NCBI GenBank assembly: GCA_028140145.1
Contig: JAOIOC010000003.1
Location: 1 to 64,000 of the forward strand
Direction of reading: 5' to 3'
DNA from: SAR86 cluster bacterium
GTDB taxonomy: Bacteria > Pseudomonadota > Gammaproteobacteria > Magnimaribacterales > AG-339-G14
Length of the DNA stretch: 64,000 nt
Both the position numbers and the translations under genes were made by a program. Below are positions 1 to 64,000 of this stretch, one piece after another (the first letter of the stretch is position 1; every line of letters begins with the position of its first letter). The notes beneath the pieces were generated by a model. It was not told the DNA's origin and ran no database searches. It was given only the letters and a program-made list of their open reading frames with translations.

Positions 1-98
1 GGCCTCAGCCAATTTTCTCCTAAGATCCAAGGCAGGATAGTGAATGCGGCGAAAGGAATAAACCCTAGATATCCCAAAATAATTTTTGTTTTTAACAT
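1..98 (-). CDS. DUF3429-like membrane protein, 5' fragment
   Basis: The reverse strand reads ATG at 98 and stays open to the window edge, giving MLKTKIILGYLGFIPFAAF followed by TILPWILGENWLR. The LGYxGFIPF pattern followed by a hydrophobic stretch resembles the N-terminus of DUF3429 inner-membrane proteins of unknown function. Only 32 codons are visible, so the family call rests on this motif alone. The gene is divergent from the secreted protein gene that starts at 193, so the promoters of both should lie in 99-192. Confidence 0.5.
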   Translation of the reverse strand, partial: MLKTKIILGYLGFIPFAAFTILPWILGENWLR

Positions 99-192
99 AT
101 TTGCGTTTTGAAAAGTTTAATCTTAATACTCAATTCTTGAATAAAAATGCTTTTTCCCATGCTAATCTTATCTTTGTTATAGGAGATACAAC

Positions 193-933
193 ATGAAAAA
201 AATAATACTATTTGTGACATTAATTGGATTACCAATTAGTCTTTTTGCACAGGAAGTGCCAGATCCGCTAACGGCAGGATATAGCCAATGTAAATTCTTA
301 CCTGGAAAAGGTATGGAATCTCTTGAAGAATATGTAGAGCTTTTTAATGAGGAGTTAGATAAAGCAGGGATTGAAATGGGTTCAGCAATGTTGATGCCGT
401 TTTTTAAAACTAATATTTCTGAATACGATGTTTTGTGGGTAAACACTTGGCAAGATAATGCACAAGCAGGTAAAGCAATGGATTGGTGGCTTTCAGATGC
501 CGGCGAAAAATCCAGAGACGCTTGGCCAATGTTTTGCGATACTCAGATTTTGACTTATCAATGGTGGATGGAAGCGGTTACCGATCGTGATGATTTCGAA
601 GGTCAAAATTTCAGTGCTTCTTATTACACTTGTAATTTAAGAGATGGAAAAAATCTTAGTGACGCCTACCTAGCATCTAATGCAGAACTTAAATTAGCTC
701 ATTCAAAAGGTTCTAAATCTAGCTCTGTTCTTATCAGGCCAGCTTCAGGGACAAATGCAGCTGAATTTCCATTTGATTTTGTAAGACTGTTCACAAATCC
801 TTCATTTACAAATTGGGGTGAAGCTGTAGACGGTTGGTACGATAATGTTAGAGGCTCAGCAGAAAGTAACAAAGTAAGAGATACCTACGATTGCAATGGG
901 TCGACTTTATTTACTGGAAGGATAGTTCGTTAG
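193..933 (+). CDS. secreted protein of unknown function, two-repeat type
   Basis: A 246-residue protein with a classical signal peptide (MKKIILFVTLIGLPISLFAQ) and a good ribosome site (AGGAG, 7 nt before the ATG). The mature part appears to be two similar halves, about residues 27-130 and 143-246. Each half begins with a short strand containing Cys (GYSQCK; YYTCNL) and ends with a second Cys (MFCDTQ; YDCNGS), so one disulfide per half is plausible for an exported protein. The closest relative in the window is the lipoprotein at 3178-3993, which has cysteines at matching places. I know no function. The size and half pattern suggest paired ferredoxin-like (dimeric alpha-beta barrel type) domains, which is inference. 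Confidence 0.8.
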   Translation: MKKIILFVTLIGLPISLFAQEVPDPLTAGYSQCKFLPGKGMESLEEYVELFNEELDKAGIEMGSAMLMPFFKTNISEYDVLWVNTWQDNAQAGKAMDWWLSDAGEKSRDAWPMFCDTQILTYQWWMEAVTDRDDFEGQNFSASYYTCNLRDGKNLSDAYLASNAELKLAHSKGSKSSSVLIRPASGTNAAEFPFDFVRLFTNPSFTNWGEAVDGWYDNVRGSAESNKVRDTYDCNGSTLFTGRIVR

Positions 934-945
934 CTGTTTGAGGAT

Positions 946-975
946 AAAAAAGGAAGGCTAATGCCTTCCTTTTTT
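946..975. terminator. bidirectional rho-independent terminator
   Basis: A 13-bp perfect inverted repeat, AAAAAAGGAAGGC-TAAT-GCCTTCCTTTTTT, lies between two convergent genes. It has a GC core and T-runs on both strands, so it can end transcripts from both sides. Confidence 0.9.
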
Positions 976-983
976 TTCCAACT

Positions 984-1685
984 TTAATATTGAATTAAAG
1001 TGTATCCAGCATCGACTGTGATAATTTCTCTAATTGATTCTACTTCTCTAGCAAATCTCTTAAAGTTATCACTTGCTTGACTTACGCTCAAAGCTTCAGT
1101 CATTTCAGCCATTGACGATCCAAAAATATAAGCAAAGTGAGTCATTCCATCGACTCCTCCTGCCATAATTCTATTCACGCCGTAGCTTCCAGAAGCTAAG
1201 CCGTCTTCTGTTTGTGCTTCCATCATCTTCTTGTAGGCTGCAGCATACTTAGCTTCATCGGTCACCTTCATTTGCCAAAGCATGTAAACATTTGCTTCAG
1301 GTGCAGTTCCTCCGGCATAGATTGGAGTGGACAAAGCCTGATATTCTTGACTAATAACTCCAACTCCATCGGCAAGAAATTTTTGAGCTGCTGCACAAGT
1401 TTGAAATGTTTGGCGCACATTATCCATGCCTTTTCCATTTTGATAATTAAAAGTGAGAATGTGCGAGGCTCCGTTATCACCATTAAAATGAGGCTCGAAC
1501 AAAGTAACTCGAGCTGGCATTTCTTTGGCGCAGTCGGAGGCCATGAATGTTTGTAAAGATTCCACCACGGCAGCAGGATTAGAAGTTGAAAATCCATAAT
1601 GCGCTGTCATCGGTGGAGAATCATGACCATCCGCAAAAAGATTGACTGCAGTGATACTCATCATAAGTAGTAAAAAATTTTTCAT
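984..1685 (-). CDS. secreted protein of unknown function, two-repeat type
   Basis: A 233-residue protein with a signal peptide (MKNFLLLMMSITAVNLFA). Two similar halves are visible, about residues 26-110 and 130-225. Each has a beta-alpha-beta pattern starting from a hydrophobic strand (TAHYGFSTS; VYMLWQMKV) and a strand near the middle (HILTFNY; THFAYIF). It lies 3 nt downstream of the gene at 1689-2387 and is probably co-transcribed with it, ending at the terminator at 946-975. The family is unrecognised. Its layout matches its neighbours although residue identity is low, so common ancestry is inferred from architecture and position. Confidence 0.75.
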   Translation of the reverse strand: MKNFLLLMMSITAVNLFADGHDSPPMTAHYGFSTSNPAAVVESLQTFMASDCAKEMPARVTLFEPHFNGDNGASHILTFNYQNGKGMDNVRQTFQTCAAAQKFLADGVGVISQEYQALSTPIYAGGTAPEANVYMLWQMKVTDEAKYAAAYKKMMEAQTEDGLASGSYGVNRIMAGGVDGMTHFAYIFGSSMAEMTEALSVSQASDNFKRFAREVESIREIITVDAGYTLIQY

Positions 1686-1688
1686 ATT

Positions 1689-2387
1689 TTACTCAGCCGT
1701 GTAAAGAATTTCGCATTCTTCAATAGAGTCTCTTTCAAAAGAATCAACCAAAGATTGCATAGCCACAAAAGCTTGACTCCAAGATGCCCCGGCATAACCT
1801 TTATCAAACATAGCTCCCATTGATTTACCATCTTTTGCAAATCCTCTGACCATTAAGGTGTTACCTTCAGGACCACCGCCAATAGGCGCAAAAACAGCTA
1901 ATTGGAAATCTTCACCTGCAGCCTTCATAGCAGCCTCAAGAACTTCTGTAGACTGTAAAAAAGCCACAACGTTTTCAGGTTTAATAGACACCCTGGTAAC
2001 TCTTTCAAATCCTGGCGTTAACTCGAAAGGAGTTAAGGTTTTCCAGAAAGATGTATACTTTATTTTTCTCATGTTTTTTAGAGCTGTTGGAGCAGCATAA
2101 GGATTATAAGTAGTGGCATTGGCCATCATATCTTCTAGCGAAGCAAATCCATTCCAAATAAACATTTCACCAGGATAATCATGACCGGAAACAGTCATGC
2201 AATATCCACTTACATCTCCACCACCTGCTGCTAAGAACTGAGGATTTTCCTTCAAATAATCGATATATTCGTAAGGATCTTCAGCTTTTACATGAAAAGT
2301 AGTAAACCCACCTTCTGGAGGTCCTTCCTGAGACCATAAGGTACTAGTAGCAAATATAGCTACTAAAATATTCAATAAAATTTTCAT
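1689..2387 (-). CDS. secreted protein of unknown function, tandem duplicate A
   Basis: The track start at 2429 is too early. The ATG at 2387 is preceded by AGGAG and opens directly into a signal peptide (MKILLNILVAIFATSTLWSQ), giving 232 residues. It is clearly paralogous to the next upstream gene (2402-3097): EDPYEYIDYLKENP matches DDPQEYIDYLKENT, GEMFIWNGF matches GEMFVWNGF, and FAPIGGG matches FQPFGGG. Two halves are visible, the second from about residue 123 (FERVTRVSIKPENVVAF). Function unknown. It is second in a three-gene minus-strand unit of secreted proteins. Confidence 0.8.
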   Translation of the reverse strand: MKILLNILVAIFATSTLWSQEGPPEGGFTTFHVKAEDPYEYIDYLKENPQFLAAGGGDVSGYCMTVSGHDYPGEMFIWNGFASLEDMMANATTYNPYAAPTALKNMRKIKYTSFWKTLTPFELTPGFERVTRVSIKPENVVAFLQSTEVLEAAMKAAGEDFQLAVFAPIGGGPEGNTLMVRGFAKDGKSMGAMFDKGYAGASWSQAFVAMQSLVDSFERDSIEECEILYTAE

Positions 2388-2401
2388 AATTTCTCCTAAA
2401 A

Positions 2402-3097
2402 TTATTCGGCAGTATAAATAACCTGACACGACTCATACGTATCAGTAACTACTTCATCTGCCAGTGAAAGTAGTTTTAAATAAATCGGCATCCAGCTAGT
2501 TCCTTCGTAAGCTTTATCAATAATTGCACCAGCTTCTTCAGAATTAGGATGTGAACCTCTAATATGGAATTCTTGTTCGGAATAACCACCACCAAAAGGT
2601 TGAAAAATTCCAAGATTAAAATCAATCCCATCAGCTTTAATTGCCTTTTCAAAAGCAATTGAAGTAGCTAGGTATTCTGGTAAATTTTCTCTTGCTATCT
2701 TAATTCTATTTAACCTTTCAAAAGAAGAGGGACGAATTGGAAAGTCCTTTAGCGGTTTCCAGAAAGTTGAATACTTAACTTCCCTCAGTTTTTGTAAGGC
2801 TCTAGGCGCAGAAGCAGGATCATAAGAATCTCCTCCTTTCATAGCCTCAGCCATTGAACTAAAACCATTCCAAACAAACATTTCTCCAGTATAACTGTTA
2901 CCTGTTCTTGTGACGCAGACTCCAGCCATATCAGAACCAATTGCTTCAAAGGCTTCAGTATTTTCCTTTAAATAATCTATGTATTCTTGAGGATCGTCAG
3001 CTTGAACATGAAGCGAGGAAAAAGCACCTTCGGGTGCATTCTGGGCAAATGTAAAACTGGATAAGACCAGAATTGCCGTAAGTTGTAAAAATTTCAT
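2402..3097 (-). CDS. secreted protein of unknown function, tandem duplicate B
   Basis: A 231-residue protein with a signal peptide (MKFLQLTAILVLSSFTFA) and a strong ribosome site (TTTAGGAGAGATTT). It is the paralogue of 1689-2387 with the same two-half layout and the shared motifs EYIDYLKEN, GEMFxWNGF and FxxPGFER or FERLNR. It is the first gene of the minus-strand unit 3097-984. The duplicates are separated by only 14 nt, typical of a local tandem duplication that has since diverged. No function is known to me. Confidence 0.8.
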   Translation of the reverse strand: MKFLQLTAILVLSSFTFAQNAPEGAFSSLHVQADDPQEYIDYLKENTEAFEAIGSDMAGVCVTRTGNSYTGEMFVWNGFSSMAEAMKGGDSYDPASAPRALQKLREVKYSTFWKPLKDFPIRPSSFERLNRIKIARENLPEYLATSIAFEKAIKADGIDFNLGIFQPFGGGYSEQEFHIRGSHPNSEEAGAIIDKAYEGTSWMPIYLKLLSLADEVVTDTYESCQVIYTAE

Positions 3098-3177
3098 AAA
3101 TCTCTCCTAAAAAATTTTTTACGGCCCTTAACTATAGTAAAAAATCTATTGTTATGGAATGCTAAAATGAAACTAAT

Positions 3178-3993
3178 ATGAAAACTAACAAATCGTTAAT
3201 TTTTTCAGCAATTTTGATAATTCTTTTTTTACTTAGCTGTCAGAATGAACTTACTGAAAATGAGGATAGAGTAGTTATAGATATCGATACGATGGAAGAC
3301 GTATTTCTTCAAAAAAGCGGGATAAATGTCTATAAAACCTGCACTAAAGGAGAAGATTTTTCTAAAAAAAATCTTGAAGTATTGTTGAGAGGATGGAATG
3401 AGGTGATGGAAGAGTTAAAAAATCCATCGGTTAGGTCATCTTTGTTTCAGAAGAATAGAACGGAAACTCTTATTTGGAGCGAGACATGGAGTGACTCTGA
3501 AACAAGAGATGAATTTAAGTTGATCTGGCAAGAGCTTTATGAGGAGAGGTGGAACTACAGATTTAATAAAGTTTTAGCTTGTGATGAGGAAATTGAAGAA
3601 GTAACTGAAATAGTTTCATCGAAAGAGCCAGATGTAGAGTGGCTAGGTCTTCCGCCTCATTATTCAATGTTCGTGTCTTGCAATTTCAAAGACGATAACG
3701 ATCTTGATTTAGCTTTAGCGATTCTCTCAACTGTAGATAATGCAAATCCTGCAATTTTTTCGAATTCACATCGCTATAACGTAGAAATTACTGATGGCAA
3801 TAGATTAATATTTTTAGGAAATGAAAGATTTGATTTCATTTGGAGTAACTTTTGGTTGAATAAAAAGGAACGGGATGATACTAAAAAAAGGTTGAACGAA
3901 AGTTTTATTTTTGAGAATTTATCACTCTATTTCAATTGTAATGTTGATGAATTTTCATACGAACCCATTAAATCAATAATTCAAGATATTTAA
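3178..3993 (+). CDS. lipoprotein of unknown function, two-repeat type
   Basis: A 271-residue protein. The N-terminus has a hydrophobic stretch ending in LLSC, a lipobox that would lipidate Cys21. It resembles the secreted protein at 193-933: four cysteines fall at equivalent places (KTCTKG, LACDEE, VSCNFK, FNCNVD), one at the start and one at the end of each half, with a Trp-rich WSETW/WVNTW strand in the first half. The ATG lacks a clear Shine-Dalgarno sequence. The stop lies one base before the start of the phosphotransferase gene, so the two may be co-transcribed. Function unknown. Confidence 0.75.
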   Translation: MKTNKSLIFSAILIILFLLSCQNELTENEDRVVIDIDTMEDVFLQKSGINVYKTCTKGEDFSKKNLEVLLRGWNEVMEELKNPSVRSSLFQKNRTETLIWSETWSDSETRDEFKLIWQELYEERWNYRFNKVLACDEEIEEVTEIVSSKEPDVEWLGLPPHYSMFVSCNFKDDNDLDLALAILSTVDNANPAIFSNSHRYNVEITDGNRLIFLGNERFDFIWSNFWLNKKERDDTKKRLNESFIFENLSLYFNCNVDEFSYEPIKSIIQDI

Positions 3994-3994
3994 A

Positions 3995-5044
3995 ATGTTG
4001 GATCATCCAAATCAGCTAACAAAAGAATTTATTTCGAATTTGTTTAATAAAGAAGAATTAGATCTAGATAGTTTTGACTTTGAGCCAGTAGGTTCAGGCC
4101 AGGTAGGAGATTGTTATCGAATCAACCTAAACTGGATTAATGCAAAAGATTCTCCTGCTTCTTTAATTGCCAAATGTCCTGCAGAGGATTCTTCAAGTAG
4201 AGAAACTGCAAGAAATCTTCATTTATATGAAATAGAAGTATCATTCTATAAACACTTATCTGCAAGATGTTCTGCACGAGTACCTGAACCTTACTTTGCA
4301 GATTACGATTCAGAAACAAACGATGGCATCTTACTGCTCGAGGATATGTACCCTGCCAAACAAATTCCTCAAATGGAAGGTTGCACCGCCGATGAGATTG
4401 CGATGGTTTTAAAAGAAGCTGCAGCACTTCACAAAAGTTATTGGAACGATGAAACACTTTTAACTTATCCTTGGCTTACCTATGGCATCAGCGAAGAAAG
4501 AAAAAAATTCGCCGCTGAACTTTTGCCAGCCGTCTATCCTGAGTGGAAGAACAGATACCGTGGAAGAATTTCAAAAGATATTTTTGAGATGGGCGATACT
4601 TTATTAACCAATTACGACAAGTATGCTGATGTTAGAGAAGGACCGATGACATTGGTTCAGGGTGATTTGAGGCTAGATAATCTGCTCTTCACAGATAAAA
4701 ATAACAGAGCAGTCCTTCTAGATTGGCAAACTGCAGCAGTCGGCTTGCCTTTAAACGACGTAGCTTATTGCATATCAACAAGTTTTCGAGAACCTAACGA
4801 AAGAGCTAAGAAGGAGGAGGGTTTAGTCAAGGGTTATTACGATTTACTTGGGGTTAGTGATTGTTATAGTTTTGAACAAGCATGGGATGATTATCGACGT
4901 GCTTCGTTTGTAGGCTTTTTGATGGCTGTATTATCTGCAATGATTGTTGAGAGAACAGACCGCGGCGATGAAATGTTTGCTGTGATGGCAGAAAGATCGG
5001 CCTGGCAAGCTTTGCACTTGAATGCTTTATCATTCTTGGAATAA
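3995..5044 (+). CDS. phosphotransferase family protein (APH/ecdysteroid kinase-like)
   Basis: A 349-residue protein with the kinase-like fold of the aminoglycoside phosphotransferase/EcKL group. The Brenner-type motif is QGDLRLDN (about residues 222-229) and the metal-binding Asp is in VLLDWQ (about 242-247); the N-lobe has a glycine-rich PVGSGQVGDCYRI loop. In bacteria such proteins phosphorylate small hydroxylated molecules, and the substrate cannot be read here. It is followed after 3 nt by selO, so two kinase-fold proteins of different families are adjacent and probably co-transcribed. Antibiotic resistance is not implied. Confidence 0.8.
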   Translation: MLDHPNQLTKEFISNLFNKEELDLDSFDFEPVGSGQVGDCYRINLNWINAKDSPASLIAKCPAEDSSSRETARNLHLYEIEVSFYKHLSARCSARVPEPYFADYDSETNDGILLLEDMYPAKQIPQMEGCTADEIAMVLKEAAALHKSYWNDETLLTYPWLTYGISEERKKFAAELLPAVYPEWKNRYRGRISKDIFEMGDTLLTNYDKYADVREGPMTLVQGDLRLDNLLFTDKNNRAVLLDWQTAAVGLPLNDVAYCISTSFREPNERAKKEEGLVKGYYDLLGVSDCYSFEQAWDDYRRASFVGFLMAVLSAMIVERTDRGDEMFAVMAERSAWQALHLNALSFLE

Positions 5045-5047
5045 AAG

Positions 5048-6475
5048 ATGTTTGAAAACATAAAATTTACTAATCCTTTTTCCAAATTGCCAAGTAATTT
5101 TTATACGAAGCAAAGTTGGTCTTCATTTGATCAACCTTTTTTGCTTCACTTTAATTATGACTTAGCAAAAAGTTTAGGCATTCAAGACGATCCAGAAGAA
5201 TTAATGCAAATTTTTAACGGAAGCAAAAATTTCATAAAATCCTCTCCCCTAGCAATGGTATACGGGGGCCATCAGTTTGGTAATTGGGTCAATCAGCTTG
5301 GCGACGGCCGGGGAATCCTCTTTGGCCAAATTGATTCGTCTGAAGGACTTGTTGATCTTCATATTAAAGGTGCGGGAAAAACTCCTTATTCAAGGTTTGG
5401 TGATGGTAGAGCTGTTATCCGCTCATCGGTAAGAGAACATTTGTGCGGCGAAGCCATGTTTGGGTTAGGTATTCCAAGCTCAAGATCTTTAATGCTTTTC
5501 GGCAGCAATGAACTTGTGATGCGTGAAGAAACTGAACGTGGAGCAATGATTGTTAGAACTGCTAAGACTCATATCAGATTTGGACACTTTGAATATTTTC
5601 ATCACAATAAAATTGCAGATGGCGTAAAAACATTACTTGATCATGTAATTGACTGCTACTACCCAGATACAAAACAAGATTCTGATAAATACTTATTATT
5701 CTTTGATGCAACAGTGAAAAAAACAGCTCATATGGTTTCAGCTTGGCAAAGTGTTGGATTCAATCATGGAGTTATGAATACCGATAATATGTCCATTCTC
5801 GGTGAGACTTTTGATTACGGTCCGTACGCTTTCATGGAAACTTATAACCCTAACTACATTTGCAACCATACCGATTCACAAGGACGCTATAGCTTTTCAA
5901 ATCAGCCAAGCATTGCGGAATGGAATTGCTATGCTCTTGCCTCCGCTTTGATTGACCTTTTCAGTGAGACTGAGTTAAGAGATATTCTGAATAAATTTAA
6001 TGATTATTTTTACGATTCCTTGATTGAAAAATATCGAAAGAAACTTGGTTTTAAAAGCGCTCTGGATAGCGACTACGATCTTCTTCTTGGGCTGTTTGCG
6101 ATTATGGAAACAGAAAAACTTGACTATACTAATACCTTCAGGGATCTATCTATGATCATCACTTCTTCAGACGATTTAAAATTATCTGGTAACTTTTCCT
6201 CTTGGCTTGCTTCCTATAAAGCTAGATTAGGCAAAGATGAAAACAACATTGAGCAATCATTATTATTGATGAATAAAAATAATCCAAAATATATTCTCAG
6301 AAACTATCTAGCACAATCAGCTATTGAAGATGCAGAGGAAGGAAAATCAGAGAAAATAGATCAATTGGTTAAAGTGTTAAGCAACCCTTTTGATGATCTG
6401 GGCAAGTCGATGGAGAAATATTGTAAGCCTGCTCCAAAGGAACACCAAAACCAGCAGCTTAGTTGCTCGTCTTAG
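5048..6475 (+). CDS. selO: protein adenylyltransferase SelO (YdiU family)
   Basis: A 475-residue pseudokinase of the SelO family, about the same length as E. coli YdiU. SelO transfers AMP from ATP to Ser/Thr/Tyr of target proteins and is linked to the oxidative stress response. Visible hallmarks are YGGHQFGNW and QLGDGRGILFG near residues 74-95, GAGKTPYSRFGDGRAV near 110, the active-site region NHGVMNTDNMSILGETFDYG near 240-260, and the C-terminal SCSS tail. That tail carries the conserved redox Cys that is selenocysteine in some eukaryotic members. The 3' end overlaps a small antisense gene (6459-6593). Confidence 0.95.
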   Translation: MFENIKFTNPFSKLPSNFYTKQSWSSFDQPFLLHFNYDLAKSLGIQDDPEELMQIFNGSKNFIKSSPLAMVYGGHQFGNWVNQLGDGRGILFGQIDSSEGLVDLHIKGAGKTPYSRFGDGRAVIRSSVREHLCGEAMFGLGIPSSRSLMLFGSNELVMREETERGAMIVRTAKTHIRFGHFEYFHHNKIADGVKTLLDHVIDCYYPDTKQDSDKYLLFFDATVKKTAHMVSAWQSVGFNHGVMNTDNMSILGETFDYGPYAFMETYNPNYICNHTDSQGRYSFSNQPSIAEWNCYALASALIDLFSETELRDILNKFNDYFYDSLIEKYRKKLGFKSALDSDYDLLLGLFAIMETEKLDYTNTFRDLSMIITSSDDLKLSGNFSSWLASYKARLGKDENNIEQSLLLMNKNNPKYILRNYLAQSAIEDAEEGKSEKIDQLVKVLSNPFDDLGKSMEKYCKPAPKEHQNQQLSCSS

Positions 6476-6593
6476 CAGATAGAGAAGAGAAACAAGGCCT
6501 GCAAACACTTTTTAATCCCATCAGACCGTGGCGGTCCTTTTCAAAAAAATGCAGAGGAAGTTTCTTTTTGCAGTTAGCGCAGCGGTTAGTCAC
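6459..6593 (-). CDS. small zinc-ribbon protein (44 aa), missed by ORF track
   Basis: The reverse strand encodes 44 residues starting MTNRCANCKKKLPLHFFEKD, with a GTG start and a TAA stop. Two CxxC knuckles (CANC and CRPC, separated by 22 residues) with the spaced F..KD....GL...CR.C pattern match tiny treble-clef/zinc-ribbon proteins. The GTG follows the stop of the upstream 33-aa gene by one base (TAG-C-GTG), and I see no separate Shine-Dalgarno sequence, so translation is probably coupled. The last 17 bases overlap the 3' end of selO in antisense. Function unknown; nucleic-acid or metal binding is a guess from the fold. Confidence 0.6.
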   Translation of the reverse strand: MTNRCANCKKKLPLHFFEKDRHGLMGLKSVCRPCFSSLSAKTSN

Positions 6594-6594
6594 G

Positions 6595-6696
6595 CTATAT
6601 GATAACTTGAGATATAAAGTATCCGATAGAGAAACCTGTTGTAAAGAACAACATGATCAATAGGTTTCTGAGTTTTTGAAAGGTTTCGTAATCCAT
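6595..6696 (-). CDS. small single-helix membrane peptide (33 aa)
   Basis: The reverse strand encodes MDYETFQKLRNLLIMLFFTT followed by GFSIGYFISQVII and a stop. A short charged N-terminus is followed by about 22 hydrophobic residues, so it is predicted to be a single transmembrane segment. No strong ribosome site precedes the ATG. It lies one base upstream of the zinc-ribbon gene and probably forms a two-gene unit with it. The alternative is chance coding. The intact start-to-stop frame, sensible composition and tight junction favour a gene. Confidence 0.5.
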   Translation of the reverse strand: MDYETFQKLRNLLIMLFFTTGFSIGYFISQVII

Positions 6697-6713
6697 AATG
6701 TTCTGTTTAAGAT

Positions 6714-6753
6714 TAGACCCTTCAGGTATGTATTGGGAGAACTGAAGGGTCTA
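6714..6753. repeat. 12-bp perfect inverted repeat with 16-nt loop
   Basis: TAGACCCTTCAG at 6714-6725 is repeated in inverted form as CTGAAGGGTCTA at 6742-6753. There is no T-run on either side, so it is not an ordinary terminator. It lies between two small membrane-peptide genes and could be an RNA hairpin that processes or attenuates their transcript, or a protein-binding site. Confidence 0.6.
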
Positions 6754-6781
6754 GGGGGAAATGTTCTTATAATTAGTTTGA

Positions 6782-6886
6782 TTAAACTAGGCTAAAACTT
6801 GCCAATCCTAGGCTGCCAATGTAAATCAAAAATCCCAAGCAGAAAGCTAATCCTACGCTTCCGGTGAAAACTTGGAAATTAATCAT
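6782..6886 (-). CDS. small membrane peptide (34 aa)
   Basis: The reverse strand encodes MINFQVFTGSVGLAFCLGFL followed by IYIGSLGLASFSLV and TAA. It is almost entirely hydrophobic, enough for one long or two short membrane segments. A near-ideal Shine-Dalgarno sequence (CAGGAG) lies 8 nt before the ATG, the main support for translation. It is too short for the ORF track. It resembles in kind, not in sequence, the small peptides that attach to membrane enzyme complexes (CydX, KdpF). No partner can be named from context. Confidence 0.55.
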   Translation of the reverse strand: MINFQVFTGSVGLAFCLGFLIYIGSLGLASFSLV

Positions 6887-6894
6887 CTTTTATA

Positions 6895-6931
6895 CTCCTG
6901 TTTTTAGTTAATATGTCTTAAATAACAGGAG
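6895..6931 (-). promoter_or_regulatory. possible RBS-sequestering hairpin
   Basis: In the minus-strand transcript CTCCTGTT (6931 to 6924) is perfectly complementary to AACAGGAG (6902 to 6895), which contains the Shine-Dalgarno sequence of the 34-aa peptide gene. The 21-nt loop is plausible for a hairpin that would hide the ribosome site. The pairing is seen in the sequence; its role is inference. Confidence 0.45.
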
Positions 6932-7073
6932 CATTATATGTAATGGATAATCTCAAAATGATCGAAAAGAGTGCAATTTTGTGAAATGCAGGCAAAATAA
7001 TATTGAATTTATATAGATGTAACTCAAAGTTATTAAAAAAGCTTTTTTTTATGCTTTTTTGGGAATATTAAAT

Positions 7074-8075
7074 ATGAAAAGAATAGAAATAGAAAAACCT
7101 GGCGGGCTAGATAAACTTAAATTTGTAGATGCAGAAAAACCAAAGCCTTTGAGCGATGAGGTTCTTTTGAAAGTTTCGCACAGCAGCCTAAATTATCACG
7201 ACCTTCTTGTCGCTATTGGTTTTATTCCTACTGAAGATAAGAGAGTACCTCTTGGTGATGCTGGCTGTACCGTTGAAGAAATCGGAGAGTCGGTCAATGA
7301 ATGGAAAACCGGAGATCAAGTGATGAGCGTGAGTTTCCCGAGATGGATAGATGGTCCACCAAAATATGAATACTTTAGCTTCATTGGAGATAACGAAGAC
7401 GGTTATGGAAGTGAGTACATGACCATTAAAGCTAATGCATTGACTCCGATTCCTAATGATTGGTCTTTGCAAGAAGCAGCTACATTACCTTGCGCAGGAC
7501 TCACTGCTTGGCGAGCAATAATGGAAGAAGGAAACCTTCAACCAAACGAAACAATTTTGGTCCAAGGGTCAGGCGGTGTTTCCATTTTTGCTCTTCAATT
7601 AGCTAAGGCTCATGGAGCAAATGTAATTGCGACGACCTCTTCTGATGAAAAAGCTGAAAAATTAAAATCCCTAGGCGCTGATGAAGTAGTTAATTACAAA
7701 GAACATCCTCAGTGGGGAAAAGAAGTCTTGAAGTTAACGGCGAATGAAGGGGTAGATCATGTCGTTGAAGTTGCAGGAGGAGATTCTTTTAATGAATCAA
7801 TTCGATGTGCCAAATTAGGCGGCCATATTTCCATCATAGGAATCTTAGACGGCAATACCAGTGAAATACTATTGCCAAGACTTTTCGCTAAGCAACTTCG
7901 AACTTCAGGAATATCCATGGGCAGCCAAAAATCTCAAAGAGATATGGTTGACTTCCTTAATGGGACTGATATCAGGCCAATAATTAGCGATACTTTTAAA
8001 TTAGAGAAGTTAGGAGAAGCGTTTCAATTTCAAATGGATAATAAACATTTTGGCAAAATCTCAATTGAGATTTGA
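7074..8075 (+). CDS. MDR-family NAD(P)-dependent alcohol dehydrogenase / quinone oxidoreductase-like
   Basis: The track begins at a TTG (7059). The ATG at 7074 (MKRIEIEKPGGL) is the more likely start and gives 333 residues. A GroES-like N-terminal domain is followed by a Rossmann domain with VQGSGGVSIFALQLAKAHGA (about 145-165), the NADP-binding signature. The structural and catalytic zinc ligands of classical alcohol dehydrogenases are not evident, which fits the zinc-independent or medium-chain quinone reductase-like branch. Substrate unknown. It stands alone, with a 122-nt gap to the next gene. Confidence 0.85.
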   Translation: MKRIEIEKPGGLDKLKFVDAEKPKPLSDEVLLKVSHSSLNYHDLLVAIGFIPTEDKRVPLGDAGCTVEEIGESVNEWKTGDQVMSVSFPRWIDGPPKYEYFSFIGDNEDGYGSEYMTIKANALTPIPNDWSLQEAATLPCAGLTAWRAIMEEGNLQPNETILVQGSGGVSIFALQLAKAHGANVIATTSSDEKAEKLKSLGADEVVNYKEHPQWGKEVLKLTANEGVDHVVEVAGGDSFNESIRCAKLGGHISIIGILDGNTSEILLPRLFAKQLRTSGISMGSQKSQRDMVDFLNGTDIRPIISDTFKLEKLGEAFQFQMDNKHFGKISIEI

Positions 8076-8107
8076 ATTATTTTCAACCCTAATAATTTAT
8101 TCACTTT

Positions 8108-8124
8108 TGACATTAAATATGTCA
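8108..8124. promoter_or_regulatory. palindrome TGACAT-N5-ATGTCA upstream of the DUF3604 gene
   Basis: A 6-bp perfect inverted repeat spaced by 5 nt overlaps a TTGACA-like hexamer (8107-8112) about 85 nt before the ATG at 8198. The layout suits a regulator-binding site over a promoter, but no matching regulator is identified and AT-rich palindromes of this size arise by chance. Confidence 0.3.
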
Positions 8125-8197
8125 TATTTTTCCTCTCATTCTTGTGCTAATTTATTAGAGAATTAAAGACTATCTGCAAGATTTTTAAGGGGAAAAG

Positions 8198-10255
8198 ATG
8201 TTTAAAGTTTTACTGATATCACTAACAATCATTTTCATTGGTTGTTCAGACTCACTCAAACAGACAAAAGACTTTTCAGAAGAGGCAGACTTAAGTAAAA
8301 GAGAGAATGCCAGGCCTGCTTACAGTGAAGATAGGGACGTTTTTTTTGGTGATCTCCACGTTCATACCAAGCATTCTTTTGATGCCTATATTTTTGGCAC
8401 GACCGCTACTCCAGACGATGCTTATCGATTTGCCCGTGGTGAGTCTATTAAGCATCCATTAGGATTTGACCAACAATTACAAGAACCTTTAGATTTCTTT
8501 GCAGTTACTGATCATGGTTTTTTCATGGGCATGGTCCCCGGTTGGGCTGAAGTTGGATCTAAAGCTTCTAGGCTTCCTGGTGCAGATCACTTTCATGATC
8601 TTAATGCTATTGAAAATGTAAATCTAGACTCAATACCGCAAAGGGTTGGTGCTTTTAGAAATATGGTCAGAACTCTGACAAATTATGATCTGATTGGTGC
8701 TTTCAACGCATGGCGAACGAATAATTTATCTCTAGCAAGCGATATGTACGATCATGGAACGCATCTTGCAGCATGGGCGGATGTGGCTCGCTCAGCTGAA
8801 GAAAATTATGAACCAGGAAAATTAACAACTTTTATTGCTTATGAATTCACATCTTCAATGGCGAATTCAGAAAATCTTCACAGGAACGTAATTTTTGAAG
8901 GTTCGAAAGTGCCGACCAGGCCATTTTCACGAATTGATTCGATAAATCCTGAAGATTTATGGACTTGGATGGATATGCTGAGAGATGAAAAAGGCATCGA
9001 TAGCATAGCAATACCGCATAACAGTAACGGCTCGAATGGTCAGATGTTTGAAGATGAAAAATGGAACGGAGATGTTGTTGATAAAGAGTACGCAGAATTT
9101 AGGATGCGGAATGAGCCTCTTGTAGAAGTGACTCAGGTTAAAGGAACTTCAGAAACTCATCCTCTTCTCTCGCCTAATGACGAGTGGGCTAATTTTGAAA
9201 TCTTTCCTTCTAGAATTGGACAAAACATTTATTCTATTCCATACGGGGGTTACGTCAGAGATGCTTATCTCCGTGGAATGCTTGCAGAATGGGAGGGTAA
9301 AGGTAATCCCTATAAATTTGGTTTAGTGGGAGCCAGTGATACGCACACAGCTGCTTCCTCGTACGATGAATCAAACTATTGGTCAAAAGTGGGTCTGCTT
9401 GACGGTGAAACTTTCCTTAGAGGATCAACCACCCTTGCAAAGGAAGACATTGATCAGATTACTTCATCGGTAAACACCCAAGGTCTCTATCGATTCGTTG
9501 AACAAGACGAAGAATATTTCTTGGATACTTTCTACTCCCGGTGGGGAGCGTCTGGGATTGCTGCAGTTTGGGCTGAAGAAAATACCAGAGAGTCTATTTT
9601 TGCTGGCTTTAGAAGAAAGGAAACTTACGCAACTTCCGGTACAAGAATTAAATTAAGATTCTTTGGAGGCTTTGGCCTAGATGACCTGGATCTAAGTGAT
9701 GAAGAAATCATTTCTATGGCATATGAAAAAGGCGTGAGCATGGGTGGTGATCTTGCTTATAGTTCAGTTGAAAAGCCTTCCTTTATTGTTTGGGCGCAGA
9801 GGGATAAAAACGGTGCTCCACTACAAAGAATTCAAATCATCAAAGGAACCATAGATGAGTTCGATGCTATGCCAAACGAAGAAGTCATCGATGTGATTTG
9901 CTCAAACGGCCTGAAAGTTGATCCCAAGACTAACCGTTGCCCCGATAATGGAGCTAAAGTTGATATAGAAACTTGTGCCTTCTCTATGGATAAAGGTGCC
10001 GCTGAATTAAAAACTATTTGGACCGATGAGAATTATGATCCAACTCAAAAAAACTTTTATTACGTCAGAGTATTGGAGAATCCAACCTGTCGATGGTCAA
10101 CCTGGGATGCTATAAAAACAGGCTCAACAATCAGAAAAGATTTACCTATGTTCATTCAAGAACGTGCTTGGTCCACACCCATCTGGATAAGTTCCATTAG
10201 GCCTGAACAAGCTGCTTTATTTTCTACCGACGACACGGCTTTAGATAACAATTAA
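8198..10255 (+). CDS. DUF3604 lipoprotein
   Basis: A 685-residue protein with a lipoprotein signal (LTIIFIGC, lipidated Cys16) and a good ribosome site (AAGGGGAAAAG). It has the DUF3604 layout: FFGDLHVHTKHSFDA near residue 50 with the HxHxxxS pattern of PHP-type metal sites, AVTDHGFFMG near 107, IPHNSNGSNG near 273, GASDTHTA near 395 and the C-terminal PIWISSI. The family is abundant in marine bacteria and is thought to be hydrolytic or metal-dependent, but is biochemically uncharacterised to my knowledge. It is probably a periplasmic or outer-membrane lipoprotein. The next gene starts 12 nt after its stop. Confidence 0.9.
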   Translation: MFKVLLISLTIIFIGCSDSLKQTKDFSEEADLSKRENARPAYSEDRDVFFGDLHVHTKHSFDAYIFGTTATPDDAYRFARGESIKHPLGFDQQLQEPLDFFAVTDHGFFMGMVPGWAEVGSKASRLPGADHFHDLNAIENVNLDSIPQRVGAFRNMVRTLTNYDLIGAFNAWRTNNLSLASDMYDHGTHLAAWADVARSAEENYEPGKLTTFIAYEFTSSMANSENLHRNVIFEGSKVPTRPFSRIDSINPEDLWTWMDMLRDEKGIDSIAIPHNSNGSNGQMFEDEKWNGDVVDKEYAEFRMRNEPLVEVTQVKGTSETHPLLSPNDEWANFEIFPSRIGQNIYSIPYGGYVRDAYLRGMLAEWEGKGNPYKFGLVGASDTHTAASSYDESNYWSKVGLLDGETFLRGSTTLAKEDIDQITSSVNTQGLYRFVEQDEEYFLDTFYSRWGASGIAAVWAEENTRESIFAGFRRKETYATSGTRIKLRFFGGFGLDDLDLSDEEIISMAYEKGVSMGGDLAYSSVEKPSFIVWAQRDKNGAPLQRIQIIKGTIDEFDAMPNEEVIDVICSNGLKVDPKTNRCPDNGAKVDIETCAFSMDKGAAELKTIWTDENYDPTQKNFYYVRVLENPTCRWSTWDAIKTGSTIRKDLPMFIQERAWSTPIWISSIRPEQAALFSTDDTALDNN

Positions 10256-10267
10256 AGTTAAAGAATT

Positions 10268-11140
10268 ATGATTTTAATGGACGGAAGTATGGGAAATGAA
10301 CTTCTGGCCAGAAGATCCGATTTGATTTCAGGTCTTTGGTCTGCTCAGTACCTAATAGATGCGCCAGAGCTGGTTAAAGAAGTTCATTTGGAATACATCA
10401 ATTCAGGTGCTGACCTAATAATCACCAATACCTACTCAACCATTCCAAGTTATCTGTCTAAAAAAAATGCTGTAGATAAAATGCCGGCTCTTATTCGTCT
10501 TGCTGGTGAACTTGCAAGAGAAGCTGTTCAAGATTCCAAAAAAGAAGTTATTGTTGCTGGTTCCTTGCCTCCATTGGAAGAAAGCTACCGACCGGATCTT
10601 GTCATAGATTCAGAAGAAGCTGTTCCAATTTATGAAACTCTCGTAAAAGAGCTTACTCCGTATGTTGATATTTTTATTTGTGAAACTATGTCATCGACCA
10701 AAGAGATGCAACATGTCATGCAAGCTTTACACAATCTTGAGAATGAAAAGCCTGTTTGGATTGCATGGTCTCTTAAAGAAGATCAAAAAAATAAACTGCG
10801 GAGCGGAGAGTCCATCAAGGAAGCTTTCAAAGCTTCTGCTTCGATAGAGCCTGAGGCATATTTGTTTAACTGTACAGATCCCTATGCGATTACTGAGGGG
10901 TTTAAAGAATTGAAAGAATTAACTCAAAAACCAATAGGCGGCTATCCAAATGTCTTTAATGTTCCTGATGGTTGGACCCTTGATAACGATGTTCAGGTAT
11001 CAGTAAGAGATTTGTCAGTTGAAAAGTTTTTAGAATTTGCAGAGGAATGGCGAAATCTTGGAGCATCCATAATAGGTGGCTGTTGTGGAATCGGCCCTAA
11101 ATTCATCAAGGCTCTAGCAGAAAAAAATAAATCGACATAA
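10268..11140 (+). CDS. homocysteine S-methyltransferase family protein
   Basis: A 290-residue protein with the Pfam S-methyl_trans layout. It begins LMDGSMGNELLARR, has ITNTYST near residue 58, and carries the zinc ligands in LFNCTDP (near 200) and GGCCGIGP (near 272). Members move a methyl group from S-methylmethionine or related donors to homocysteine, or act on other thiols. It matches MmuM-type enzymes in length. It follows the DUF3604 gene by 12 nt and precedes a TetR gene, so its substrate may be an unusual methylated compound (inference). Confidence 0.85.
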   Translation: MILMDGSMGNELLARRSDLISGLWSAQYLIDAPELVKEVHLEYINSGADLIITNTYSTIPSYLSKKNAVDKMPALIRLAGELAREAVQDSKKEVIVAGSLPPLEESYRPDLVIDSEEAVPIYETLVKELTPYVDIFICETMSSTKEMQHVMQALHNLENEKPVWIAWSLKEDQKNKLRSGESIKEAFKASASIEPEAYLFNCTDPYAITEGFKELKELTQKPIGGYPNVFNVPDGWTLDNDVQVSVRDLSVEKFLEFAEEWRNLGASIIGGCCGIGPKFIKALAEKNKST

Positions 11141-11150
11141 AGTCATTTTT

Positions 11151-11175
11151 TTGTCATTTTTATGTAAGATGACAA
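11151..11175. promoter_or_regulatory. candidate TetR operator: TTGTCAT-N11-ATGACAA
   Basis: A perfect 7-bp inverted repeat ends two bases before the start codon of the TetR gene (11177). A third half-like AGTCAT lies at 11141-11146. TetR regulators often bind such palindromes next to their own gene, so autoregulation is a reasonable inference. Confidence 0.45.
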
Positions 11176-11176
11176 C

Positions 11177-11833
11177 ATGCAAACTAGAAAGGCAACCAAC
11201 AGATCTAAGTTAATCAAAGCTGCAGCAGTACTCATCGAAAGTGATGGTTATAAAAACATAGACGTTACTAAAGTTACTAAAGAAGCCAAATTAGGCTACG
11301 GTACTTTTTATAATCATTTTTCAGATATCACAGATCTATTTGAAGAAATAACAAAAGAAGTGATCATCAGTATTCAAGATTTTGTAATCGATCTAACAAG
11401 TCATGAAACTAGTTTTCTTAAGCAGATTTTCATTAGGAATTACTTTCAATTTCATGCCTTTTACGGGTCTCCTATCCTTGAATGGGTCGCGGAAAATCCT
11501 ACGTTTTTAATGAAGCTATGGGATGAAAATACAAAAGGTGTTACCGATAACATGATCAAAAAAGCCATAAAAGAAGGTGAGCTAGAGGGAGAGCCTCTAG
11601 AACTTTTAGATCGGTTTGAGAATATTAGAGAAACTTATCGATGGAACTTCCTAGGTTCCCTCCACTCACTGCTTGCTGGGAAAGATCCAAACAAAGCTTT
11701 TGTAGAAAGTACTGAAGGTGTCGATATCTTTTCTATGCCGTATGAGAAAAAACATGAATTTCTCTCTTCTATCGTTTCAGACTATAAGAAACATTCCTCA
11801 AATATACAGAAAATATTTTTAAATAATTCGTAG
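11177..11833 (+). CDS. TetR/AcrR family transcriptional regulator
   Basis: A 218-residue protein. The N-terminal helix-turn-helix is typical: SKLIKAAAVLIESDGYKNID, then VTKVTKEAKLGYGTFYNHF (about residues 10-50). The C-terminal ligand domain is unremarkable and its inducer cannot be predicted. The palindrome at 11151-11175 is a candidate operator. Its stop shares one base with the GTG start of the GH5-like gene downstream, so the two are co-transcribed, which makes the GH5-like gene a likely target or partner. Confidence 0.9.
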   Translation: MQTRKATNRSKLIKAAAVLIESDGYKNIDVTKVTKEAKLGYGTFYNHFSDITDLFEEITKEVIISIQDFVIDLTSHETSFLKQIFIRNYFQFHAFYGSPILEWVAENPTFLMKLWDENTKGVTDNMIKKAIKEGELEGEPLELLDRFENIRETYRWNFLGSLHSLLAGKDPNKAFVESTEGVDIFSMPYEKKHEFLSSIVSDYKKHSSNIQKIFLNNS

Positions 11834-12879
11834 TGTGGAATAAAAAAGACATTAACGAATGGTACTCAATACATGAGTGGTTAGTAGGTTGTAACTATTT
11901 ACCAAGTACAGCTATCAATCAGTTAGAGATGTTTCAAAACGAAAGCTTTGATTTAGAAACAAATCAAAGAGAAATCGGTTGGGCAAGTGACATTGGCTTC
12001 AACAGTTTACGAATTTATCTACATGATTTGCTTTGGCAGGATAAAGAAAATTTTAAAAAACGACTTAATGAAATTCTAGCCCTATGCGAAGATTTAAATA
12101 TAAAACCCATCTTGGTCCTGTTTGATGATTGTCACAGACCTTTTCCCAAACTTGGCAAACAACCTCTACCAGTCAGAGGAGTTCATAATTCTGGCTGGAA
12201 ACAAAGCCCTGGACACGAAATTGTCAGAGAAATTGCAAAGGGTAATAAGGAAGAAGAAGCAAGACTAAAATTATTTACTCAAGAAATCCTCGATGATTTT
12301 CGAGACGATGAAAGAATCTTATTATGGGATCTATACAACGAACCCGGTCAATTTGGTATTGGTGACGAATCTAATATTCTTTTAGGTAAAGTTTGGGATT
12401 GGGCCTTTGAAGTTCGTCCATCACAGCCCTTAACTGCCTGCCTTGATGGCACGATTGGCGATAAAAATATTCAGACCAATAAAGAAAAATCAGATGTCAT
12501 TACTTTCCATGTCTATGAACACCAAAAGGTAATTCCTATCATTGAAGAACTAAAAGAAATTGGTAGACCTCTTATATGCACTGAATACATGGCAAGGGAA
12601 TTTGGTACGACATTTGAATTTACCTTGCCTATCTTTAAAGAGCACAACATTGGAGCATATAACTGGGGTCTTGTTGCAGGCAAAAGTCAGACGCATTTTG
12701 GCTGGGAAACTATCTTAAAATTCAAAGAACTGAAAGATAAAGGAGATTTTGTAAGAGAAGGAGAACCTCTTCCAGAACCAGATATTTGGTTTCACGATAT
12801 TTTCAGGATTAATGGCTCTCCTTATAATCAAAGTGAAATTGACTTTATAAAAACAATCACCAAAGAGCTACAGGATTAA
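11833..12879 (+). CDS. GH5-like (cellulase-superfamily) protein
   Basis: A 348-residue protein with a GTG start overlapping the TetR stop by one base. The clan GH-A TIM-barrel pattern is visible: IGFNSLRIYLHDLLW near residue 55, LLWDLYNEPGQFG near 160 with the acid/base Glu, and LICTEYMAREF near 250 with the nucleophile Glu. There is no signal peptide, so it would act in the cytoplasm, perhaps on short imported glycosides. Its 3' end overlaps the convergent cyclase gene by 23 nt. Confidence 0.75.
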   Translation: MWNKKDINEWYSIHEWLVGCNYLPSTAINQLEMFQNESFDLETNQREIGWASDIGFNSLRIYLHDLLWQDKENFKKRLNEILALCEDLNIKPILVLFDDCHRPFPKLGKQPLPVRGVHNSGWKQSPGHEIVREIAKGNKEEEARLKLFTQEILDDFRDDERILLWDLYNEPGQFGIGDESNILLGKVWDWAFEVRPSQPLTACLDGTIGDKNIQTNKEKSDVITFHVYEHQKVIPIIEELKEIGRPLICTEYMAREFGTTFEFTLPIFKEHNIGAYNWGLVAGKSQTHFGWETILKFKELKDKGDFVREGEPLPEPDIWFHDIFRINGSPYNQSEIDFIKTITKELQD

Positions 12880-13798
12880 TAATCATTTGAACTGCTCCTT
12901 TTAATTTTGCCTGGCCTAAGACAAATAAAAATTCACTAACGCCTTCGCTTGCCAATCTTCCTGTATTCATGGTCTCAAGAATATAAATCCCATTTTCTTT
13001 GATAAGAGTTACATGATCATAAAAAACTTTATCGCCCTCAATAGGTGGAACAGCTCCTACACCCCAAGTATCAGATCCAACTGCCATAGGATTTAAGGAT
13101 GCAAGATATCTTGCTGCGTCATTAGTTATGCCTGGCTCAGTAGAGACCCATTCTTGCGGATTTTGTTTAAGCTTTGCGTCTGTCCATCCAGTATGGAAAA
13201 TTATAATGTCGCCATCTTTAAACTTAATATTCTGTTTTTTTGCAGCTCTTTTAATATCGTCGACTGTTATTGGTTCTCCGCCCTTCATAAATTTCACATT
13301 TTTTAAAGAAGTCATATCTAAAAGTACTCCTCTCCCAACCAAAGGGGGGATTTTTTCAATACCAAATTTTGTCATGCCATTAATGAATGCAAATTCCTTG
13401 CCGGGAGTACAATTATAAAATTCCTGGCTTTCTCCAAGGTGTCCCAAACTATCAATTTGTGAACCAGTACCTAGCCACATCTGCAGTACATCGTCATTTG
13501 CCGACATGTCCCATCCGTAATCCCCAATTGCGACTCGACCAAAATGCTGATCAGGTTGAACAACTTGTAGCTGAGTGTATCTTGGAGGAAAAGCCGGCAT
13601 GCCTGGCTCAATAACTACTCCAAGTCCGTGAGATTTTCCTTGTTTGACGAGTTTTAATGCCTCTAAAGTGTTTTGATTCGATATTAGGTTTGCCGATCCT
13701 ATCTGATCGTTAGGTCCCCATTTAGAAGTTACACACTCATTTCCGAAGTTAAAAAAGGAACTTGATAAAATCGAAATTAGAATTAAGAATTTTTTCAT
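12857..13798 (-). CDS. exported cyclase family protein (kynurenine formamidase-like)
   Basis: The ATG at 13798 is preceded by TTTAGGAGAGAT and starts a signal peptide (MKKFLILISILSSSFF), so the track start at 13849 is too early; the product is 313 residues. It belongs to the cyclase superfamily (PF04199), metal-dependent hydrolases such as kynurenine formamidase. The metal motif reads GTGSQIDSLGHLG, with Gln where formamidases have His, as in a related subgroup. IIFHTGWTD and NPMAVGSDTWGV are also typical. A paralogue lies at 58418-59434. Confidence 0.8.
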   Translation of the reverse strand: MKKFLILISILSSSFFNFGNECVTSKWGPNDQIGSANLISNQNTLEALKLVKQGKSHGLGVVIEPGMPAFPPRYTQLQVVQPDQHFGRVAIGDYGWDMSANDDVLQMWLGTGSQIDSLGHLGESQEFYNCTPGKEFAFINGMTKFGIEKIPPLVGRGVLLDMTSLKNVKFMKGGEPITVDDIKRAAKKQNIKFKDGDIIIFHTGWTDAKLKQNPQEWVSTEPGITNDAARYLASLNPMAVGSDTWGVGAVPPIEGDKVFYDHVTLIKENGIYILETMNTGRLASEGVSEFLFVLGQAKLKGAVQMIINPVALW

Positions 13799-14004
13799 AT
13801 CTCTCCTAAATATTTTTAAATGTATCTTTACTTTAATATTTTTTTTCAAGTTTTTACAAACTTACGCAATATTTGTAGTTGAGAGTTAAGCCAAGTAACT
13901 TTGCCTTTAATTAACTCAAGTTCGAAAGATTAGTAAAGACTTTCGGTCATCTGGAAATATTCTCCCATCATTAGGAACAAAGACGCGACTGATTTTCTAA
14001 TTAA

Positions 14005-14124
14005 TTAGTCTTCAGCTTTTTCTTTTTCTTGATAATTTTTTTTAGCTTCTAAATATTCCTCTTCAGATAGCTTATGCCAACCTATGCATTTACCAATTGG
14101 ACTTCTTCCACATCCACAATCCAT
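14005..14124 (-). CDS. 39-aa Cys/His protein, CDGSH-like
   Basis: The reverse strand encodes MDCGCGRSPIGKCIGWHKLS followed by an acidic/basic helix (EEEYLEAKKNYQEKEKAED). C-x-C-x2-S-x4-C-x-G-x-H is close to the CDGSH iron-sulfur signature (C-x-C-x2-S-x3-P-x-C-D-G-x-H), one residue shorter and lacking the Asp. The start has a GGAG ribosome site. It lies 20 nt downstream of the aminotransferase gene and is probably co-transcribed. Iron-sulfur or zinc binding is likely but unproven. I see nothing convincing in the 206 nt between this gene and 13799. Confidence 0.65.
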   Translation of the reverse strand: MDCGCGRSPIGKCIGWHKLSEEEYLEAKKNYQEKEKAED

Positions 14125-14144
14125 TTATGACTCCTACCATCATA

Positions 14145-15521
14145 TTAATGAACTTTCATTATCTCATCTTTTGCTTCTTGCAAAGACTTTTTTAGTTTGT
14201 CTGTAAGCTCATCAACTTCCTTTTCAGAAATAATCAAGGGCGGACAGAGAGCAACGGTGTCCAGTATGGGCCTCACAATAAGACCATTCTTTTGACAGGT
14301 ATCGCTTAAAATTTTGCCGGCTTTGCCTGCTTCTTCAAAAGCGATCTTGTTTAAAGGATCTTTGTACAATTCAATACCAGCAATCAAACCAATTCCTCTG
14401 ACTTCACCAACGTAGTCTTCCTCGAGGATTTCTTTTATAGAATTTTGAAAGTATTCGCCTACTTTTTTTGCGTGTTGAAAAACCTTATCTCGCTCATAAA
14501 TTTCTAACGTTTTAAGAGCAACCGCACAAGAAACGGGGTGCCCAGAATAAGTATAGCCGTGACCAAAAACTCCTATGTCTCCGCTAGCTTCTTTGATGGG
14601 CTCAAATAATTCGTCGTTCACAATAACTGCACTAATTGGAATATAGCCAGATGAGAGTGCTTTGGCTATGGTCATCGAAGTTGGTTTTATTTCATATGTT
14701 TCAGAACCAAATGCATTTCCTGTTCTTCCGAAAGCAGTGACCACTTCATCGACAATTAAAGGGATATCGAATTTATCTAAAACATCTTGAATAGCAGGGA
14801 AATAACCTTTTGGCGGGAGTATTACTCCGCCAGCCCCCATCAAAGGCTCAGCGATCATTGCAGCAATAGATTCCGGCCCTTCATCAAGTATCGTTTTTTC
14901 TAAAGTCTCTGATAAGCGCCTTACATAGTCTTCTTCAGTCTCTCCTTCTTTGCCTTCTTTAAAATAGTGTGGGGTTTCAGTGTGAATAAAATTTTCTTGT
15001 GGCAGATCAAATAATTTATGTTGGTTTGGCAATCCAGTCATACTAGCGCTGGTAACAGTAACTCCGTGATACCCTTTTTTTCTCGCGATCATTTTCTTCT
15101 TTTTCTCTTTCCCCAGCTTATTATTTGCGTAAGTGAATAATTTATATTGTGTATCGTTAGAATCAGAGCCTGAGAGACCAAAAAAAACTTTTCCTGATGA
15201 AAAAGGAGACATTTCAATCAATTTTTCAGCCAAAAGAATTGCAGGTTCATGAGATTTTGAAGCAAATAAAGTTGAGTACCCAAGCTTGGACATCTGTTCC
15301 TTAGCTGCATCTGCCAGTTCGGTGACACCATGACCAAGTGAAGTACACCAAAGACCGGCAAGACCATCAATGTATTTTTTTCCATCTTTATCGAAGATAT
15401 AGATACCTTCACCTCTTTCCAAAATGAGCACATCTTGGGTTATATGACTTTTAAGATTTGTAATTGGATGGAATAGATAATCCCTATCTAATGCTTCTAA
15501 ATCAAAATTTTTTGCTTTCAC
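14145..15521 (-). CDS. class III (omega) aminotransferase
   Basis: A 458-residue PLP-dependent aminotransferase of fold type I, class III. Visible features are YIDGLAGLWCTSLGHG near residue 50, the cofactor Asp in LIVDEVVTAFGRTG near 260, and the PLP-lysine in TIAKALSSGYIPIS near 290. It is of the length and style of omega-amine:pyruvate transaminases (putrescine, taurine, beta-alanine type); the exact amine is unknown. It lies 66 nt downstream of the SDR gene in the minus-strand cluster 20868-14005 and may belong to the same pathway. Confidence 0.9.
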   Translation of the reverse strand: MKAKNFDLEALDRDYLFHPITNLKSHITQDVLILERGEGIYIFDKDGKKYIDGLAGLWCTSLGHGVTELADAAKEQMSKLGYSTLFASKSHEPAILLAEKLIEMSPFSSGKVFFGLSGSDSNDTQYKLFTYANNKLGKEKKKKMIARKKGYHGVTVTSASMTGLPNQHKLFDLPQENFIHTETPHYFKEGKEGETEEDYVRRLSETLEKTILDEGPESIAAMIAEPLMGAGGVILPPKGYFPAIQDVLDKFDIPLIVDEVVTAFGRTGNAFGSETYEIKPTSMTIAKALSSGYIPISAVIVNDELFEPIKEASGDIGVFGHGYTYSGHPVSCAVALKTLEIYERDKVFQHAKKVGEYFQNSIKEILEEDYVGEVRGIGLIAGIELYKDPLNKIAFEEAGKAGKILSDTCQKNGLIVRPILDTVALCPPLIISEKEVDELTDKLKKSLQEAKDEIMKVH

Positions 15522-15587
15522 GATCGCAATAGTACATTTGTACGAGGAAATTTAAAAGTAAGAAGTTGAATCAAATTTTAGGACAAA

Positions 15588-16589
15588 TTAGATAGAAAAG
15601 TTTTCATCAATTGCTGCACAACTTTTTTTCCAAATCATCTCCCTAGTTTCAGGATTGTCGTATTTCGCCTCTAATTTAAAGGTAGTGGCCGGTCCTTTCA
15701 TGCCTTTAGGACCAATGAATGTTCCTGATTCAATTGAAGGGTCAGCTATGCCTCGCAAAATGCCCATAGTTCCATCCTCTTGAGACTGACCAAATTTCAT
15801 AAATTGTGCGGTAAACCATCTGCCTAAACCCCCCTCTTTAACTGTGGTATTTTGAAGATCAGTCTCAGCAAGACCAGGGTGTGCAACGATAGCTTTAATC
15901 TTTGAACCACTATTTTTCAATTTTTCATGCATAGCTGCAGTATAAGCTGCGTTTGCCAATTTTGTTTGCCCGTAACGTATCCATCTACCACCGCCAAAAA
16001 ACATACTTTTACCATTTCCTCCTAGAGATCCGCCTTTTTGCTCTAAAAATTGTGGTTCAAGTTTTTTTACAGAATGTCTTGCTCCGCTAGAGTGGTTGAC
16101 TACTCTTGCTTCGCTTTTTTCATTTGCAGCTTTTTCGAGCAGCGGCCATAAAAGTTTCGTTAATAAAAAGTGTGAAAGGTGATTGGTTTGCATTTGAATA
16201 TCGTACCCATCGCCAGTTGGCATGTCTTCGAGCGCCATCACTCCGGCATTATTGCAGAGCACATCAATGCCCTCTGAACAAAGCTCATTAATTTTGGGGA
16301 TACATTCCCGCACTGCAGCAAAACTTTGCAAGTCGCAATCTATCGCATGAAAAGATCCATTGGAAGTTGTCTCTTTTAATTTTTCAAATGAGTTTTTAGC
16401 CCTTTCTGAAGGTCTATTTAAAAGAACAACTTTTGCGCCTAGTTTGCCGCATGCTTCAGCTGCGGTGTATCCGGTACCAGAGGTAGTTCCTGTAATGACT
16501 ATGGTTTTACCTACAAGGGGAGGAAGGCTTTCAAAAAGCTCATGATAATATTTAGATTCGAGATTAGGTTTTTTATATCCTTTTTTCAT
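15588..16589 (-). CDS. SDR family oxidoreductase
   Basis: A 333-residue short-chain dehydrogenase/reductase. The cofactor motif is TGTTSGTGYTAA (residues 33-44), then NNAGVM near 113, VNHSSGARHS with the catalytic Ser near 165, and YGQTK with the catalytic Tyr/Lys near 205. The length and the GARHS region resemble the retinol dehydrogenase/WW-oxidoreductase branch rather than the fatty-acid FabG branch. It starts one base after the stop of the aldo/keto reductase gene, so the two are tightly co-expressed. Confidence 0.88.
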   Translation of the reverse strand: MKKGYKKPNLESKYYHELFESLPPLVGKTIVITGTTSGTGYTAAEACGKLGAKVVLLNRPSERAKNSFEKLKETTSNGSFHAIDCDLQSFAAVRECIPKINELCSEGIDVLCNNAGVMALEDMPTGDGYDIQMQTNHLSHFLLTKLLWPLLEKAANEKSEARVVNHSSGARHSVKKLEPQFLEQKGGSLGGNGKSMFFGGGRWIRYGQTKLANAAYTAAMHEKLKNSGSKIKAIVAHPGLAETDLQNTTVKEGGLGRWFTAQFMKFGQSQEDGTMGILRGIADPSIESGTFIGPKGMKGPATTFKLEAKYDNPETREMIWKKSCAAIDENFSI

Positions 16590-16590
16590 T

Positions 16591-17574
16591 CTAATTAAAT
16601 AAATTTTCTAGAGTGTAAATTTGCTCTGTATCAAGTCTACCTTTTTTTTCTGCCTCTAAGCACTCGATCAATTCCTCTCTATTTTTAATGCCTAAAATGA
16701 CAGAACCTACTTTATCAATACTTAAAGCATATCTGTGAGCAAGAGAAGCAGGAGATTCTCCCCAATCTTCAGCAAGCTCACGAAACGGTTGAGCTTTTTC
16801 ATAATCAGCAAAATCAGGATGATCAAACCCGCTTGGATGCGGCTCTCGATCCATTTTTGAGGTCAGTGCACCAGCTTGAACAGCTCGAATAGCCAAAATG
16901 GGAATGTCTTTTTTCTTGCTTTCGTCTAGAACCAATTTTGGATTTGGCTTTATGCTGGCGTACCCGATTGCTCCTAATGAATTCAAAACATTTACTCCAC
17001 ACTGAATTGCATCCGGAGGAGTTGTAGAATTGATCACATCGCACACAGCCTCCTCTTGACCAGGACCAATACCCCAATTCAAGATCTTACCTTCTTTTTT
17101 TAAGGTCTCCATCGCTGGCACAACGGCATCGTAAAAGCTTTTTAAGGTTGTTAGGTTTCCAGTGGCAACAAAAGATGAATCGGGTTTTTGAGATTCATGA
17201 TCATTCTCTATTAGCTGGGAATGAAGAAGAAAGAGGTCAACGTAATCAGTTCCCATGGTATCTAAACTCCGTATCAATGATGTATTGAAGCGGTCATAGA
17301 CTTCCTCATCAGGCATACTGCCGAGCGCGCATTTTGTCGTTAACCTAAAGCTATCTCTGCTTCTCTCTTTTATAGCCTCACCCACAACTCTTTCAGCCTC
17401 TCCTTTTCCATACATTGGAGCAACATCTAGGTGATCGATTCCCGACTCTAAAGCCAGATGAACAGATGCGATGCTCTCATCTTTGGAAGTCTCTCCCCAA
17501 ACATTGCCAATGCCACCACCTCCAAGGGTTAAGGCACTTACTGATCCGAACGGTTTAAATTCTCTTGACTCCAT
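16591..17574 (-). CDS. aldo/keto reductase
   Basis: A 327-residue (alpha/beta)8 aldo/keto reductase. The active-site Asp and Tyr lie in HLDVAPMYGKGEAERVVGEA (about residues 47-66), followed by the Lys in RLTTKC; VDLFLLHS (near 112) is the conserved His region. It is of the D-threo-aldose/L-fucose dehydrogenase-like type judging by the TLGGGGIGN start. It sits 2 nt after the saccharopine dehydrogenase-like gene and 1 nt before the SDR gene. Substrate unknown; the context suggests a multi-step oxidoreductive pathway. Confidence 0.88.
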   Translation of the reverse strand: MESREFKPFGSVSALTLGGGGIGNVWGETSKDESIASVHLALESGIDHLDVAPMYGKGEAERVVGEAIKERSRDSFRLTTKCALGSMPDEEVYDRFNTSLIRSLDTMGTDYVDLFLLHSQLIENDHESQKPDSSFVATGNLTTLKSFYDAVVPAMETLKKEGKILNWGIGPGQEEAVCDVINSTTPPDAIQCGVNVLNSLGAIGYASIKPNPKLVLDESKKKDIPILAIRAVQAGALTSKMDREPHPSGFDHPDFADYEKAQPFRELAEDWGESPASLAHRYALSIDKVGSVILGIKNREELIECLEAEKKGRLDTEQIYTLENLFN

Positions 17575-17576
17575 AT

Positions 17577-18743
17577 TTAAGAAATACTTTTTGTAGTTAT
17601 CAAAGGGATAATAGATTCTGAACCATCTATCTCCTTTGAAAGATAGCTAAAAAAAAGTTCTGGATCAATAATACCTGACTCTGGGGCATGGACTCCTGTG
17701 TCTAGGACCAATCCGTCTAAAATCATTTTCACTCCACAAGATAAAGGATATGCTGTTGCTTCTCCCATGGATAAGTCATCAACGCTAGCCTCGGTATGAA
17801 AAGTTGCTGCTACTGAGATTTTCTTTTCATTCTTGATCCCCTCTGCATAACCATAGACAGACGGTAACGATTCGACACCTGCTTTATCGTAGTCAGGAGA
17901 TTGCGTTCCCTCTAACCAAGTTAAAACTTTTGCTGCCATGTTCTTGGACAAAAATTTTATTTCTATAAAAAACCTAATGATTTTCAGCATACTGACTAAG
18001 GAATCATCGTTGCTGTGCATTAGGTTTAAGGATTCTTTTATTTCTGGATAATGATGCGGAAAGCTTATTGCCTCAGGATGTCCAAAGATATTTGCTTTGT
18101 AGGTCCCGAGCTGAGGATAGTCAACTGTGACCTTTTCAAGCGGGCGAACCATTTTGTATGCTCCAGAGCTAAAGACTTTAACTTTGCCAATTATTTGTTC
18201 AATGCCATGAACCATGGCTGCATTAACTCCTTTTTGAGAAGATTCCTCTTCGGGTTGTGCTGATGACATATCCCATCCGGTATAAACCTTAGAAACTTGA
18301 TCGAGTTCTTTCATAGCGATTAATCCAAGCATGTTGGTAATCCCTGGGCTTGCACCTAAACCAATGATGGCAGTTATTCCAGCAGCTTTCGCTTTATCGT
18401 TTAAGAGAAACATTTTTTCAGTAGGTTCCCAGTCATCGCATATGTCTAGGTAATGCGTTTTGGTCTCAATAGCTGCTTCCAATATAGGCACAGCAAGTTT
18501 GAAAAAAGGTCCAGTTGTATTTATGACAACGTCAACACCGTTCATTGCTCTCTCCAAAGCCTCTTTATCAGTAACATCGATGCCGATGCCAGAAGTTTTT
18601 TCAGAAAGAGTGGAGGCAAATTTCTTTGCTGCGGATTCATTTAAATCTGCAACTAAAATACTTTCTACTTGAGGATGCTTAATAAGAGAATGAACAGCAA
18701 ACCGTCCCATGCCTCCACTTCCACCTAAAGCAAGAATCTTCAT
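17577..18743 (-). CDS. saccharopine dehydrogenase-like NAD(P)-binding protein
   Basis: A 388-residue protein starting directly with a Rossmann motif (MKILALGGSGGMGRFAVHSL), followed by VVINTTGPFF near residue 72 and THYLDICDDWEP near 93, the usual landmarks of the saccharopine dehydrogenase NADP-binding family. True lysine metabolism is not implied, since this family includes many proteins of unknown substrate. The ATG shares one base with the stop of the preceding flavin oxidoreductase gene, indicating translational coupling. Confidence 0.85.
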   Translation of the reverse strand: MKILALGGSGGMGRFAVHSLIKHPQVESILVADLNESAAKKFASTLSEKTSGIGIDVTDKEALERAMNGVDVVINTTGPFFKLAVPILEAAIETKTHYLDICDDWEPTEKMFLLNDKAKAAGITAIIGLGASPGITNMLGLIAMKELDQVSKVYTGWDMSSAQPEEESSQKGVNAAMVHGIEQIIGKVKVFSSGAYKMVRPLEKVTVDYPQLGTYKANIFGHPEAISFPHHYPEIKESLNLMHSNDDSLVSMLKIIRFFIEIKFLSKNMAAKVLTWLEGTQSPDYDKAGVESLPSVYGYAEGIKNEKKISVAATFHTEASVDDLSMGEATAYPLSCGVKMILDGLVLDTGVHAPESGIIDPELFFSYLSKEIDGSESIIPLITTKSIS

Positions 18744-20041
18744 TAAGTCTCAGAGAATTTTTTAAAAGCTGCTGAGTCAATTTTTGCAATTTCTCGAAAA
18801 GCAGCGAAAGGCCTTTTTGCTAGATCAGGATCTTCGCCGTTACCCATTTTATTAATTTGGAGGTAAAACCAAGCTTGCGAGCTAAGAGCATTTATTGCTT
18901 GAATTAAACGGAATGGGCTTCTTGAGGACAACCAACCAGGGCCAACAGAAAGAGTTTTTTCGTAATCAGGTAGTTGGTCAATTTCACCGTCGATCATTTT
19001 TTGAAGCGAATATGGATCTGCGCATAAAGGCCTCCCAATTCCAATGACCTCGCAGGCATTATTTGCAAGAGCAGCATTGATTCCTGTTCTAGATCTAAAT
19101 CCACCTGTGACCATTAAAGGGATGGAAATAGCTTTTTTGATGTCATCTGCGTATTCTAAAAAGTAAGCCTCTCTAGCAATGGTGCTCTCTTTTCTTTTTT
19201 CCATCCTTTTTGGATTCATGCCAACATTGTCATAACCGAGAAGACTTGGTTTTTCATACGTGCCGCCAGAAATTTCCAATAAATCTAAACCTGCATCGCT
19301 GACCATTTTCGCAACTTGAATGGACTCCTCATGAGAAAAACCTCCCTTTTGGAAATCTGCTGAATTCATTTTCATGGATATTGGAAAGTCATCGCCAACT
19401 GCCTCTCTACAGGCTTTGATAATTTCCAAATGAATTCTTGCTCTATTCTCTAGTGAATCACCCCAAGCATCTGTTCTTTGATTGATATCAGGGGATAAAA
19501 ACTCCGACAACAAATAGCCGTGAGCTGAATGCAGCTGAATGCCAGAAAAATTTGCTTCGCGGGCAATTTTTGCAACAAAAGCAAATCTTTTTATCACATC
19601 CAAAATTTCATCTTCGGTCATTGCTTTCGGCGTACCAAAATTTCTTCCAGGTATTTTTAAAGCCGTTGAAGACGGCGCTAAAGGTTCCTTGTTTAATTCT
19701 CCCGGAGTTTGTCTACCGGCATGACTTATTTGCATCCAAAGCTTTGAACCATCTGTCTCAGATACCTCTGCCCATTTTTTCAGTGCTGGCATCTGATTCT
19801 GATAGGAGTGCTCTTCTATACAGACATTGGCAGGACCTTCCATGCAGGATCTATCAATTTGTACGTTTCCGGTAAGTAAAATTCCTGAACCGCTTTTTGC
19901 CCATTTTTCATAAATCTTGTGATGTCGCTCACAAGCAAAATTATCTGGTCCAGCAACCCTTTCGGTCATGGCTGCTTTGCAAAACCTATTTTTAATCTTC
20001 TGCCCGGAAGCCAGAATTAAAGGATCATTAAACTCAGTCAA
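18743..20041 (-). CDS. NADH:flavin oxidoreductase (Old Yellow Enzyme family)
   Basis: A 432-residue FMN TIM-barrel protein of the OYE family. NRFCKAAMTER near residue 18, QISHAGRQTPGE near 105, QLHSAHGYLLSEFLSPDINQR near 175 with the substrate-binding His, and MVTGGFRSR near 315 for the FMN phosphate are visible. It lacks the large C-terminal FeS/FAD part of 2,4-dienoyl-CoA reductase, so it should be a single-domain ene-reductase or demethylase type. It follows the CmcJ-like gene by 2 nt. Confidence 0.9.
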   Translation of the reverse strand: MTEFNDPLILASGQKIKNRFCKAAMTERVAGPDNFACERHHKIYEKWAKSGSGILLTGNVQIDRSCMEGPANVCIEEHSYQNQMPALKKWAEVSETDGSKLWMQISHAGRQTPGELNKEPLAPSSTALKIPGRNFGTPKAMTEDEILDVIKRFAFVAKIAREANFSGIQLHSAHGYLLSEFLSPDINQRTDAWGDSLENRARIHLEIIKACREAVGDDFPISMKMNSADFQKGGFSHEESIQVAKMVSDAGLDLLEISGGTYEKPSLLGYDNVGMNPKRMEKRKESTIAREAYFLEYADDIKKAISIPLMVTGGFRSRTGINAALANNACEVIGIGRPLCADPYSLQKMIDGEIDQLPDYEKTLSVGPGWLSSRSPFRLIQAINALSSQAWFYLQINKMGNGEDPDLAKRPFAAFREIAKIDSAAFKKFSET

Positions 20042-20043
20042 AA

Positions 20044-20868
20044 TTAATCGTAAAAGCAGATAGCTCTTACTTCTATACTTTCCCTAGGAGATGCATCTTC
20101 TCTGCCATTTACCGCATCATCAAAGGCACTGTGCAGCGTTGGCATGAATGGCTTCTCATTTGAATCATATGTTTTGAACATAACGACTTCATCACGATGC
20201 ATTTTTGGATAGAAATACCATTGATGTTCATCGCTATTCATGGATTGATAAATTTCAACAGTAAAACCGTTCTCGTCAGCATGGGTATCGCTTTTTTCTT
20301 CTTCTTTTCCATAATTAAAGAGATCAGTAGGTATGAGTTCTTTTTCAGAGACCGTTCTAGAATCGCATAACGCAAAAGGAGCATCGACTCCGTCTTCATC
20401 AAAGCGTCTCCATAAATTGAATACGGTAATCCTGTTGGGATTTGAATTGCTCTCATCAAGAAGCGGCTGAATGGTTTGTTTGAAATTAGGTGTGAAATCG
20501 TTATGAACCAATCGGTGTGCTCCTAATCTTTTACCCTCAGCAGCCTCTGCTTCATTTCTAGTGATGTGAGACACGATAAATACTTGGCTAGCACCGGTTT
20601 GTTTTTTAACCAGATTAGCCATCTCGTCGTAATAAACCTCAGTGACTTCTTTGTCACTATAAAAATTTTCAACTGACGATTTATGATCTAAAAGAATAAA
20701 GCCAGATTCACTTAGAGAATGCTGTTCTTCACGAGCATTTTTAACTTCTTTGAAAAATCCTTTGTGATCAGGTCTATCCGGGTCTGGTTCACTTAAACCA
20801 AAGGCCGGCTTGGCCTCTCCATCTTTTAAAGGCTTTCGGTAGAAAAATTCAGCTGTTACAGATTCCAT
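20044..20868 (-). CDS. CmcJ/NvfI family oxidoreductase
   Basis: A 274-residue protein with the landmarks of the CmcJ/NvfI group (cephamycin CmcJ and fungal NvfI-type Fe/2-oxoglutarate enzymes). These are a long N-terminal variable part, HRLVHNDFTP near residue 139 with the HxD-type metal ligands, FNLWRRF near 170, LCDSRTV near 188, and a C-terminal PRESIEVRAICFY with the conserved Arg. It probably hydroxylates or otherwise oxidises a small molecule. It is first in a five-gene unit with 1-2 nt spacings and is divergent from the MAPEG gene. Confidence 0.8.
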   Translation of the reverse strand: MESVTAEFFYRKPLKDGEAKPAFGLSEPDPDRPDHKGFFKEVKNAREEQHSLSESGFILLDHKSSVENFYSDKEVTEVYYDEMANLVKKQTGASQVFIVSHITRNEAEAAEGKRLGAHRLVHNDFTPNFKQTIQPLLDESNSNPNRITVFNLWRRFDEDGVDAPFALCDSRTVSEKELIPTDLFNYGKEEEKSDTHADENGFTVEIYQSMNSDEHQWYFYPKMHRDEVVMFKTYDSNEKPFMPTLHSAFDDAVNGREDASPRESIEVRAICFYD

Positions 20869-20939
20869 AACGTTAATTCTAGATATTTTTTCCTTATAGT
20901 AAACTGTTTGTAAATCATTAATTAAGAGGTATACAAAAT

Positions 20940-21374
20940 ATGGAAATTCTATATCCCATGTTTGGCATGATATTCGTTACAGCTATAGTAATGATGCTCT
21001 TATATATCTCTCGAATTCAAGCTCTTTCAAATCGATCAAAAAATCCAAATAGATTGCCTAACGAGGTAGCAAGACACTCTGATGAAATCAGAAAGTACAT
21101 GACTCCTCGAAATAGGTTCATTACTGAAAACTATAATCATCTATTTGAGCAACCTACTTTATTTTATGCAGTCGTGATCTACATATTTTTAATGGGAAAC
21201 TCAGACTTAACTCATTTAGTTCTTGCATGGGGGTACGTTTTATTTCGAGCCATCCACTCGGTTTATCAACTGACTCATAATAAAGTTAAATGGCGAGCTA
21301 CCATTTTTGGAATTGGAGGAGCTTTTCTTCTGATTATGATTGCAAGAGAGGCCATTTCTTTATTAACTTCTTAA
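20940..21374 (+). CDS. MAPEG family membrane protein
   Basis: A 144-residue protein with four hydrophobic segments and the MAPEG signature NYNHLFEQPTLFYAV near residue 67. The eukaryotic members use glutathione as cofactor in eicosanoid and detoxification metabolism; bacterial members are poorly known. The nearby GST gene and gshA make a glutathione link reasonable but unproven. It reads divergently from the CmcJ operon with a 71-nt shared upstream region and is followed by the CoA-transferase gene after 40 nt. Confidence 0.85.
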   Translation: MEILYPMFGMIFVTAIVMMLLYISRIQALSNRSKNPNRLPNEVARHSDEIRKYMTPRNRFITENYNHLFEQPTLFYAVVIYIFLMGNSDLTHLVLAWGYVLFRAIHSVYQLTHNKVKWRATIFGIGGAFLLIMIAREAISLLTS

Positions 21375-21414
21375 ATCATTTAAGTTAAATTTAAAGTACA
21401 GATTAGGGAGATAT

Positions 21415-22641
21415 ATGTCTGGACCGTTAGATGGATATAGAGTGGTCGAATTAACTTCGACAGTTTCAGGGCCTTTTGCGGGCATGATGATGGCAGATCA
21501 AGGTGCTGATGTCATAAAAGTTGAACCGCCACTAATTGGTGATTTAGCCAGAGTGATGGGTAGCTCACGTGACGGCATGGCAGCAATGTTCTCGGTGATC
21601 AACAGAAATAAACGTTGCATCGTTTTAGATTTCAAAGAACCGAAGGATTTTGATGTTTTAAAAAAACTTTTAGATACAGCCGATGTGTTGATAGAAAACT
21701 ATCGTCCAGGAGTTGTGAAAAAATTGGGTATCGATTACGAAACTCTAAAAAAAACCAATCCAAATATTATTTACACCTCTATTTCCGGTTACGGGCAATC
21801 CGGTCCTTACATAAATAGAAGAGTCTATGATCCGTTAATTCAAGCTACAGCCGGTTCGGCTGCTGCGCAAAATTCAGAGCAGCCTGAGTTCTTTAAAACC
21901 ATAGTTTTTGACAAAGTTACCGGCCTGACAGCCGCTCAAGCTATCAGCACCGCATTGGTACAAAGAGAAAGAACCGGCAAAGGACAGTATCTACCGATAT
22001 CAATGCTGGATTCAGCGCTTTATTACATTTGGCCTGATGTCATGTGGTCCAAAACTCTCTTGGGAGATGGTGTCAAATATTTACCTGACCTCTTCGATGC
22101 TTTTCCAATTTTCAAAACTAAAACAAGATATTTAAGCGTCATTCTTTTACAAGACGCAGACTTTCAAAAATTCTGTGAACTTTGTAATTCTGATTTGCAC
22201 ACCAATGAAAAATATTTGACCACTGATGCAAGAGTAGAGAACTTAGAGTCTTTACTTGAAGACGTGCAAGATCTGCTCACCGATATCGATGCAGAATTTC
22301 TTTGTGATGAATTGGATAAAGCTGGGGTGCCTGTGGCCATTGTTAATTCCCTTGATGAAATTCATGAAGATCCTCAAGTCATTCAACAAGAATCGTTAGT
22401 TGAGGTTGAGCATCCAGTTGCTGGCAAAATGCGTATGCCGAAACCTCCTTTTAATTTTATCGATCAAAATGAATTCCCTAAATCACACGCTCCAAGTCTA
22501 GGTATGCACAACCGAGAAGTACTCGAGGATTTAGGTGTTGATGAAGAGGATATCTTGAGGATGGAAGAAAGAGAAAAAACTAACAAAGAATTAATAGAAG
22601 CTATGACTCTAGCTGACGCAGGCAATCAATCTAGAAAATAA
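21415..22641 (+). CDS. CaiB/BaiF family (class III) CoA-transferase
   Basis: A 408-residue protein. The N-terminus DGYRVVELTSTVSGPFAGMM and ADQGADVIKVEPP are diagnostic, and the catalytic Asp lies in FDKVTGLTAAQAIS near residue 165. These enzymes move CoA between acids (formyl-CoA/oxalate, carnitine, alpha-methylacyl-CoA racemase relatives). ENYRPGVVKKLG and TSISGYGQSGPY follow in normal order. Substrate unknown. It has a GGGAG ribosome site and ends convergent to the PhzF gene, three bases apart. Confidence 0.9.
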   Translation: MSGPLDGYRVVELTSTVSGPFAGMMMADQGADVIKVEPPLIGDLARVMGSSRDGMAAMFSVINRNKRCIVLDFKEPKDFDVLKKLLDTADVLIENYRPGVVKKLGIDYETLKKTNPNIIYTSISGYGQSGPYINRRVYDPLIQATAGSAAAQNSEQPEFFKTIVFDKVTGLTAAQAISTALVQRERTGKGQYLPISMLDSALYYIWPDVMWSKTLLGDGVKYLPDLFDAFPIFKTKTRYLSVILLQDADFQKFCELCNSDLHTNEKYLTTDARVENLESLLEDVQDLLTDIDAEFLCDELDKAGVPVAIVNSLDEIHEDPQVIQQESLVEVEHPVAGKMRMPKPPFNFIDQNEFPKSHAPSLGMHNREVLEDLGVDEEDILRMEEREKTNKELIEAMTLADAGNQSRK

Positions 22642-22644
22642 AAA

Positions 22645-23427
22645 TTAATTAAGATTAATTGTTCCCTCCAAATAACGTTTTGATAATCCTCCAAGGATAA
22701 TTCTCTTGTTGGAAATTTCACACTGCAAGTAGCCACCTCGTGGTGAAGCTTGATAGGCGTTTAACTTATTTTTATTTAACTTCTTACTCCAGTATGCAGC
22801 GAGCATACAATGAGCAGATCCGGTCACTGGATCTTCATCGACGCCTGTTTGGGGATAAAAACAACGCGAGATGAAATCAACTTCAGCGCTTTCAGCAGAG
22901 ACTACCAGACCTCTCGAATTTAGTTTCGCCATTGTTGCGAAATCGGGTTGTAAATTTTTTATATCATTTTCGGAAGCCAAAATAGCAAGGTAATCGCTTC
23001 GACCTTTTAAGATTTCGATGGGCTCGCACTTCAGACTTTCTGTGATGAGAGATTCTGACTCGATAACCGCTGGGTGATCGATAGGAAAATCAAGATGGAT
23101 CATGTCGTCTTTTTGAAAAGCAATTAACTCGCCGCTTTTAGACTGAAAACTAATCTTAGTTTCGTTTTGAAAATATTCATCGAATAAGATTCTGGCGGTT
23201 GCCAAAGTTGCATGTCCGCATAACTCTACTTCAAGCGTAGGAGTGAACCATCGAATTTGCAGTGGATCATCTTTAAGATTTACAAACGCTGTCTCGGATA
23301 AATTATTTTCAAAAGCTATCGCCTGCAGTACGTCATCGCCCGGCCATTCTTCAAGAATACAAACTGCAGCTGGGTTGCCATTAAAAAGTTCCTTAGTGAA
23401 CGCGTCGACGTAAAAAATACGAATCAC
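22645..23427 (-). CDS. PhzF family isomerase/epimerase
   Basis: A 260-residue PhzF-like protein with two hot-dog-like halves. FYVDAFTKELFNGNPAAVC at the start, NNLSETAFV with the catalytic Glu near residue 45, CGHATLATA near 70, and GVDEDPVTGSAHC near 205 are the family landmarks. Family members act in phenazine synthesis or, more often, on unknown small molecules; no phenazine genes are near. The GTG start overlaps the GST stop by 4 nt (GTGA), so the two genes are coupled. Confidence 0.9.
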   Translation of the reverse strand: MIRIFYVDAFTKELFNGNPAAVCILEEWPGDDVLQAIAFENNLSETAFVNLKDDPLQIRWFTPTLEVELCGHATLATARILFDEYFQNETKISFQSKSGELIAFQKDDMIHLDFPIDHPAVIESESLITESLKCEPIEILKGRSDYLAILASENDIKNLQPDFATMAKLNSRGLVVSAESAEVDFISRCFYPQTGVDEDPVTGSAHCMLAAYWSKKLNKNKLNAYQASPRGGYLQCEISNKRIILGGLSKRYLEGTINLN

Positions 23428-24173
23428 ATTTCTGCAATTTTTTTATTTACTATTTCAATGCCCTTCATGTTCGCACCCATGATCCTTTCCATTTCAGGTG
23501 CGCCCTGACTGATATCGCCAAGTTCTTTTAAAACCAAGTGAGAATCATCGTGGCCATCAAGTTTAGTCATATCATCCAACCATCTGGAGACGTTTGAAAA
23601 TTCTGAATAATCAAAAGTATTGGTAAATTCCTTTTTTAATTGACCGAGCTCAACGTAGGCAGCCATGTCAGCCACAGTTGGGGAATCGCCGGTAAGGTAT
23701 TGGTTATTAGCAAGCCATTGAGTTTCCATCGCCTTTAGACCGTTGGTAAAAACTCGGCGCGACATTTCTATGACCGGTTCAGCTAATCCTAAATCAGGCC
23801 TAACTTTAGGGGCAAAAAAAGCGAGCGTCGCTTCTTTAAAGCTGCGGTGATGATAATGCAAGATGGAATCAACTTTTGATCTGCGCTCAGGATCGTCGGG
23901 ATACAAATCTGTCCATCCATGCTTGGTACAAAGATATGTCATGATCGCAAGAGACTCACCCAAGAGAAATCCAGAATCTGTCTCTTCAAGACCGGGAATA
24001 GTCGCGTTTGGGAATTTTTTCATGTATTCAGGATCGCGAGTACCGTTAGCTTTAGGAGAACCAGGAACGGTGACGACCAATTCAAACGGTAGCTTTTTAT
24101 TCAGAAGTAACCAAATAACGGTTCTGACTGCCTGCGACATTGGAACTCCGTAGATTTTAAGTGGTGCACTCAT
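23424..24173 (-). CDS. glutathione S-transferase family protein
   Basis: The ATG at 24173 (MSAPLKIYGVPMSQAVRTV) has GGAG 6 nt upstream; the track start at 24185 is a TTG that lies within that ribosome site. The product has 249 residues: a thioredoxin-like N-domain with NATIPGLEE and GESLAIMTYL (cis-Pro and glutathione-binding Glu/Ser), then an all-helical C-domain with YLTGDSPTVADMAAY. It resembles theta-class GSTs, with Ser likely in the catalytic role. It sits between the DUF998-like gene and PhzF on the same strand. Confidence 0.88.
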   Translation of the reverse strand: MSAPLKIYGVPMSQAVRTVIWLLLNKKLPFELVVTVPGSPKANGTRDPEYMKKFPNATIPGLEETDSGFLLGESLAIMTYLCTKHGWTDLYPDDPERRSKVDSILHYHHRSFKEATLAFFAPKVRPDLGLAEPVIEMSRRVFTNGLKAMETQWLANNQYLTGDSPTVADMAAYVELGQLKKEFTNTFDYSEFSNVSRWLDDMTKLDGHDDSHLVLKELGDISQGAPEMERIMGANMKGIEIVNKKIAEM

Positions 24174-24190
24174 AATTTTCTCCAAATTTT

Positions 24191-24877
24191 TTAATTAACA
24201 AGACTCGAAGTCTTTTTTGATTCAAAAGCATACGTGATGAAATACATACAAACTATATTAATTAAGACGATAATTTTTTGCAGCGTTGCATGTCTTACCA
24301 TTTCTGATTCACTCTCCATCGGACTACCACTGAATATCTCATAAATAACGTAAGCAGTAATAGCCAACATTAAAAATAAAATGACGTAGGCATAAGTCTT
24401 ATCAATGCCTCTGTTTTTAAACATTAAAAATAAATACAAAAGAGTAGCTGGAATCAACAATCGAAAAGAATTGAGGGCAAAAAAAACATGTTCGTCGAAA
24501 TACAAATCATGCGGGGTTAGACCAACCAATGCAAAAAAGGCCATGCCAAAAAAAATAAAGAGTGAACCTGCCAAGGCTATCCAATAATCAATACCGTCCT
24601 CTTTAAAAAGAGGCGGCACAGAATTTAAAAATGCAATTCCAGCAAAAAAACAAATACCTAATGAAAAAGCAAAAAACACAGAAGACAAGAAATTAAGTTC
24701 TCCGTTGTGGGCTGAATAGGCTCCTAAATCACTCAAGAAATTATGCGAGAAAGAATAACCAACTTGCGACTCATCGTGAATATTCCCGCCGGGATAAAAA
24801 TACATTGAACAAAATACAAAAACTAAGAAACCGACGACGGTTAGTCGTATTAAATTGAAGTTAAATAAATCCCTCAT
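24191..24877 (-). CDS. multi-pass membrane protein, DUF998-like
   Basis: A 228-residue protein with about six hydrophobic segments. The first is followed by a loop with YPGG and SHNFLSDLG, and another loop carries LTPHD, a pattern seen in DUF998-type proteins of unknown function. It begins 15 nt after the SDR stop and ends 17 nt before the GST start, so it is probably part of the same minus-strand unit. The family assignment is tentative. Confidence 0.65.
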   Translation of the reverse strand: MRDLFNFNLIRLTVVGFLVFVFCSMYFYPGGNIHDESQVGYSFSHNFLSDLGAYSAHNGELNFLSSVFFAFSLGICFFAGIAFLNSVPPLFKEDGIDYWIALAGSLFIFFGMAFFALVGLTPHDLYFDEHVFFALNSFRLLIPATLLYLFLMFKNRGIDKTYAYVILFLMLAITAYVIYEIFSGSPMESESEMVRHATLQKIIVLINIVCMYFITYAFESKKTSSLVN

Positions 24878-24892
24878 TCTTGAGGAGTCTGA

Positions 24893-25687
24893 TTAGTTAC
24901 TGTCGGCTACTGCACCACCATCCGATGCAATAGTTTGGCCAACGATATATTCTCCTGCTCTGGAGCATAAAAAGATGGCGAGTCCAGCGATGTCCTCAAT
25001 ACCGCCAACTCTGCCGCTTGGATTTGCATCGCCTACCTGACTCCAGTCCACATCGGTATCGCCGCCGAAGCCCACTCCAGTACTTAACATCCAAGTTGGA
25101 TAAGGTCCAGGCGCTATGGCATTAACAATTATCTTTTCTTTAATTAAAAAAGCAGCTAACACGCGAGATAAATGATGCACGGCTGCTTTGGACGGACCGT
25201 ATGCAAAATTTTCAAATGCTCCTTTCTTCAATCCATCAATCGAACCAATGTTAATGACTCTGGAAGGATCAGTTTTTCCAGCTTCTCTTAATAAAGGGAG
25301 AAGTTTTTGTGTTAAAAAGAAGATGCCTTTTACGTTGGTATCCATGACTTTATCCCAACCCATTTCAGGATATGTGTCTATTGGTTCTCCCCAAGCAACT
25401 CCGGCGTTGTTAATTAAAATATCAAGTTTGTCCTCTTTTGCTTTGATCGCATCAGCTAGAGCTTCTATGCCTTCAACATTGGAAACGTCTGCGGGAATGG
25501 ATATGCACTCACCCCCGTATTCTTCGCTGAGTTTTTTTGCAGTTTCATCGCAAGCATCTGCTTTTCTAGAACTGATATAAACTTTCGCTCCGGAGGATAA
25601 GAAGCCTGCTGCGATCATGCTTCCGATACCCCTTGAGCCCCCCGTGACCAATGCCACTTTACCTTTAATAGAAAATATATCTTTCAT
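24893..25687 (-). CDS. SDR family oxidoreductase (FabG/RhlG-like)
   Basis: A 264-residue classical SDR: VTGGSRGIG (residues 15-23), NNAGVAWG near 93, INIGSIDG near 145 with the catalytic Ser, YGPSKAA near 163 with Tyr/Lys, and IAPGPYPTWM near 192. The C-terminus, YIVGQTIASDGG, is the usual one for 3-ketoacyl reductase-like SDRs. Substrate unknown. The ribosome site GGAG lies before the ATG. It is unrelated in detail to the SDR at 15588. Confidence 0.9.
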   Translation of the reverse strand: MKDIFSIKGKVALVTGGSRGIGSMIAAGFLSSGAKVYISSRKADACDETAKKLSEEYGGECISIPADVSNVEGIEALADAIKAKEDKLDILINNAGVAWGEPIDTYPEMGWDKVMDTNVKGIFFLTQKLLPLLREAGKTDPSRVINIGSIDGLKKGAFENFAYGPSKAAVHHLSRVLAAFLIKEKIIVNAIAPGPYPTWMLSTGVGFGGDTDVDWSQVGDANPSGRVGGIEDIAGLAIFLCSRAGEYIVGQTIASDGGAVADSN

Positions 25688-25721
25688 TTGTCTCTCCTTT
25701 GAATCTTAAATACAAATATAA

Positions 25722-26423
25722 CTAATAAATAGCCAATTTAGAAAACGGTTTCTCATTAATCTTGGTATTCTTCTTGGTGACTTCAAAAGCGTTCTTTCTT
25801 TTATTGAAAACTACTGCCTTATAAGGTTTTTCATCAATTAAATGCAGAGCGCAACCGCCATCAATGGCAAAACATGCTTCAAATAATTTCCTTTTCAGCA
25901 TTTTGTGTACCGTTGGTCTTCTCTGAGGTTCTTCGTCGTAGTGCGGACAGCAGACTCCAGAGACGAAATCTAGACAGTCCATGATTTTTAATTCATCAGC
26001 CCAAGAATCAGTTATCCCCTTTTCAAACCAGCAAATGGCTCCAGCACTAACTCCGCTCATCACAGTGCCTTTTTGGTATGCTTTTTTTAATATTTTATCC
26101 AAACCCCAGTCGCGCCATACTGCCAACATGCTTTTGGTATTCCCGCCACCTACAAAGATTGCGTCTTGCGAGGAAATTAACTTTTCTAAATCTGGAGTGC
26201 GTTTGAAAAAATCCAAGTGTGTGGGCACACAATTTAAACTAGCAAAAGTTGCGTAGTAGTTGAGCTTGTAAGCTTCTAGATCGCCGGTGGCTGTTGGAAT
26301 AAAACAGATATTTGGTTTTCTCTTTTTTGTCTGTTCAAGAATATATCGTTCTACGATCCCTTCACCAGGATTTCTTCCAAAGCCTCCGCCGCCAATGGAT
26401 ATAATTTGTCTTGGTTTACTCAC
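25722..26423 (-). CDS. peptidase family S51 protein (PepE/cyanophycinase-like)
   Basis: A 233-residue Ser peptidase-like protein. The nucleophile elbow SGVSAGAICWFE lies near residue 125 and the oxyanion-side motif AIFVGGGNTKSM near 93. In E. coli PepE, S51 enzymes split aspartyl dipeptides; cyanophycinases split cyanophycin. The length matches the dipeptidase branch. It lies 34 nt upstream of the SDR gene on the same strand. Confidence 0.85.
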   Translation of the reverse strand: MSKPRQIISIGGGGFGRNPGEGIVERYILEQTKKRKPNICFIPTATGDLEAYKLNYYATFASLNCVPTHLDFFKRTPDLEKLISSQDAIFVGGGNTKSMLAVWRDWGLDKILKKAYQKGTVMSGVSAGAICWFEKGITDSWADELKIMDCLDFVSGVCCPHYDEEPQRRPTVHKMLKRKLFEACFAIDGGCALHLIDEKPYKAVVFNKRKNAFEVTKKNTKINEKPFSKLAIY

Positions 26424-26536
26424 TTAAATTCTGGAAAAAATTTGTTTTGCAAATACCGCACTTTAAGTGGTTTCCGAGTTTTCATCTCCCAATTAATATA
26501 ACAGCTTTATTCCGTCCTTAAAATTTTTGAATCGAT

Positions 26537-27418
26537 TTAAGTGTTTAATTCTTCAGGAATTTCTTCAATTGCAGGTTCTAAATCTATAGGCGACAATTCT
26601 CTTGGACATCCAAATAATCTCTCGCAGGGAAGTTCTTTACCCATTTCTATTGGATAATTCTCGCTTAATATATCTCTTACCTTACCCGTCCAAATAGCGT
26701 ACCCCCTCGGATTCATGTGCAACATATCAGGGATGTAAAGCTCTCTTCGAGGTTTTCCATCTTCCGTAAACATAGTTTCAGAGACATTGATTACAAAAAG
26801 GTTTGGATCAACTTTAGCAAGGTCTTCAATGTGATCGTTCCATTTAAGTTGGAGGTTTCTTTGAAAAAAACGACTCGGCGAGGGCTGGATTTCGATAACA
26901 AAAAGTTTGGTGTCTGGTAAATCACGCTTCACGCGGTTATAAAAGATTTCAAAATCAAGTTTCACTTTCTCTACCGGGTTATAGGCTGCTATGTCGTTGG
27001 TGCCACAAAAAAATATGATAGCTTTAGGTTCGTAAGGCAAAACAATCGATTCAAAATGCCTATTAATATGCTTGATATGGGCTCCACCAAAACCCCTATT
27101 GATAACTTCTAAGGGCGCCATATCCTCTGACAAAGATTTCCAAAGTCTTATCGATGAGCTGCCAATAAAAAGAAACTTATTTTTAGCCGGAGGAGAAATT
27201 TGATCTTGGGCTACGAATGCGTTGATATCCTCATCAAACTTCTCTATGTCGTTAGAGTTATAAGATTTTAATCTTTCTATCCAAGCTTCTAATTCTTCTT
27301 CGGTTAACTGATAGCCCATGGACTTAGCTGTCTCTCTTATAGTTTTTGCATACTGGCTATCCTCATTGCTTAATAATGAAACCGATATCAAAATAAAGAT
27401 GATTAAAAAAACTTTCAT
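26537..27418 (-). CDS. exported SGNH/GDSL hydrolase
   Basis: A 293-residue protein with a signal peptide (MKVFLIIFILISVSLLS). SGNH-fold blocks are visible: FLFIGSSSIRLW near residue 85 (nucleophile Ser), INRGFGGAH near 108 (Gly block), IIFFCGTNDIA near 135 (Asn block), and DMLHMNPRGY near 233 with the Asp/His pair. It probably de-esterifies a sugar or lipid in the periplasm. The C-terminal 40 residues are acidic and not part of the fold. Confidence 0.85.
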   Translation of the reverse strand: MKVFLIIFILISVSLLSNEDSQYAKTIRETAKSMGYQLTEEELEAWIERLKSYNSNDIEKFDEDINAFVAQDQISPPAKNKFLFIGSSSIRLWKSLSEDMAPLEVINRGFGGAHIKHINRHFESIVLPYEPKAIIFFCGTNDIAAYNPVEKVKLDFEIFYNRVKRDLPDTKLFVIEIQPSPSRFFQRNLQLKWNDHIEDLAKVDPNLFVINVSETMFTEDGKPRRELYIPDMLHMNPRGYAIWTGKVRDILSENYPIEMGKELPCERLFGCPRELSPIDLEPAIEEIPEELNT

Positions 27419-27461
27419 ATCTTTTATATATTTTGCATTAAAAATGATATCTTAGACCGCT

Positions 27462-27842
27462 ATGACAGACAAAATAATCCTGATAGTTATTGGCCTGGAA
27501 TGGCTTATTTTTGGATTAATTGGATTAATCAGCCCTGTTTACATAGCAGCTTTATTGGATATGCAGTTAGGTTCTTCCATTGGCTACAACGAACTCAGGG
27601 CAATGTATGCATTTTTTGCGTGCATGGGTTTTACTGCTCTTTTGAGTTTATGGAATGTAAAACTTAAAAAAACCGCCTACCTATTATTTTGTATTGTTCT
27701 TGGATGTTTCTTAATTGGAAGAATCATAAGTTTCATTTTTGATGGTTCGCCCACACAAGGAGGCATTATCATTTTTGTGAATGAACTTATTGTTTATGCT
27801 CTTGTAATGTGGAGATACAGGAAAAGAGAAGTTCTTTTTTAG
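27462..27842 (+). CDS. DUF4345-like membrane protein
   Basis: A 126-residue protein with four hydrophobic segments. YNELRAMYAFFACMGFTALL near residue 45 matches the conserved core of DUF4345 inner-membrane proteins of unknown function. It is divergent from the GDSL hydrolase gene with a 43-nt gap and is followed by the carboxylesterase gene after about 20 nt, so it may share a transcript with it. Confidence 0.7.
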   Translation: MTDKIILIVIGLEWLIFGLIGLISPVYIAALLDMQLGSSIGYNELRAMYAFFACMGFTALLSLWNVKLKKTAYLLFCIVLGCFLIGRIISFIFDGSPTQGGIIIFVNELIVYALVMWRYRKREVLF

Positions 27843-27861
27843 ATTTAGTTGGGGTTTGGTT

Positions 27862-29532
27862 TTGCGGTTTCTTATTGTTATTTTTTCTATTTTTCTTATT
27901 GGGTGTAATTTTTCAAGCGGAAAGGACACTGAAATCTTGAGCATTCCTCAAGGGGATTTAGTTGGTTTTACAAAAGGCGAAACCGATTATTTTTTGGGCA
28001 TACCTTATGCTGAGCCTCCTACAGGAGATAATAGATTTGAACCACCAAAATCTCATAAGGGTTGGAGCGATGTTTTAGAGGCAAAGGAAGCGGAAAAGCA
28101 GTGTATGCAACCTCAAGGTGAAGAAGGCGAATTAAGTGAGTTCTTTGAGGTTTTTCTTACGAAATCTGGAATGAAGCGGTGGGAACAAATCATTCTAGAA
28201 AATGCTGCCTGGCTTTTCGCAAGTTTAGATTTTGAGAAACAGCAATCCGAAGATTGCTTATTCATTAACATCATTAAACCCTCAAAAATAGATAACGGTT
28301 CCTTACCTGTTATGGTTTGGTTCCACGGAGGTGGTTATAACTTCGGTAACGGTGATGGACTATACATAACAGATAGATTTGCAAAACGTGACGTTATCTT
28401 GGTAACAATGAACTACCGATTAGGTCCATTTGGATTTTTTGCACATCCGTTATTATCTGAAACATCAAAAATGGGTGTCTCAGGAAATTATGGAACTTTA
28501 GATCAAATCCAAGCCTTAAAATGGGTGCAGACCAATATACATCTATTTGGGGGCGATCCAGATAACGTAACTATTTTCGGTGAATCCGCCGGAGGAGCAA
28601 GCGTTGAAACCTTAGTGTCAACAAAACTTGCAAAAGATCTTTTTCATAAAGCCATAGCTCAAAGCGGTTACACAGTAGGAAGAGCTAGAAATATCAGAGA
28701 GCAAAAAGGTGATCTAATTTCTGCAGAATCGCTCGGGGAAAAGTTTTTTTATTCAATATCTGGAATAGATAATCCTTCTGTAGAAGATATTAAAAATCTA
28801 CCAGCGGATCTTTTTTTTGAAACTGAAAAATTTGAAAAGGAAAACGATAGTGAACAAGCTGGATGGTTTCCTATCGAGGACAAATGGGTTTTTGATTCGC
28901 CGACGCAAATAAGTTTTACCGAAGGCAAAACCAATGATGTTATTTACGTTGCTGGATTTAATGCAAATGAGGGTACCAATTTATCTCCTTTCGTATTTGG
29001 TGAAAAACTTAATGAGAATGATTGGATCAAACAAACTTGGGAGATGAGTGACTTCTCTTACCTTCCTTTACCTGATGATGTAAAAGCATATGGCGAAAGT
29101 CTTGAATATTCGAAGGAACGATCTGCCAATGAATTGTGGGGCGATTTAGCATTTGGAGGAGATGGTTTTTTCATGGTTAATCAGTTTGCATCCAATGGCG
29201 GAGAAGCTTATTTGTATTATTTTGAAAAAGGCCCGTCATCGGATACCCAAACTCTTGATGCCGCGCATGGCTTAGAGTTGTTTTATCTGTTCGATAACAT
29301 AGTCCCATTTTGGCCTTGGAAAAAAATTGATGATGAAATTAGAGATGCGATGCTTAAGGATTGGACGGATATTGCAAAATATGGAAAACCAAGAAGTGAA
29401 TGGCAAAAATTTGATCCGAATAATCCAAAGGCAATGCATTATGGGCAGAGAATTGAATTCAAGACTCCCGAAAAACTCTCTCTTTATAAGAGTCTAGAAA
29501 AGGTTTATTTAGAAGAAGGAAAAAATTTCTAG
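27862..29532 (+). CDS. type B carboxylesterase lipoprotein
   Basis: A 556-residue alpha/beta hydrolase of the carboxylesterase type B family. The start is a TTG; I prefer 27862 (GGGG 7 nt upstream) over the track's 27856. MRFLIVIFSIFLIGC is a lipoprotein signal, so it should be a membrane-anchored periplasmic or surface esterase. Landmarks are VMVWFHGGGYNFG near residue 150, NYRLGPFGFF near 180, FGESAGGAS with the nucleophile Ser near 235, and AAHGLELFYLF with the catalytic His near 470. The 3' end overlaps the convergent hydrolase gene by 4 nt. Confidence 0.88.
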   Translation: MRFLIVIFSIFLIGCNFSSGKDTEILSIPQGDLVGFTKGETDYFLGIPYAEPPTGDNRFEPPKSHKGWSDVLEAKEAEKQCMQPQGEEGELSEFFEVFLTKSGMKRWEQIILENAAWLFASLDFEKQQSEDCLFINIIKPSKIDNGSLPVMVWFHGGGYNFGNGDGLYITDRFAKRDVILVTMNYRLGPFGFFAHPLLSETSKMGVSGNYGTLDQIQALKWVQTNIHLFGGDPDNVTIFGESAGGASVETLVSTKLAKDLFHKAIAQSGYTVGRARNIREQKGDLISAESLGEKFFYSISGIDNPSVEDIKNLPADLFFETEKFEKENDSEQAGWFPIEDKWVFDSPTQISFTEGKTNDVIYVAGFNANEGTNLSPFVFGEKLNENDWIKQTWEMSDFSYLPLPDDVKAYGESLEYSKERSANELWGDLAFGGDGFFMVNQFASNGGEAYLYYFEKGPSSDTQTLDAAHGLELFYLFDNIVPFWPWKKIDDEIRDAMLKDWTDIAKYGKPRSEWQKFDPNNPKAMHYGQRIEFKTPEKLSLYKSLEKVYLEEGKNF

Positions 29533-30470
29533 AGCAGGTGCTTTTTCATGAAAGAAAGTGCTTGATCCATAGCGTCTCTTCTTATCGACCAATCTCCGCC
29601 CGAATGAGCGCCAAACTTTATCTCGCCGGTTTCAAATATTTTAACTCTATCTTCAAATGAGTTAGCACTCATTGCTTTTCCATCATCGGTAATAAAAGTG
29701 ATACTTCCATCGTTTTTTAACTGTGCAAACTTTTCATTTATTGCCAGCGCTTCAGGCCAAAAAGTCACAGGATGAATAGAGTCAAAAGAGTGATGACCTT
29801 TTTTAAATTCACACACCTCAACATCCGCACCAGCTTTCTTCATTTCTTTGCAAATATCTTTAACAAGAATGCCAGGCGTATAGTCATCATCTGAACCAAT
29901 TAAATTTAAAATTGGAGCTTTTGACCATCGGTGTTCATCCGGATTCAAAAACGTTGGAGGATAAAAAGGTAGGTGAGCACAAAATCTCTCACCGTTTGGT
30001 GCAAGCTTCTCCATAATAGGTTCCCACGCAGCATAGAAAGCTACCATGCCGCCTAAGCTCCAACCGGTAATTGCGATTTTATTTGCGTCTAGATCAGGAT
30101 GCCTTGATAAAAATTTCAAAGGTTCTACCACATCAACCATCATCATGGCTGTTGTCACAGAGAGTTGATCTTCGACAGTAGAAGCAACCCCTCTTGAATC
30201 AAAACTGTGAGCTTTAAAGACTGCAATTCCATTATTGAGAAAATTGAGTATATGTTCATGATGGTGCCCTGCCCAATTATCGCTTCCATGCGCGCATACT
30301 ACTACTGGATAGGGTTTTTTCCCCTGTTCTGGAAAAATTAACCAACCAAAACTATCTTGAGTTTCGGCTTCATCTAATTCATTAAATATTTGATAGAACT
30401 CATAAGGATTTTTGGATTTATATTCGATGTATCCGAATTCGTTTTCTTTAAAGTTGATTTTTTCGTTCAC
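29529..30470 (-). CDS. alpha/beta hydrolase (dienelactone hydrolase-like)
   Basis: A 313-residue cytoplasmic hydrolase. VVCAHGSDNWAGHH near residue 57 is the oxyanion loop, ITGWSLGGMVAFYAAW near 135 has the nucleophile (GxSxG), IGSDDDYTPG near 190 the acid, and KGHHSFDS near 220 the His. This order fits the dienelactone hydrolase/prolyl oligopeptidase-like group. Substrate unknown. It is divergent from pckA with an 89-nt shared upstream region. Confidence 0.82.
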   Translation of the reverse strand: MNEKINFKENEFGYIEYKSKNPYEFYQIFNELDEAETQDSFGWLIFPEQGKKPYPVVVCAHGSDNWAGHHHEHILNFLNNGIAVFKAHSFDSRGVASTVEDQLSVTTAMMMVDVVEPLKFLSRHPDLDANKIAITGWSLGGMVAFYAAWEPIMEKLAPNGERFCAHLPFYPPTFLNPDEHRWSKAPILNLIGSDDDYTPGILVKDICKEMKKAGADVEVCEFKKGHHSFDSIHPVTFWPEALAINEKFAQLKNDGSITFITDDGKAMSANSFEDRVKIFETGEIKFGAHSGGDWSIRRDAMDQALSFMKKHLL

Positions 30471-30559
30471 GTCTTATAATTATTGAGAATAATTCTTATT
30501 TGATGATTAAATTTGCTCCATAAAGTGTCATAATGTCCAACCGAACTTTGAAGAACTAA

Positions 30560-32083
30560 ATGAATCATAATATTCCGATTGATAATCTTATAGAAATTGC
30601 CCTCAATAACAAGGAAGGCATCACTGCATCCAATGGTGCCCTAATAGTCACCACGGGAAAGAGAACCGGGAGAAGCCCTAAAGACAGATTTATTGTCGAG
30701 GATTCAATTACCAGAGATGTTGTTGATTGGAGTGAGAACAATCAGCCCATCAATTCAGAGAAGTTCGAACGACTTTGGAATGAGTCAGCAGACTATCTTA
30801 AGGGAAAAGAGACTTATACTGCAGATCTTCATGTTGGGGCTAGTGCTGAGCATTACCAGCCTGTTGTAGTTGAAAATGAGCTAGCCTGGCACAACGTCTT
30901 CTGTCAAAGCTTACTCATTAGACCTGAATCCTTTAACCCTAAGAAAAAAGATTTATGGAATCTTAGATGTGTTCCAAGCTTTGTTTGTGACCCTAAAGTC
31001 CATGGAACTAATTCGGATGGAACAGTGATGATCAATTTCACTGAGAAAAAGGTTCTTATTCTTGGAATAGCGTATGCAGGCGAAATGAAGAAATCTATGT
31101 TTGGAGTCTTGAACTTCATCTTACCTGAACACGATGTCTTACCTATGCATTGTGCTGCAAATGCTGGAGAGAACGGCGATGTTTCACTTTTCTTTGGTCT
31201 TTCTGGGACAGGCAAAACAACTCTATCAGCCGACCCAAGTAGATGGTTGATTGGCGATGATGAACATGGCTGGGGTGAGGGAATTGTCTTTAATTTCGAA
31301 GGCGGATGTTATGCAAAAACAGTAAACCTATCGCAAAAAAACGAACCTATCATTTGGGATGCTATTAAAAGAGGCTCAGTGGTTGAAAATGTCGTACTCA
31401 AGCCTAATACCATTGATATTGATTACGCTAATCAATCTATTACTGAGAATACAAGAGCGGTCTATCCTCTTTCACATGTAGACAGTCATTTAAAAGATAA
31501 TTTTGCTGGCGAGCCAAATGCAATTATTTTCCTTACTTGTGATTTAACTGGGGTACTGCCTCCAGTATCTATTCTGAGTAAAGAGGCGGCTGCGTATCAC
31601 TTTCTCAGCGGTTATACAGCAAAAGTTGGTTCCACAGAAATTGGTTCGACCAAAGATCTGGATTCAACCTTTTCTCACTGTTTCGGCTCTCCGTTTTTTC
31701 CAAGGCCTCCTAGAGTTTATGCTGAACTTTTAATGAAAAGAATTGAGAGTTTCGGCAGTAAAGTATTCATTGTTAATTCTGGATGGACCGGAGGTCCATA
31801 CGGAGTTGGTAATAGATTTGATATTCCTGTTACCAGGAGTGTCATAAAAGCTATACAGGATGGTTCTATCCATGAATCATCTACAGAAATGCTTGATATC
31901 ATGAATGTTGAAATACCCGTCAATCTTGATGGCGTAGATCCAAAACTTTTAAATCCGTCTGCTACATGGGGAAGTAAATCAGATTACGATAATGAAGCAA
32001 AACAACTTGCTGAAAAATTTAGAACTAACATAGAAAAATTTAATCTCTCATCCGAAGTAGTAGCAGCTGGTCCAAAGGTATAA
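30560..32083 (+). CDS. pckA: phosphoenolpyruvate carboxykinase (ATP)
   Basis: A 507-residue enzyme converting oxaloacetate and ATP to PEP, the entry step of gluconeogenesis. Diagnostic segments are [15 protein letters not shown] near residue 31, [16 protein letters not shown] near 213 (P-loop with the ATP-type signature) and [12 protein letters not shown] near 230. The GTP-dependent form is excluded by this P-loop. gshA follows after 12 nt, so the two are probably co-transcribed, although their functions are unrelated. Confidence 0.97.
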
Positions 32084-32095
32084 TCTTTACCAGCA

Positions 32096-33646
32096 ATGTC
32101 TAACGAATTTCTTAATTCTCTAGAAGATCTAGACTCATTAAATCTGTCTGATTTTATAAAATTCTCTCGGAGAGGCATTGAAAAAGAAAATTTAAGATCA
32201 AAGAATTGCTCCATATCTCTTGAAGATCATCCTAAAGCTTACGGCTCGTCTTTGACCAATCCTAGAATCACCACTGACTTCTCAGAAGCCTTGATCGAGT
32301 TAGTCACCAGCCCAAATAAGGACCTTAATAACTGTCTTAAAGAGTTGGAAAATATCGTTTACTTTTGCTTAAAAAATACTGATGATGATTTTTGGCCGGC
32401 AAGCATACCCATGTCCATAGAAGATGAATCTGCAATTCCAATTGCAGAATACGGGCACTCTAACTCGGGCAAACTGAAAAAACTTTATCGCATTGGTTTA
32501 TCTCATAGATATGGAAGCATGATGCAGACGGTTTCCGGTATACATTACAATTTTTCTTTTGACGATCGATTATTTGAAGAATGGGCAAAAAATGAAGGTG
32601 GGTCACTCAGAGAATTCAAAGATAAAAAATATTTGAGTCTGGTAAGAAACTTCCGAAGAAATGCTTGGTTAATTACTTACCTTTTTGGATGCAGCCCTAT
32701 AGTCCCAAAAGCTTTTGCAAAAGGGAGGGAACATAGTCTTAAAGAATTAAATGCAAATGATCTTTACCTAGAGAACGCCACTTGTCTAAGAATGGGAGAA
32801 TTGGGATACATATCAAAATCACAAGATAATCTTAATATTGCCTACAATAATCTTGAGGAATATTTGGTCGATCTAAAAAAAGCCTTAACAACTGATCATC
32901 CAAGATATAAAACCCTAGGTACAAAAGTTGGTGATGAATACATACAGTTGAATACTGCTATCATTCAAATTGAAAATGAGTATTACAGCTCAATTAGACC
33001 TAAAAGATTAGTTGGAAGTGGAGAAAGACCAATTAATGCACTCAGAGAAAACGGCATAGAGTACGTTGAGATTAGAGCTTTAGATAATAATATATATGAT
33101 CCATTCGGTATTTCGGATGAAACAGCCATTTTCCTAGAAAGTTTTCTTTTTTACTGTTTGCTATGTGAAGATCAGCCGTGTGATGCTGATGAAATAATTA
33201 AAATACAAAATAATTGGGGGAAAGTTGTTCTCTCAGGTAGAGATGAAAACACAGAGTTACAGTTCAAAGAAGGCTCAGCACCATTAAAAGAAAGAGCTAT
33301 CGAAATTCTCGATGCAATGACCAACTTTGAAGATCGAATAGGTGATCTGGGATATCGAAACATTTATAAAAAATCCCTAGAATCTCAAAGACTTAAAATA
33401 AGTGATTCAAACATGACACCTTCAGGAAAACTGTTACAAGACATCACAGAATCTGGATTATCTTGGGATGAGTACACTGATCAGATCGCCAAAAGTCATA
33501 AAGAAGAGATACTTAAGTCAAAGAGAGATGTAGATTACTTAGAAGAGCAAGCTAAAAAATCATTAGAAGAGTTCTCTATAAAAGAAACTCAAAAAGAAAA
33601 AGACTTTGATTCTTTTCTTGCAGAGTACCTATCTGCAATTGAATAA
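32096..33646 (+). CDS. gshA: glutamate-cysteine ligase
   Basis: A 516-residue protein matching the E. coli-type GshA (518 aa). It joins glutamate and cysteine, the first step of glutathione synthesis. SRRGIEKENLRS near residue 24 and SGIHYNFSFDD near 145 are typical; RLVGSGERPINALRENGIEYVEIRALD (from about 302) is the substrate-binding core. gshB is not in this window. Glutathione supply fits with the GST and MAPEG genes upstream. Confidence 0.96.
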   Translation: MSNEFLNSLEDLDSLNLSDFIKFSRRGIEKENLRSKNCSISLEDHPKAYGSSLTNPRITTDFSEALIELVTSPNKDLNNCLKELENIVYFCLKNTDDDFWPASIPMSIEDESAIPIAEYGHSNSGKLKKLYRIGLSHRYGSMMQTVSGIHYNFSFDDRLFEEWAKNEGGSLREFKDKKYLSLVRNFRRNAWLITYLFGCSPIVPKAFAKGREHSLKELNANDLYLENATCLRMGELGYISKSQDNLNIAYNNLEEYLVDLKKALTTDHPRYKTLGTKVGDEYIQLNTAIIQIENEYYSSIRPKRLVGSGERPINALRENGIEYVEIRALDNNIYDPFGISDETAIFLESFLFYCLLCEDQPCDADEIIKIQNNWGKVVLSGRDENTELQFKEGSAPLKERAIEILDAMTNFEDRIGDLGYRNIYKKSLESQRLKISDSNMTPSGKLLQDITESGLSWDEYTDQIAKSHKEEILKSKRDVDYLEEQAKKSLEEFSIKETQKEKDFDSFLAEYLSAIE

Positions 33647-33677
33647 GGCAAAATATAAATTTAAATTGGAGAGAATT

Positions 33678-34667
33678 ATGAAAGCTTTTGTTTGTAATGA
33701 ATTTGGACCAGTTGATATTCATAAGGTTGAAGATGTTACAGAGCCAGAATTGTTAGATGGCCAAGTATTAATTGATGTCAAAGCTGCTGGGGTCAGCTTT
33801 CCTGAAGTACTCATAGTCCAAGGCCTATATCAGTTCAAACCTCCCTTTCCTTTCATTCCGGGAGGAGAAGTCGCTGGTGTGATAAGTAAGATAGGGAACG
33901 GTGTTGAAGGTTATAAAGAAGGCGACAGGGTTATTGCTATGTGCGGAAATGGAGCGATGGCGGAGAAAGTTGCTGCATCTGCAGCCTCGCTTACTAAACT
34001 GCCAGAATCAATGAGCTTCCCCGAAGGAGCTGCATTTCCTATGAACTACGGCACAACAATTCACGGCCTTAAACAAAGAGCCAATCTTCAAGAAGGTGAA
34101 ACCTTAATGGTTTCTGGAGCTGCCGGAGGCCTAGGAATAACTGCTATCCACGTAGGAAAAGCGATGGGTGCAAAAGTAATAGCAACTGCATCATCAGAAG
34201 AAAAATTAGAAATCTGTAAGCAAGAGGGAGCTGATGAGGTAGTTTTGTATCCCAGAGATATGGACAAAGACAAGCAAAAAGAATTTTCAAATAATCTGAA
34301 AGCCGTTGCTCCCAATGGAATTGATGTAATTTATGATATTGTTGGTGGTGATTATGCTGAGCCTTCTTTGAGAGCAATTGCAAGAAACGGCAGATATCTG
34401 GTAATAGGATTTACTGCAGGCATACCAAAAATGCCTCTGAACTTAACACTACTAAAAGAATGCCAAATCGTCGGAGTATTTTGGGGACAGTTCCAAGGCT
34501 TGGAGCCTGAGGTAAATAAACAAAATTTTGATGATTGTTTTAAGATGGTGACTGATGGAAAATTTAAACCTTTAGTGTCACACACTTATAAGATTGAAGA
34601 TTCAGTAGAAGCTTTAAAATTCATTCAAGATAGAAAAGCGACCGGAAAAGTTATTGTAGAGTTTTAA
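33678..34667 (+). CDS. NADPH:quinone oxidoreductase (MDR family)
   Basis: The ATG at 33678 with GGAGAG upstream is the real start (MKAFVCNEFGPVD), not 33606, which lies inside gshA; the product is 329 residues. It is a zinc-independent medium-chain reductase: FPFIPGGEVAGVI near residue 58, VSGAAGGLGITAIHVGKAMG near 143 (NADP-binding), and GVFWGQF near 265. Such enzymes reduce quinones or enoyl compounds. The gene ends at the bidirectional terminator 34676-34709. Confidence 0.92.
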   Translation: MKAFVCNEFGPVDIHKVEDVTEPELLDGQVLIDVKAAGVSFPEVLIVQGLYQFKPPFPFIPGGEVAGVISKIGNGVEGYKEGDRVIAMCGNGAMAEKVAASAASLTKLPESMSFPEGAAFPMNYGTTIHGLKQRANLQEGETLMVSGAAGGLGITAIHVGKAMGAKVIATASSEEKLEICKQEGADEVVLYPRDMDKDKQKEFSNNLKAVAPNGIDVIYDIVGGDYAEPSLRAIARNGRYLVIGFTAGIPKMPLNLTLLKECQIVGVFWGQFQGLEPEVNKQNFDDCFKMVTDGKFKPLVSHTYKIEDSVEALKFIQDRKATGKVIVEF

Positions 34668-34675
34668 ATGTTTTT

Positions 34676-34709
34676 AAAAAAAAAGAGGAGCTATAGCTCC
34701 TCTTTTTTC
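34676..34709. terminator. bidirectional rho-independent terminator
   Basis: The perfect 18-bp palindrome GAGGAGCTATAGCTCCTC is flanked by nine A before it and six T after it. It lies between the convergent quinone oxidoreductase gene and the first of the three small membrane protein genes and can serve both. Confidence 0.92.
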
Positions 34710-34719
34710 TAGATAAAGT

Positions 34720-35124
34720 TTAGCTTCTTTTAATCCAAATCCCACCAAGAATAATTGCAAGAATAACAAGATACCAAACCATGAATACCGGATCTGCAGG
34801 TATCAAACTAAATGAAGAATCCCCCACACCAATCGAGTCAACAAATTGCTGGCCACTAGCTGTGAGATTATCAAGCTCTGCTAGTGCATTGACAGTGCCT
34901 TGCCAGTTTGCATATAAGAAACCTACTGTTTGAAGATTGTAATAAACAACACCCAAACCAAATAAGGTTGCTAAAACTTTGTTTAACATTGGCGTGCCAG
35001 GATCACTTTGAACATTTACCACCATTCTGAAGGCGACCCATATAAGAAAAGCACCTGCTGCAAGATATACAGAGTTACTTATTAAAAAAACATTAAATTG
35101 ATTAATTATTTCCATTTCAGTCAT
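34720..35124 (-). CDS. small membrane protein, tandem family member 1
   Basis: The ATG at 35124 has AAGGAGAG upstream; the track start at 35166 is too early. The product has 134 residues and about three hydrophobic segments. It is homologous to the next two genes: FLIWVAFR in the first segment, LNKVLATLFGLG and YYNLQTVGF in the second, a soluble loop with GQQFVDSIGVGD, then DPVFMVWYLVILAIILGGIW near the end. The family is unknown to me. Each of the three genes has its own ribosome site and terminator. Confidence 0.85.
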   Translation of the reverse strand: MTEMEIINQFNVFLISNSVYLAAGAFLIWVAFRMVVNVQSDPGTPMLNKVLATLFGLGVVYYNLQTVGFLYANWQGTVNALAELDNLTASGQQFVDSIGVGDSSFSLIPADPVFMVWYLVILAIILGGIWIKRS

Positions 35125-35174
35125 ATTTCTCTCCTTAATAATTAAACTGAGCTGACATAGTATCACCTACTATT

Positions 35175-35207
35175 AAAAAAGGGAGTAAGAAATTACCCCC
35201 TTTTTTT
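35175..35207 (-). terminator. rho-independent terminator
   Basis: On the minus strand GGGGGTAA-TTTC-TTACTCCC (one G-T wobble) is followed by TTTTTT and preceded by an A-run. It lies 17 nt after the stop of the membrane protein gene 35224-35628. Confidence 0.88.
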
Positions 35208-35223
35208 ATTTTTATCTAGAGAC

Positions 35224-35628
35224 TTAATCGCTAGGTTTAAGCCAAGTACTTCCAAGAAGAATTACAAGAACTGCAATCCACCAAACGAATAGTATTGGAT
35301 TGTTTGGAATTAAACTAAAAGTCACTTCTTCAGCACCGACAAATTCAACAAATCTCTGCGCACGGTCAGATAGCTCTGGTAACTGACTGAGATCGAAAGC
35401 GGTACTCTCAAAGTTCACTCTTACAAATGCCAAAGTTTGCAAGTTCAAAAAAACTATTCCCAATGAAAAAATAGTTGATAAGACCTTTTGGAAAACAGTT
35501 GCTCCTTGATCTTGAATTCTTAGCACTCCTCTAAATGCAACCCATAGTAAAAATATATTTGCTGCGCCAAATATTGCCGTGCTTGTCATAGCCCCATTAA
35601 AAAGGGCATAAATTTCATATTCAGTCAT
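35224..35628 (-). CDS. small membrane protein, tandem family member 2
   Basis: A 134-residue paralogue of the genes on either side. Shared blocks are FLLWVAFRGVLRI, QKVLSTIFSLGIVFLNLQT, AQRFVEFVGAEE and NPILFVWWIAVLVILLGSTW. Three hydrophobic segments are predicted, with a loop of about 35 residues between the second and third. The leader TAGGAGAGAAAATATGACTGA is almost identical to that of member 1, so the upstream regions were duplicated too. Its own terminator follows. Function unknown. Confidence 0.85.
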   Translation of the reverse strand: MTEYEIYALFNGAMTSTAIFGAANIFLLWVAFRGVLRIQDQGATVFQKVLSTIFSLGIVFLNLQTLAFVRVNFESTAFDLSQLPELSDRAQRFVEFVGAEEVTFSLIPNNPILFVWWIAVLVILLGSTWLKPSD

Positions 35629-35690
35629 ATTTTCTCTCCTATAAAAATTTAACTGTGATCATGATAAATAAATAAAAAATTTATTGCTAT

Positions 35691-35719
35691 AAAAAGAGAG
35701 ACTTAATATCTCTCTTTTT
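35691..35719 (-). terminator. rho-independent terminator
   Basis: A perfect 11-bp inverted repeat, AAAAAGAGAGA / TCTCTCTTTTT, with a 7-nt loop, ending in a T-run on the minus strand. It lies 15 nt after the stop of membrane protein 35734-36129. Confidence 0.88.
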
Positions 35720-35733
35720 ATAAAAAAATTAAA

Positions 35734-36129
35734 CTATTGTTTAGTCCAAATTCTTCCCATCAACATAACAGTCACAACTGCCCACCAACCTGTATTGATT
35801 GGATTATTGAATAACCCGCCTTGAGCAACTTCTCCTGTACCCCAAGTGTCAACAAAAGCTTGTGCTGTTGGCGATATAGCCTCGAGTTGACTCATAGAAT
35901 AAGCTGAATTTTCAAGGGTTGCGAATAGAATCGCGCCGGTATTAAGACCATTGAAGATTATGCCTAAACTAAAAAGAGTCACTAAAACTTTGTTAAGAGC
36001 ATTAGCATCTTCAGCTCTCACTTGATTTGCAGCCCTAAATGCTACCCAAAGCAAAAAGAATACACCAGCTTGATAAATTGCATTAGATGTTAAAAAACCA
36101 GTTAAGGTATCGTAAATTTGATATTCCAT
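35734..36129 (-). CDS. small membrane protein, tandem family member 3
   Basis: A 131-residue paralogue of members 1 and 2. FLLWVAFRAANQV, LNKVLVTLFSLGIIFNGLNT, AQAFVDTWGTGEV and NPINTGWWAVVTVMLMGRIW align with the same blocks. The ribosome site is TAGGAGG. The three genes stand head to tail on the minus strand, each closed by a strong terminator, so each transcript is probably separate and abundant. I recognise no known family; a structural or energy-membrane role is a guess. Confidence 0.85.
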   Translation of the reverse strand: MEYQIYDTLTGFLTSNAIYQAGVFFLLWVAFRAANQVRAEDANALNKVLVTLFSLGIIFNGLNTGAILFATLENSAYSMSQLEAISPTAQAFVDTWGTGEVAQGGLFNNPINTGWWAVVTVMLMGRIWTKQ

Positions 36130-36250
36130 AATTTCCTCCTATTAGAAAATCTAATAGTTAATTTTAACAAATCTAATGTATTTATTTAGGAGTTTATTAA
36201 AAATATCAAATAAATATAAACTTTCTCTTACAAATGAGTATAGTGAATAT

Positions 36251-36565
36251 ATGTTTGAAATTTATTTAGATAAAGCAAAAAAATACCGTTTCCGCCTGAG
36301 GGCAAAGAATGGAGAGAATATCTGTGCAAGTCAGGCCTACACATCAAGGTCTTCCTGTATGAAAGGGATAAAATCCGTTGCAAAGAACTCAAAATCTAAA
36401 GATAACTTTATTACTCAGGAGTCTAAATCTGGAAAATGGACTTTCAGGTTAAAGTCTGGAAACAATAAAGTTGTCGCAACCAGTCAGTCCTATAAAGATA
36501 AATCATCCATGAATAAAGGGATTAGAAGTGTGATGACTAATGCTCCAAAGCTTGTAATAAAGTAG
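36251..36565 (+). CDS. YegP family protein (DUF1508, two repeats)
   Basis: The start at 36251 (MFEIYLDKAKKYRFRLRAKNG) fits the family; the track adds 25 residues of upstream sequence. The product has 104 residues with two DUF1508 units, each with a beta hairpin and a Ser/Gly helix start: FRLRAKNGENICASQAYTS then MKGIKSV, and FRLKSGNNKVVATSQSY then NKGIRSV. The family is widespread and its function is unknown. It reads divergently from the membrane protein tandem. Confidence 0.85.
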   Translation: MFEIYLDKAKKYRFRLRAKNGENICASQAYTSRSSCMKGIKSVAKNSKSKDNFITQESKSGKWTFRLKSGNNKVVATSQSYKDKSSMNKGIRSVMTNAPKLVIK

Positions 36566-36730
36566 TTTTTTTCCTTTTTAGCTCTGTCAGTGTTCTAGAT
36601 GAATCTATTAAAATGATTCTGGTTTGCTATGAAGTTGGCAATTCTATAGTCTCAAGCCATGTAAAAGGCTTAAATATAATCACATTATCTGTTCTCAATA
36701 AATAATTTCTTTTTCTGATAACATTTAAGG

Positions 36731-37105
36731 ATGAAATTAAATAACTATCTAATCTTCTTAGTAACGGTTTTTTTTCTTTCTGCCTGCGGCGTAAAAAGCG
36801 TTACCTCTGCTTCTGTTCAAGCTGATATTGTGTCTGTTGCTGAATACAAGGATTATTCATGTAAAGAGCTGGCTATAGATGCGCTTAATATTCAAAACAG
36901 AATTCCTGAAATTTCTTCTGTTATCGATAAAAAGAAAAAAGATAACGATGCATACATAGCTACAGCAGTTGTGTTTATGCCAATATTGGCTGCAGGGATT
37001 AAAGGCAATCAAGAAGAAGCGGCTCAGTTAGCTCTCTATAAGGGGCAACTAAACGCAATTAGACAGGCAGCAATAATGAAGGATTGCGAAATAATTGTTC
37101 AATAA
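36731..37105 (+). CDS. small lipoprotein
   Basis: A 124-residue protein with a lipobox (VFFLSAC, lipidated Cys19). The mature part has YSCKELAIDALNIQ and QNRIPEIS heptad-like helices, a short hydrophobic stretch with Gly (FMPILAAGIKG), LALYKGQLNAIRQAA and a final Cys (KDCEIIV). This pattern is common in small bacterial lipoproteins of unknown function. It is separate from its neighbours by 165 nt upstream and is convergent with the propeller gene. Confidence 0.75.
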   Translation: MKLNNYLIFLVTVFFLSACGVKSVTSASVQADIVSVAEYKDYSCKELAIDALNIQNRIPEISSVIDKKKKDNDAYIATAVVFMPILAAGIKGNQEEAAQLALYKGQLNAIRQAAIMKDCEIIVQ

Positions 37106-37140
37106 TTTAGATCATATACCCTAAAGGGGGCTACCTAATT

Positions 37141-38460
37141 TTATTGCCAACTGACCTTTGCAAAAGTACCAGTAGTACAATAAAAAATGTCTCTATTGAA
37201 ACCAGGTGATAAAAACATACCATTGGCTAGTCTTGCGTTTACATCAACTTTGCTGAGTAATTCTCCAGTTTGAATATCTACAACAATTAAATAATCTTTG
37301 TCGTTTTCAAAACTATTAATGACCAGTTCTTTTGTATCTGGGAAAACAACCGGTTGCATGGTTGGTCTTGCGTCTAAATTCCAAGATAAATCTAGATTTC
37401 CATTTTTTGTTGAAATTCCTGCAAGACCTCCATTAAGACTATCCCATGCGATGCAAGTTTCTAATTCTGGAACATTCACCGGCGGTGCAATAATACCTCC
37501 GCCATTTCTTTCAAAAGGTTCAATGAAGGATAGATCTGATGTTGTGAGATCAAGCTTTAAAAGTCTTTGCTTGCCAGTCCATGGTGCAGGGCTTCTCCAA
37601 CTCAAATGAGTATTTTCCTTGACTCTACCGTTGGGATGAACACCGTAAATTTGTCTTACTGAATCTATATCTCCGTTATCCATTAACCAAAGGCACCCAT
37701 CAGAAATGCACCCATCCCATGCCAAACCTTGAATGCCCTTTTCTTGTCTGTATTGAGGTTGCCACTCTTGATCAATCTCTAAATTTCTTTCATGAACTCT
37801 TAGTCGCCATATTCTTGAAATTCCCGGAATGTAAATGAATTCACCCAGTGGAGTTATATCGCTGGCAATCCTTCCCATAGAGCCTTCAGGAAGCTGAATA
37901 GTCTCGATAACCTCAAGATTATTAGGGTTTAACCTAGTTATTGAAGAATTACATTGATTTTCAAGTCTGCAGTCTTTAGTGACTATGCTTCCATCAGATA
38001 AAACTAATAATCCATTGTGAGCCTGATCAATAGGAAGCTTTTTTTCAATTAAAACTTGGCAATCACTATTTAAGACATGCATGAAATTTCCATTAACCTT
38101 GATAATGTTACCGTTTTTGTGGGCAGCTATGGCTCCGCACCACACATGATCCCCACAAGGTAGATTAGGACTTTCACTGATAGTCTCAAGAGTTAGAGGA
38201 TCTATTCTTTGCAACCATCCGAAAGGTTTTGGTCCGTTGAAGTATGGCATCGTTCCCCCAAGATAGAACTCATTCTCATCTCTTCTTACAACCATTACAT
38301 TCCATTTCCCTGATAGAACCGATTCAACTTTTGCCTCAGCACCCTTTGCAAATAGGCCTCCTTTGGCTGCTTTCTGTCTTCTGTTCCCGCCACACTCAAC
38401 AGGCCATGGAGATTTAAAATAACCAGGATGTTGGTTTTCTCTATCTAATGAGTTACTCAA
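37141..38460 (-). CDS. predicted beta-propeller protein of unknown function
   Basis: A 439-residue protein with no signal peptide. Repeating strand-turn units such as LQRIDPLTLETISES, ITRLNPNNLEVIETI and LIVVDIQTGELLSK suggest a six- or seven-blade propeller of the quinoprotein/SMP-30 kind. The Cys content is notable (CGDHVWC, CRLENQC, DGCISDGC). No catalytic residues can be assigned. It lies downstream of the SCO gene with a 62-nt gap on the same strand, so it could be read with the oxidase assembly genes, but a role there is not supported by other evidence. Confidence 0.65.
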   Translation of the reverse strand: MSNSLDRENQHPGYFKSPWPVECGGNRRQKAAKGGLFAKGAEAKVESVLSGKWNVMVVRRDENEFYLGGTMPYFNGPKPFGWLQRIDPLTLETISESPNLPCGDHVWCGAIAAHKNGNIIKVNGNFMHVLNSDCQVLIEKKLPIDQAHNGLLVLSDGSIVTKDCRLENQCNSSITRLNPNNLEVIETIQLPEGSMGRIASDITPLGEFIYIPGISRIWRLRVHERNLEIDQEWQPQYRQEKGIQGLAWDGCISDGCLWLMDNGDIDSVRQIYGVHPNGRVKENTHLSWRSPAPWTGKQRLLKLDLTTSDLSFIEPFERNGGGIIAPPVNVPELETCIAWDSLNGGLAGISTKNGNLDLSWNLDARPTMQPVVFPDTKELVINSFENDKDYLIVVDIQTGELLSKVDVNARLANGMFLSPGFNRDIFYCTTGTFAKVSWQ

Positions 38461-38522
38461 TTTTTATGCTTGGTTTTTAGTTAATTTAAAAACTTTAATC
38501 TATAAGATAATTCTTTATCTTA

Positions 38523-39173
38523 TTAACGATTGTAAGTTAAAACGCTTTCCAAAACAGTGACCATGTTATTTGGATCAACAGGAGATTTAAAGAAGCCGTA
38601 ATATCTTCCAGATGGGCTTAATAGTGCAAGATTCATGCTGTGATCCATATCATAATCTGTTCTTTTGGAATCCACTACTGGCACAAATGGAAGTGTTAGC
38701 TGAGTTGCTAAAGTATAAATAGTTCCAATGTCCCCGCTTACACCTATAAAAGAAGAATCAAAAGATTTAGCGTATCTATCGATCAGTTCAGGAGTATCTC
38801 TGTCTGGATCAACAGAAACAATCATAAAATTGATCTTATCTCTTAATTGAATGTTTCTATCAGCAAGAAGATTTGAAGTCTTTTTCATTTTTGCCATAGT
38901 CATTGGACACATATCAGGACATGAAGCAAAACCCATGAAAACCAGGTGCCATTTCTCAAGCAAGTTTGTTTGCTTAAAAACTTCTGTCCCGGATTGAAGC
39001 CTGAATTCTGTTAGCTGCCTTGGCGCTGAGAGTTCATAAAATTTGAGTTCTTTGTATTCATCTTTGGTCAGCTCTTTGGGTGACACAATGCTGTAAACAA
39101 AAACACCGATCACCAACGAGACCAATACAAGACAAGATAGAACTGTTAAGCGAATATTTGATGTTCTAGACAT
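38523..39173 (-). CDS. SCO1/SenC family copper chaperone
   Basis: A 216-residue membrane-anchored thioredoxin-like protein. The single N-terminal helix (LSCLVLVSLVIGVFVYSIV) is followed by CPDMCPMTMAKM with the copper-binding CxxxC and by DMDHSMNLALL with the third ligand His. It delivers copper to the CuA site of cytochrome oxidase subunit II. It overlaps the ctaB gene by 8 nt and is the last gene of the oxidase assembly run. Confidence 0.93.
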   Translation of the reverse strand: MSRTSNIRLTVLSCLVLVSLVIGVFVYSIVSPKELTKDEYKELKFYELSAPRQLTEFRLQSGTEVFKQTNLLEKWHLVFMGFASCPDMCPMTMAKMKKTSNLLADRNIQLRDKINFMIVSVDPDRDTPELIDRYAKSFDSSFIGVSGDIGTIYTLATQLTLPFVPVVDSKRTDYDMDHSMNLALLSPSGRYYGFFKSPVDPNNMVTVLESVLTYNR

Positions 39174-40038
39174 AAGTTATCACCGCCCTGTCAACGATCA
39201 TCAATAAAAATATTAATGTTAAATAAATTATGGAATATAAAAATAAACTCATGGCATTATCTGCACCTATACTTTTCTTTAATTTCCAGGATTTTTGTAT
39301 AAATATTCCGCCAAGAATTACAGCTCCTATCAGATAAACATAACCAAAGTGCCCAGTAGCAAATAAAAGAAGTGATACAAGCAATAATAAAATTGAATAT
39401 AAAACTATTTGAATCTTTGTGTACTCAACACCTTTCACTACTGGCATCATCGGTATACCAGCTTTGGCGTACTCATCTTTTTTATTGATAGCCAAAGCCC
39501 AAAAATGAGGCGGCGTCCAGATAAAAATTAAGAGCACTAGTAATAAAGGTAGAGGATCTATTGTTCCTACAACGGCTGTCCAACCAAGCAATGGTGGCAT
39601 GGAACCTGCAAGTCCACCGATTACTATATTAAGAACACCGGAAAATTTTAGAATCTTGGTATAAATAAATGCATAAAAAACCCATGTTGCAAAAGTAAGA
39701 GCCCAAGTAAGGAAATTATTGAAGTAGAGTATCAAAGCTGATCCAATGAAAAGAAGAAAAATAGCAAAAAGAGTCGCTGAAAAAATGCTAATTTTTCCTG
39801 TAACAATTGGCCTTTTCCCTGTTCTTTCCATAACGGAGTCATACTTGAAATCAAGGATCTGATTTATTGCAGCTGATGAACCAGCTATGAAAGCTATTCC
39901 AATAAAACCTGTAAGTGCTTTAACAAGATTTAAGTTGAAATTGGTTGCAAGAACCATAGATGCTCCAGCAGTAATCATAAGAAGGTACAAAACACCTGGC
40001 TTCGTTAATTTAAAATATTCTGTAATAGTAAGGCTCAT
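39166..40038 (-). CDS. ctaB: protoheme IX farnesyltransferase (heme O synthase)
   Basis: A 290-residue polytopic UbiA-type prenyltransferase. NQILDFKYDSVMERTGKRP near residue 60 is the prenyl-diphosphate binding region, and INKKDEYAKAGIPMMPV near 180 is the second. It converts heme B to heme O, the substrate of CtaA. It overlaps ctaA by 4 nt and SCO by 8 nt. In other organisms the gene is also named cyoE or cox10. Confidence 0.95.
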   Translation of the reverse strand: MSLTITEYFKLTKPGVLYLLMITAGASMVLATNFNLNLVKALTGFIGIAFIAGSSAAINQILDFKYDSVMERTGKRPIVTGKISIFSATLFAIFLLFIGSALILYFNNFLTWALTFATWVFYAFIYTKILKFSGVLNIVIGGLAGSMPPLLGWTAVVGTIDPLPLLLVLLIFIWTPPHFWALAINKKDEYAKAGIPMMPVVKGVEYTKIQIVLYSILLLLVSLLLFATGHFGYVYLIGAVILGGIFIQKSWKLKKSIGADNAMSLFLYSIIYLTLIFLLMIVDRAVITYV

Positions 40039-41039
40039 GCGGTGCTTATTGTAGAGGATTTTAGCCTAACAAAGGATAAATACATCAATAAGAACAAAGC
40101 ACCTAGGTTATGTGCTATGGCTACATAAAGAGGAACCTGAAAGTATATATTTGATACTCCCAAAGCTAATTGAAGGCTGATCAACGAAGCAAATCCTAAT
40201 GATGTCATTCGATAATTCTCTTTATAAAAACGCCAGGATAATAAAAGGAATACTATAGAAACTGCGACAGCTCCAAGCCGATGAATAAAGTGAATTGCGA
40301 CTCTGGATTCAACATCTAATTGCCCGCCTAAATAGTCTGGGCCTATTTGTTGAAAAAAATTAAATCCTTTTGAGTAATCAGCTGGTGGCAACCATTGACC
40401 GTGACACGTTGGAAAATCTGGACAGGCCAAAGCTGCGTAGTTTGAGCTTAACCAAACGCCTAAAATTATTTGTCCAATTAAAAATGGAAAGGCCCAGTTT
40501 AGTAATGTTTTTGTTTGAGTAACTACTGAAAAGCTGACATTGAAAGTAGACCTGAGTTGAGATGATCTTAAGAAAATTAAAAAGACTAATGTGGTTGTGA
40601 AAAAACCTCCCAATAAATGAAGAGTTACAACCTGAGGCCATAATTGCAAGCTAACCGTTAAGTAACCGAACAAAGATTGTATACAGACCAATACAGTGGC
40701 AGCATAAATTAAATTATTTAGTCTTCTATCTCTAATTTTTGAAAAGATAGCCAAAAAGAAAAGACCAAATATCAATAATCCTAGTGAGCCAGCAAAATAT
40801 CTATGCACTACTTCTGGAACAGCTTTTGCCAATTCAAATTGTCTCTCTGGGAAAGTAATGTTTGCTTGTTCAATTTCTGCTTCGGTAGTTGGCATCCAAA
40901 CGTATCCATAGCAACCTGGCCAATCAGGACATCCTAATCCAGCATCAACAAGCCTTGTCCAGGCTCCTAGACCAACAACAACGAATGCTAAAAATATTCC
41001 TATCAGACTGATAATCTGAATTTTTTTAAAATTATCCAA
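40035..41039 (-). CDS. ctaA: heme A synthase (COX15/CtaA)
   Basis: A 334-residue eight-helix membrane protein. Four conserved histidines are visible: VVHRYFAG near residue 77, HLLGGFF near 138, IHRLGAV near 250 and AHNLGAL near 310; GLGCPDWPGCYG and ALACPDFPTCHGQW are the paired Cys loops. It oxidises heme O to heme A, used by the aa3 oxidase encoded upstream. It overlaps the CxxxC protein gene by 8 nt and ctaB by 4 nt. Confidence 0.95.
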   Translation of the reverse strand: MDNFKKIQIISLIGIFLAFVVVGLGAWTRLVDAGLGCPDWPGCYGYVWMPTTEAEIEQANITFPERQFELAKAVPEVVHRYFAGSLGLLIFGLFFLAIFSKIRDRRLNNLIYAATVLVCIQSLFGYLTVSLQLWPQVVTLHLLGGFFTTTLVFLIFLRSSQLRSTFNVSFSVVTQTKTLLNWAFPFLIGQIILGVWLSSNYAALACPDFPTCHGQWLPPADYSKGFNFFQQIGPDYLGGQLDVESRVAIHFIHRLGAVAVSIVFLLLSWRFYKENYRMTSLGFASLISLQLALGVSNIYFQVPLYVAIAHNLGALFLLMYLSFVRLKSSTISTA

Positions 41040-41619
41040 TTTTTGAAACCCTCAATAGTTTTTTTAAGTCTTCAAGAATTTGCTTAAAGTTTTCATTTTT
41101 ATCTTCTTTAGGACCATAAAACATGATGATATTTCCTAAAGGATCTACTATAAACAAAGATCCTTCCTCAAAAGGATTAATATTCTGGCTTTCAAATTCT
41201 TTAGCTATCAATGAGCCCTCGACATATGTAGCATGTTTAAGAGGCTTATATTTTTCCAAGATATCGTAGTCTTTATCTGACTCGCTGAGGAGAAATCTTG
41301 ATACTCGGATGCTTTCTCGATTCAAGGCTATGTTTGCTTGTCTTGCGACATAAGCTGCATCATCGCAAGTTGATGAGCAATCGCCTTTAATAAACTGGAA
41401 GATCATCCAATCTCTTTCGATGGTTTCAATGTTAAAAGGTTGATACTCATAAGTGACCCCCAGCTCACCAACATCAATCGGCGGAGACAGAAGTTGACCA
41501 TTGTTCACTCTTCCCTCTGGAAGGGATGCACCTGAGTAGTACCACACAGTGCTTGATAGAATCACCAAGATAGGGGTCAAGAAAATTAACATCGCTATAA
41601 CAAAGTTCTTCTTAATCAT
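41032..41619 (-). CDS. thioredoxin-like protein of the oxidase cluster (CxxxC)
   Basis: A 195-residue protein with one N-terminal membrane helix and a periplasmic part. GDCSSTCDDAAYVARQ near residue 75 carries a CxxxC like the copper motif of SCO proteins, followed by a thioredoxin-like LFIVDPLGNIIMFYG. A gene of this kind lies at the same place, between SURF1 and ctaA, in gammaproteobacterial oxidase clusters. It may help in copper or heme insertion, which is inference. Confidence 0.75.
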   Translation of the reverse strand: MIKKNFVIAMLIFLTPILVILSSTVWYYSGASLPEGRVNNGQLLSPPIDVGELGVTYEYQPFNIETIERDWMIFQFIKGDCSSTCDDAAYVARQANIALNRESIRVSRFLLSESDKDYDILEKYKPLKHATYVEGSLIAKEFESQNINPFEEGSLFIVDPLGNIIMFYGPKEDKNENFKQILEDLKKLLRVSKIG

Positions 41620-42316
41620 TTTTTCTAAACCCTACAAAAATAAAACCTGCCAAAGCAACCAAACTCAAGCCTAACCATTGAATTGCGTAGCCAAAATGTC
41701 TATTGGCAGATAAATAAACAGGTTGCCAAATCCTAGTGAATCCATCTAATAAAAATTCATCAAGTTCAAAGACTACAGCCGGATAGCTTGTATTCCACTT
41801 CAAGTTAATGCTATCGATATCAAAGGACTGCATTTCTAGACCACTTTCTTCCCTTTCATAAATTGAATTATCTAACGTGAAAGCTTTTTCGATTGGTCTG
41901 AAAACTCCCTGCAATAAATAATTCTGGTCTAAGGTCTTTTTTGATTCATCAAATGACTTTGACCATCCTTTAGATACTAAAAGTGACAATCCTTTATTAG
42001 ATAAAAACTCTTGATAAACAGAAAAACCACGAACTCCTTCATGGATTGCATTGTCTACTAAAACTGTCCTTTGACTGAACTTGCCTTGCATAAAAAAGGG
42101 TATGTACCATTGGCTGGGAGTAGCATATTCTAATGAAATAAATTCGGTTGGGGGCTTTGATTGCTGATTATTAATAAAACTTTCAAGCTTAGATTTTTCT
42201 AATCCCCTTTGATATTGCCAAAAACTTAAACTTAATAAAATTGGTAATATAATTGCCGTAAAAATTGTAAACTTCCAACCAGGATTAAATTTTCCAATGT
42301 TAGTAAAAATACTCAT
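41612..42316 (-). CDS. SURF1 family oxidase assembly protein
   Basis: I place the start at 42316 (MSIFTNIGKFNPGWKFTIFT, 234 residues), since the preceding 20 residues of the track ORF lie on the antisense of DUF2909 and do not look like SURF1. There are two membrane helices: LPILLSLSFWQYQRGLEK at the N-terminus and YAIQWLGLSLVALAGFIF at the C-terminus, with a periplasmic domain between (VLVDNAIHEG, WSKSF). SURF1 assists heme A insertion into subunit I. It overlaps the CxxxC gene by 8 nt and DUF2909 by about 20 nt in antisense. Confidence 0.88.
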   Translation of the reverse strand: MSIFTNIGKFNPGWKFTIFTAIILPILLSLSFWQYQRGLEKSKLESFINNQQSKPPTEFISLEYATPSQWYIPFFMQGKFSQRTVLVDNAIHEGVRGFSVYQEFLSNKGLSLLVSKGWSKSFDESKKTLDQNYLLQGVFRPIEKAFTLDNSIYEREESGLEMQSFDIDSINLKWNTSYPAVVFELDEFLLDGFTRIWQPVYLSANRHFGYAIQWLGLSLVALAGFIFVGFRKND

Positions 42317-42509
42317 CGTCGTTTTAATGATTGCTATGCTGATCAGCCTCTTTTCTAGCGCAGCTTTTATGATCAAAGATAAAAAAGGAGCAATGACCAG
42401 AAGTTTTATGGCTCTCAGGGTAAGGGTAGTAATTGCGGGTCTTCTTTTGTTGACCCTCGCATACGGTCTTTATAGTGGTCAAATAGTTGTTAATAGCCCT
42501 TGGGGTTAG
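42297..42509 (+). CDS. DUF2909 twin-helix membrane protein
   Basis: A 70-residue protein: helix 1 (KILIVVLMIAMLISLFSSAAFMI), a basic loop KDKKGAMTRSFMALRVRV, helix 2 (VIAGLLLLTLAYGLYSG). This matches DUF2909, a family usually found antiparallel inside cox clusters between coxC and SURF1. Here it overlaps coxC by 4 nt and the SURF1 5' end by about 20 nt. The opposite strand of the 3' part is not coding, so this frame is the real one. Confidence 0.85.
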   Translation: MLVKILIVVLMIAMLISLFSSAAFMIKDKKGAMTRSFMALRVRVVIAGLLLLTLAYGLYSGQIVVNSPWG

Positions 42510-43408
42510 AATACGTAAACTACCAACACCAATAATATCCATACTACATCTACGAAGTGCCAGTACCAGGATCCTGCTGCAAGACCAAAGTGATCTTCCT
42601 TAGTAAAGGCTCCTCGAAATCCTCTTATGGTCATAATTGTCAAAATGATTGCTCCTAAACAAACATGAAAGCCGTGGAAACCTGTAAGAAGAAAGAAAGT
42701 AGTTCCATAAATCCCAGCACCTAGAGTCAGACCCATGTGATCATAGGCTTCGTAATACTCAAGGCCTTGTAAATAAACAAAAGTAAATCCAAGAATAAGA
42801 GTCATAACCATCCAAAACTTAAATGAAGTTCTATTGCCTTTTTTCAAAGCATGCTCAGCAATCGTTATGGTTCCGCTTGAAGTTACCAAGCAAAGAGTGT
42901 TCCAAAACGGTAACCAATGCCCTACGTTTGCAAATCCAGGAAAATTCATATTCTCTTTTGGGCCTTGAAATAAAGACTGATCCGGGGTCTGCATTACTGG
43001 CCAAGTCGCTTCGAATCCAGGCCACAACATATTCGAGATAGCCTTTTCACCTTCACCTCCAAGCCACGGCACTGCAAAAATTCTTACGTATCCTAGCGCT
43101 AAAAAGAAAGCGAAGAAAAACATGACTTCACTGAATATGAACCACTGCATGCCCATGACAAATGATCTATTCAATTGATCGCTGTACATTCCTTTGTCGT
43201 TTTCTTTTATAACTTCGCCAAACCAAAAGAAGAACACTGAAAAAATAACGGCAAAAGCAGCGATTAGGATCCAATATGAATTTGAATCAGGTTTGTCTAA
43301 ATCGTTAATAGTGTAACCAGCGCCTAATACAAAAAGCATCAAACCAAAAGCCATCCAAATTGGCAGTCTGCTGCTTGCTGGAACAAAATATGAAGATTGA
43401 TCAGACAT
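42506..43408 (-). CDS. coxC: cytochrome c oxidase subunit III
   Basis: A 300-residue seven-helix protein. WFIFSEVMFFFAFFLALGY near residue 88 has the conserved Glu, FHGFHVCLGAIILTI near 238 the His pair, and WYWHFVDVVWILLV closes the chain. It stabilises subunit I. It follows ctaG by 2 nt and ends overlapping the antiparallel DUF2909 gene. Confidence 0.97.
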   Translation of the reverse strand: MSDQSSYFVPASSRLPIWMAFGLMLFVLGAGYTINDLDKPDSNSYWILIAAFAVIFSVFFFWFGEVIKENDKGMYSDQLNRSFVMGMQWFIFSEVMFFFAFFLALGYVRIFAVPWLGGEGEKAISNMLWPGFEATWPVMQTPDQSLFQGPKENMNFPGFANVGHWLPFWNTLCLVTSSGTITIAEHALKKGNRTSFKFWMVMTLILGFTFVYLQGLEYYEAYDHMGLTLGAGIYGTTFFLLTGFHGFHVCLGAIILTIMTIRGFRGAFTKEDHFGLAAGSWYWHFVDVVWILLVLVVYVF

Positions 43409-43410
43409 AA

Positions 43411-43950
43411 TTAATTACTCGCTTGTAATTTTATATGAGATTCAGTGATATCAAAAAGAGTATAACCAAGGGTTAACACAGGAACATCATCGGGGAGATC
43501 AGGATCAATAATAAATCTAACCGGCATGGTTAACTTTTCTCCAGGTTGTAGAAGTTGTTCCTCAAAACAGAAGCATTCAGTTTTATGAAAATATTGTGCA
43601 CCTTTTCCCGGAGATACACTCGGTATTGCCTGAGCTACCATAGGATAATCTGTAGGATTTTCAAAAGTATAATCAACTGTATAAGCTGTTCCCGTTTCTG
43701 CATCTATTGTTCTTTTCTCGGAAGTAAAATTCCAAGCCATATTTTCATTATTCTTGGTAACAAAGAGAATTTTGATTTCCCTGGAATCAAAATTTTCATC
43801 ATATTGGGTAATGGTAGGTCCAGATACTTTTCCATTTAACCCAGTGATTTCACAAAAAACATCGTAAATAGGAACCAAAGCAAAACCAAAGCAAAACATA
43901 CCTAAAACAAGACTTACTAATTTTAAGTTTGTTTTAGTAGCTGCTTTCAC
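43411..43950 (-). CDS. ctaG: cytochrome c oxidase assembly protein CtaG/Cox11
   Basis: A 179-residue copper chaperone with one N-terminal membrane helix (LVSLVLGMFCFGFALVPIYDVFC). The periplasmic domain has FHKTECFCFEEQLLQPGE with the CxC copper ligands near residue 122, and the C-terminal FIIDPDLPDDV. It delivers copper to the CuB site of subunit I. It overlaps the coxA stop by 4 nt. Confidence 0.95.
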   Translation of the reverse strand: MKAATKTNLKLVSLVLGMFCFGFALVPIYDVFCEITGLNGKVSGPTITQYDENFDSREIKILFVTKNNENMAWNFTSEKRTIDAETGTAYTVDYTFENPTDYPMVAQAIPSVSPGKGAQYFHKTECFCFEEQLLQPGEKLTMPVRFIIDPDLPDDVPVLTLGYTLFDITESHIKLQASN

Positions 43951-45530
43951 TTAACTTCTGGTGGAGTTTCAAAAGTGTGATACGGAGCTGGCGATGCAAC
44001 AGTCCACTCCAATCCTTTGGCGCCTTCCCATACTTCAGAAGTAGCCTGTTTTCCAGCAAAAATACTCTTAAGAATAATAAATAAGAAGAGGAGTTGCGTT
44101 AAACCAAAAATGAACGCACCAATAGAAATCACCATATTAAAATCTGCAAATTGAAGAGCGTAATCAGGAATTCTTCTAGGCATACCTGCTAATCCAACAA
44201 AATGCATGGGGAAGAAAGTAATGTTAACCGAAATAAAAGACATCCAAAAATGAGTTTTCCCTAAAACTTCGTCGTACATGTTACCCGTCCATTTTGGTAG
44301 CCAATAATAAACACCAGCGATTATTCCAAAAATAGCTCCGGGAACTAAAACGTAATGAAAATGCGCAACAACGAAGTAAGTATCGTGGTACTGAAAGTCA
44401 GCTGGAGCTATTGCAAGCATCAACCCTGATAATCCACCAATAGTAAACAAAGCTACAAAAGCTATCGAAAAAAGCATCGGAGTTTCAAAAGAGATAGAAC
44501 CTTTGAACATAGTCGATAACCAATTGAATACTTTCACTCCTGTTGGGATTGCAATCAACATGGTTGTGTACATGAAGAAAAGTTCACCTGCGATTGGCAT
44601 TCCAACTGTAAACATGTGATGCGCCCAAACAATGAAAGAAAGGATAGCGATTGATGCTATTGCATAAACCATTGACGTGTATCCAAAAATTGGTTTTCTT
44701 GAGAAGGTTTCAATGATGTGCGATACGATTCCAAAAGCAGGCAAAATCATTATGTAAACCTCAGGGTGACCAAAGAACCAAAAGATATGTTGGAATAACA
44801 CTGGATCTCCACCACCGGCAGCGTTGAAGAAACTGGTTCCAAAATGGATATCCATGAGCATCATAGTTACAGCCCCTGCAAGAACTGGCATTACAGCAAT
44901 TAGAAGATAAGCAGTGATCAGCCAAGTCCAAGTAAACAATGGCATCTTCATGAAAGTCATTCCAGGTGCTCTCATGTTAAGAATTGTGGTTATGATATTT
45001 ATGGATCCCATAATGGAAGATGCTCCCATGATGTGAACTGCGAAAATGAAGAAAGTTACTGTTGGCGGTGCGTAAGTTGTAGATAAAGGTGCATAGAAAG
45101 TCCAACCAAAGTTAGGACCTCCGCCTTCCATGAAAAAGGTGGAGATTAAAATTCCAAAAGCCACTGGGAGAATCCAAAAACTTAAGTTATTCATTCTCGG
45201 TAAAGCCATATCTGGAGCACCGATTTGCATAGGAATAATCCAGTTAGCCAAACCAACGAAAGCTGGCATGACCGCTCCAAAAACCATAATCAGACCATGA
45301 TTAGTCAGCATTTGATTATAAAATTCTGGAGATACTATTTGGCTTCCAGGCTCAAATAGCTCAGCTCTGATAACCATTGCCATGGCACCACCTAAAAATA
45401 ACATCAAAAAGCTAAACCAAAGGTAAAGCGTACCGATGTCTTTATGGTTAGTAGTGTATAACCATCTGGTTATACCTTTTGCTGGGCCGTGATGATGATC
45501 ATCTGAATGCGAATCTATTACTGCGCTCAT
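43947..45530 (-). CDS. coxA: cytochrome c oxidase subunit I
   Basis: A 527-residue twelve-helix heme-copper oxidase subunit of the aa3 type (A family). TNHGLIMVF has the heme a His; WFFGHPEVYIMILPAFG near residue 250 has CuB His and the cross-linked Tyr; AHHMFTVG near 305 has two CuB His; HDTYFVVAHFHYV near 390 has the heme a3 and a His. It is the catalytic core that reduces oxygen and pumps protons. It starts 14 nt after coxB and is coupled to ctaG. Confidence 0.98.
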   Translation of the reverse strand: MSAVIDSHSDDHHHGPAKGITRWLYTTNHKDIGTLYLWFSFLMLFLGGAMAMVIRAELFEPGSQIVSPEFYNQMLTNHGLIMVFGAVMPAFVGLANWIIPMQIGAPDMALPRMNNLSFWILPVAFGILISTFFMEGGGPNFGWTFYAPLSTTYAPPTVTFFIFAVHIMGASSIMGSINIITTILNMRAPGMTFMKMPLFTWTWLITAYLLIAVMPVLAGAVTMMLMDIHFGTSFFNAAGGGDPVLFQHIFWFFGHPEVYIMILPAFGIVSHIIETFSRKPIFGYTSMVYAIASIAILSFIVWAHHMFTVGMPIAGELFFMYTTMLIAIPTGVKVFNWLSTMFKGSISFETPMLFSIAFVALFTIGGLSGLMLAIAPADFQYHDTYFVVAHFHYVLVPGAIFGIIAGVYYWLPKWTGNMYDEVLGKTHFWMSFISVNITFFPMHFVGLAGMPRRIPDYALQFADFNMVISIGAFIFGLTQLLFLFIILKSIFAGKQATSEVWEGAKGLEWTVASPAPYHTFETPPEVK

Positions 45531-45544
45531 AGTCCTTCCGTATA

Positions 45545-46681
45545 TTAAAGTTTGTTATTTTTATAATCCAAAATTTCTTTTGGAATTACGATTTCTCCGT
45601 CACCGCTAGCATCGTTACCCCACGCCTTCCTCGTATAGGTTATAACGGCTGCAATGTCGACTTCAGAAAGCTGTTCGGCGTATGACTGCATAGCAGCACC
45701 TTGAACACCTTCCATTAAAATTTCTATTTGTTTAGCTTTATCATTTAGCACAAGATCGCTTCCTGCTAATGCTGGAAATACAGGAGGTAATCCTTCTCCA
45801 TTGACTTGATGACAAGCTACACAATTGGTTTGGTAAACACCTTCTCCAATTTCATAAAGTTCTTCTGTTGACCAAAGCTTTTCAGTGAGAAGTGCTTGTT
45901 GAATTTTTGCTTCTTTCTTCTCATTTACCCAAAGTTCGTAATCTTCAGGTGATACTGCTTTAACAACAACTGGCATGTAACCGTGATATTGCCCACACAG
46001 CTCAGTGCATTGACCTCTGAAAATTCCTTCTTCATCAACTTGTGTCCAAGCTGTGTTTATAAACCCAGGGATTGCATCTTGCTTTACTGCAAAATCTGGA
46101 ACCCACCATGAGTGGATTACATCGTTAGCTGTGATTAAAAATCTGATTCTTTTATTTGTTGGTATGACTAAAGGCTCGTCAACTTCCAAAAGATAGTTAT
46201 CTGATTTGGGGGCAATGTTGTTTCTTTGATCTAAATCTGTGGATAGGTTACTGAAAAAACTTACTTCGTCTTCTAGGTACTCATACTGCCACTTCCATTG
46301 ATGCCCAGTGATTAAAATATTGATATCTCCTTCTGCATCATCGTATGCACGAATCATTGTAAAGGTTGCTGGAATGGCCATGACCGCCAAAATAACTGCA
46401 AATAATACGGTCCAAGTCATTTCTAGAACTGGATGGTCATCAAACTGAGCTGGTTTATCTCCCTCTTTTTTTCTAAAAGCAACTATGAGATAAACCATAA
46501 AGCCGAGCACTAATGCTCCAATGACCACGCATATCCAGAAAATAGTCATGTGCAGATCAAAAATTTCTCTGCTGAGGGCATTAACACCCGGAGTCATATT
46601 CACGTCTCCCCAGCCAGCAAAAAGCGGAAGAGATACGCAACAGGAAATTAATGCCGCAAAAATTCTTTTAATAAGTACCAT
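45545..46681 (-). CDS. coxB: cytochrome c oxidase subunit II with fused cytochrome c domain
   Basis: A 378-residue protein: signal peptide, two membrane helices, cupredoxin domain and a C-terminal cytochrome c domain. The CuA ligands are in VIHSWWVPDFAV (near residue 168) and CTELCGQYHGYM (near 206); the heme-binding site is CVACHQVNGEG (near 268) with a likely Met ligand in AAMQSYAEQ. It receives electrons from cytochrome c. It is the first gene of the oxidase operon; the fused heme is common in gammaproteobacteria. Confidence 0.96.
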   Translation of the reverse strand: MVLIKRIFAALISCCVSLPLFAGWGDVNMTPGVNALSREIFDLHMTIFWICVVIGALVLGFMVYLIVAFRKKEGDKPAQFDDHPVLEMTWTVLFAVILAVMAIPATFTMIRAYDDAEGDINILITGHQWKWQYEYLEDEVSFFSNLSTDLDQRNNIAPKSDNYLLEVDEPLVIPTNKRIRFLITANDVIHSWWVPDFAVKQDAIPGFINTAWTQVDEEGIFRGQCTELCGQYHGYMPVVVKAVSPEDYELWVNEKKEAKIQQALLTEKLWSTEELYEIGEGVYQTNCVACHQVNGEGLPPVFPALAGSDLVLNDKAKQIEILMEGVQGAAMQSYAEQLSEVDIAAVITYTRKAWGNDASGDGEIVIPKEILDYKNNKL

Positions 46682-46738
46682 TTAGTAATCTTTCATTAAG
46701 GTAGGCTGCGTAATTTTACTTCAAAAGTATGTGGAAAA

Positions 46739-47575
46739 CTAACGCAAAGCCAATAAATTATTGGTCTTTGGAAGTTTTCCTGTCCAAGTTTTAAATGAAG
46801 CAGCTCCCTGTTCAACGAGCATCCCCCATCCGTCTGATACTGATTGAGCTCCATTGTTTTTAGCATCAATCATAAATTGGGTATCGGTCTGAGAGTAAGC
46901 TAAATCATAGGCTAGAGCGCAATTACTATACAAAGATGGATCTATCGGTAAACTCTCATTTTCAAGGGTGGACATTGAGGTTGCGTTGATAATAAGGTCA
47001 AAAGAATGAAATTCATCCTGAATTGAATTAAAACTCGATGCTATAAGATTAGAATTTTTCCCTGAAGACTGTCTGTATAAGGATAAATCTTTAACTAGTT
47101 CTTGAGCTTTTTCAAGCGTCCTGTTCGTTATGCAAATGGTTTTGGGATTAAGATCCTGTAGACCAAAAGCAGCTCCTTTGGCTGCTCCGCCGGCTCCAAG
47201 GATTAAAATCTCCTTGCCGTAAAGATCAAATCCTAAATTTTGATTAATATCCTTTGCTAAGCCAATACAATCTGTATTATCTCCGACAATAATATCTCCC
47301 TTCTTATATAAATTATTAGAAGCGCCTATCATTTGCGCTTTTGTTGAAGAATCATTTGAAAATTTCAAAGCTAATTTTTTAAAAGGCAATGTGACGCTTA
47401 ATCCAACACCAGATTTAAAAAAATCTTTAACAAAATTTTCGAAGTCTTCCTCATCAACTAAATATTTTCCAAATGAGATTTTAATTTTTTGCTGATCAGC
47501 AAAGTGGTGATGGATCTCTGGGGATCTACTATGTCTAATGGGATTACCAACTACTCCAAATTTTAAATTCTTCAT
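46739..47575 (-). CDS. aroE: shikimate dehydrogenase
   Basis: A 278-residue protein with NADP-binding Rossmann fold. GNPIRHSRSPEIHHHF at the N-terminus binds shikimate, LPFKKLALKFS has the catalytic Lys, GAGGAAKGAAFGL near 125 and NRTLEKA bind NADP, and GWGMLVEQGAASF closes the C-terminus. The ATG at 47575 overlaps the tsaC stop by 4 nt (ATGA), so I prefer it to the GTG at 47587. hemF, usually next to it in related genomes, is absent here. Confidence 0.94.
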   Translation of the reverse strand: MKNLKFGVVGNPIRHSRSPEIHHHFADQQKIKISFGKYLVDEEDFENFVKDFFKSGVGLSVTLPFKKLALKFSNDSSTKAQMIGASNNLYKKGDIIVGDNTDCIGLAKDINQNLGFDLYGKEILILGAGGAAKGAAFGLQDLNPKTICITNRTLEKAQELVKDLSLYRQSSGKNSNLIASSFNSIQDEFHSFDLIINATSMSTLENESLPIDPSLYSNCALAYDLAYSQTDTQFMIDAKNNGAQSVSDGWGMLVEQGAASFKTWTGKLPKTNNLLALR

Positions 47576-48075
47576 TTTCTTATCCACTCCCCAGTTTCTA
47601 GATTTTGTATTGGAGTAGCGCCTCCAAAATTGCCTATCTCTCCCTTAATGAGCGTTACCTCATTTCCAAAAATCTTTGTTACTTCGTCTGCTGACATAGC
47701 AGGTGGGTCGTCAGAAATATTTGCTGATGTGCTAGTCAGCACTTTGCCAATTTTTTTTGTCAGTTTTATCACTTCAGGATGAGAACTATGACGGAGGGCA
47801 ACCAAATCAGAATTTCCTTTAATCCATTCTGGGACATTTTCATTTGCTCTAACAAGCCAGGTGTGAGGGCCAGGCCATGGCTTTTTAAGTTTTTCTATAT
47901 CTTGTTTATCAAGGTGATTTATATATTTTTCAAAATGCCCAAAAACTCCACTTATTAGTATTAAGCCTTTGTCTATTGATCTTTTTTTTAACTCGCAAAG
48001 TTTAAAGACATCCTTTTTTGAGTCAGGATCACACCCTAGCCCATAAACTCCCTCGCATGGATAGGCATAGATCAT
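47572..48075 (-). CDS. tsaC: threonylcarbamoyl-AMP synthase (TsaC/Sua5-YciO)
   Basis: A 167-residue protein that makes threonylcarbamoyl-AMP for the t6A37 modification of tRNA. YPCEGVYGLGCDP (residues 5-17), KGLILISG near 37, PGPHTWLVRA near 65 and LTSTSANISDDP near 110 are conserved. The ATG leaves only four residues before YPCE, about 15 fewer than usual; an in-frame stop 12 nt upstream (the purE stop) prevents any longer start. It shares the order purE-tsaC-aroE with related genomes. Confidence 0.9.
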   Translation of the reverse strand: MIYAYPCEGVYGLGCDPDSKKDVFKLCELKKRSIDKGLILISGVFGHFEKYINHLDKQDIEKLKKPWPGPHTWLVRANENVPEWIKGNSDLVALRHSSHPEVIKLTKKIGKVLTSTSANISDDPPAMSADEVTKIFGNEVTLIKGEIGNFGGATPIQNLETGEWIRK

Positions 48076-48087
48076 TTTAAGATTGCT

Positions 48088-48564
48088 TTATTGATCCTCT
48101 AATAAGATTCTTTTTTGTTCTTCTCTTTGATCAGCTATTTTTTTAGCCAACTCCTTATCTCCGGTTCCTAGCATTTGGGCAGCTAAATGGCCTGCGTTTA
48201 CTGCTCCTGCCTTTCCTATGGCTACAGTTGCAACTGGAACTCCTCTAGGCATTTGAACGGTTGAGAAAAGAGCATCCAAGCCATTTAAAGGTCCGCCATC
48301 CCCTGGAATTCCAATGACAGGTAGAGTCGTATGAGCAGCAATATTTCCTGATAGATGTGCTGCCAACCCAGCAATTCCTACGAAAACTTTGGTGCCGTCC
48401 TTGATGGTATTTTCTATAAACTCTTTAAGGGCCTCCGGAGTTCTGTGAGCGCTCAATACTTTAATCACTGAACCAATTCCATAACCATCCAATACTTCTT
48501 TTGTTGCTTCTGCCAAAGCCATATCAGACTTTGATCCCATCACAATTGCTACGCTATTAGTCAT
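48088..48564 (-). CDS. purE: N5-carboxyaminoimidazole ribonucleotide mutase
   Basis: A 158-residue class I PurE. VAIVMGSKSDMALAE at the start, VLSAHRTPEALKEF near 38, and GGPLNGLDALFSTVQMPRGVPVATVAIG near 90 are the substrate-binding blocks. It acts in de novo purine synthesis together with PurK, which is not adjacent here. It is divergent from def, with a TATAAT box in the short gap. Confidence 0.95.
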   Translation of the reverse strand: MTNSVAIVMGSKSDMALAEATKEVLDGYGIGSVIKVLSAHRTPEALKEFIENTIKDGTKVFVGIAGLAAHLSGNIAAHTTLPVIGIPGDGGPLNGLDALFSTVQMPRGVPVATVAIGKAGAVNAGHLAAQMLGTGDKELAKKIADQREEQKRILLEDQ

Positions 48565-48578
48565 AATTTCTAAGATAT

Positions 48579-48607
48579 TTAGTTTTTGTTAATTACCCAC
48601 ATATAAT
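48579..48607 (+). promoter_or_regulatory. putative promoter of def-fmt
   Basis: A perfect TATAAT at 48602-48607 lies 23 nt before the def ATG. The hexamer 17 nt upstream (TTAGTT, 48579-48584) is a poor -35. The AT-rich context makes chance matches possible. Confidence 0.35.
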
Positions 48608-48630
48608 ATATGTAAAGTAAATTTATAAAA

Positions 48631-49146
48631 ATGAAATTATTGAAGATTTTAGAATTTCCTGATCCTAGACTCAGAACAAAAGCAAAGCCTGTAAAGGAAG
48701 TTACTAATGTCCATAGAGAACTAATCGACAACATGATTCACACCATGTACGAAAGCAAGGGTATTGGTCTTGCTGCTACACAAGTGGATTTTCATGAAAG
48801 GATCTTGGTTATTGATATAAGCGAAGAAAGAGATGATCCTCAAGTATTTATCAATCCTGAGGTAGAAATTCTCAATAAAGATGAAAAGTCCGGCTATGAG
48901 GAAGGTTGCTTATCTGTACCGGGCTTTTATGAAGAAATAATTAGACCTGAAAAAATCAAAGTCACCTACTTGGATAGAGATGGCAAGAAGCAAACTCTTA
49001 TGCCTGAAGGTTTACTAGCTGTTGTCATCCAGCATGAAATGGATCATTTAGAGGGAATCCTCATGGTTGACTACATATCAAACATTAAAAGACAAAGAAT
49101 AAAACAAAAACTCCAGAAATCTGCTAAAGAAAAATTAGCCTCCTGA
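48631..49146 (+). CDS. def: peptide deformylase
   Basis: A 171-residue metalloprotease that removes the N-formyl group from new proteins. The three motifs are all present: [10 protein letters not shown] near residue 46, EGCLSVPG near 91 with the metal Cys, and [11 protein letters not shown] near 134 with two His and the catalytic Glu. It is followed by fmt after 3 nt, the usual pairing. Confidence 0.97.
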
Positions 49147-49149
49147 TAA

Positions 49150-50085
49150 ATGAAAATAGCTTTTGCTGGAACTCCAGAAATTGCCGCTACAATTCTTCAA
49201 TCTATTATTGATAAAAAAGATCATCAAGTTGTATGCGTTATAACGTCAGTTGATAAACCTTCAGGCAGAGGCAGAAAATTAAAGCCTTCGCCAGTAAAAA
49301 AAATTTCCTTAGAGAATAACTTAACTTTGATGCAGCCTGATTCACCTAAATCTGAGGAATTTATCGATGAGTTTAAAAATTATCAATGCGATGTTCTTTT
49401 AGTGGTGGCTTATGGTCATATTTTGACAGAGGAATTATTGGAAACACCTCAGTACGGCAGCGTAAATATCCATGCATCTCTTTTACCAAAATACAGGGGA
49501 GCTGCTCCAATACAAAGAGCTATTCTGAATGGTGATAAAAAAAGTGGACTGACTTTTATGAAGATGACGAAAGGACTTGATTCGGGACCTATGTCTAAAC
49601 GGTTTGAAATTAAGATAGAAAAAGACGACACCACTGCTGATTTAACATCGAAGATGGCTTCTTTAGCGGCAAAAGAAGTTAATAAATTTTGTTCTGATTG
49701 GCCAAATTTAATTGATAGTTTGGAAGAACAAAATGAAACAGATGCGTCTTATTGTCCGAAGATTACAAGAAATGATGCGGTGATTGAATGGTCTGATAAG
49801 GCCAAAAAAATCAGTAAGACTATTAACGCAATGTACCCTAACCCAATAATATCTATCGACATTAACGGTATAGGGATTAACCTCTGCAAATCAAAGGTCA
49901 ATAAAAAGTTAATTGGCGACCCTGGAGAAATTATTGAATTTAATAAAAATATTCTTGCGATAGGTTGTGGAGATTTTGCAGTGGAAGTTACTGAACTTTG
50001 TAGGACAGGAAAAAATAAACTTTCCATTAAAGATTTTTATAATGGGGCTCAAAAACTTTTGAAAGAAGGCGATATTATTTCTTGA
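49150..50085 (+). CDS. fmt: methionyl-tRNA formyltransferase
   Basis: A 311-residue enzyme that formylates initiator Met-tRNA. HASLLPKYRGAAPIQRAIL near residue 108 contains the catalytic His and the folate-binding loop; GLTFMKMTKGLDSGPM near 138 is also conserved. The C-terminal tRNA-binding domain is complete. In related genomes rsmB lies between fmt and trkA; here trkA follows directly after 48 nt. Confidence 0.96.
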   Translation: MKIAFAGTPEIAATILQSIIDKKDHQVVCVITSVDKPSGRGRKLKPSPVKKISLENNLTLMQPDSPKSEEFIDEFKNYQCDVLLVVAYGHILTEELLETPQYGSVNIHASLLPKYRGAAPIQRAILNGDKKSGLTFMKMTKGLDSGPMSKRFEIKIEKDDTTADLTSKMASLAAKEVNKFCSDWPNLIDSLEEQNETDASYCPKITRNDAVIEWSDKAKKISKTINAMYPNPIISIDINGIGINLCKSKVNKKLIGDPGEIIEFNKNILAIGCGDFAVEVTELCRTGKNKLSIKDFYNGAQKLLKEGDIIS

Positions 50086-50133
50086 ATATTAGGTGTATAA
50101 ATATCAATAAAGTTATAGTTAGAAAGAAATAAA

Positions 50134-51492
50134 TTGGAAATTTTAATTCTCGGAGCTGGCCAAGTTGGCACTGAATTATCTGAGCTCCTTACAAATGATG
50201 GTCATAACATTACCATTGTTGATACAGATGCTGATCGACTTCAAAAAGCCTCCTCTCACATAGACTTAAAAACTGTGGAGGGCAATGCTTCCTATCCTAA
50301 AGTTTTAGAGCAAGCCGATATTAAAAATATAGATGTTGCTGTTGCGATGATGGAATCTGATGAGGTGAATATTATTGCCTGTCAGATGATAAAACTCCTC
50401 AATAAGGATACGAAAACAATGGCAAGAATTCGTACCTACGAATATTTAAAAGGTAAGGGGAAACAAATCGTCGAGGGAGAACAAGGTATAGACGTCATTA
50501 TTAGCCCGGAAGAATTGATAACTGCGCAAATTTGTAGGCTTATTGAAAATCCTGGAGCTACTCAGATTATGGATTTTGCCAACGGTAAGGTATCCATGGT
50601 TTCAGTGAAAGCTAAAGAAGGCGCCCCAATAACAGGTCACAAAGTAGCAGAGCTTAGACAGCATATTCCCAAGGTTGATACTAGAATTGCAGCAATTTAT
50701 AGAGAGGACAAAGTTATAGCTCCAAAAGGAGATGACATAGTTGAAACAGGAGACGAGGTGTTCTTCATAACAGAATCAAGAGATATAAAGAAAGTTATAT
50801 CTGAGCTTCGAATGAAAGAAATAGCTTCGAAAACAATCATGATTGCTGGAGGAGGAAGAATAGGAAGAAGACTTGCAGAATCTTTGGAAGGAAAATTTGA
50901 TCTTAAGATAATTGAACTCAATAAAGATAGGTGCATTTATTTGTCAGAAAAACTAGGTTCCTCTTTAGTTTTGAATGGCGATTCATCAGATAGTGCTCTT
51001 CTAGAGGAGGAAAATATTGAAAAAACTGATTTCTTTTGCTCTGTTACTAATGATGATGAAGCGAATGTGATGTCTTCTATGTTGGCTAAAAAGATGGGTG
51101 CTAAAAAATCACTATCCTTGGTTAATAAAAATGCATACTTAGATCTAATATCGAAGGAACAAATAGATATCACCATTAATCCCTCAGAAATAACGATCGG
51201 ATCGATTTTAGAAAATTTGTCTGATGAATCGCAATTGAAAACATATTCTTTTAAAAGAAAAGGCGAAGCAGTTGAGCTAATTGCAACATCAAGAAATGGC
51301 TACCCAGGAGTTGTAGGAAAACAAATTGATCAGATAGAACTTCCTAAAGGATGTGTAATTGGGGCTATTTTCTCTGAAAATGCAATCAAAATCGCTCATC
51401 ATGATACTAAAATCAATGAAAACGATCATCTGATTACTTTTATAGCTGATAAAAAGAATCTTGAAGAAGTAACAGACATAATTTGTTCATAA
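50134..51492 (+). CDS. trkA: Trk potassium uptake regulatory protein TrkA
   Basis: A 452-residue cytoplasmic protein with two RCK units. Each has an NAD-binding Rossmann motif (LILGAGQVGTELSELL at the start; MIAGGGRIGRRLAESL near 235) followed by a TrkA-C domain. It gates TrkH in response to NAD(H)/ATP. The start codon is TTG, with no ATG nearby that keeps the first Rossmann strand. trkH begins 10 nt after its stop. Confidence 0.95.
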   Translation: MEILILGAGQVGTELSELLTNDGHNITIVDTDADRLQKASSHIDLKTVEGNASYPKVLEQADIKNIDVAVAMMESDEVNIIACQMIKLLNKDTKTMARIRTYEYLKGKGKQIVEGEQGIDVIISPEELITAQICRLIENPGATQIMDFANGKVSMVSVKAKEGAPITGHKVAELRQHIPKVDTRIAAIYREDKVIAPKGDDIVETGDEVFFITESRDIKKVISELRMKEIASKTIMIAGGGRIGRRLAESLEGKFDLKIIELNKDRCIYLSEKLGSSLVLNGDSSDSALLEEENIEKTDFFCSVTNDDEANVMSSMLAKKMGAKKSLSLVNKNAYLDLISKEQIDITINPSEITIGSILENLSDESQLKTYSFKRKGEAVELIATSRNGYPGVVGKQIDQIELPKGCVIGAIFSENAIKIAHHDTKINENDHLITFIADKKNLEEVTDIICS

Positions 51493-51502
51493 ATAGAATT
51501 TA

Positions 51503-52954
51503 ATGAAAGTTAGACCCATTTTAAACCTTTTAGGCATAGGTTTAGTGTATTTTTCGTTTTTTCAGCTGCTTCCAATAGCGATATCCTTCATTTACGAAGA
51601 AAATAATTTCACTGATTATTCTGGAGCCTTTTTTATAACTCTTATTACAGGAATAGCGTTTTGGGTAGCTACTTATAAAGAAAAACAAGAAACAATTCGA
51701 ATAAAAGAAGGATTCATCCTAACTGTTGCCTTTTGGGTCTTATTCACCGTTTTTGCATCTTTACCTTTCCTTTTGAGCTCAACACACGATTTCTCTATCG
51801 TAGATGCCTATTTTGAAACAACATCAGCCCTTACAACCACTGGATCTACAATATTGGTTGGCCTGGAATCGTATAGTAAGTCCTTACTATTCTATAGAGC
51901 CCTATTACAATGGCTTGGGGGAATGGGAATAATTGTATTAGCAGTTGCAATCTTTCCACTTCTGGGAGTTGGAGGTATGCAATTATATAAAAATGAGGGC
52001 TCTGGGGTGATGGGAGACAATAAATTGAGGCCCAAAATTGCGGAAACAGCTAAATCCTTGTGGTTTATATACCTAATTTTGACTCTAAGCTGTTGTTTTT
52101 GTTACTTTTTTTCAGGTATGAACCTCTTTGATGCTGTGACTCACTCATTTACAACGGTAGCCATTGGTGGATTTTCAAATTATGACGAAAGTTTTGCCTA
52201 CTTTGATAGCAATGCAATCTACTTAGTCTCTATAATATTTATGTTTCTTTCTGGTGCCAATTTTTCCCTTCATTTCCTTGCCTATACAAAGTTAAACCCT
52301 AAGTATTACTTTCAAGATTCAGAATTTAAGTTTTATGGCACCGTTATTCTTTCTGCTTTTCTTTTAATAACTGTTGCAATGATTTTTTACGGATCAGCTA
52401 ATAACTTTGACTTAATTGTTACTACCGCTTTTCAAACAGTTTCTTTTGCAACCACAACAGGTTACGTAAATTCAGATTACTATCTATGGCCTTCTTTTAT
52501 TCCTTTTATGCTTTTGATGCTAGGAGCAATCGGAGCTTGTGCTGGCTCTACGGGAGGCGGCATAAAGATGATTAGAGTTTTAGTTCTCTACAAACAAGGT
52601 GGAAGAGAACTTAAAAAATTGACCCATCCACAATCGGTTGTTCCAGTAAAAATTGGTGGGAAAATTCTTCAGCCAGAAATCGCGGAATCGGTTTGGGGTT
52701 TCTTTTCTGTGTACATGTTGGCGTATGTTTTTCTTACAACGTTTATGCTCTTGTACGGCTCAGATTTCATTACTGCATTTTCTGCAGTTGGTGCATCAAT
52801 TAATAATTTAGGTCCTGGACTGGGCGATGTTTCTCAAAACTATAGCTCTTTGAATGATATCTCTAAAATAACTTTATCATTTTCTATGATACTAGGAAGA
52901 TTAGAAATTTATACGCTTCTTGTCTTACTAACTCCCTTCTTTTGGAAAAGTTAA
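51503..52954 (+). CDS. trkH: Trk potassium transporter membrane subunit TrkH
   Basis: A 483-residue membrane protein with four MPM pore units. TSALTTTGSTILVGLES near residue 108 and similar TVAIGGFSN, TVSFATTTGYVNSD and SAVGASINNLGPGLGD repeats form the selectivity filter. It transports K+ with TrkA as gate. It is convergent with the acyltransferase gene. Confidence 0.95.
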   Translation: MKVRPILNLLGIGLVYFSFFQLLPIAISFIYEENNFTDYSGAFFITLITGIAFWVATYKEKQETIRIKEGFILTVAFWVLFTVFASLPFLLSSTHDFSIVDAYFETTSALTTTGSTILVGLESYSKSLLFYRALLQWLGGMGIIVLAVAIFPLLGVGGMQLYKNEGSGVMGDNKLRPKIAETAKSLWFIYLILTLSCCFCYFFSGMNLFDAVTHSFTTVAIGGFSNYDESFAYFDSNAIYLVSIIFMFLSGANFSLHFLAYTKLNPKYYFQDSEFKFYGTVILSAFLLITVAMIFYGSANNFDLIVTTAFQTVSFATTTGYVNSDYYLWPSFIPFMLLMLGAIGACAGSTGGGIKMIRVLVLYKQGGRELKKLTHPQSVVPVKIGGKILQPEIAESVWGFFSVYMLAYVFLTTFMLLYGSDFITAFSAVGASINNLGPGLGDVSQNYSSLNDISKITLSFSMILGRLEIYTLLVLLTPFFWKS

Positions 52955-52972
52955 GTAAGTACTTACTATCAT

Positions 52973-53836
52973 TCAAACGTAATCAATGTATCCCTTAAAT
53001 CTTTTATACTCCCATGCATATTGTTCAGGAGAAGCAAGAATATCGTCTTCCAGAACTTTATTCATTGACTCAAGGGACTTAGTTAGATCATCGGAAAAAA
53101 ATTTCTCCCCTACTTCTCTTATATTGATTTGATATCCATCTTTGCCAAGCGTACAACTGCAATAAATTACATTACAGTTAGTCCTTTTAGCGATATTTGA
53201 AATCAAAGAATTGGTGAAGCAAGCTTTGCCAAAAAAATTAGCCGTATGTCGATTTTTGTTTTTCGGGACCTGATCGACTGCCATTGCTATCGTTCCTTTG
53301 TTGTTGATGTGTTCGAGCAAAAGTTTGGTACTTTTAAAGCCTATCCCAACCATCCTTGCTCCGTAATTTTGTCTTCCACTTTTTACAAGATTATTAATAA
53401 TTTTATTTTTTACTTTTGTAAACGGAATAATAAGATTTTCTGATTTTGATGACATCCATGAAATTAATAATTCCATATTGCCAATATGGCTTGAGATGAT
53501 TATCAAGCCTTTGTCTTCACCTAATAATGAATCAAATTTACTTTCATTATTAACTCTAGAAATCAGAGGGTATATTTTTCTAGAGAAATCCCTTGAATTT
53601 GACCAAACATAAATAGCTTCGATTAAAGATAAAGATGTTTGTCTGACGCTACGTCTAGATAAATCCTCAATCTCTTCTTTAGTTTTGCTTTTAAAGACAT
53701 GTTTGAGATTAGTTGAGCTAGTTTTAAGGCTTTTAGAGTTAGAAAAAACCATCAAAAAGCCTAAAATCCATCCAAAAGCTTGAAAAGCTCTAAAAGGGAC
53801 AATTTTAGCCAAAAAAAACAGTATTTTTATGAACAT
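52973..53836 (-). CDS. lipid A biosynthesis lauroyl/myristoyl acyltransferase-like (LpxL/HtrB family)
   Basis: A 287-residue protein. The catalytic HX4E is in SSHIGNMELL near residue 115; the conserved C-terminal pattern appears as YAWEYKRFKGY. One N-terminal membrane helix is present. It adds a secondary acyl chain to lipid A in the inner membrane. In related genomes an htrB-like gene occurs near glyQ-glyS, as here. It is divergent from the GlyRS gene with an 83-nt gap. The exact acyl chain and member (LpxL or LpxM) cannot be read. Confidence 0.88.
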   Translation of the reverse strand: MFIKILFFLAKIVPFRAFQAFGWILGFLMVFSNSKSLKTSSTNLKHVFKSKTKEEIEDLSRRSVRQTSLSLIEAIYVWSNSRDFSRKIYPLISRVNNESKFDSLLGEDKGLIIISSHIGNMELLISWMSSKSENLIIPFTKVKNKIINNLVKSGRQNYGARMVGIGFKSTKLLLEHINNKGTIAMAVDQVPKNKNRHTANFFGKACFTNSLISNIAKRTNCNVIYCSCTLGKDGYQINIREVGEKFFSDDLTKSLESMNKVLEDDILASPEQYAWEYKRFKGYIDYV

Positions 53837-53919
53837 TTCAGTCCATTATATTCAACATTCAAGTAGAATTAGTAAGAAATCAGTCTATTTTATTGAATCT
53901 AATCCAAATCATCGTATAA

Positions 53920-55275
53920 ATGTCAGCTAAATCAATGGATGAATTAGTCTCTTTATGCAAGAGGAGAGGATTTATTTTTCAATCAAGTGAAATCTATGGT
54001 GGCTTGCAAGGCACGTATGACTTTGGTCCGCTTGGAGTTGAATTAAAAAATAATTTAAAGAGCGCATGGTGGAAATCCATGGTTTATGAAAGAGATGATG
54101 TTGAAGGTTTGGATGCTTCCATCCTAACAAATCAACTTGTATTAAATTATTCCGGTCATGAAGATACTTTTACAGATCCTTTGGTTGACTGTAGAAGTTG
54201 TAAGTCAAGATGGAGAGCAGATCAAATTGAAGATACTTGTCCAAATTGTGGCAGCAAAGACTTGACTGACCCCAGACCTTTTAACTTGATGTTCAAAACA
54301 AACGTGGGTCCTCTTGAAGATGACGGATCCATTGCGTATCTCAGACCAGAAACTGCGCAACAGATTTTTACAAACTTTAAGAATATAGTTGATTCAACAT
54401 CAAGAGCTTTACCTTTTGGTATTGCGCAAATTGGAAAAGCTTTTCGGAATGAAATAACTCCAAGAAATTTTATTTTTAGGGTTCGTGAATTTGAACAAAT
54501 GGAATTGGAATTTTTTGTACAGCCAGGAGAAGATAATCTCTGGCACGACAAATGGATTGAGGAAAGATCAAAGTGGTGGGAGAGTCAGGGAGTCTCCAAG
54601 AAGAAAATTAGATTTTTAGAAGTGCCTAAAGATGAACTATCTCATTATTCAAAACGTACTGTAGATTTAATGTATGAATTCCCTCACGGCGAGGAAGAAT
54701 TGGAGGGCATAGCAAATAGAACTGATTTTGATTTAGGCTCACATTCCAAAAATCAAGATCAACTAAATATACAAAGCAAGATAAGAGAAAATTCGGATTC
54801 AAACTCAAGATTGGCGATACAGGATAAAGATTCAAATGAATGGATTGTTCCATTTGTTATAGAGCCATCTGCCGGTGTCGAAAGAGGAGTGTTGGCTATT
54901 TTGAATGAAGCTTACAAAGTTGAGAAATTAGAAGACGGAAAAGAAAGAATAGTTCTAGCTCTTAAAGCTCATCTCAGTCCAATAAAGGCCGCAGTAATTC
55001 CTCTGAAAAAAAATAATGAAGATCTCGTGAACTTAGCTAAAAATGTAAAAGACGAACTTCAATCTTTAGGTAAGGGCAGAGTTCTCTTGGAAAATACAGG
55101 AAATATCGGAAAGAGTTATAGGAAGCATGATGAAATAGGTACTCCAATGTGCATAACAATTGATTTTGATTCTCTTGATAAGAACACAGTTACAATAAGA
55201 GATAGAGATACTATGGAACAAAAAACTGTCCAAATACAAGACCTTACAACTTATTTCTCTAATTTTTTTAAGTAA
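53920..55275 (+). CDS. glyS: glycyl-tRNA synthetase, single-chain alpha2 type
   Basis: A 451-residue class IIa enzyme of the Thermus/Bacillus/archaeal-eukaryal type, not the bacterial alpha2beta2 GlyQ/GlyS type. Visible are [18 protein letters not shown] near residue 20, a zinc-like CRSCKSRW...CPNCGSKD pair near 92-115, [12 protein letters not shown] near 148, [18 protein letters not shown] near 170 (motif 2), [13 protein letters not shown] near 310 (motif 3) and a full anticodon-binding domain. It sits where gammaproteobacteria usually have glyQ-glyS, directly before gmhB. Confidence 0.95.
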
Positions 55276-55283
55276 AAATATTC

Positions 55284-55826
55284 TTGGATAACTCAAGTAA
55301 ATATATTGTTTTAGATCGTGATGGTGTCATCAATGTTGATCTATTTGACTATGTAAGAGATCCAAAGGAATTTGAATTTGAACATAAAAGCGTTCAAGCA
55401 ATAAAAAAATTATCAGATAAAAATGTAAAAATTGTTGTTCTTACAAATCAAGCCTGCGTTTCACAAAAAACGGCAACTGAAGAAATGATAAATAACGTTC
55501 ATGACCATATGAAAAATGAACTAAAAAAAATTGGGGCTGAGATTGAGCTAATTCTATTTTGTCCGCATGCAAATGAAGACAATTGTGAATGTAGAAAACC
55601 CAAAACAGGTTTGTTAGAAAAAGCTGAAGCTAAGCTTGGAATTTCACTCAAGGATTGTTTTTTTATTGGTGACAAAGAATCTGATTTACTTGCTGCAAAA
55701 AAGCATGGATGTCGTCCTGTCTTGGTTCTTACCGGTTATGGAATGCATACCATTAGAACAGCTGAAAGTTTGATGGGTGTAAAAATTTATGAGAATTTAT
55801 TCGAAGCAATAGAGAATAACTTTTGA
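55284..55826 (+). CDS. gmhB: D-glycero-beta-D-manno-heptose 1,7-bisphosphate 7-phosphatase
   Basis: A 180-residue HAD phosphatase. DRDGVINVD (residues 10-18) has the nucleophile, VVLTNQACV near 50 the second motif, CPHANEDNCECRKPKTGLL near 92 the zinc loop with the substrate Lys, and FFIGDKESDLLAAKKHGC near 125 the metal Asp. It acts in LPS core heptose synthesis. The start is TTG. The stop overlaps the plsC start. Confidence 0.93.
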   Translation: MDNSSKYIVLDRDGVINVDLFDYVRDPKEFEFEHKSVQAIKKLSDKNVKIVVLTNQACVSQKTATEEMINNVHDHMKNELKKIGAEIELILFCPHANEDNCECRKPKTGLLEKAEAKLGISLKDCFFIGDKESDLLAAKKHGCRPVLVLTGYGMHTIRTAESLMGVKIYENLFEAIENNF

Positions 55827-56533
55827 TGGTTTATCTTAGATCGGGTATTTTTTATTTTTTCCTTATTATTGGATTGGGATTAATTTTCATTGGCATACCT
55901 TTCCTATATTTTACTCCGTTAATAAAGCGACAAAAAATTATTTTAAGCTGGGTATGGTTAGTAAGATTCACATTGAAATATATTTGTAATGTTGAAATTG
56001 AATTTAAAGGATTCAAAGATTATCTTAATGGCAAATTTCTTTTTGTCTCTAATCACCAAAGCACATTGGAAACGTTGGTGTTACATCATGAGTTTCAACC
56101 AATGTCAGCGATTACAAAGAAAGAAAATTTGAGCGTTCCAGTTTTTGGTTTAGGTTTTAGATTGCTTGAACCTATTTACATAGAAAGAGATATGAAGCTG
56201 AGCTCTACCAAAAAAATTATAAGAGAAGGAATAAAAAAAATTGAAGCTGGATTATCTGTTTTATATTTTCCAGAAGGCACGAGGATGCCACTAGGAGAAA
56301 TAGGAAGATTTTCTAGAACTGGTATTGAAGTTGCAGCCAAAACAGATACCAGCATCATCCCGATAGTTCACAACTCAGCAGAGTGTTGGCCGCCCAGTTA
56401 CTTAATACAACCAGGAAAAGTTATTTTTTACTTAGGTGATCCAGTTGAAACATCCGGTAAAAATATAAGACAACTTACAACTGAACTTCAATCATGGATG
56501 ATTGAAAATTATCATCTAACGTCCAAGTCTTAA
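55826..56533 (+). CDS. plsC: 1-acyl-sn-glycerol-3-phosphate acyltransferase
   Basis: A 235-residue membrane enzyme that makes phosphatidic acid. It has an N-terminal hydrophobic region, SNHQSTLETL near residue 73 (HX4E variant of the catalytic HX4D), and YFPEGTRMPLGE near 150 that binds the glycerol phosphate. The ATG at 55826 shares one base with the gmhB stop; the TTG one codon earlier is less likely. The gmhB-plsC order is conserved near oriC in related genomes. Confidence 0.93.
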   Translation: MVYLRSGIFYFFLIIGLGLIFIGIPFLYFTPLIKRQKIILSWVWLVRFTLKYICNVEIEFKGFKDYLNGKFLFVSNHQSTLETLVLHHEFQPMSAITKKENLSVPVFGLGFRLLEPIYIERDMKLSSTKKIIREGIKKIEAGLSVLYFPEGTRMPLGEIGRFSRTGIEVAAKTDTSIIPIVHNSAECWPPSYLIQPGKVIFYLGDPVETSGKNIRQLTTELQSWMIENYHLTSKS

Positions 56534-56647
56534 AAATATCTTTAAAAAAAAGTTCTCAAACCTTAAATTCATAAAAAACTCCCTTTTTTGCTACTTTTTG
56601 CTAAATTTATGACTTAAATAGTGTAAAAGTGCCATTTTGGGGGAAAT

Positions 56648-57082
56648 ATGCTGAAAAAACTGTTTAGTCAGGCTACAAATGACAAAATTCACTGGACAAC
56701 ACTCATAAGTGAGAAAATCCTTTTAGCGCTTATCGGAATTGCTACATGCATCGCAGCAGCCCTTTATTTATGGGAAATGTTCATTGATAGACGCATTGAA
56801 CTGTCGGATTTATTCTTATTATTCATCTATGCTGAAATTTTAGGCATGGTGGGGTCTTTTTACAGTACGAATAGAATTCCAGTAACTTTGCCAATAATTA
56901 TCGCTATAACGGCTATTTGCAGATTAATTGTTATGCAGAATAAAGAAATGGAAGCTACATTAATTGTTGGTGAAGCTGCAGCAGTTCTTATTCTGGCTGG
57001 CGCTGCATACATGATGAGCCTAAAAGATAAGATAAGTTTAGAAAAATTAAAAAACCAAAACAATGATGATATCCAAAGCTAA
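56648..57082 (+). CDS. PsiE-like membrane protein
   Basis: A 144-residue protein with four hydrophobic segments. LSDLFLLFIYAEILGMVGSF near residue 58 and the following RIPVTLPIIIAITAICRLIVM match the core of the phosphate-starvation-inducible PsiE family. E. coli PsiE is regulated by phosphate and carbon; no function is known. A strong GGGGG run lies before the ATG. It ends overlapping the antisense gene at 57079 by 4 nt. Confidence 0.78.
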   Translation: MLKKLFSQATNDKIHWTTLISEKILLALIGIATCIAAALYLWEMFIDRRIELSDLFLLFIYAEILGMVGSFYSTNRIPVTLPIIIAITAICRLIVMQNKEMEATLIVGEAAAVLILAGAAYMMSLKDKISLEKLKNQNNDDIQS

Positions 57083-57393
57083 TGTTTTTTTAGTGGCTTT
57101 TCAGATTCTTCGAACCAACCGTCTATAATTTCATTGTTCTCATCTATCCATCTTTCGATTTGAAGGATGACGAAATCTTGCCCAGAAATTAAATCAAAAT
57201 TCTCTTGCGGCATTGATTCCTTTTCTCTCTCAAGAAGCTCTTTCAAAGTAATTAGATTTTCCGTTTGTTTTTGATATTCCAAAAGAGTAGGATTTTTTTT
57301 ATCAGAAAAAGTATCTTGGATTTCATCCAATAATTGGTCCTTGAATTTTTGAATCTCTCTTATATTCAAAACTCTTTTATCTCTCTGTTCCAA
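57079..57393 (-). CDS. hypothetical protein, charged helical
   Basis: A 104-residue protein rich in Glu, Lys and Gln, probably helical throughout (KFKDQLLDEIQDTF, ENLITLKELLEREKES). The start is a TTG inside the 3' end of the COQ4-like gene (28-nt overlap), so the true start is uncertain. No family is recognised. Because it overlaps and follows the COQ4-like gene it is probably translated with it. Confidence 0.5.
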   Translation of the reverse strand: MEQRDKRVLNIREIQKFKDQLLDEIQDTFSDKKNPTLLEYQKQTENLITLKELLEREKESMPQENFDLISGQDFVILQIERWIDENNEIIDGWFEESEKPLKKH

Positions 57394-57905
57394 GAAACTT
57401 TTTTTATTTTCCTTTCTGAATGTGTAAGAATCTTGATGTGAAATTCTTCTCTTAATTCTTTTATACTTTTATCCAGTAACTCCTCTGAAAAATAATAATT
57501 CCAACGCTTCTTCATTTTAAAGCATCTAAATAAAATCGTTGGCCACTTTCTAATCATGACTTTTAAGTAGAGAAAAAAGTACTTTGTATAACCAACTTCT
57601 TTTAAAAGAATTTCTACTTTTTCAGTAGTTTCTTTGAAATTTATTTTTCCAGAAAAATAATCTTTTAGTATTTGAAAATAGTTTCCACCAAAAAATACCC
57701 AGCAATCCAACATTGCTTCCTCTTCTAAGGTTGTATCTAATCCAAAAATTACATGAGTTGCATCATGGCAGAGAATACCCCACTTTTCTGAATCGCTAAC
57801 TTGTTCTCCAAGAACATATCTATTATTTTTTCTTAAATAACTTCTATATTCTTCTATTCCTCCTTGCAAAGAAGTATTGCAATCTTGGTTCTGAAAATTA
57901 AGCAT
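57366..57905 (-). CDS. COQ4-like protein
   Basis: A 179-residue protein. HDATHVIFGLDTTLEEEAML (about residues 47-66) fits HDxxH-x11-E, the zinc-binding motif of the ubiquinone-related COQ4 family, and the C-terminal DKSIKELREEFHI resembles that family's end. The N-terminal helix and the lysine-rich middle fit the same fold. COQ4 was recently linked to C1 decarboxylation/hydroxylation of the quinone ring in yeast and humans; bacterial members are not well defined. It lies alone with the small helical gene, divergent from the 57977 gene. The call rests on motif recognition, not on a search. Confidence 0.5.
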   Translation of the reverse strand: MLNFQNQDCNTSLQGGIEEYRSYLRKNNRYVLGEQVSDSEKWGILCHDATHVIFGLDTTLEEEAMLDCWVFFGGNYFQILKDYFSGKINFKETTEKVEILLKEVGYTKYFFLYLKVMIRKWPTILFRCFKMKKRWNYYFSEELLDKSIKELREEFHIKILTHSERKIKKVSWNREIKEF

Positions 57906-57976
57906 TTTTTTATTATAGTTTAATACTTTTCACTCATTACAAAATTTAGTTTAAATTTTTGTTTTAAACTCACCAA

Positions 57977-58186
57977 ATGAATTTAAGTATGTTCATTATT
58001 GGAAGCGCGGTTTTCATTGTCGCTTTTTCTTTTTTTAAAGTTACTGCTTTGCATAAAACTAAAAATCAGAATGAGTCTTGGTTGAAGCTTATTTCTGTTT
58101 TTTTCGTGGACCTTATTGTGCTCGTGGTGGGCACTCTTGGAGTAGGGATATTTTTTGTCTCTTTGTTCAACGCGTTTCATGGATAG
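57977..58186 (+). CDS. small two-helix membrane protein (69 aa)
   Basis: A 69-residue protein with two hydrophobic segments (IIGSAVFIVAFSFFKV and VFFVDLIVLVVGTLGVGIFFVSL) joined by a charged loop KTKNQNESWLK. It is divergent from the COQ4-like gene with a 71-nt gap. Its last 8 nt overlap the start of the next gene, typical of translational coupling. The family is unrecognised. Confidence 0.6.
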   Translation: MNLSMFIIGSAVFIVAFSFFKVTALHKTKNQNESWLKLISVFFVDLIVLVVGTLGVGIFFVSLFNAFHG

Positions 58187-58415
58187 GCTTTTAAGGAGTA
58201 GTTTTCTAAGCAATCTTTTTGCTTATCTAAAATATAGGTATTTCTTACAAGATATTGAATTTAATGAGGATATTTCTATGTACGAAGATTTATTTTCTAA
58301 TGGGCAGAGAGTTTTTCATGGAGTGTTATTAGATGATGAAGGAAATCTTTTAAAGGACAATCAAGAGCCTGAAAATAACTGCCTGGAAGACTTTTTACTC
58401 AAGCAAAGAAATTGA
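58179..58415 (+). CDS. hypothetical protein (78 aa)
   Basis: The ATG at 58179 (MDRLLRSSFLSNLFAYLKYR) is preferred to the track start at 58155, which lies inside the previous gene. The product has 78 residues with an amphipathic N-terminus and an acidic rest (DIEFNEDISMYEDL, NQEPENNCLEDF). No family is recognised. It is coupled to the two-helix protein upstream by an 8-nt overlap and is convergent with the cyclase gene, two bases away. Confidence 0.55.
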   Translation: MDRLLRSSFLSNLFAYLKYRYFLQDIEFNEDISMYEDLFSNGQRVFHGVLLDDEGNLLKDNQEPENNCLEDFLLKQRN

Positions 58416-58417
58416 AG

Positions 58418-59434
58418 TTAGGATCTTGAAGATCCTATAGCGACTGGTCTGATTGGTGAGGCCGCGCTACCCTTCGTTTTTAGTGGGAGAATCATCACGC
58501 ATGAAAGATCAACGGAATCCTTAGCAAGTAAATCAAGCTTTAAGTTTTCTATAGTGTGAATGCCAACCTGAGTTAAGAAATAATAGTGTGCCGGTAAAAC
58601 AACGCCATCAGGATTTTGAGACACCTCTTTACCCATTTCGCTTGGATCACCAAAGGCATCTACCCCCCAATTATCTACACCTACTCCTACAACTTTTTTA
58701 TCAGCTAAAAACTTTGCGGCATTAAAAGATATTCCCGGTGCCTTAGAATAATAAATTTTATTTTCGTCTGGATCCTCATATTGATCACTCCATCCAGTGT
58801 AAATAAGGACAACATCACCAGGCAAAATTCCTCTTTTTTTCAGCGATGATTTTTTTAAAGTTTCCTCAATATGTTTTACGGTTACGTATTCACCAGCTCT
58901 CATAGATCTTCCACCAAATGAATGTTTTCTAACGTCTAGCAAAACAGCCGTCGTGATGATAGGAGGAACTGTTTCAATTCCTAATTTTTGCAATGGAGAT
59001 TCTGGAAATGGTTTAACTTCTTTAGCAGTTAAACCTTTGAAGTATCGAACACCAGAAAGATCCAACTCGCCTTTTCCATCCCAAAATTTATCTGAATGTC
59101 CAAAGTGTCCAAGAGCATCAATTTGGGTTCCTTGATTTCCGTCATTCACGTTTTCATTGAGTACGTCCATCGTATAAATGTGATTAGATTTTTCGAAACC
59201 CAGTTCAGGTAAAAATTTTGGTTTGTACTCACCTGCAAATGGAGACAAGGGCATTGTTGAGGTTCTTTCGTATGAAAGCTCATAAACCTTTACATTATTC
59301 TTAGACATCTCCGTTGCACATCTCGCCCAAGTTTCTGAACCGAGTAAGTTTGTCATTCCTCTCTCTGAAGAAAAATCTGAAGCAAAAAGAAAACTTGATG
59401 AACTTAAAAATAATATAAAAATGATCTTGATCAT
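58418..59434 (-). CDS. exported cyclase family protein, second paralogue
   Basis: The ATG at 59434 (MIKIIFILFLSSSSFLFA) begins a signal peptide; the product has 338 residues. It belongs to the same PF04199 cyclase family as 12857-13798, with matching blocks GTQIDALGHFGH, GVLLDMTS/AVLLDVRK, LIYTGWSD and VGVGVDNWGVDAFG. It has the same Gln in place of His at the first metal motif. About 25 percent of the residues look alike, so the duplication is old. It lies in the accessory stretch between plsC and gyrB. Confidence 0.82.
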   Translation of the reverse strand: MIKIIFILFLSSSSFLFASDFSSERGMTNLLGSETWARCATEMSKNNVKVYELSYERTSTMPLSPFAGEYKPKFLPELGFEKSNHIYTMDVLNENVNDGNQGTQIDALGHFGHSDKFWDGKGELDLSGVRYFKGLTAKEVKPFPESPLQKLGIETVPPIITTAVLLDVRKHSFGGRSMRAGEYVTVKHIEETLKKSSLKKRGILPGDVVLIYTGWSDQYEDPDENKIYYSKAPGISFNAAKFLADKKVVGVGVDNWGVDAFGDPSEMGKEVSQNPDGVVLPAHYYFLTQVGIHTIENLKLDLLAKDSVDLSCVMILPLKTKGSAASPIRPVAIGSSRS

Positions 59435-59462
59435 CAAAGAATTATAAATGAATTAAATTTAA

Positions 59463-59491
59463 TTGAGTCAGCTAACAAATAGCTGACTCAA
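59463..59491 (-). terminator. hairpin terminator downstream of the 102-aa gene
   Basis: A 12-bp perfect stem TTGAGTCAGCTA / TAGCTGACTCAA with a 5-nt loop lies 4 nt after the stop of 59495-59803. The tail AATTAAATTTAATTC is only partly T-rich, so it may be less efficient than the other terminators here. Confidence 0.65.
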
Positions 59492-59494
59492 AGA

Positions 59495-59803
59495 TTATTT
59501 TGCTAAATTGAAGTTATCAGTTCCTTCTCTAGCGCCCATCCAAGTTTCGTTAGCAACTTGCGTTGAAATATCAGATAAATCAAACAAAGCTTTCATTGCT
59601 TCTGAAGTTGGCTGTGCTCCTGAACCCCACGCTCCTGACTCTGCATCAACAATGAATGCAATTAAATTGGGATTTACCCAATAATATTTAGCATCATTGA
59701 CGCCAGGACTGCTTTTTGCAGTTTTACATACTGCATAAGCTGCATTTCCAAAGGTATTTCTATCAGCACCGCTGTGCATCTCAAATTTTGTAATTTGTAA
59801 CAT
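59495..59803 (-). CDS. hypothetical protein, small alpha/beta domain (102 aa)
   Basis: A 102-residue protein with no signal peptide and a good ribosome site (AGGAG). The pattern strand-helix-strand (LQITKFEMHSG, NTFGNAAYAVCKTAKSSPG, AKYYWVNPNLIAFIVDAE) suggests a ferredoxin-like or dimeric alpha-beta barrel fold, as in the two-half secreted proteins at the left end. It is a stand-alone gene with its own terminator. Function unknown. Confidence 0.65.
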   Translation of the reverse strand: MLQITKFEMHSGADRNTFGNAAYAVCKTAKSSPGVNDAKYYWVNPNLIAFIVDAESGAWGSGAQPTSEAMKALFDLSDISTQVANETWMGAREGTDNFNLAK

Positions 59804-59895
59804 AAAAAACTCCTATTTTTTTATTAATTTATTAGTAACAGTAATAAATAGTATTAATAATTATTATAAAAGGGAAGTGGAAGGGAAATTTGAAT

Positions 59896-62334
<2,439 letters not shown>

Positions 62335-62337
62335 TTA

Positions 62338-63360
62338 TTATAAAGCAATTAGGGTATTAAATCGCCCTTTTATACCTAAAAAATCAGGGTCAATTGAGGA
62401 CACAAACTTCTGTCCTGGAGCATCTAAAATCAGCTCCAAGCATTTTAGAAAATTCTCCTCATCTAGCTCAGAAGGCAAGTCATCAACTAAAAATATTGAG
62501 TGCTTATTTCCGAGATTATGTATGTGTTGATTAAATCCTAATATTGTTAATAAAATCAATAGCTTCTGTTCTCCTCTGGATAAAATATCCCCTGATTTTA
62601 TATCGTTGACATCATAGAGAAGATCAAGCCTATGCGGCCCAACCGTTGAAAATTTTACTTCCGAATCTTTTTGATAAACTTTGCGCAATTCATTCTTAAA
62701 ATCTTCTTCTTCCAGCCATAGATTTTCAACCCAGAAATTTACCTTTTTTTCCGTAGGAAAATCCTTATCAAAATTTACTTTTAGCAATGGAATTATCTTC
62801 TCCAAATGCTTATTTCTTAAGCATGAAATTTCTATTGATTTTTCGACAAATAGATCGTTCCAAATTTTGAAAGTTTTCTTGTTTGCTTCTCTGAGCGCAT
62901 TGTTCCTTAGTCTCAGAGATTTTTGAAACTCTATGTATTTTTTTTTGTAATTTTGTTCCACGTGAAACAAATAAAAATCTAAGAAGTTTCTTCTGGTTTC
63001 AGATGAAGACTCTAAATAATTTAATGCAAAGTTGTTAATTAAAAATGGACAAACATCATTTAATATTGATTCTTTTGGAGTGATTTGCCTGACCAGCGCC
63101 TTAGTTTTTTTTCTTGAAAGCTCTAGCTTTGAATTGTCGTCAAATATGGCTTTCAAAGCAAAAAAATCTTCTTCAAATGGATAAAAAGAACTCATGTTGT
63201 TGGTTTTGAACGACTTATTTTCTATCGAGAAATAAATACTTTCCAATAAAGTAGTTTTTCCAGAACCGTTCTTCCCCGAAATAAGATTTGTGTCAGTAAA
63301 GGAGAAAAATTTTTGTGAGAGGGCTCTAAAAGAAGATAGCTCTAATTTTTTTAAACCCAT
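62338..63360 (-). CDS. recF: DNA replication and repair protein RecF
   Basis: A 340-residue SMC-like ATPase that loads RecA at gaps. ISGKNGSGKTTLLESIY near residue 32 is Walker A, ILSRGEQKLLILLTIL near 261 is the signature motif, and IFLVDDLPSELDEENF near 289 is Walker B. The middle coiled segment is short. It lies between dnaN and gyrB with 4 and 6 nt gaps, the common origin order. Confidence 0.94.
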   Translation of the reverse strand: MGLKKLELSSFRALSQKFFSFTDTNLISGKNGSGKTTLLESIYFSIENKSFKTNNMSSFYPFEEDFFALKAIFDDNSKLELSRKKTKALVRQITPKESILNDVCPFLINNFALNYLESSSETRRNFLDFYLFHVEQNYKKKYIEFQKSLRLRNNALREANKKTFKIWNDLFVEKSIEISCLRNKHLEKIIPLLKVNFDKDFPTEKKVNFWVENLWLEEEDFKNELRKVYQKDSEVKFSTVGPHRLDLLYDVNDIKSGDILSRGEQKLLILLTILGFNQHIHNLGNKHSIFLVDDLPSELDEENFLKCLELILDAPGQKFVSSIDPDFLGIKGRFNTLIAL

Positions 63361-63364
63361 GAGA

Positions 63365-64000
63365 CTAGAGTCTCATAGGCATAATAACGTGTATTAGATC
63401 TTCATTTTCCTTATTTTTAACAATGCAACTTGATTCTTGACCGAAAAAAACTATTTCTGCCGATAAATCTTTAATAGTTGTAAGGGATTCTTGTAAATAG
63501 CTTATATTGAAACCAATTTCTAGCTCTGGGCCGGAATAATCAACTTTTATTTCTTCTTCAGCGCTTTCTTTTTCTGGATTATTTGCCTCAATTTTCAGTA
63601 AATCTTTATTAAGACTCAATCTAATTCCTCTGTATTTTTCATTTGAAAGAACTGAAGCTCTGCTCAGAGCAGTATTAAATTCATTTTTATCGACAATAAG
63701 CTTAGATTCATCACCAACCGGAAAAACTTTTTCATAATCAGGATAATTGCCCTCGATTAATTTAGAGGTGAAGGAAAATACAGAGCCTACAACATTGATT
63801 TGATTCTGAGATACATTTAACGTGATTTCTTCGTCGTTAGCAGAAATAATTTTTTGCAATTCCATAACGGCCTTTCTGGGAACAATAACCCTAAAATCCT
63901 CTTTTAAACCATCAATTGATGTTTTTGTAAAAGCCAGCCTATGGCCATCTGTTGATACCACACATAATGCGTTTCCTTTTGTCTCTAAAAGGCACCCATT
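63365..64000 (-). CDS. dnaN: DNA polymerase III sliding clamp beta, C-terminal part (cut by window end)
   Basis: The track start at 63961 is an internal codon. The frame continues to the window edge without a stop (NGCLLETKGNALCVVSTDGH), so this is the last 211 residues of DnaN. VVSTDGHRLAFTKTS and the C-terminal DLIHVIMPMRL, which ends the clamp, are typical. The rest of the gene, and by synteny dnaA and oriC, should lie to the right. Confidence 0.95.
   Translation of the reverse strand, partial: NGCLLETKGNALCVVSTDGHRLAFTKTSIDGLKEDFRVIVPRKAVMELQKIISANDEEITLNVSQNQINVVGSVFSFTSKLIEGNYPDYEKVFPVGDESKLIVDKNEFNTALSRASVLSNEKYRGIRLSLNKDLLKIEANNPEKESAEEEIKVDYSGPELEIGFNISYLQESLTTIKDLSAEIVFFGQESSCIVKNKENEDLIHVIMPMRL

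Follow-up and report, generated by a model that had tools for sequence, protein, structure and literature searches.

SAR86 bacteria are heterotrophs and among the most abundant bacteria of the surface ocean. Oxidases commonly contain small helical subunits, and the intercistronic hairpins of the puf operon set the ratios of the subunits that it encodes. Recombining strings of immunity paralogues have also been described, for example the T7SS immunity arrays (PMC9484751). SAR86 is iron-stressed in the field, where the addition of iron elicits a response of its TonB receptors (PMC11069385), and catecholate receptors, a possible entry route for colicins, are abundant in the group (PMC11582366).

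We analysed a 64-kb window, which is the whole stretch of DNA under study, from a genome of the SAR86 group (1.10 Mb, 71.5% complete). The list of open reading frames places three genes in a tandem array on the minus strand, transcribed in the order A, B, C (Table 1). The initial annotation had described them as three tandem small membrane proteins, which we confirm: the reading frames are present at this place and encode paralogues, with lengths of 131–134 residues, pairwise identities of 34–44% and 30 invariant columns of about 134 in the alignment. Gene C starts with the ATG at position 35124, not with the mechanically called GTG at 35166, and a ribosome-binding site precedes each of the three genes. 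The motifs reported before are present in a slightly looser form, as FLxWVAFR, NK/QKVLxTxFxLG and (A/G)QxFVxxxG, together with a C-terminal helix that contains tryptophan and ends in W-x-K.

Table 1. Features of the array and its surroundings in the 64-kb window.
Feature	Position	Strand	Remarks
Five tandem secreted or lipoprotein-like proteins, predicted two-repeat alpha-beta-barrels	193..3993		231–271 aa; distant members of the secreted family
Perfect hairpin GAGGAGC-TATA-GCTCCTC with A/T arms	34677..34710		terminator common to the array and the convergent alcohol dehydrogenase gene
Gene C (class IVa)	34720..35124	-	134 aa, predicted 3-TM membrane protein; allele probably replaced relative to sister species G007
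Promoter-like element TGATACTATGTCA	35153..35165	-	upstream of gene C; similar in L001, L004, L009, L011, L012, L013
Hairpin and U-run, B–C gap	35175..35206	-	-16.8 kcal/mol, z -2.8; relatives keep the stem with a different sequence
Gene B (class IVb)	35224..35628	-	134 aa, predicted 3-TM membrane protein
Hairpin and U-run, A–B gap	35687..35723	-	-17.8 kcal/mol, z -5.7
Gene A (class III)	35734..36129	-	131 aa, predicted 3-TM membrane protein; first gene of the array
Region upstream of the array	36130..36290	-	without Fur box; g2–g4 relatives have one at this place
Cytochrome c oxidase operon coxB-coxA-ctaG-coxC-surf1-(unknown)-ctaA-cyoE-sco1	38523..46681	-	names by sequence and order

Hydropathy analysis indicated two to three strong membrane segments in each of the A, B and C proteins, and the proteins of the family are predicted to span the inner membrane with three helices. 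The N-termini are acidic (K+R/D+E per sequence 0.21/1.70), as is the long second loop (0.82/4.73), and the first loop (2.55/1.15) and the C-termini (1.15/0.30) are basic. This charge pattern points to an N-out, C-in topology, in which the acidic loop would be exposed to the periplasm and the basic side to the cytoplasm. An AlphaFold model of the gene A protein, calculated from four sequences with a mean pLDDT of 78.6, contains helices formed by residues 2–37, 44–80, 87–96, and 110–128. In an alignment of 33 members, only W29, R33, K48, and W129 (gene B numbering) are invariant in well-filled columns, and there is no conserved histidine or cysteine. The proteins evolve under purifying selection (dN/dS 0.01–0.26). 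Since conserved metal or heme ligands are lacking, the proteins probably do not carry iron themselves. The row L043:10244-10657 was shortened in one of the family alignments, which does not affect the conclusions.

The profile of the family recovers its members with E-values of 1e-52 to 1e-46, so that membership is far beyond chance. Members are present in 108 of the 151 genomes of the SAR86 order, including 35 of the 40 near-complete ones. Outside the order, a sample of 369 genomes from the class yielded three marginal partial matches (E 0.001–0.009), and a sample of 399 genomes from the phylum yielded no member except in the genome of the window itself. Judging from these profile searches, the family is so far restricted to SAR86, with convincing members in none of several hundred other Pseudomonadota. 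The description of the family as unrecognised is borne out, since no member exceeded the thresholds of Pfam, NCBIfam, PHROG or PADLOC, profile searches of the PDB produced nothing convincing, and a Foldseek search with the gene A model, which is based on a shallow alignment (pLDDT 79), returned no PDB match below E = 1. A profile search for distant families gave no clear match to a known family either. The best library match is the LysE translocator (Pfam PF01810), aligned locally over two helices of the gene A protein with 20.6 bits; however, the curated cut-off of 25.6 bits is not reached, only two of 41 members match, and the proteins are half the size of LysE. The weak matches to LysE, Colicin_V and DUF6541 were rejected as below cut-off and inconsistent among members, and a match to a fragment of photosystem I, whose E-value rose from 0.008 to 0.041 with a broader profile, was taken as chance. 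A viral origin was also rejected, because the family has no relative in IMG/VR and the membrane protein has no match among viral models at E ≤ 0.001 in Foldseek. No publication on the family was found in the literature searched, which leaves out most subscription journals.

The evidence that links the family to a physiological process comes from the promoters of its genes. The genome search assigned anonymous family (f1–f4) and genus (g1–g22) labels, and the window belongs to f1 and g1. The region upstream of the first gene of the g2–g4 arrays contains a -10-like TATAGT and, downstream of it, TGAGAATNATTCTCA, from which some copies deviate at one position or more. The 807 kb of SAR86 DNA that were retrieved contain 11 exact copies of TGAGAATNATTCTCA, each of them just upstream of a gene of the family. 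This sample is centred on family genes, and a whole-genome scan is therefore the less biased test. Fifteen genomes were scanned, with the backwards pattern as a control that gave zero to one match. The promoter of the array is the only exact copy genome-wide in five f1 genomes (G010, G013, G014, G016, and G022). The other exact copies in f2 precede TonB receptors and an FbpA-like binding protein. Boxes with one mismatch are located before ferritin, before hemC, which encodes porphobilinogen deaminase, and before TonB receptors that have an FTR1 permease gene in their vicinity; the remaining ones are inside genes and look like chance occurrences. An exact box is located upstream of 14 genes of the family, including divergent pairs with one common box. 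Because the same box is found at iron genes and Fur is encoded in 12 of 12 genomes tested, we regard TGAGAATNATTCTCA as very probably an operator of Fur, which would control the family in f1 genera g2–g4 and in most of f2. In the loci L122 and L123, a TonB receptor gene is paired with an FTR1-type iron permease gene under double Fur boxes.

The array of the window is different. Fur control was tested for it, and no box was found: the best score of the position weight matrix is within the background. Other examined g1 arrays also lack the box, and g1 still has Fur boxes before TonB receptors (L123). The promoter sequences thus indicate that the genus of the window has lost the Fur box of the array. 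Boxes were not found before most f3 and f4 copies either, so iron control is not universal in the family. Elsewhere in the window, a Fur-like box, TGAGAATAATTCTTA, is located at 30484–30498 between an esterase-like gene and the gene for PEP carboxykinase (30560–32083). It is kept in G001, G007, G008, G013, and G016, and this central carbon gene may be under iron control.

A recurrent neighbour of the membrane gene encodes a secreted protein of approximately 230–250 residues, whose family has only two to six members per genome. At eight f2 loci, the secreted gene begins 1–12 nt after the membrane gene, and the two form an operon. A member of the secreted family is adjacent elsewhere, including f3, in divergent or convergent orientation, and there are three distinct neighbourhoods in all. 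The f1 array is not next to secreted genes, which are 16–31 kb away. Four of the five secreted proteins of the window were compared with Pfam and NCBIfam, without a match. A low-confidence model of the secreted protein (pLDDT 57) contains two beta-alpha-beta-beta-alpha-beta repeats. Foldseek aligned it with the dimeric alpha-beta-barrel proteins 5f9p and 2pgc at E-values of about 1e-5 to 1e-6, with chlorite-dismutase/HemQ folds lower in the list. The secreted partner is predicted to be a tandem alpha-beta-barrel protein and would represent a second unrecognised family.

Based on the operators, topology and neighbours of the genes, we tentatively favour the interpretation that this SAR86-specific inner-membrane family serves a response of the cell envelope to iron limitation, acting as an oligomeric adaptor or scaffold together with a partner in the periplasm. 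The link of the family to iron is moderately supported by the promoter sequences, and the mechanism is what we infer from them and from the structure predictions. The extension of the role to the genus of the window, which lacks the box, is conjectural.

The position of the array suggests a different function. In the f1 genomes examined at 20 kb, the array always has sco1, which ends the oxidase operon, on one side and a convergent gene for a zinc-type alcohol dehydrogenase on the other. It directly follows sco1 in the same direction in sister genera, and up to three genes are inserted in g1. The inserted genes of the window (36251–38460) encode a double DUF1508 protein, a small lipoprotein, and a 439-residue beta-propeller-like protein, and their presence varies within the genus. 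The energy-related role suggested in the initial annotation is thus supported by position only, namely by the place of the array behind the cox/cta operon in f1, to which the window belongs. The proteins could accordingly belong to the aa3 cytochrome c oxidase, as small accessory subunits or as assembly chaperones, and be regulated by iron because the oxidase needs heme. We consider this unlikely, because the copies in f2, f3 and f4 are nowhere near cox genes: the f2 gene has a GST-like gene and a gene for a related dehydrogenase in its neighbourhood, and f3 and f4 have single copies or pairs at other, vertically kept places. Furthermore, the array has a promoter and a Fur box of its own, distinct from those of the cox operon, its copy number of one to four contrasts with the single oxidase, and a profile comparison with the proteins of the cox operon gave no match. 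At one locus (L020; G003:C26:7054-7347), the family segment ends an open frame of 470 residues near the end of a contig, which may reflect a fusion with the gene before it or an assembly artefact.

The array also shows signs of recombination. A tree of 70 members contains well-supported classes common to several genera. The order of classes along the array is II, then I or III, then IV, and then V, VI or VIII, with presence or absence varying within a genus and with one exception, G016, in which IVb precedes III. The f1 array is therefore a mosaic of fixed order and variable content. The window and the corresponding locus of the sister species G007 (L145) have flanking genes that are 97–100% identical (dS 0.02–0.10). 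Gene A is identical (dS 0.02), and so is the protein of gene B (dS 0.19), but gene C is only 78% identical, with a dS of 2.3. The gene C of the window is 99% identical to the copy of G005 (L146), although the flanking genes of G005 are more distant. These values are best explained by replacement of the gene C allele through recombination. Such an exchange, and the fixed order and variable content of the array, would be expected of immunity genes against pore-forming bacteriocins or other envelope toxins from competitors, if such genes are diversified by recombination and induced together with the siderophore receptors that admit the toxins. Several observations make this explanation improbable. 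The family has no match to an immunity or defence family in PADLOC, Pfam or NCBIfam, and no toxin gene was recognised beside the examined arrays, where the flanking reading frames are partly annotated and where orphan arrays would need none. The single copies in f3 and f4 are vertically conserved at stable places and the family is present in nearly all near-complete genomes, both of which are unusual for immunity genes. The strong conservation of the invariant residues also speaks against immunity genes.

The spacing of the array genes bears on their expression. U-tailed hairpins separate the three genes of the window (Table 1), and another one, with -19.6 kcal/mol and z = -6.0, follows gene C; the z-scores are relative to dinucleotide shuffles. 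A simple consensus scanner missed the hairpins, because A/U pairs prolong their stems into the U-run. In 19 f1 arrays, a hairpin is present in all 21 gaps of 61–111 nt, with differing stem sequences, and in none of the 14 gaps of 8–24 nt. The f1 arrays are thus chains that mix coupled and hairpin-separated genes, and the claim that each gene has its own terminator holds for the three genes of the window but not in general, since tight coupling of neighbours is frequent in the arrays. The leaders that had been noted as nearly identical are those of genes B and C, and the likeness spans about 20 nt at the ribosome site and start, GGAGAGAAA(A)TATGACTGAA. No known RNA element scored above its gathering threshold in the array leaders. 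The g1 gaps of 91–111 nt leave about 50 nt beside the hairpin, and a TGATANNATGTCA-like element in the B–C gap is common to the six closest relatives of gene C. We regard this element as a candidate promoter of gene C. Separately tunable expression, as proposed initially, is plausible in the window, which has intergenic hairpins and the conserved promoter-like element before gene C. It is less plausible in other genera: the g3 and g4 gaps of 61–69 nt are too short to hold a promoter behind the hairpin, which more likely functions there as an attenuator or 3' stabiliser.

The separate ribosome sites and terminators had been taken as signs of high expression, as for a structural or energy-related membrane protein without a specific relation to iron. 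Codon adaptation was calculated with the ribosomal proteins of G007 as a reference, which discriminates weakly in this AT-rich genome, and is 0.721 for gene A (rank 4 of 65), 0.665 for gene C (rank 33), and 0.640 for gene B (rank 50), with averages of 0.69 for ribosomal genes and 0.66 for the other genes of the window. Codon usage is therefore consistent with high expression of gene A at most, and the values of genes B and C, average to low, speak against abundance of all three proteins. The control by Fur in relatives points to use under particular conditions more than to constitutive use, and we think that a constitutively abundant protein of this kind is quite unlikely.

Kinship with rhodopsins, which would make the family half-rhodopsins or light-related membrane proteins, is highly improbable and essentially refuted: the proteins share the topology of helices E–F of a sodium-pumping rhodopsin, to which there was a weak profile match (E = 0.28), and proteorhodopsin is present in 14 of 14 SAR86 genomes tested, but a broader profile no longer produced the match, a comparison between the profiles of the family and of SAR86 rhodopsins gave probabilities of 0.2–1.1%, at the background level of unrelated controls, and there is no retinal lysine in the last helix, the sole invariant lysine, K48, preceding TM2.

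For an envelope response to iron limitation, the following mechanism can be proposed. In most f1 and f2 lineages, iron-loaded Fur would bind the box just downstream of the -10 element and repress the gene or array, and iron starvation would release the repression. The proteins would then form homo- or hetero-oligomeric, non-catalytic scaffolds or adaptors in the inner membrane. Their periplasmic partner may be the tandem alpha-beta-barrel protein, which is co-transcribed in f2 and which would contact the scaffold. In f1, the gene would have been multiplied into the fixed-order array after the cytochrome oxidase operon, where the hairpins between the genes may set the relative amounts of the proteins. 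In the genus of the window the Fur box appears to be lost, and the array is probably expressed free of Fur control. We speculate, with considerable doubt, that the mosaic, order-preserving scaffold array and the periplasmic alpha-beta-barrel proteins together constitute a new, lineage-defining iron-stress module of the envelope, Fur-controlled in most f1 and f2 relatives and freed in the genus of the window.

The family is near-universal in SAR86, has no relatives outside the group and is probably controlled by Fur across a large part of the lineage, which makes it a candidate marker of iron stress in SAR86. It also offers a direct handle on a function that no library can name, and the array is a clean natural case of the swapping of paralogues in a fixed order within a conserved neighbourhood. 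Since a SAR86 isolate exists (PMC11582366), the predicted iron control may be open to experiment in lineages that carry the box.

The locus resembles several known systems in part. It shares with the small helical subunits and assembly factors of cytochrome c oxidase the location after sco1 in f1; however, it has no sequence match to them and is away from cox genes in f2–f4. Like the T7SS immunity arrays (PMC9484751), the array consists of tandem, non-identical paralogues with variable content and allele replacement, whereas the SAR86 arrays have no toxin seen alongside, conserve their order, are near-universal in the lineage, and match no immunity family. The hairpins at fixed places between genes for small membrane proteins are reminiscent of the puf operon, although the family has no homology to antenna proteins and the hairpins would affect expression here only by analogy. 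The Fur-regulated iron-acquisition genes of Gammaproteobacteria encode TonB receptors, FTR1 and FbpA, whereas the family corresponds to none of the known transporters, receptors or enzymes, lacks metal ligands, and is without the box in the genus of the window and in most f3 and f4 copies. Where the box is present, the family and the iron-acquisition genes have the same operator, TGAGAATNATTCTCA, in the same genomes and overlapping the promoter region.
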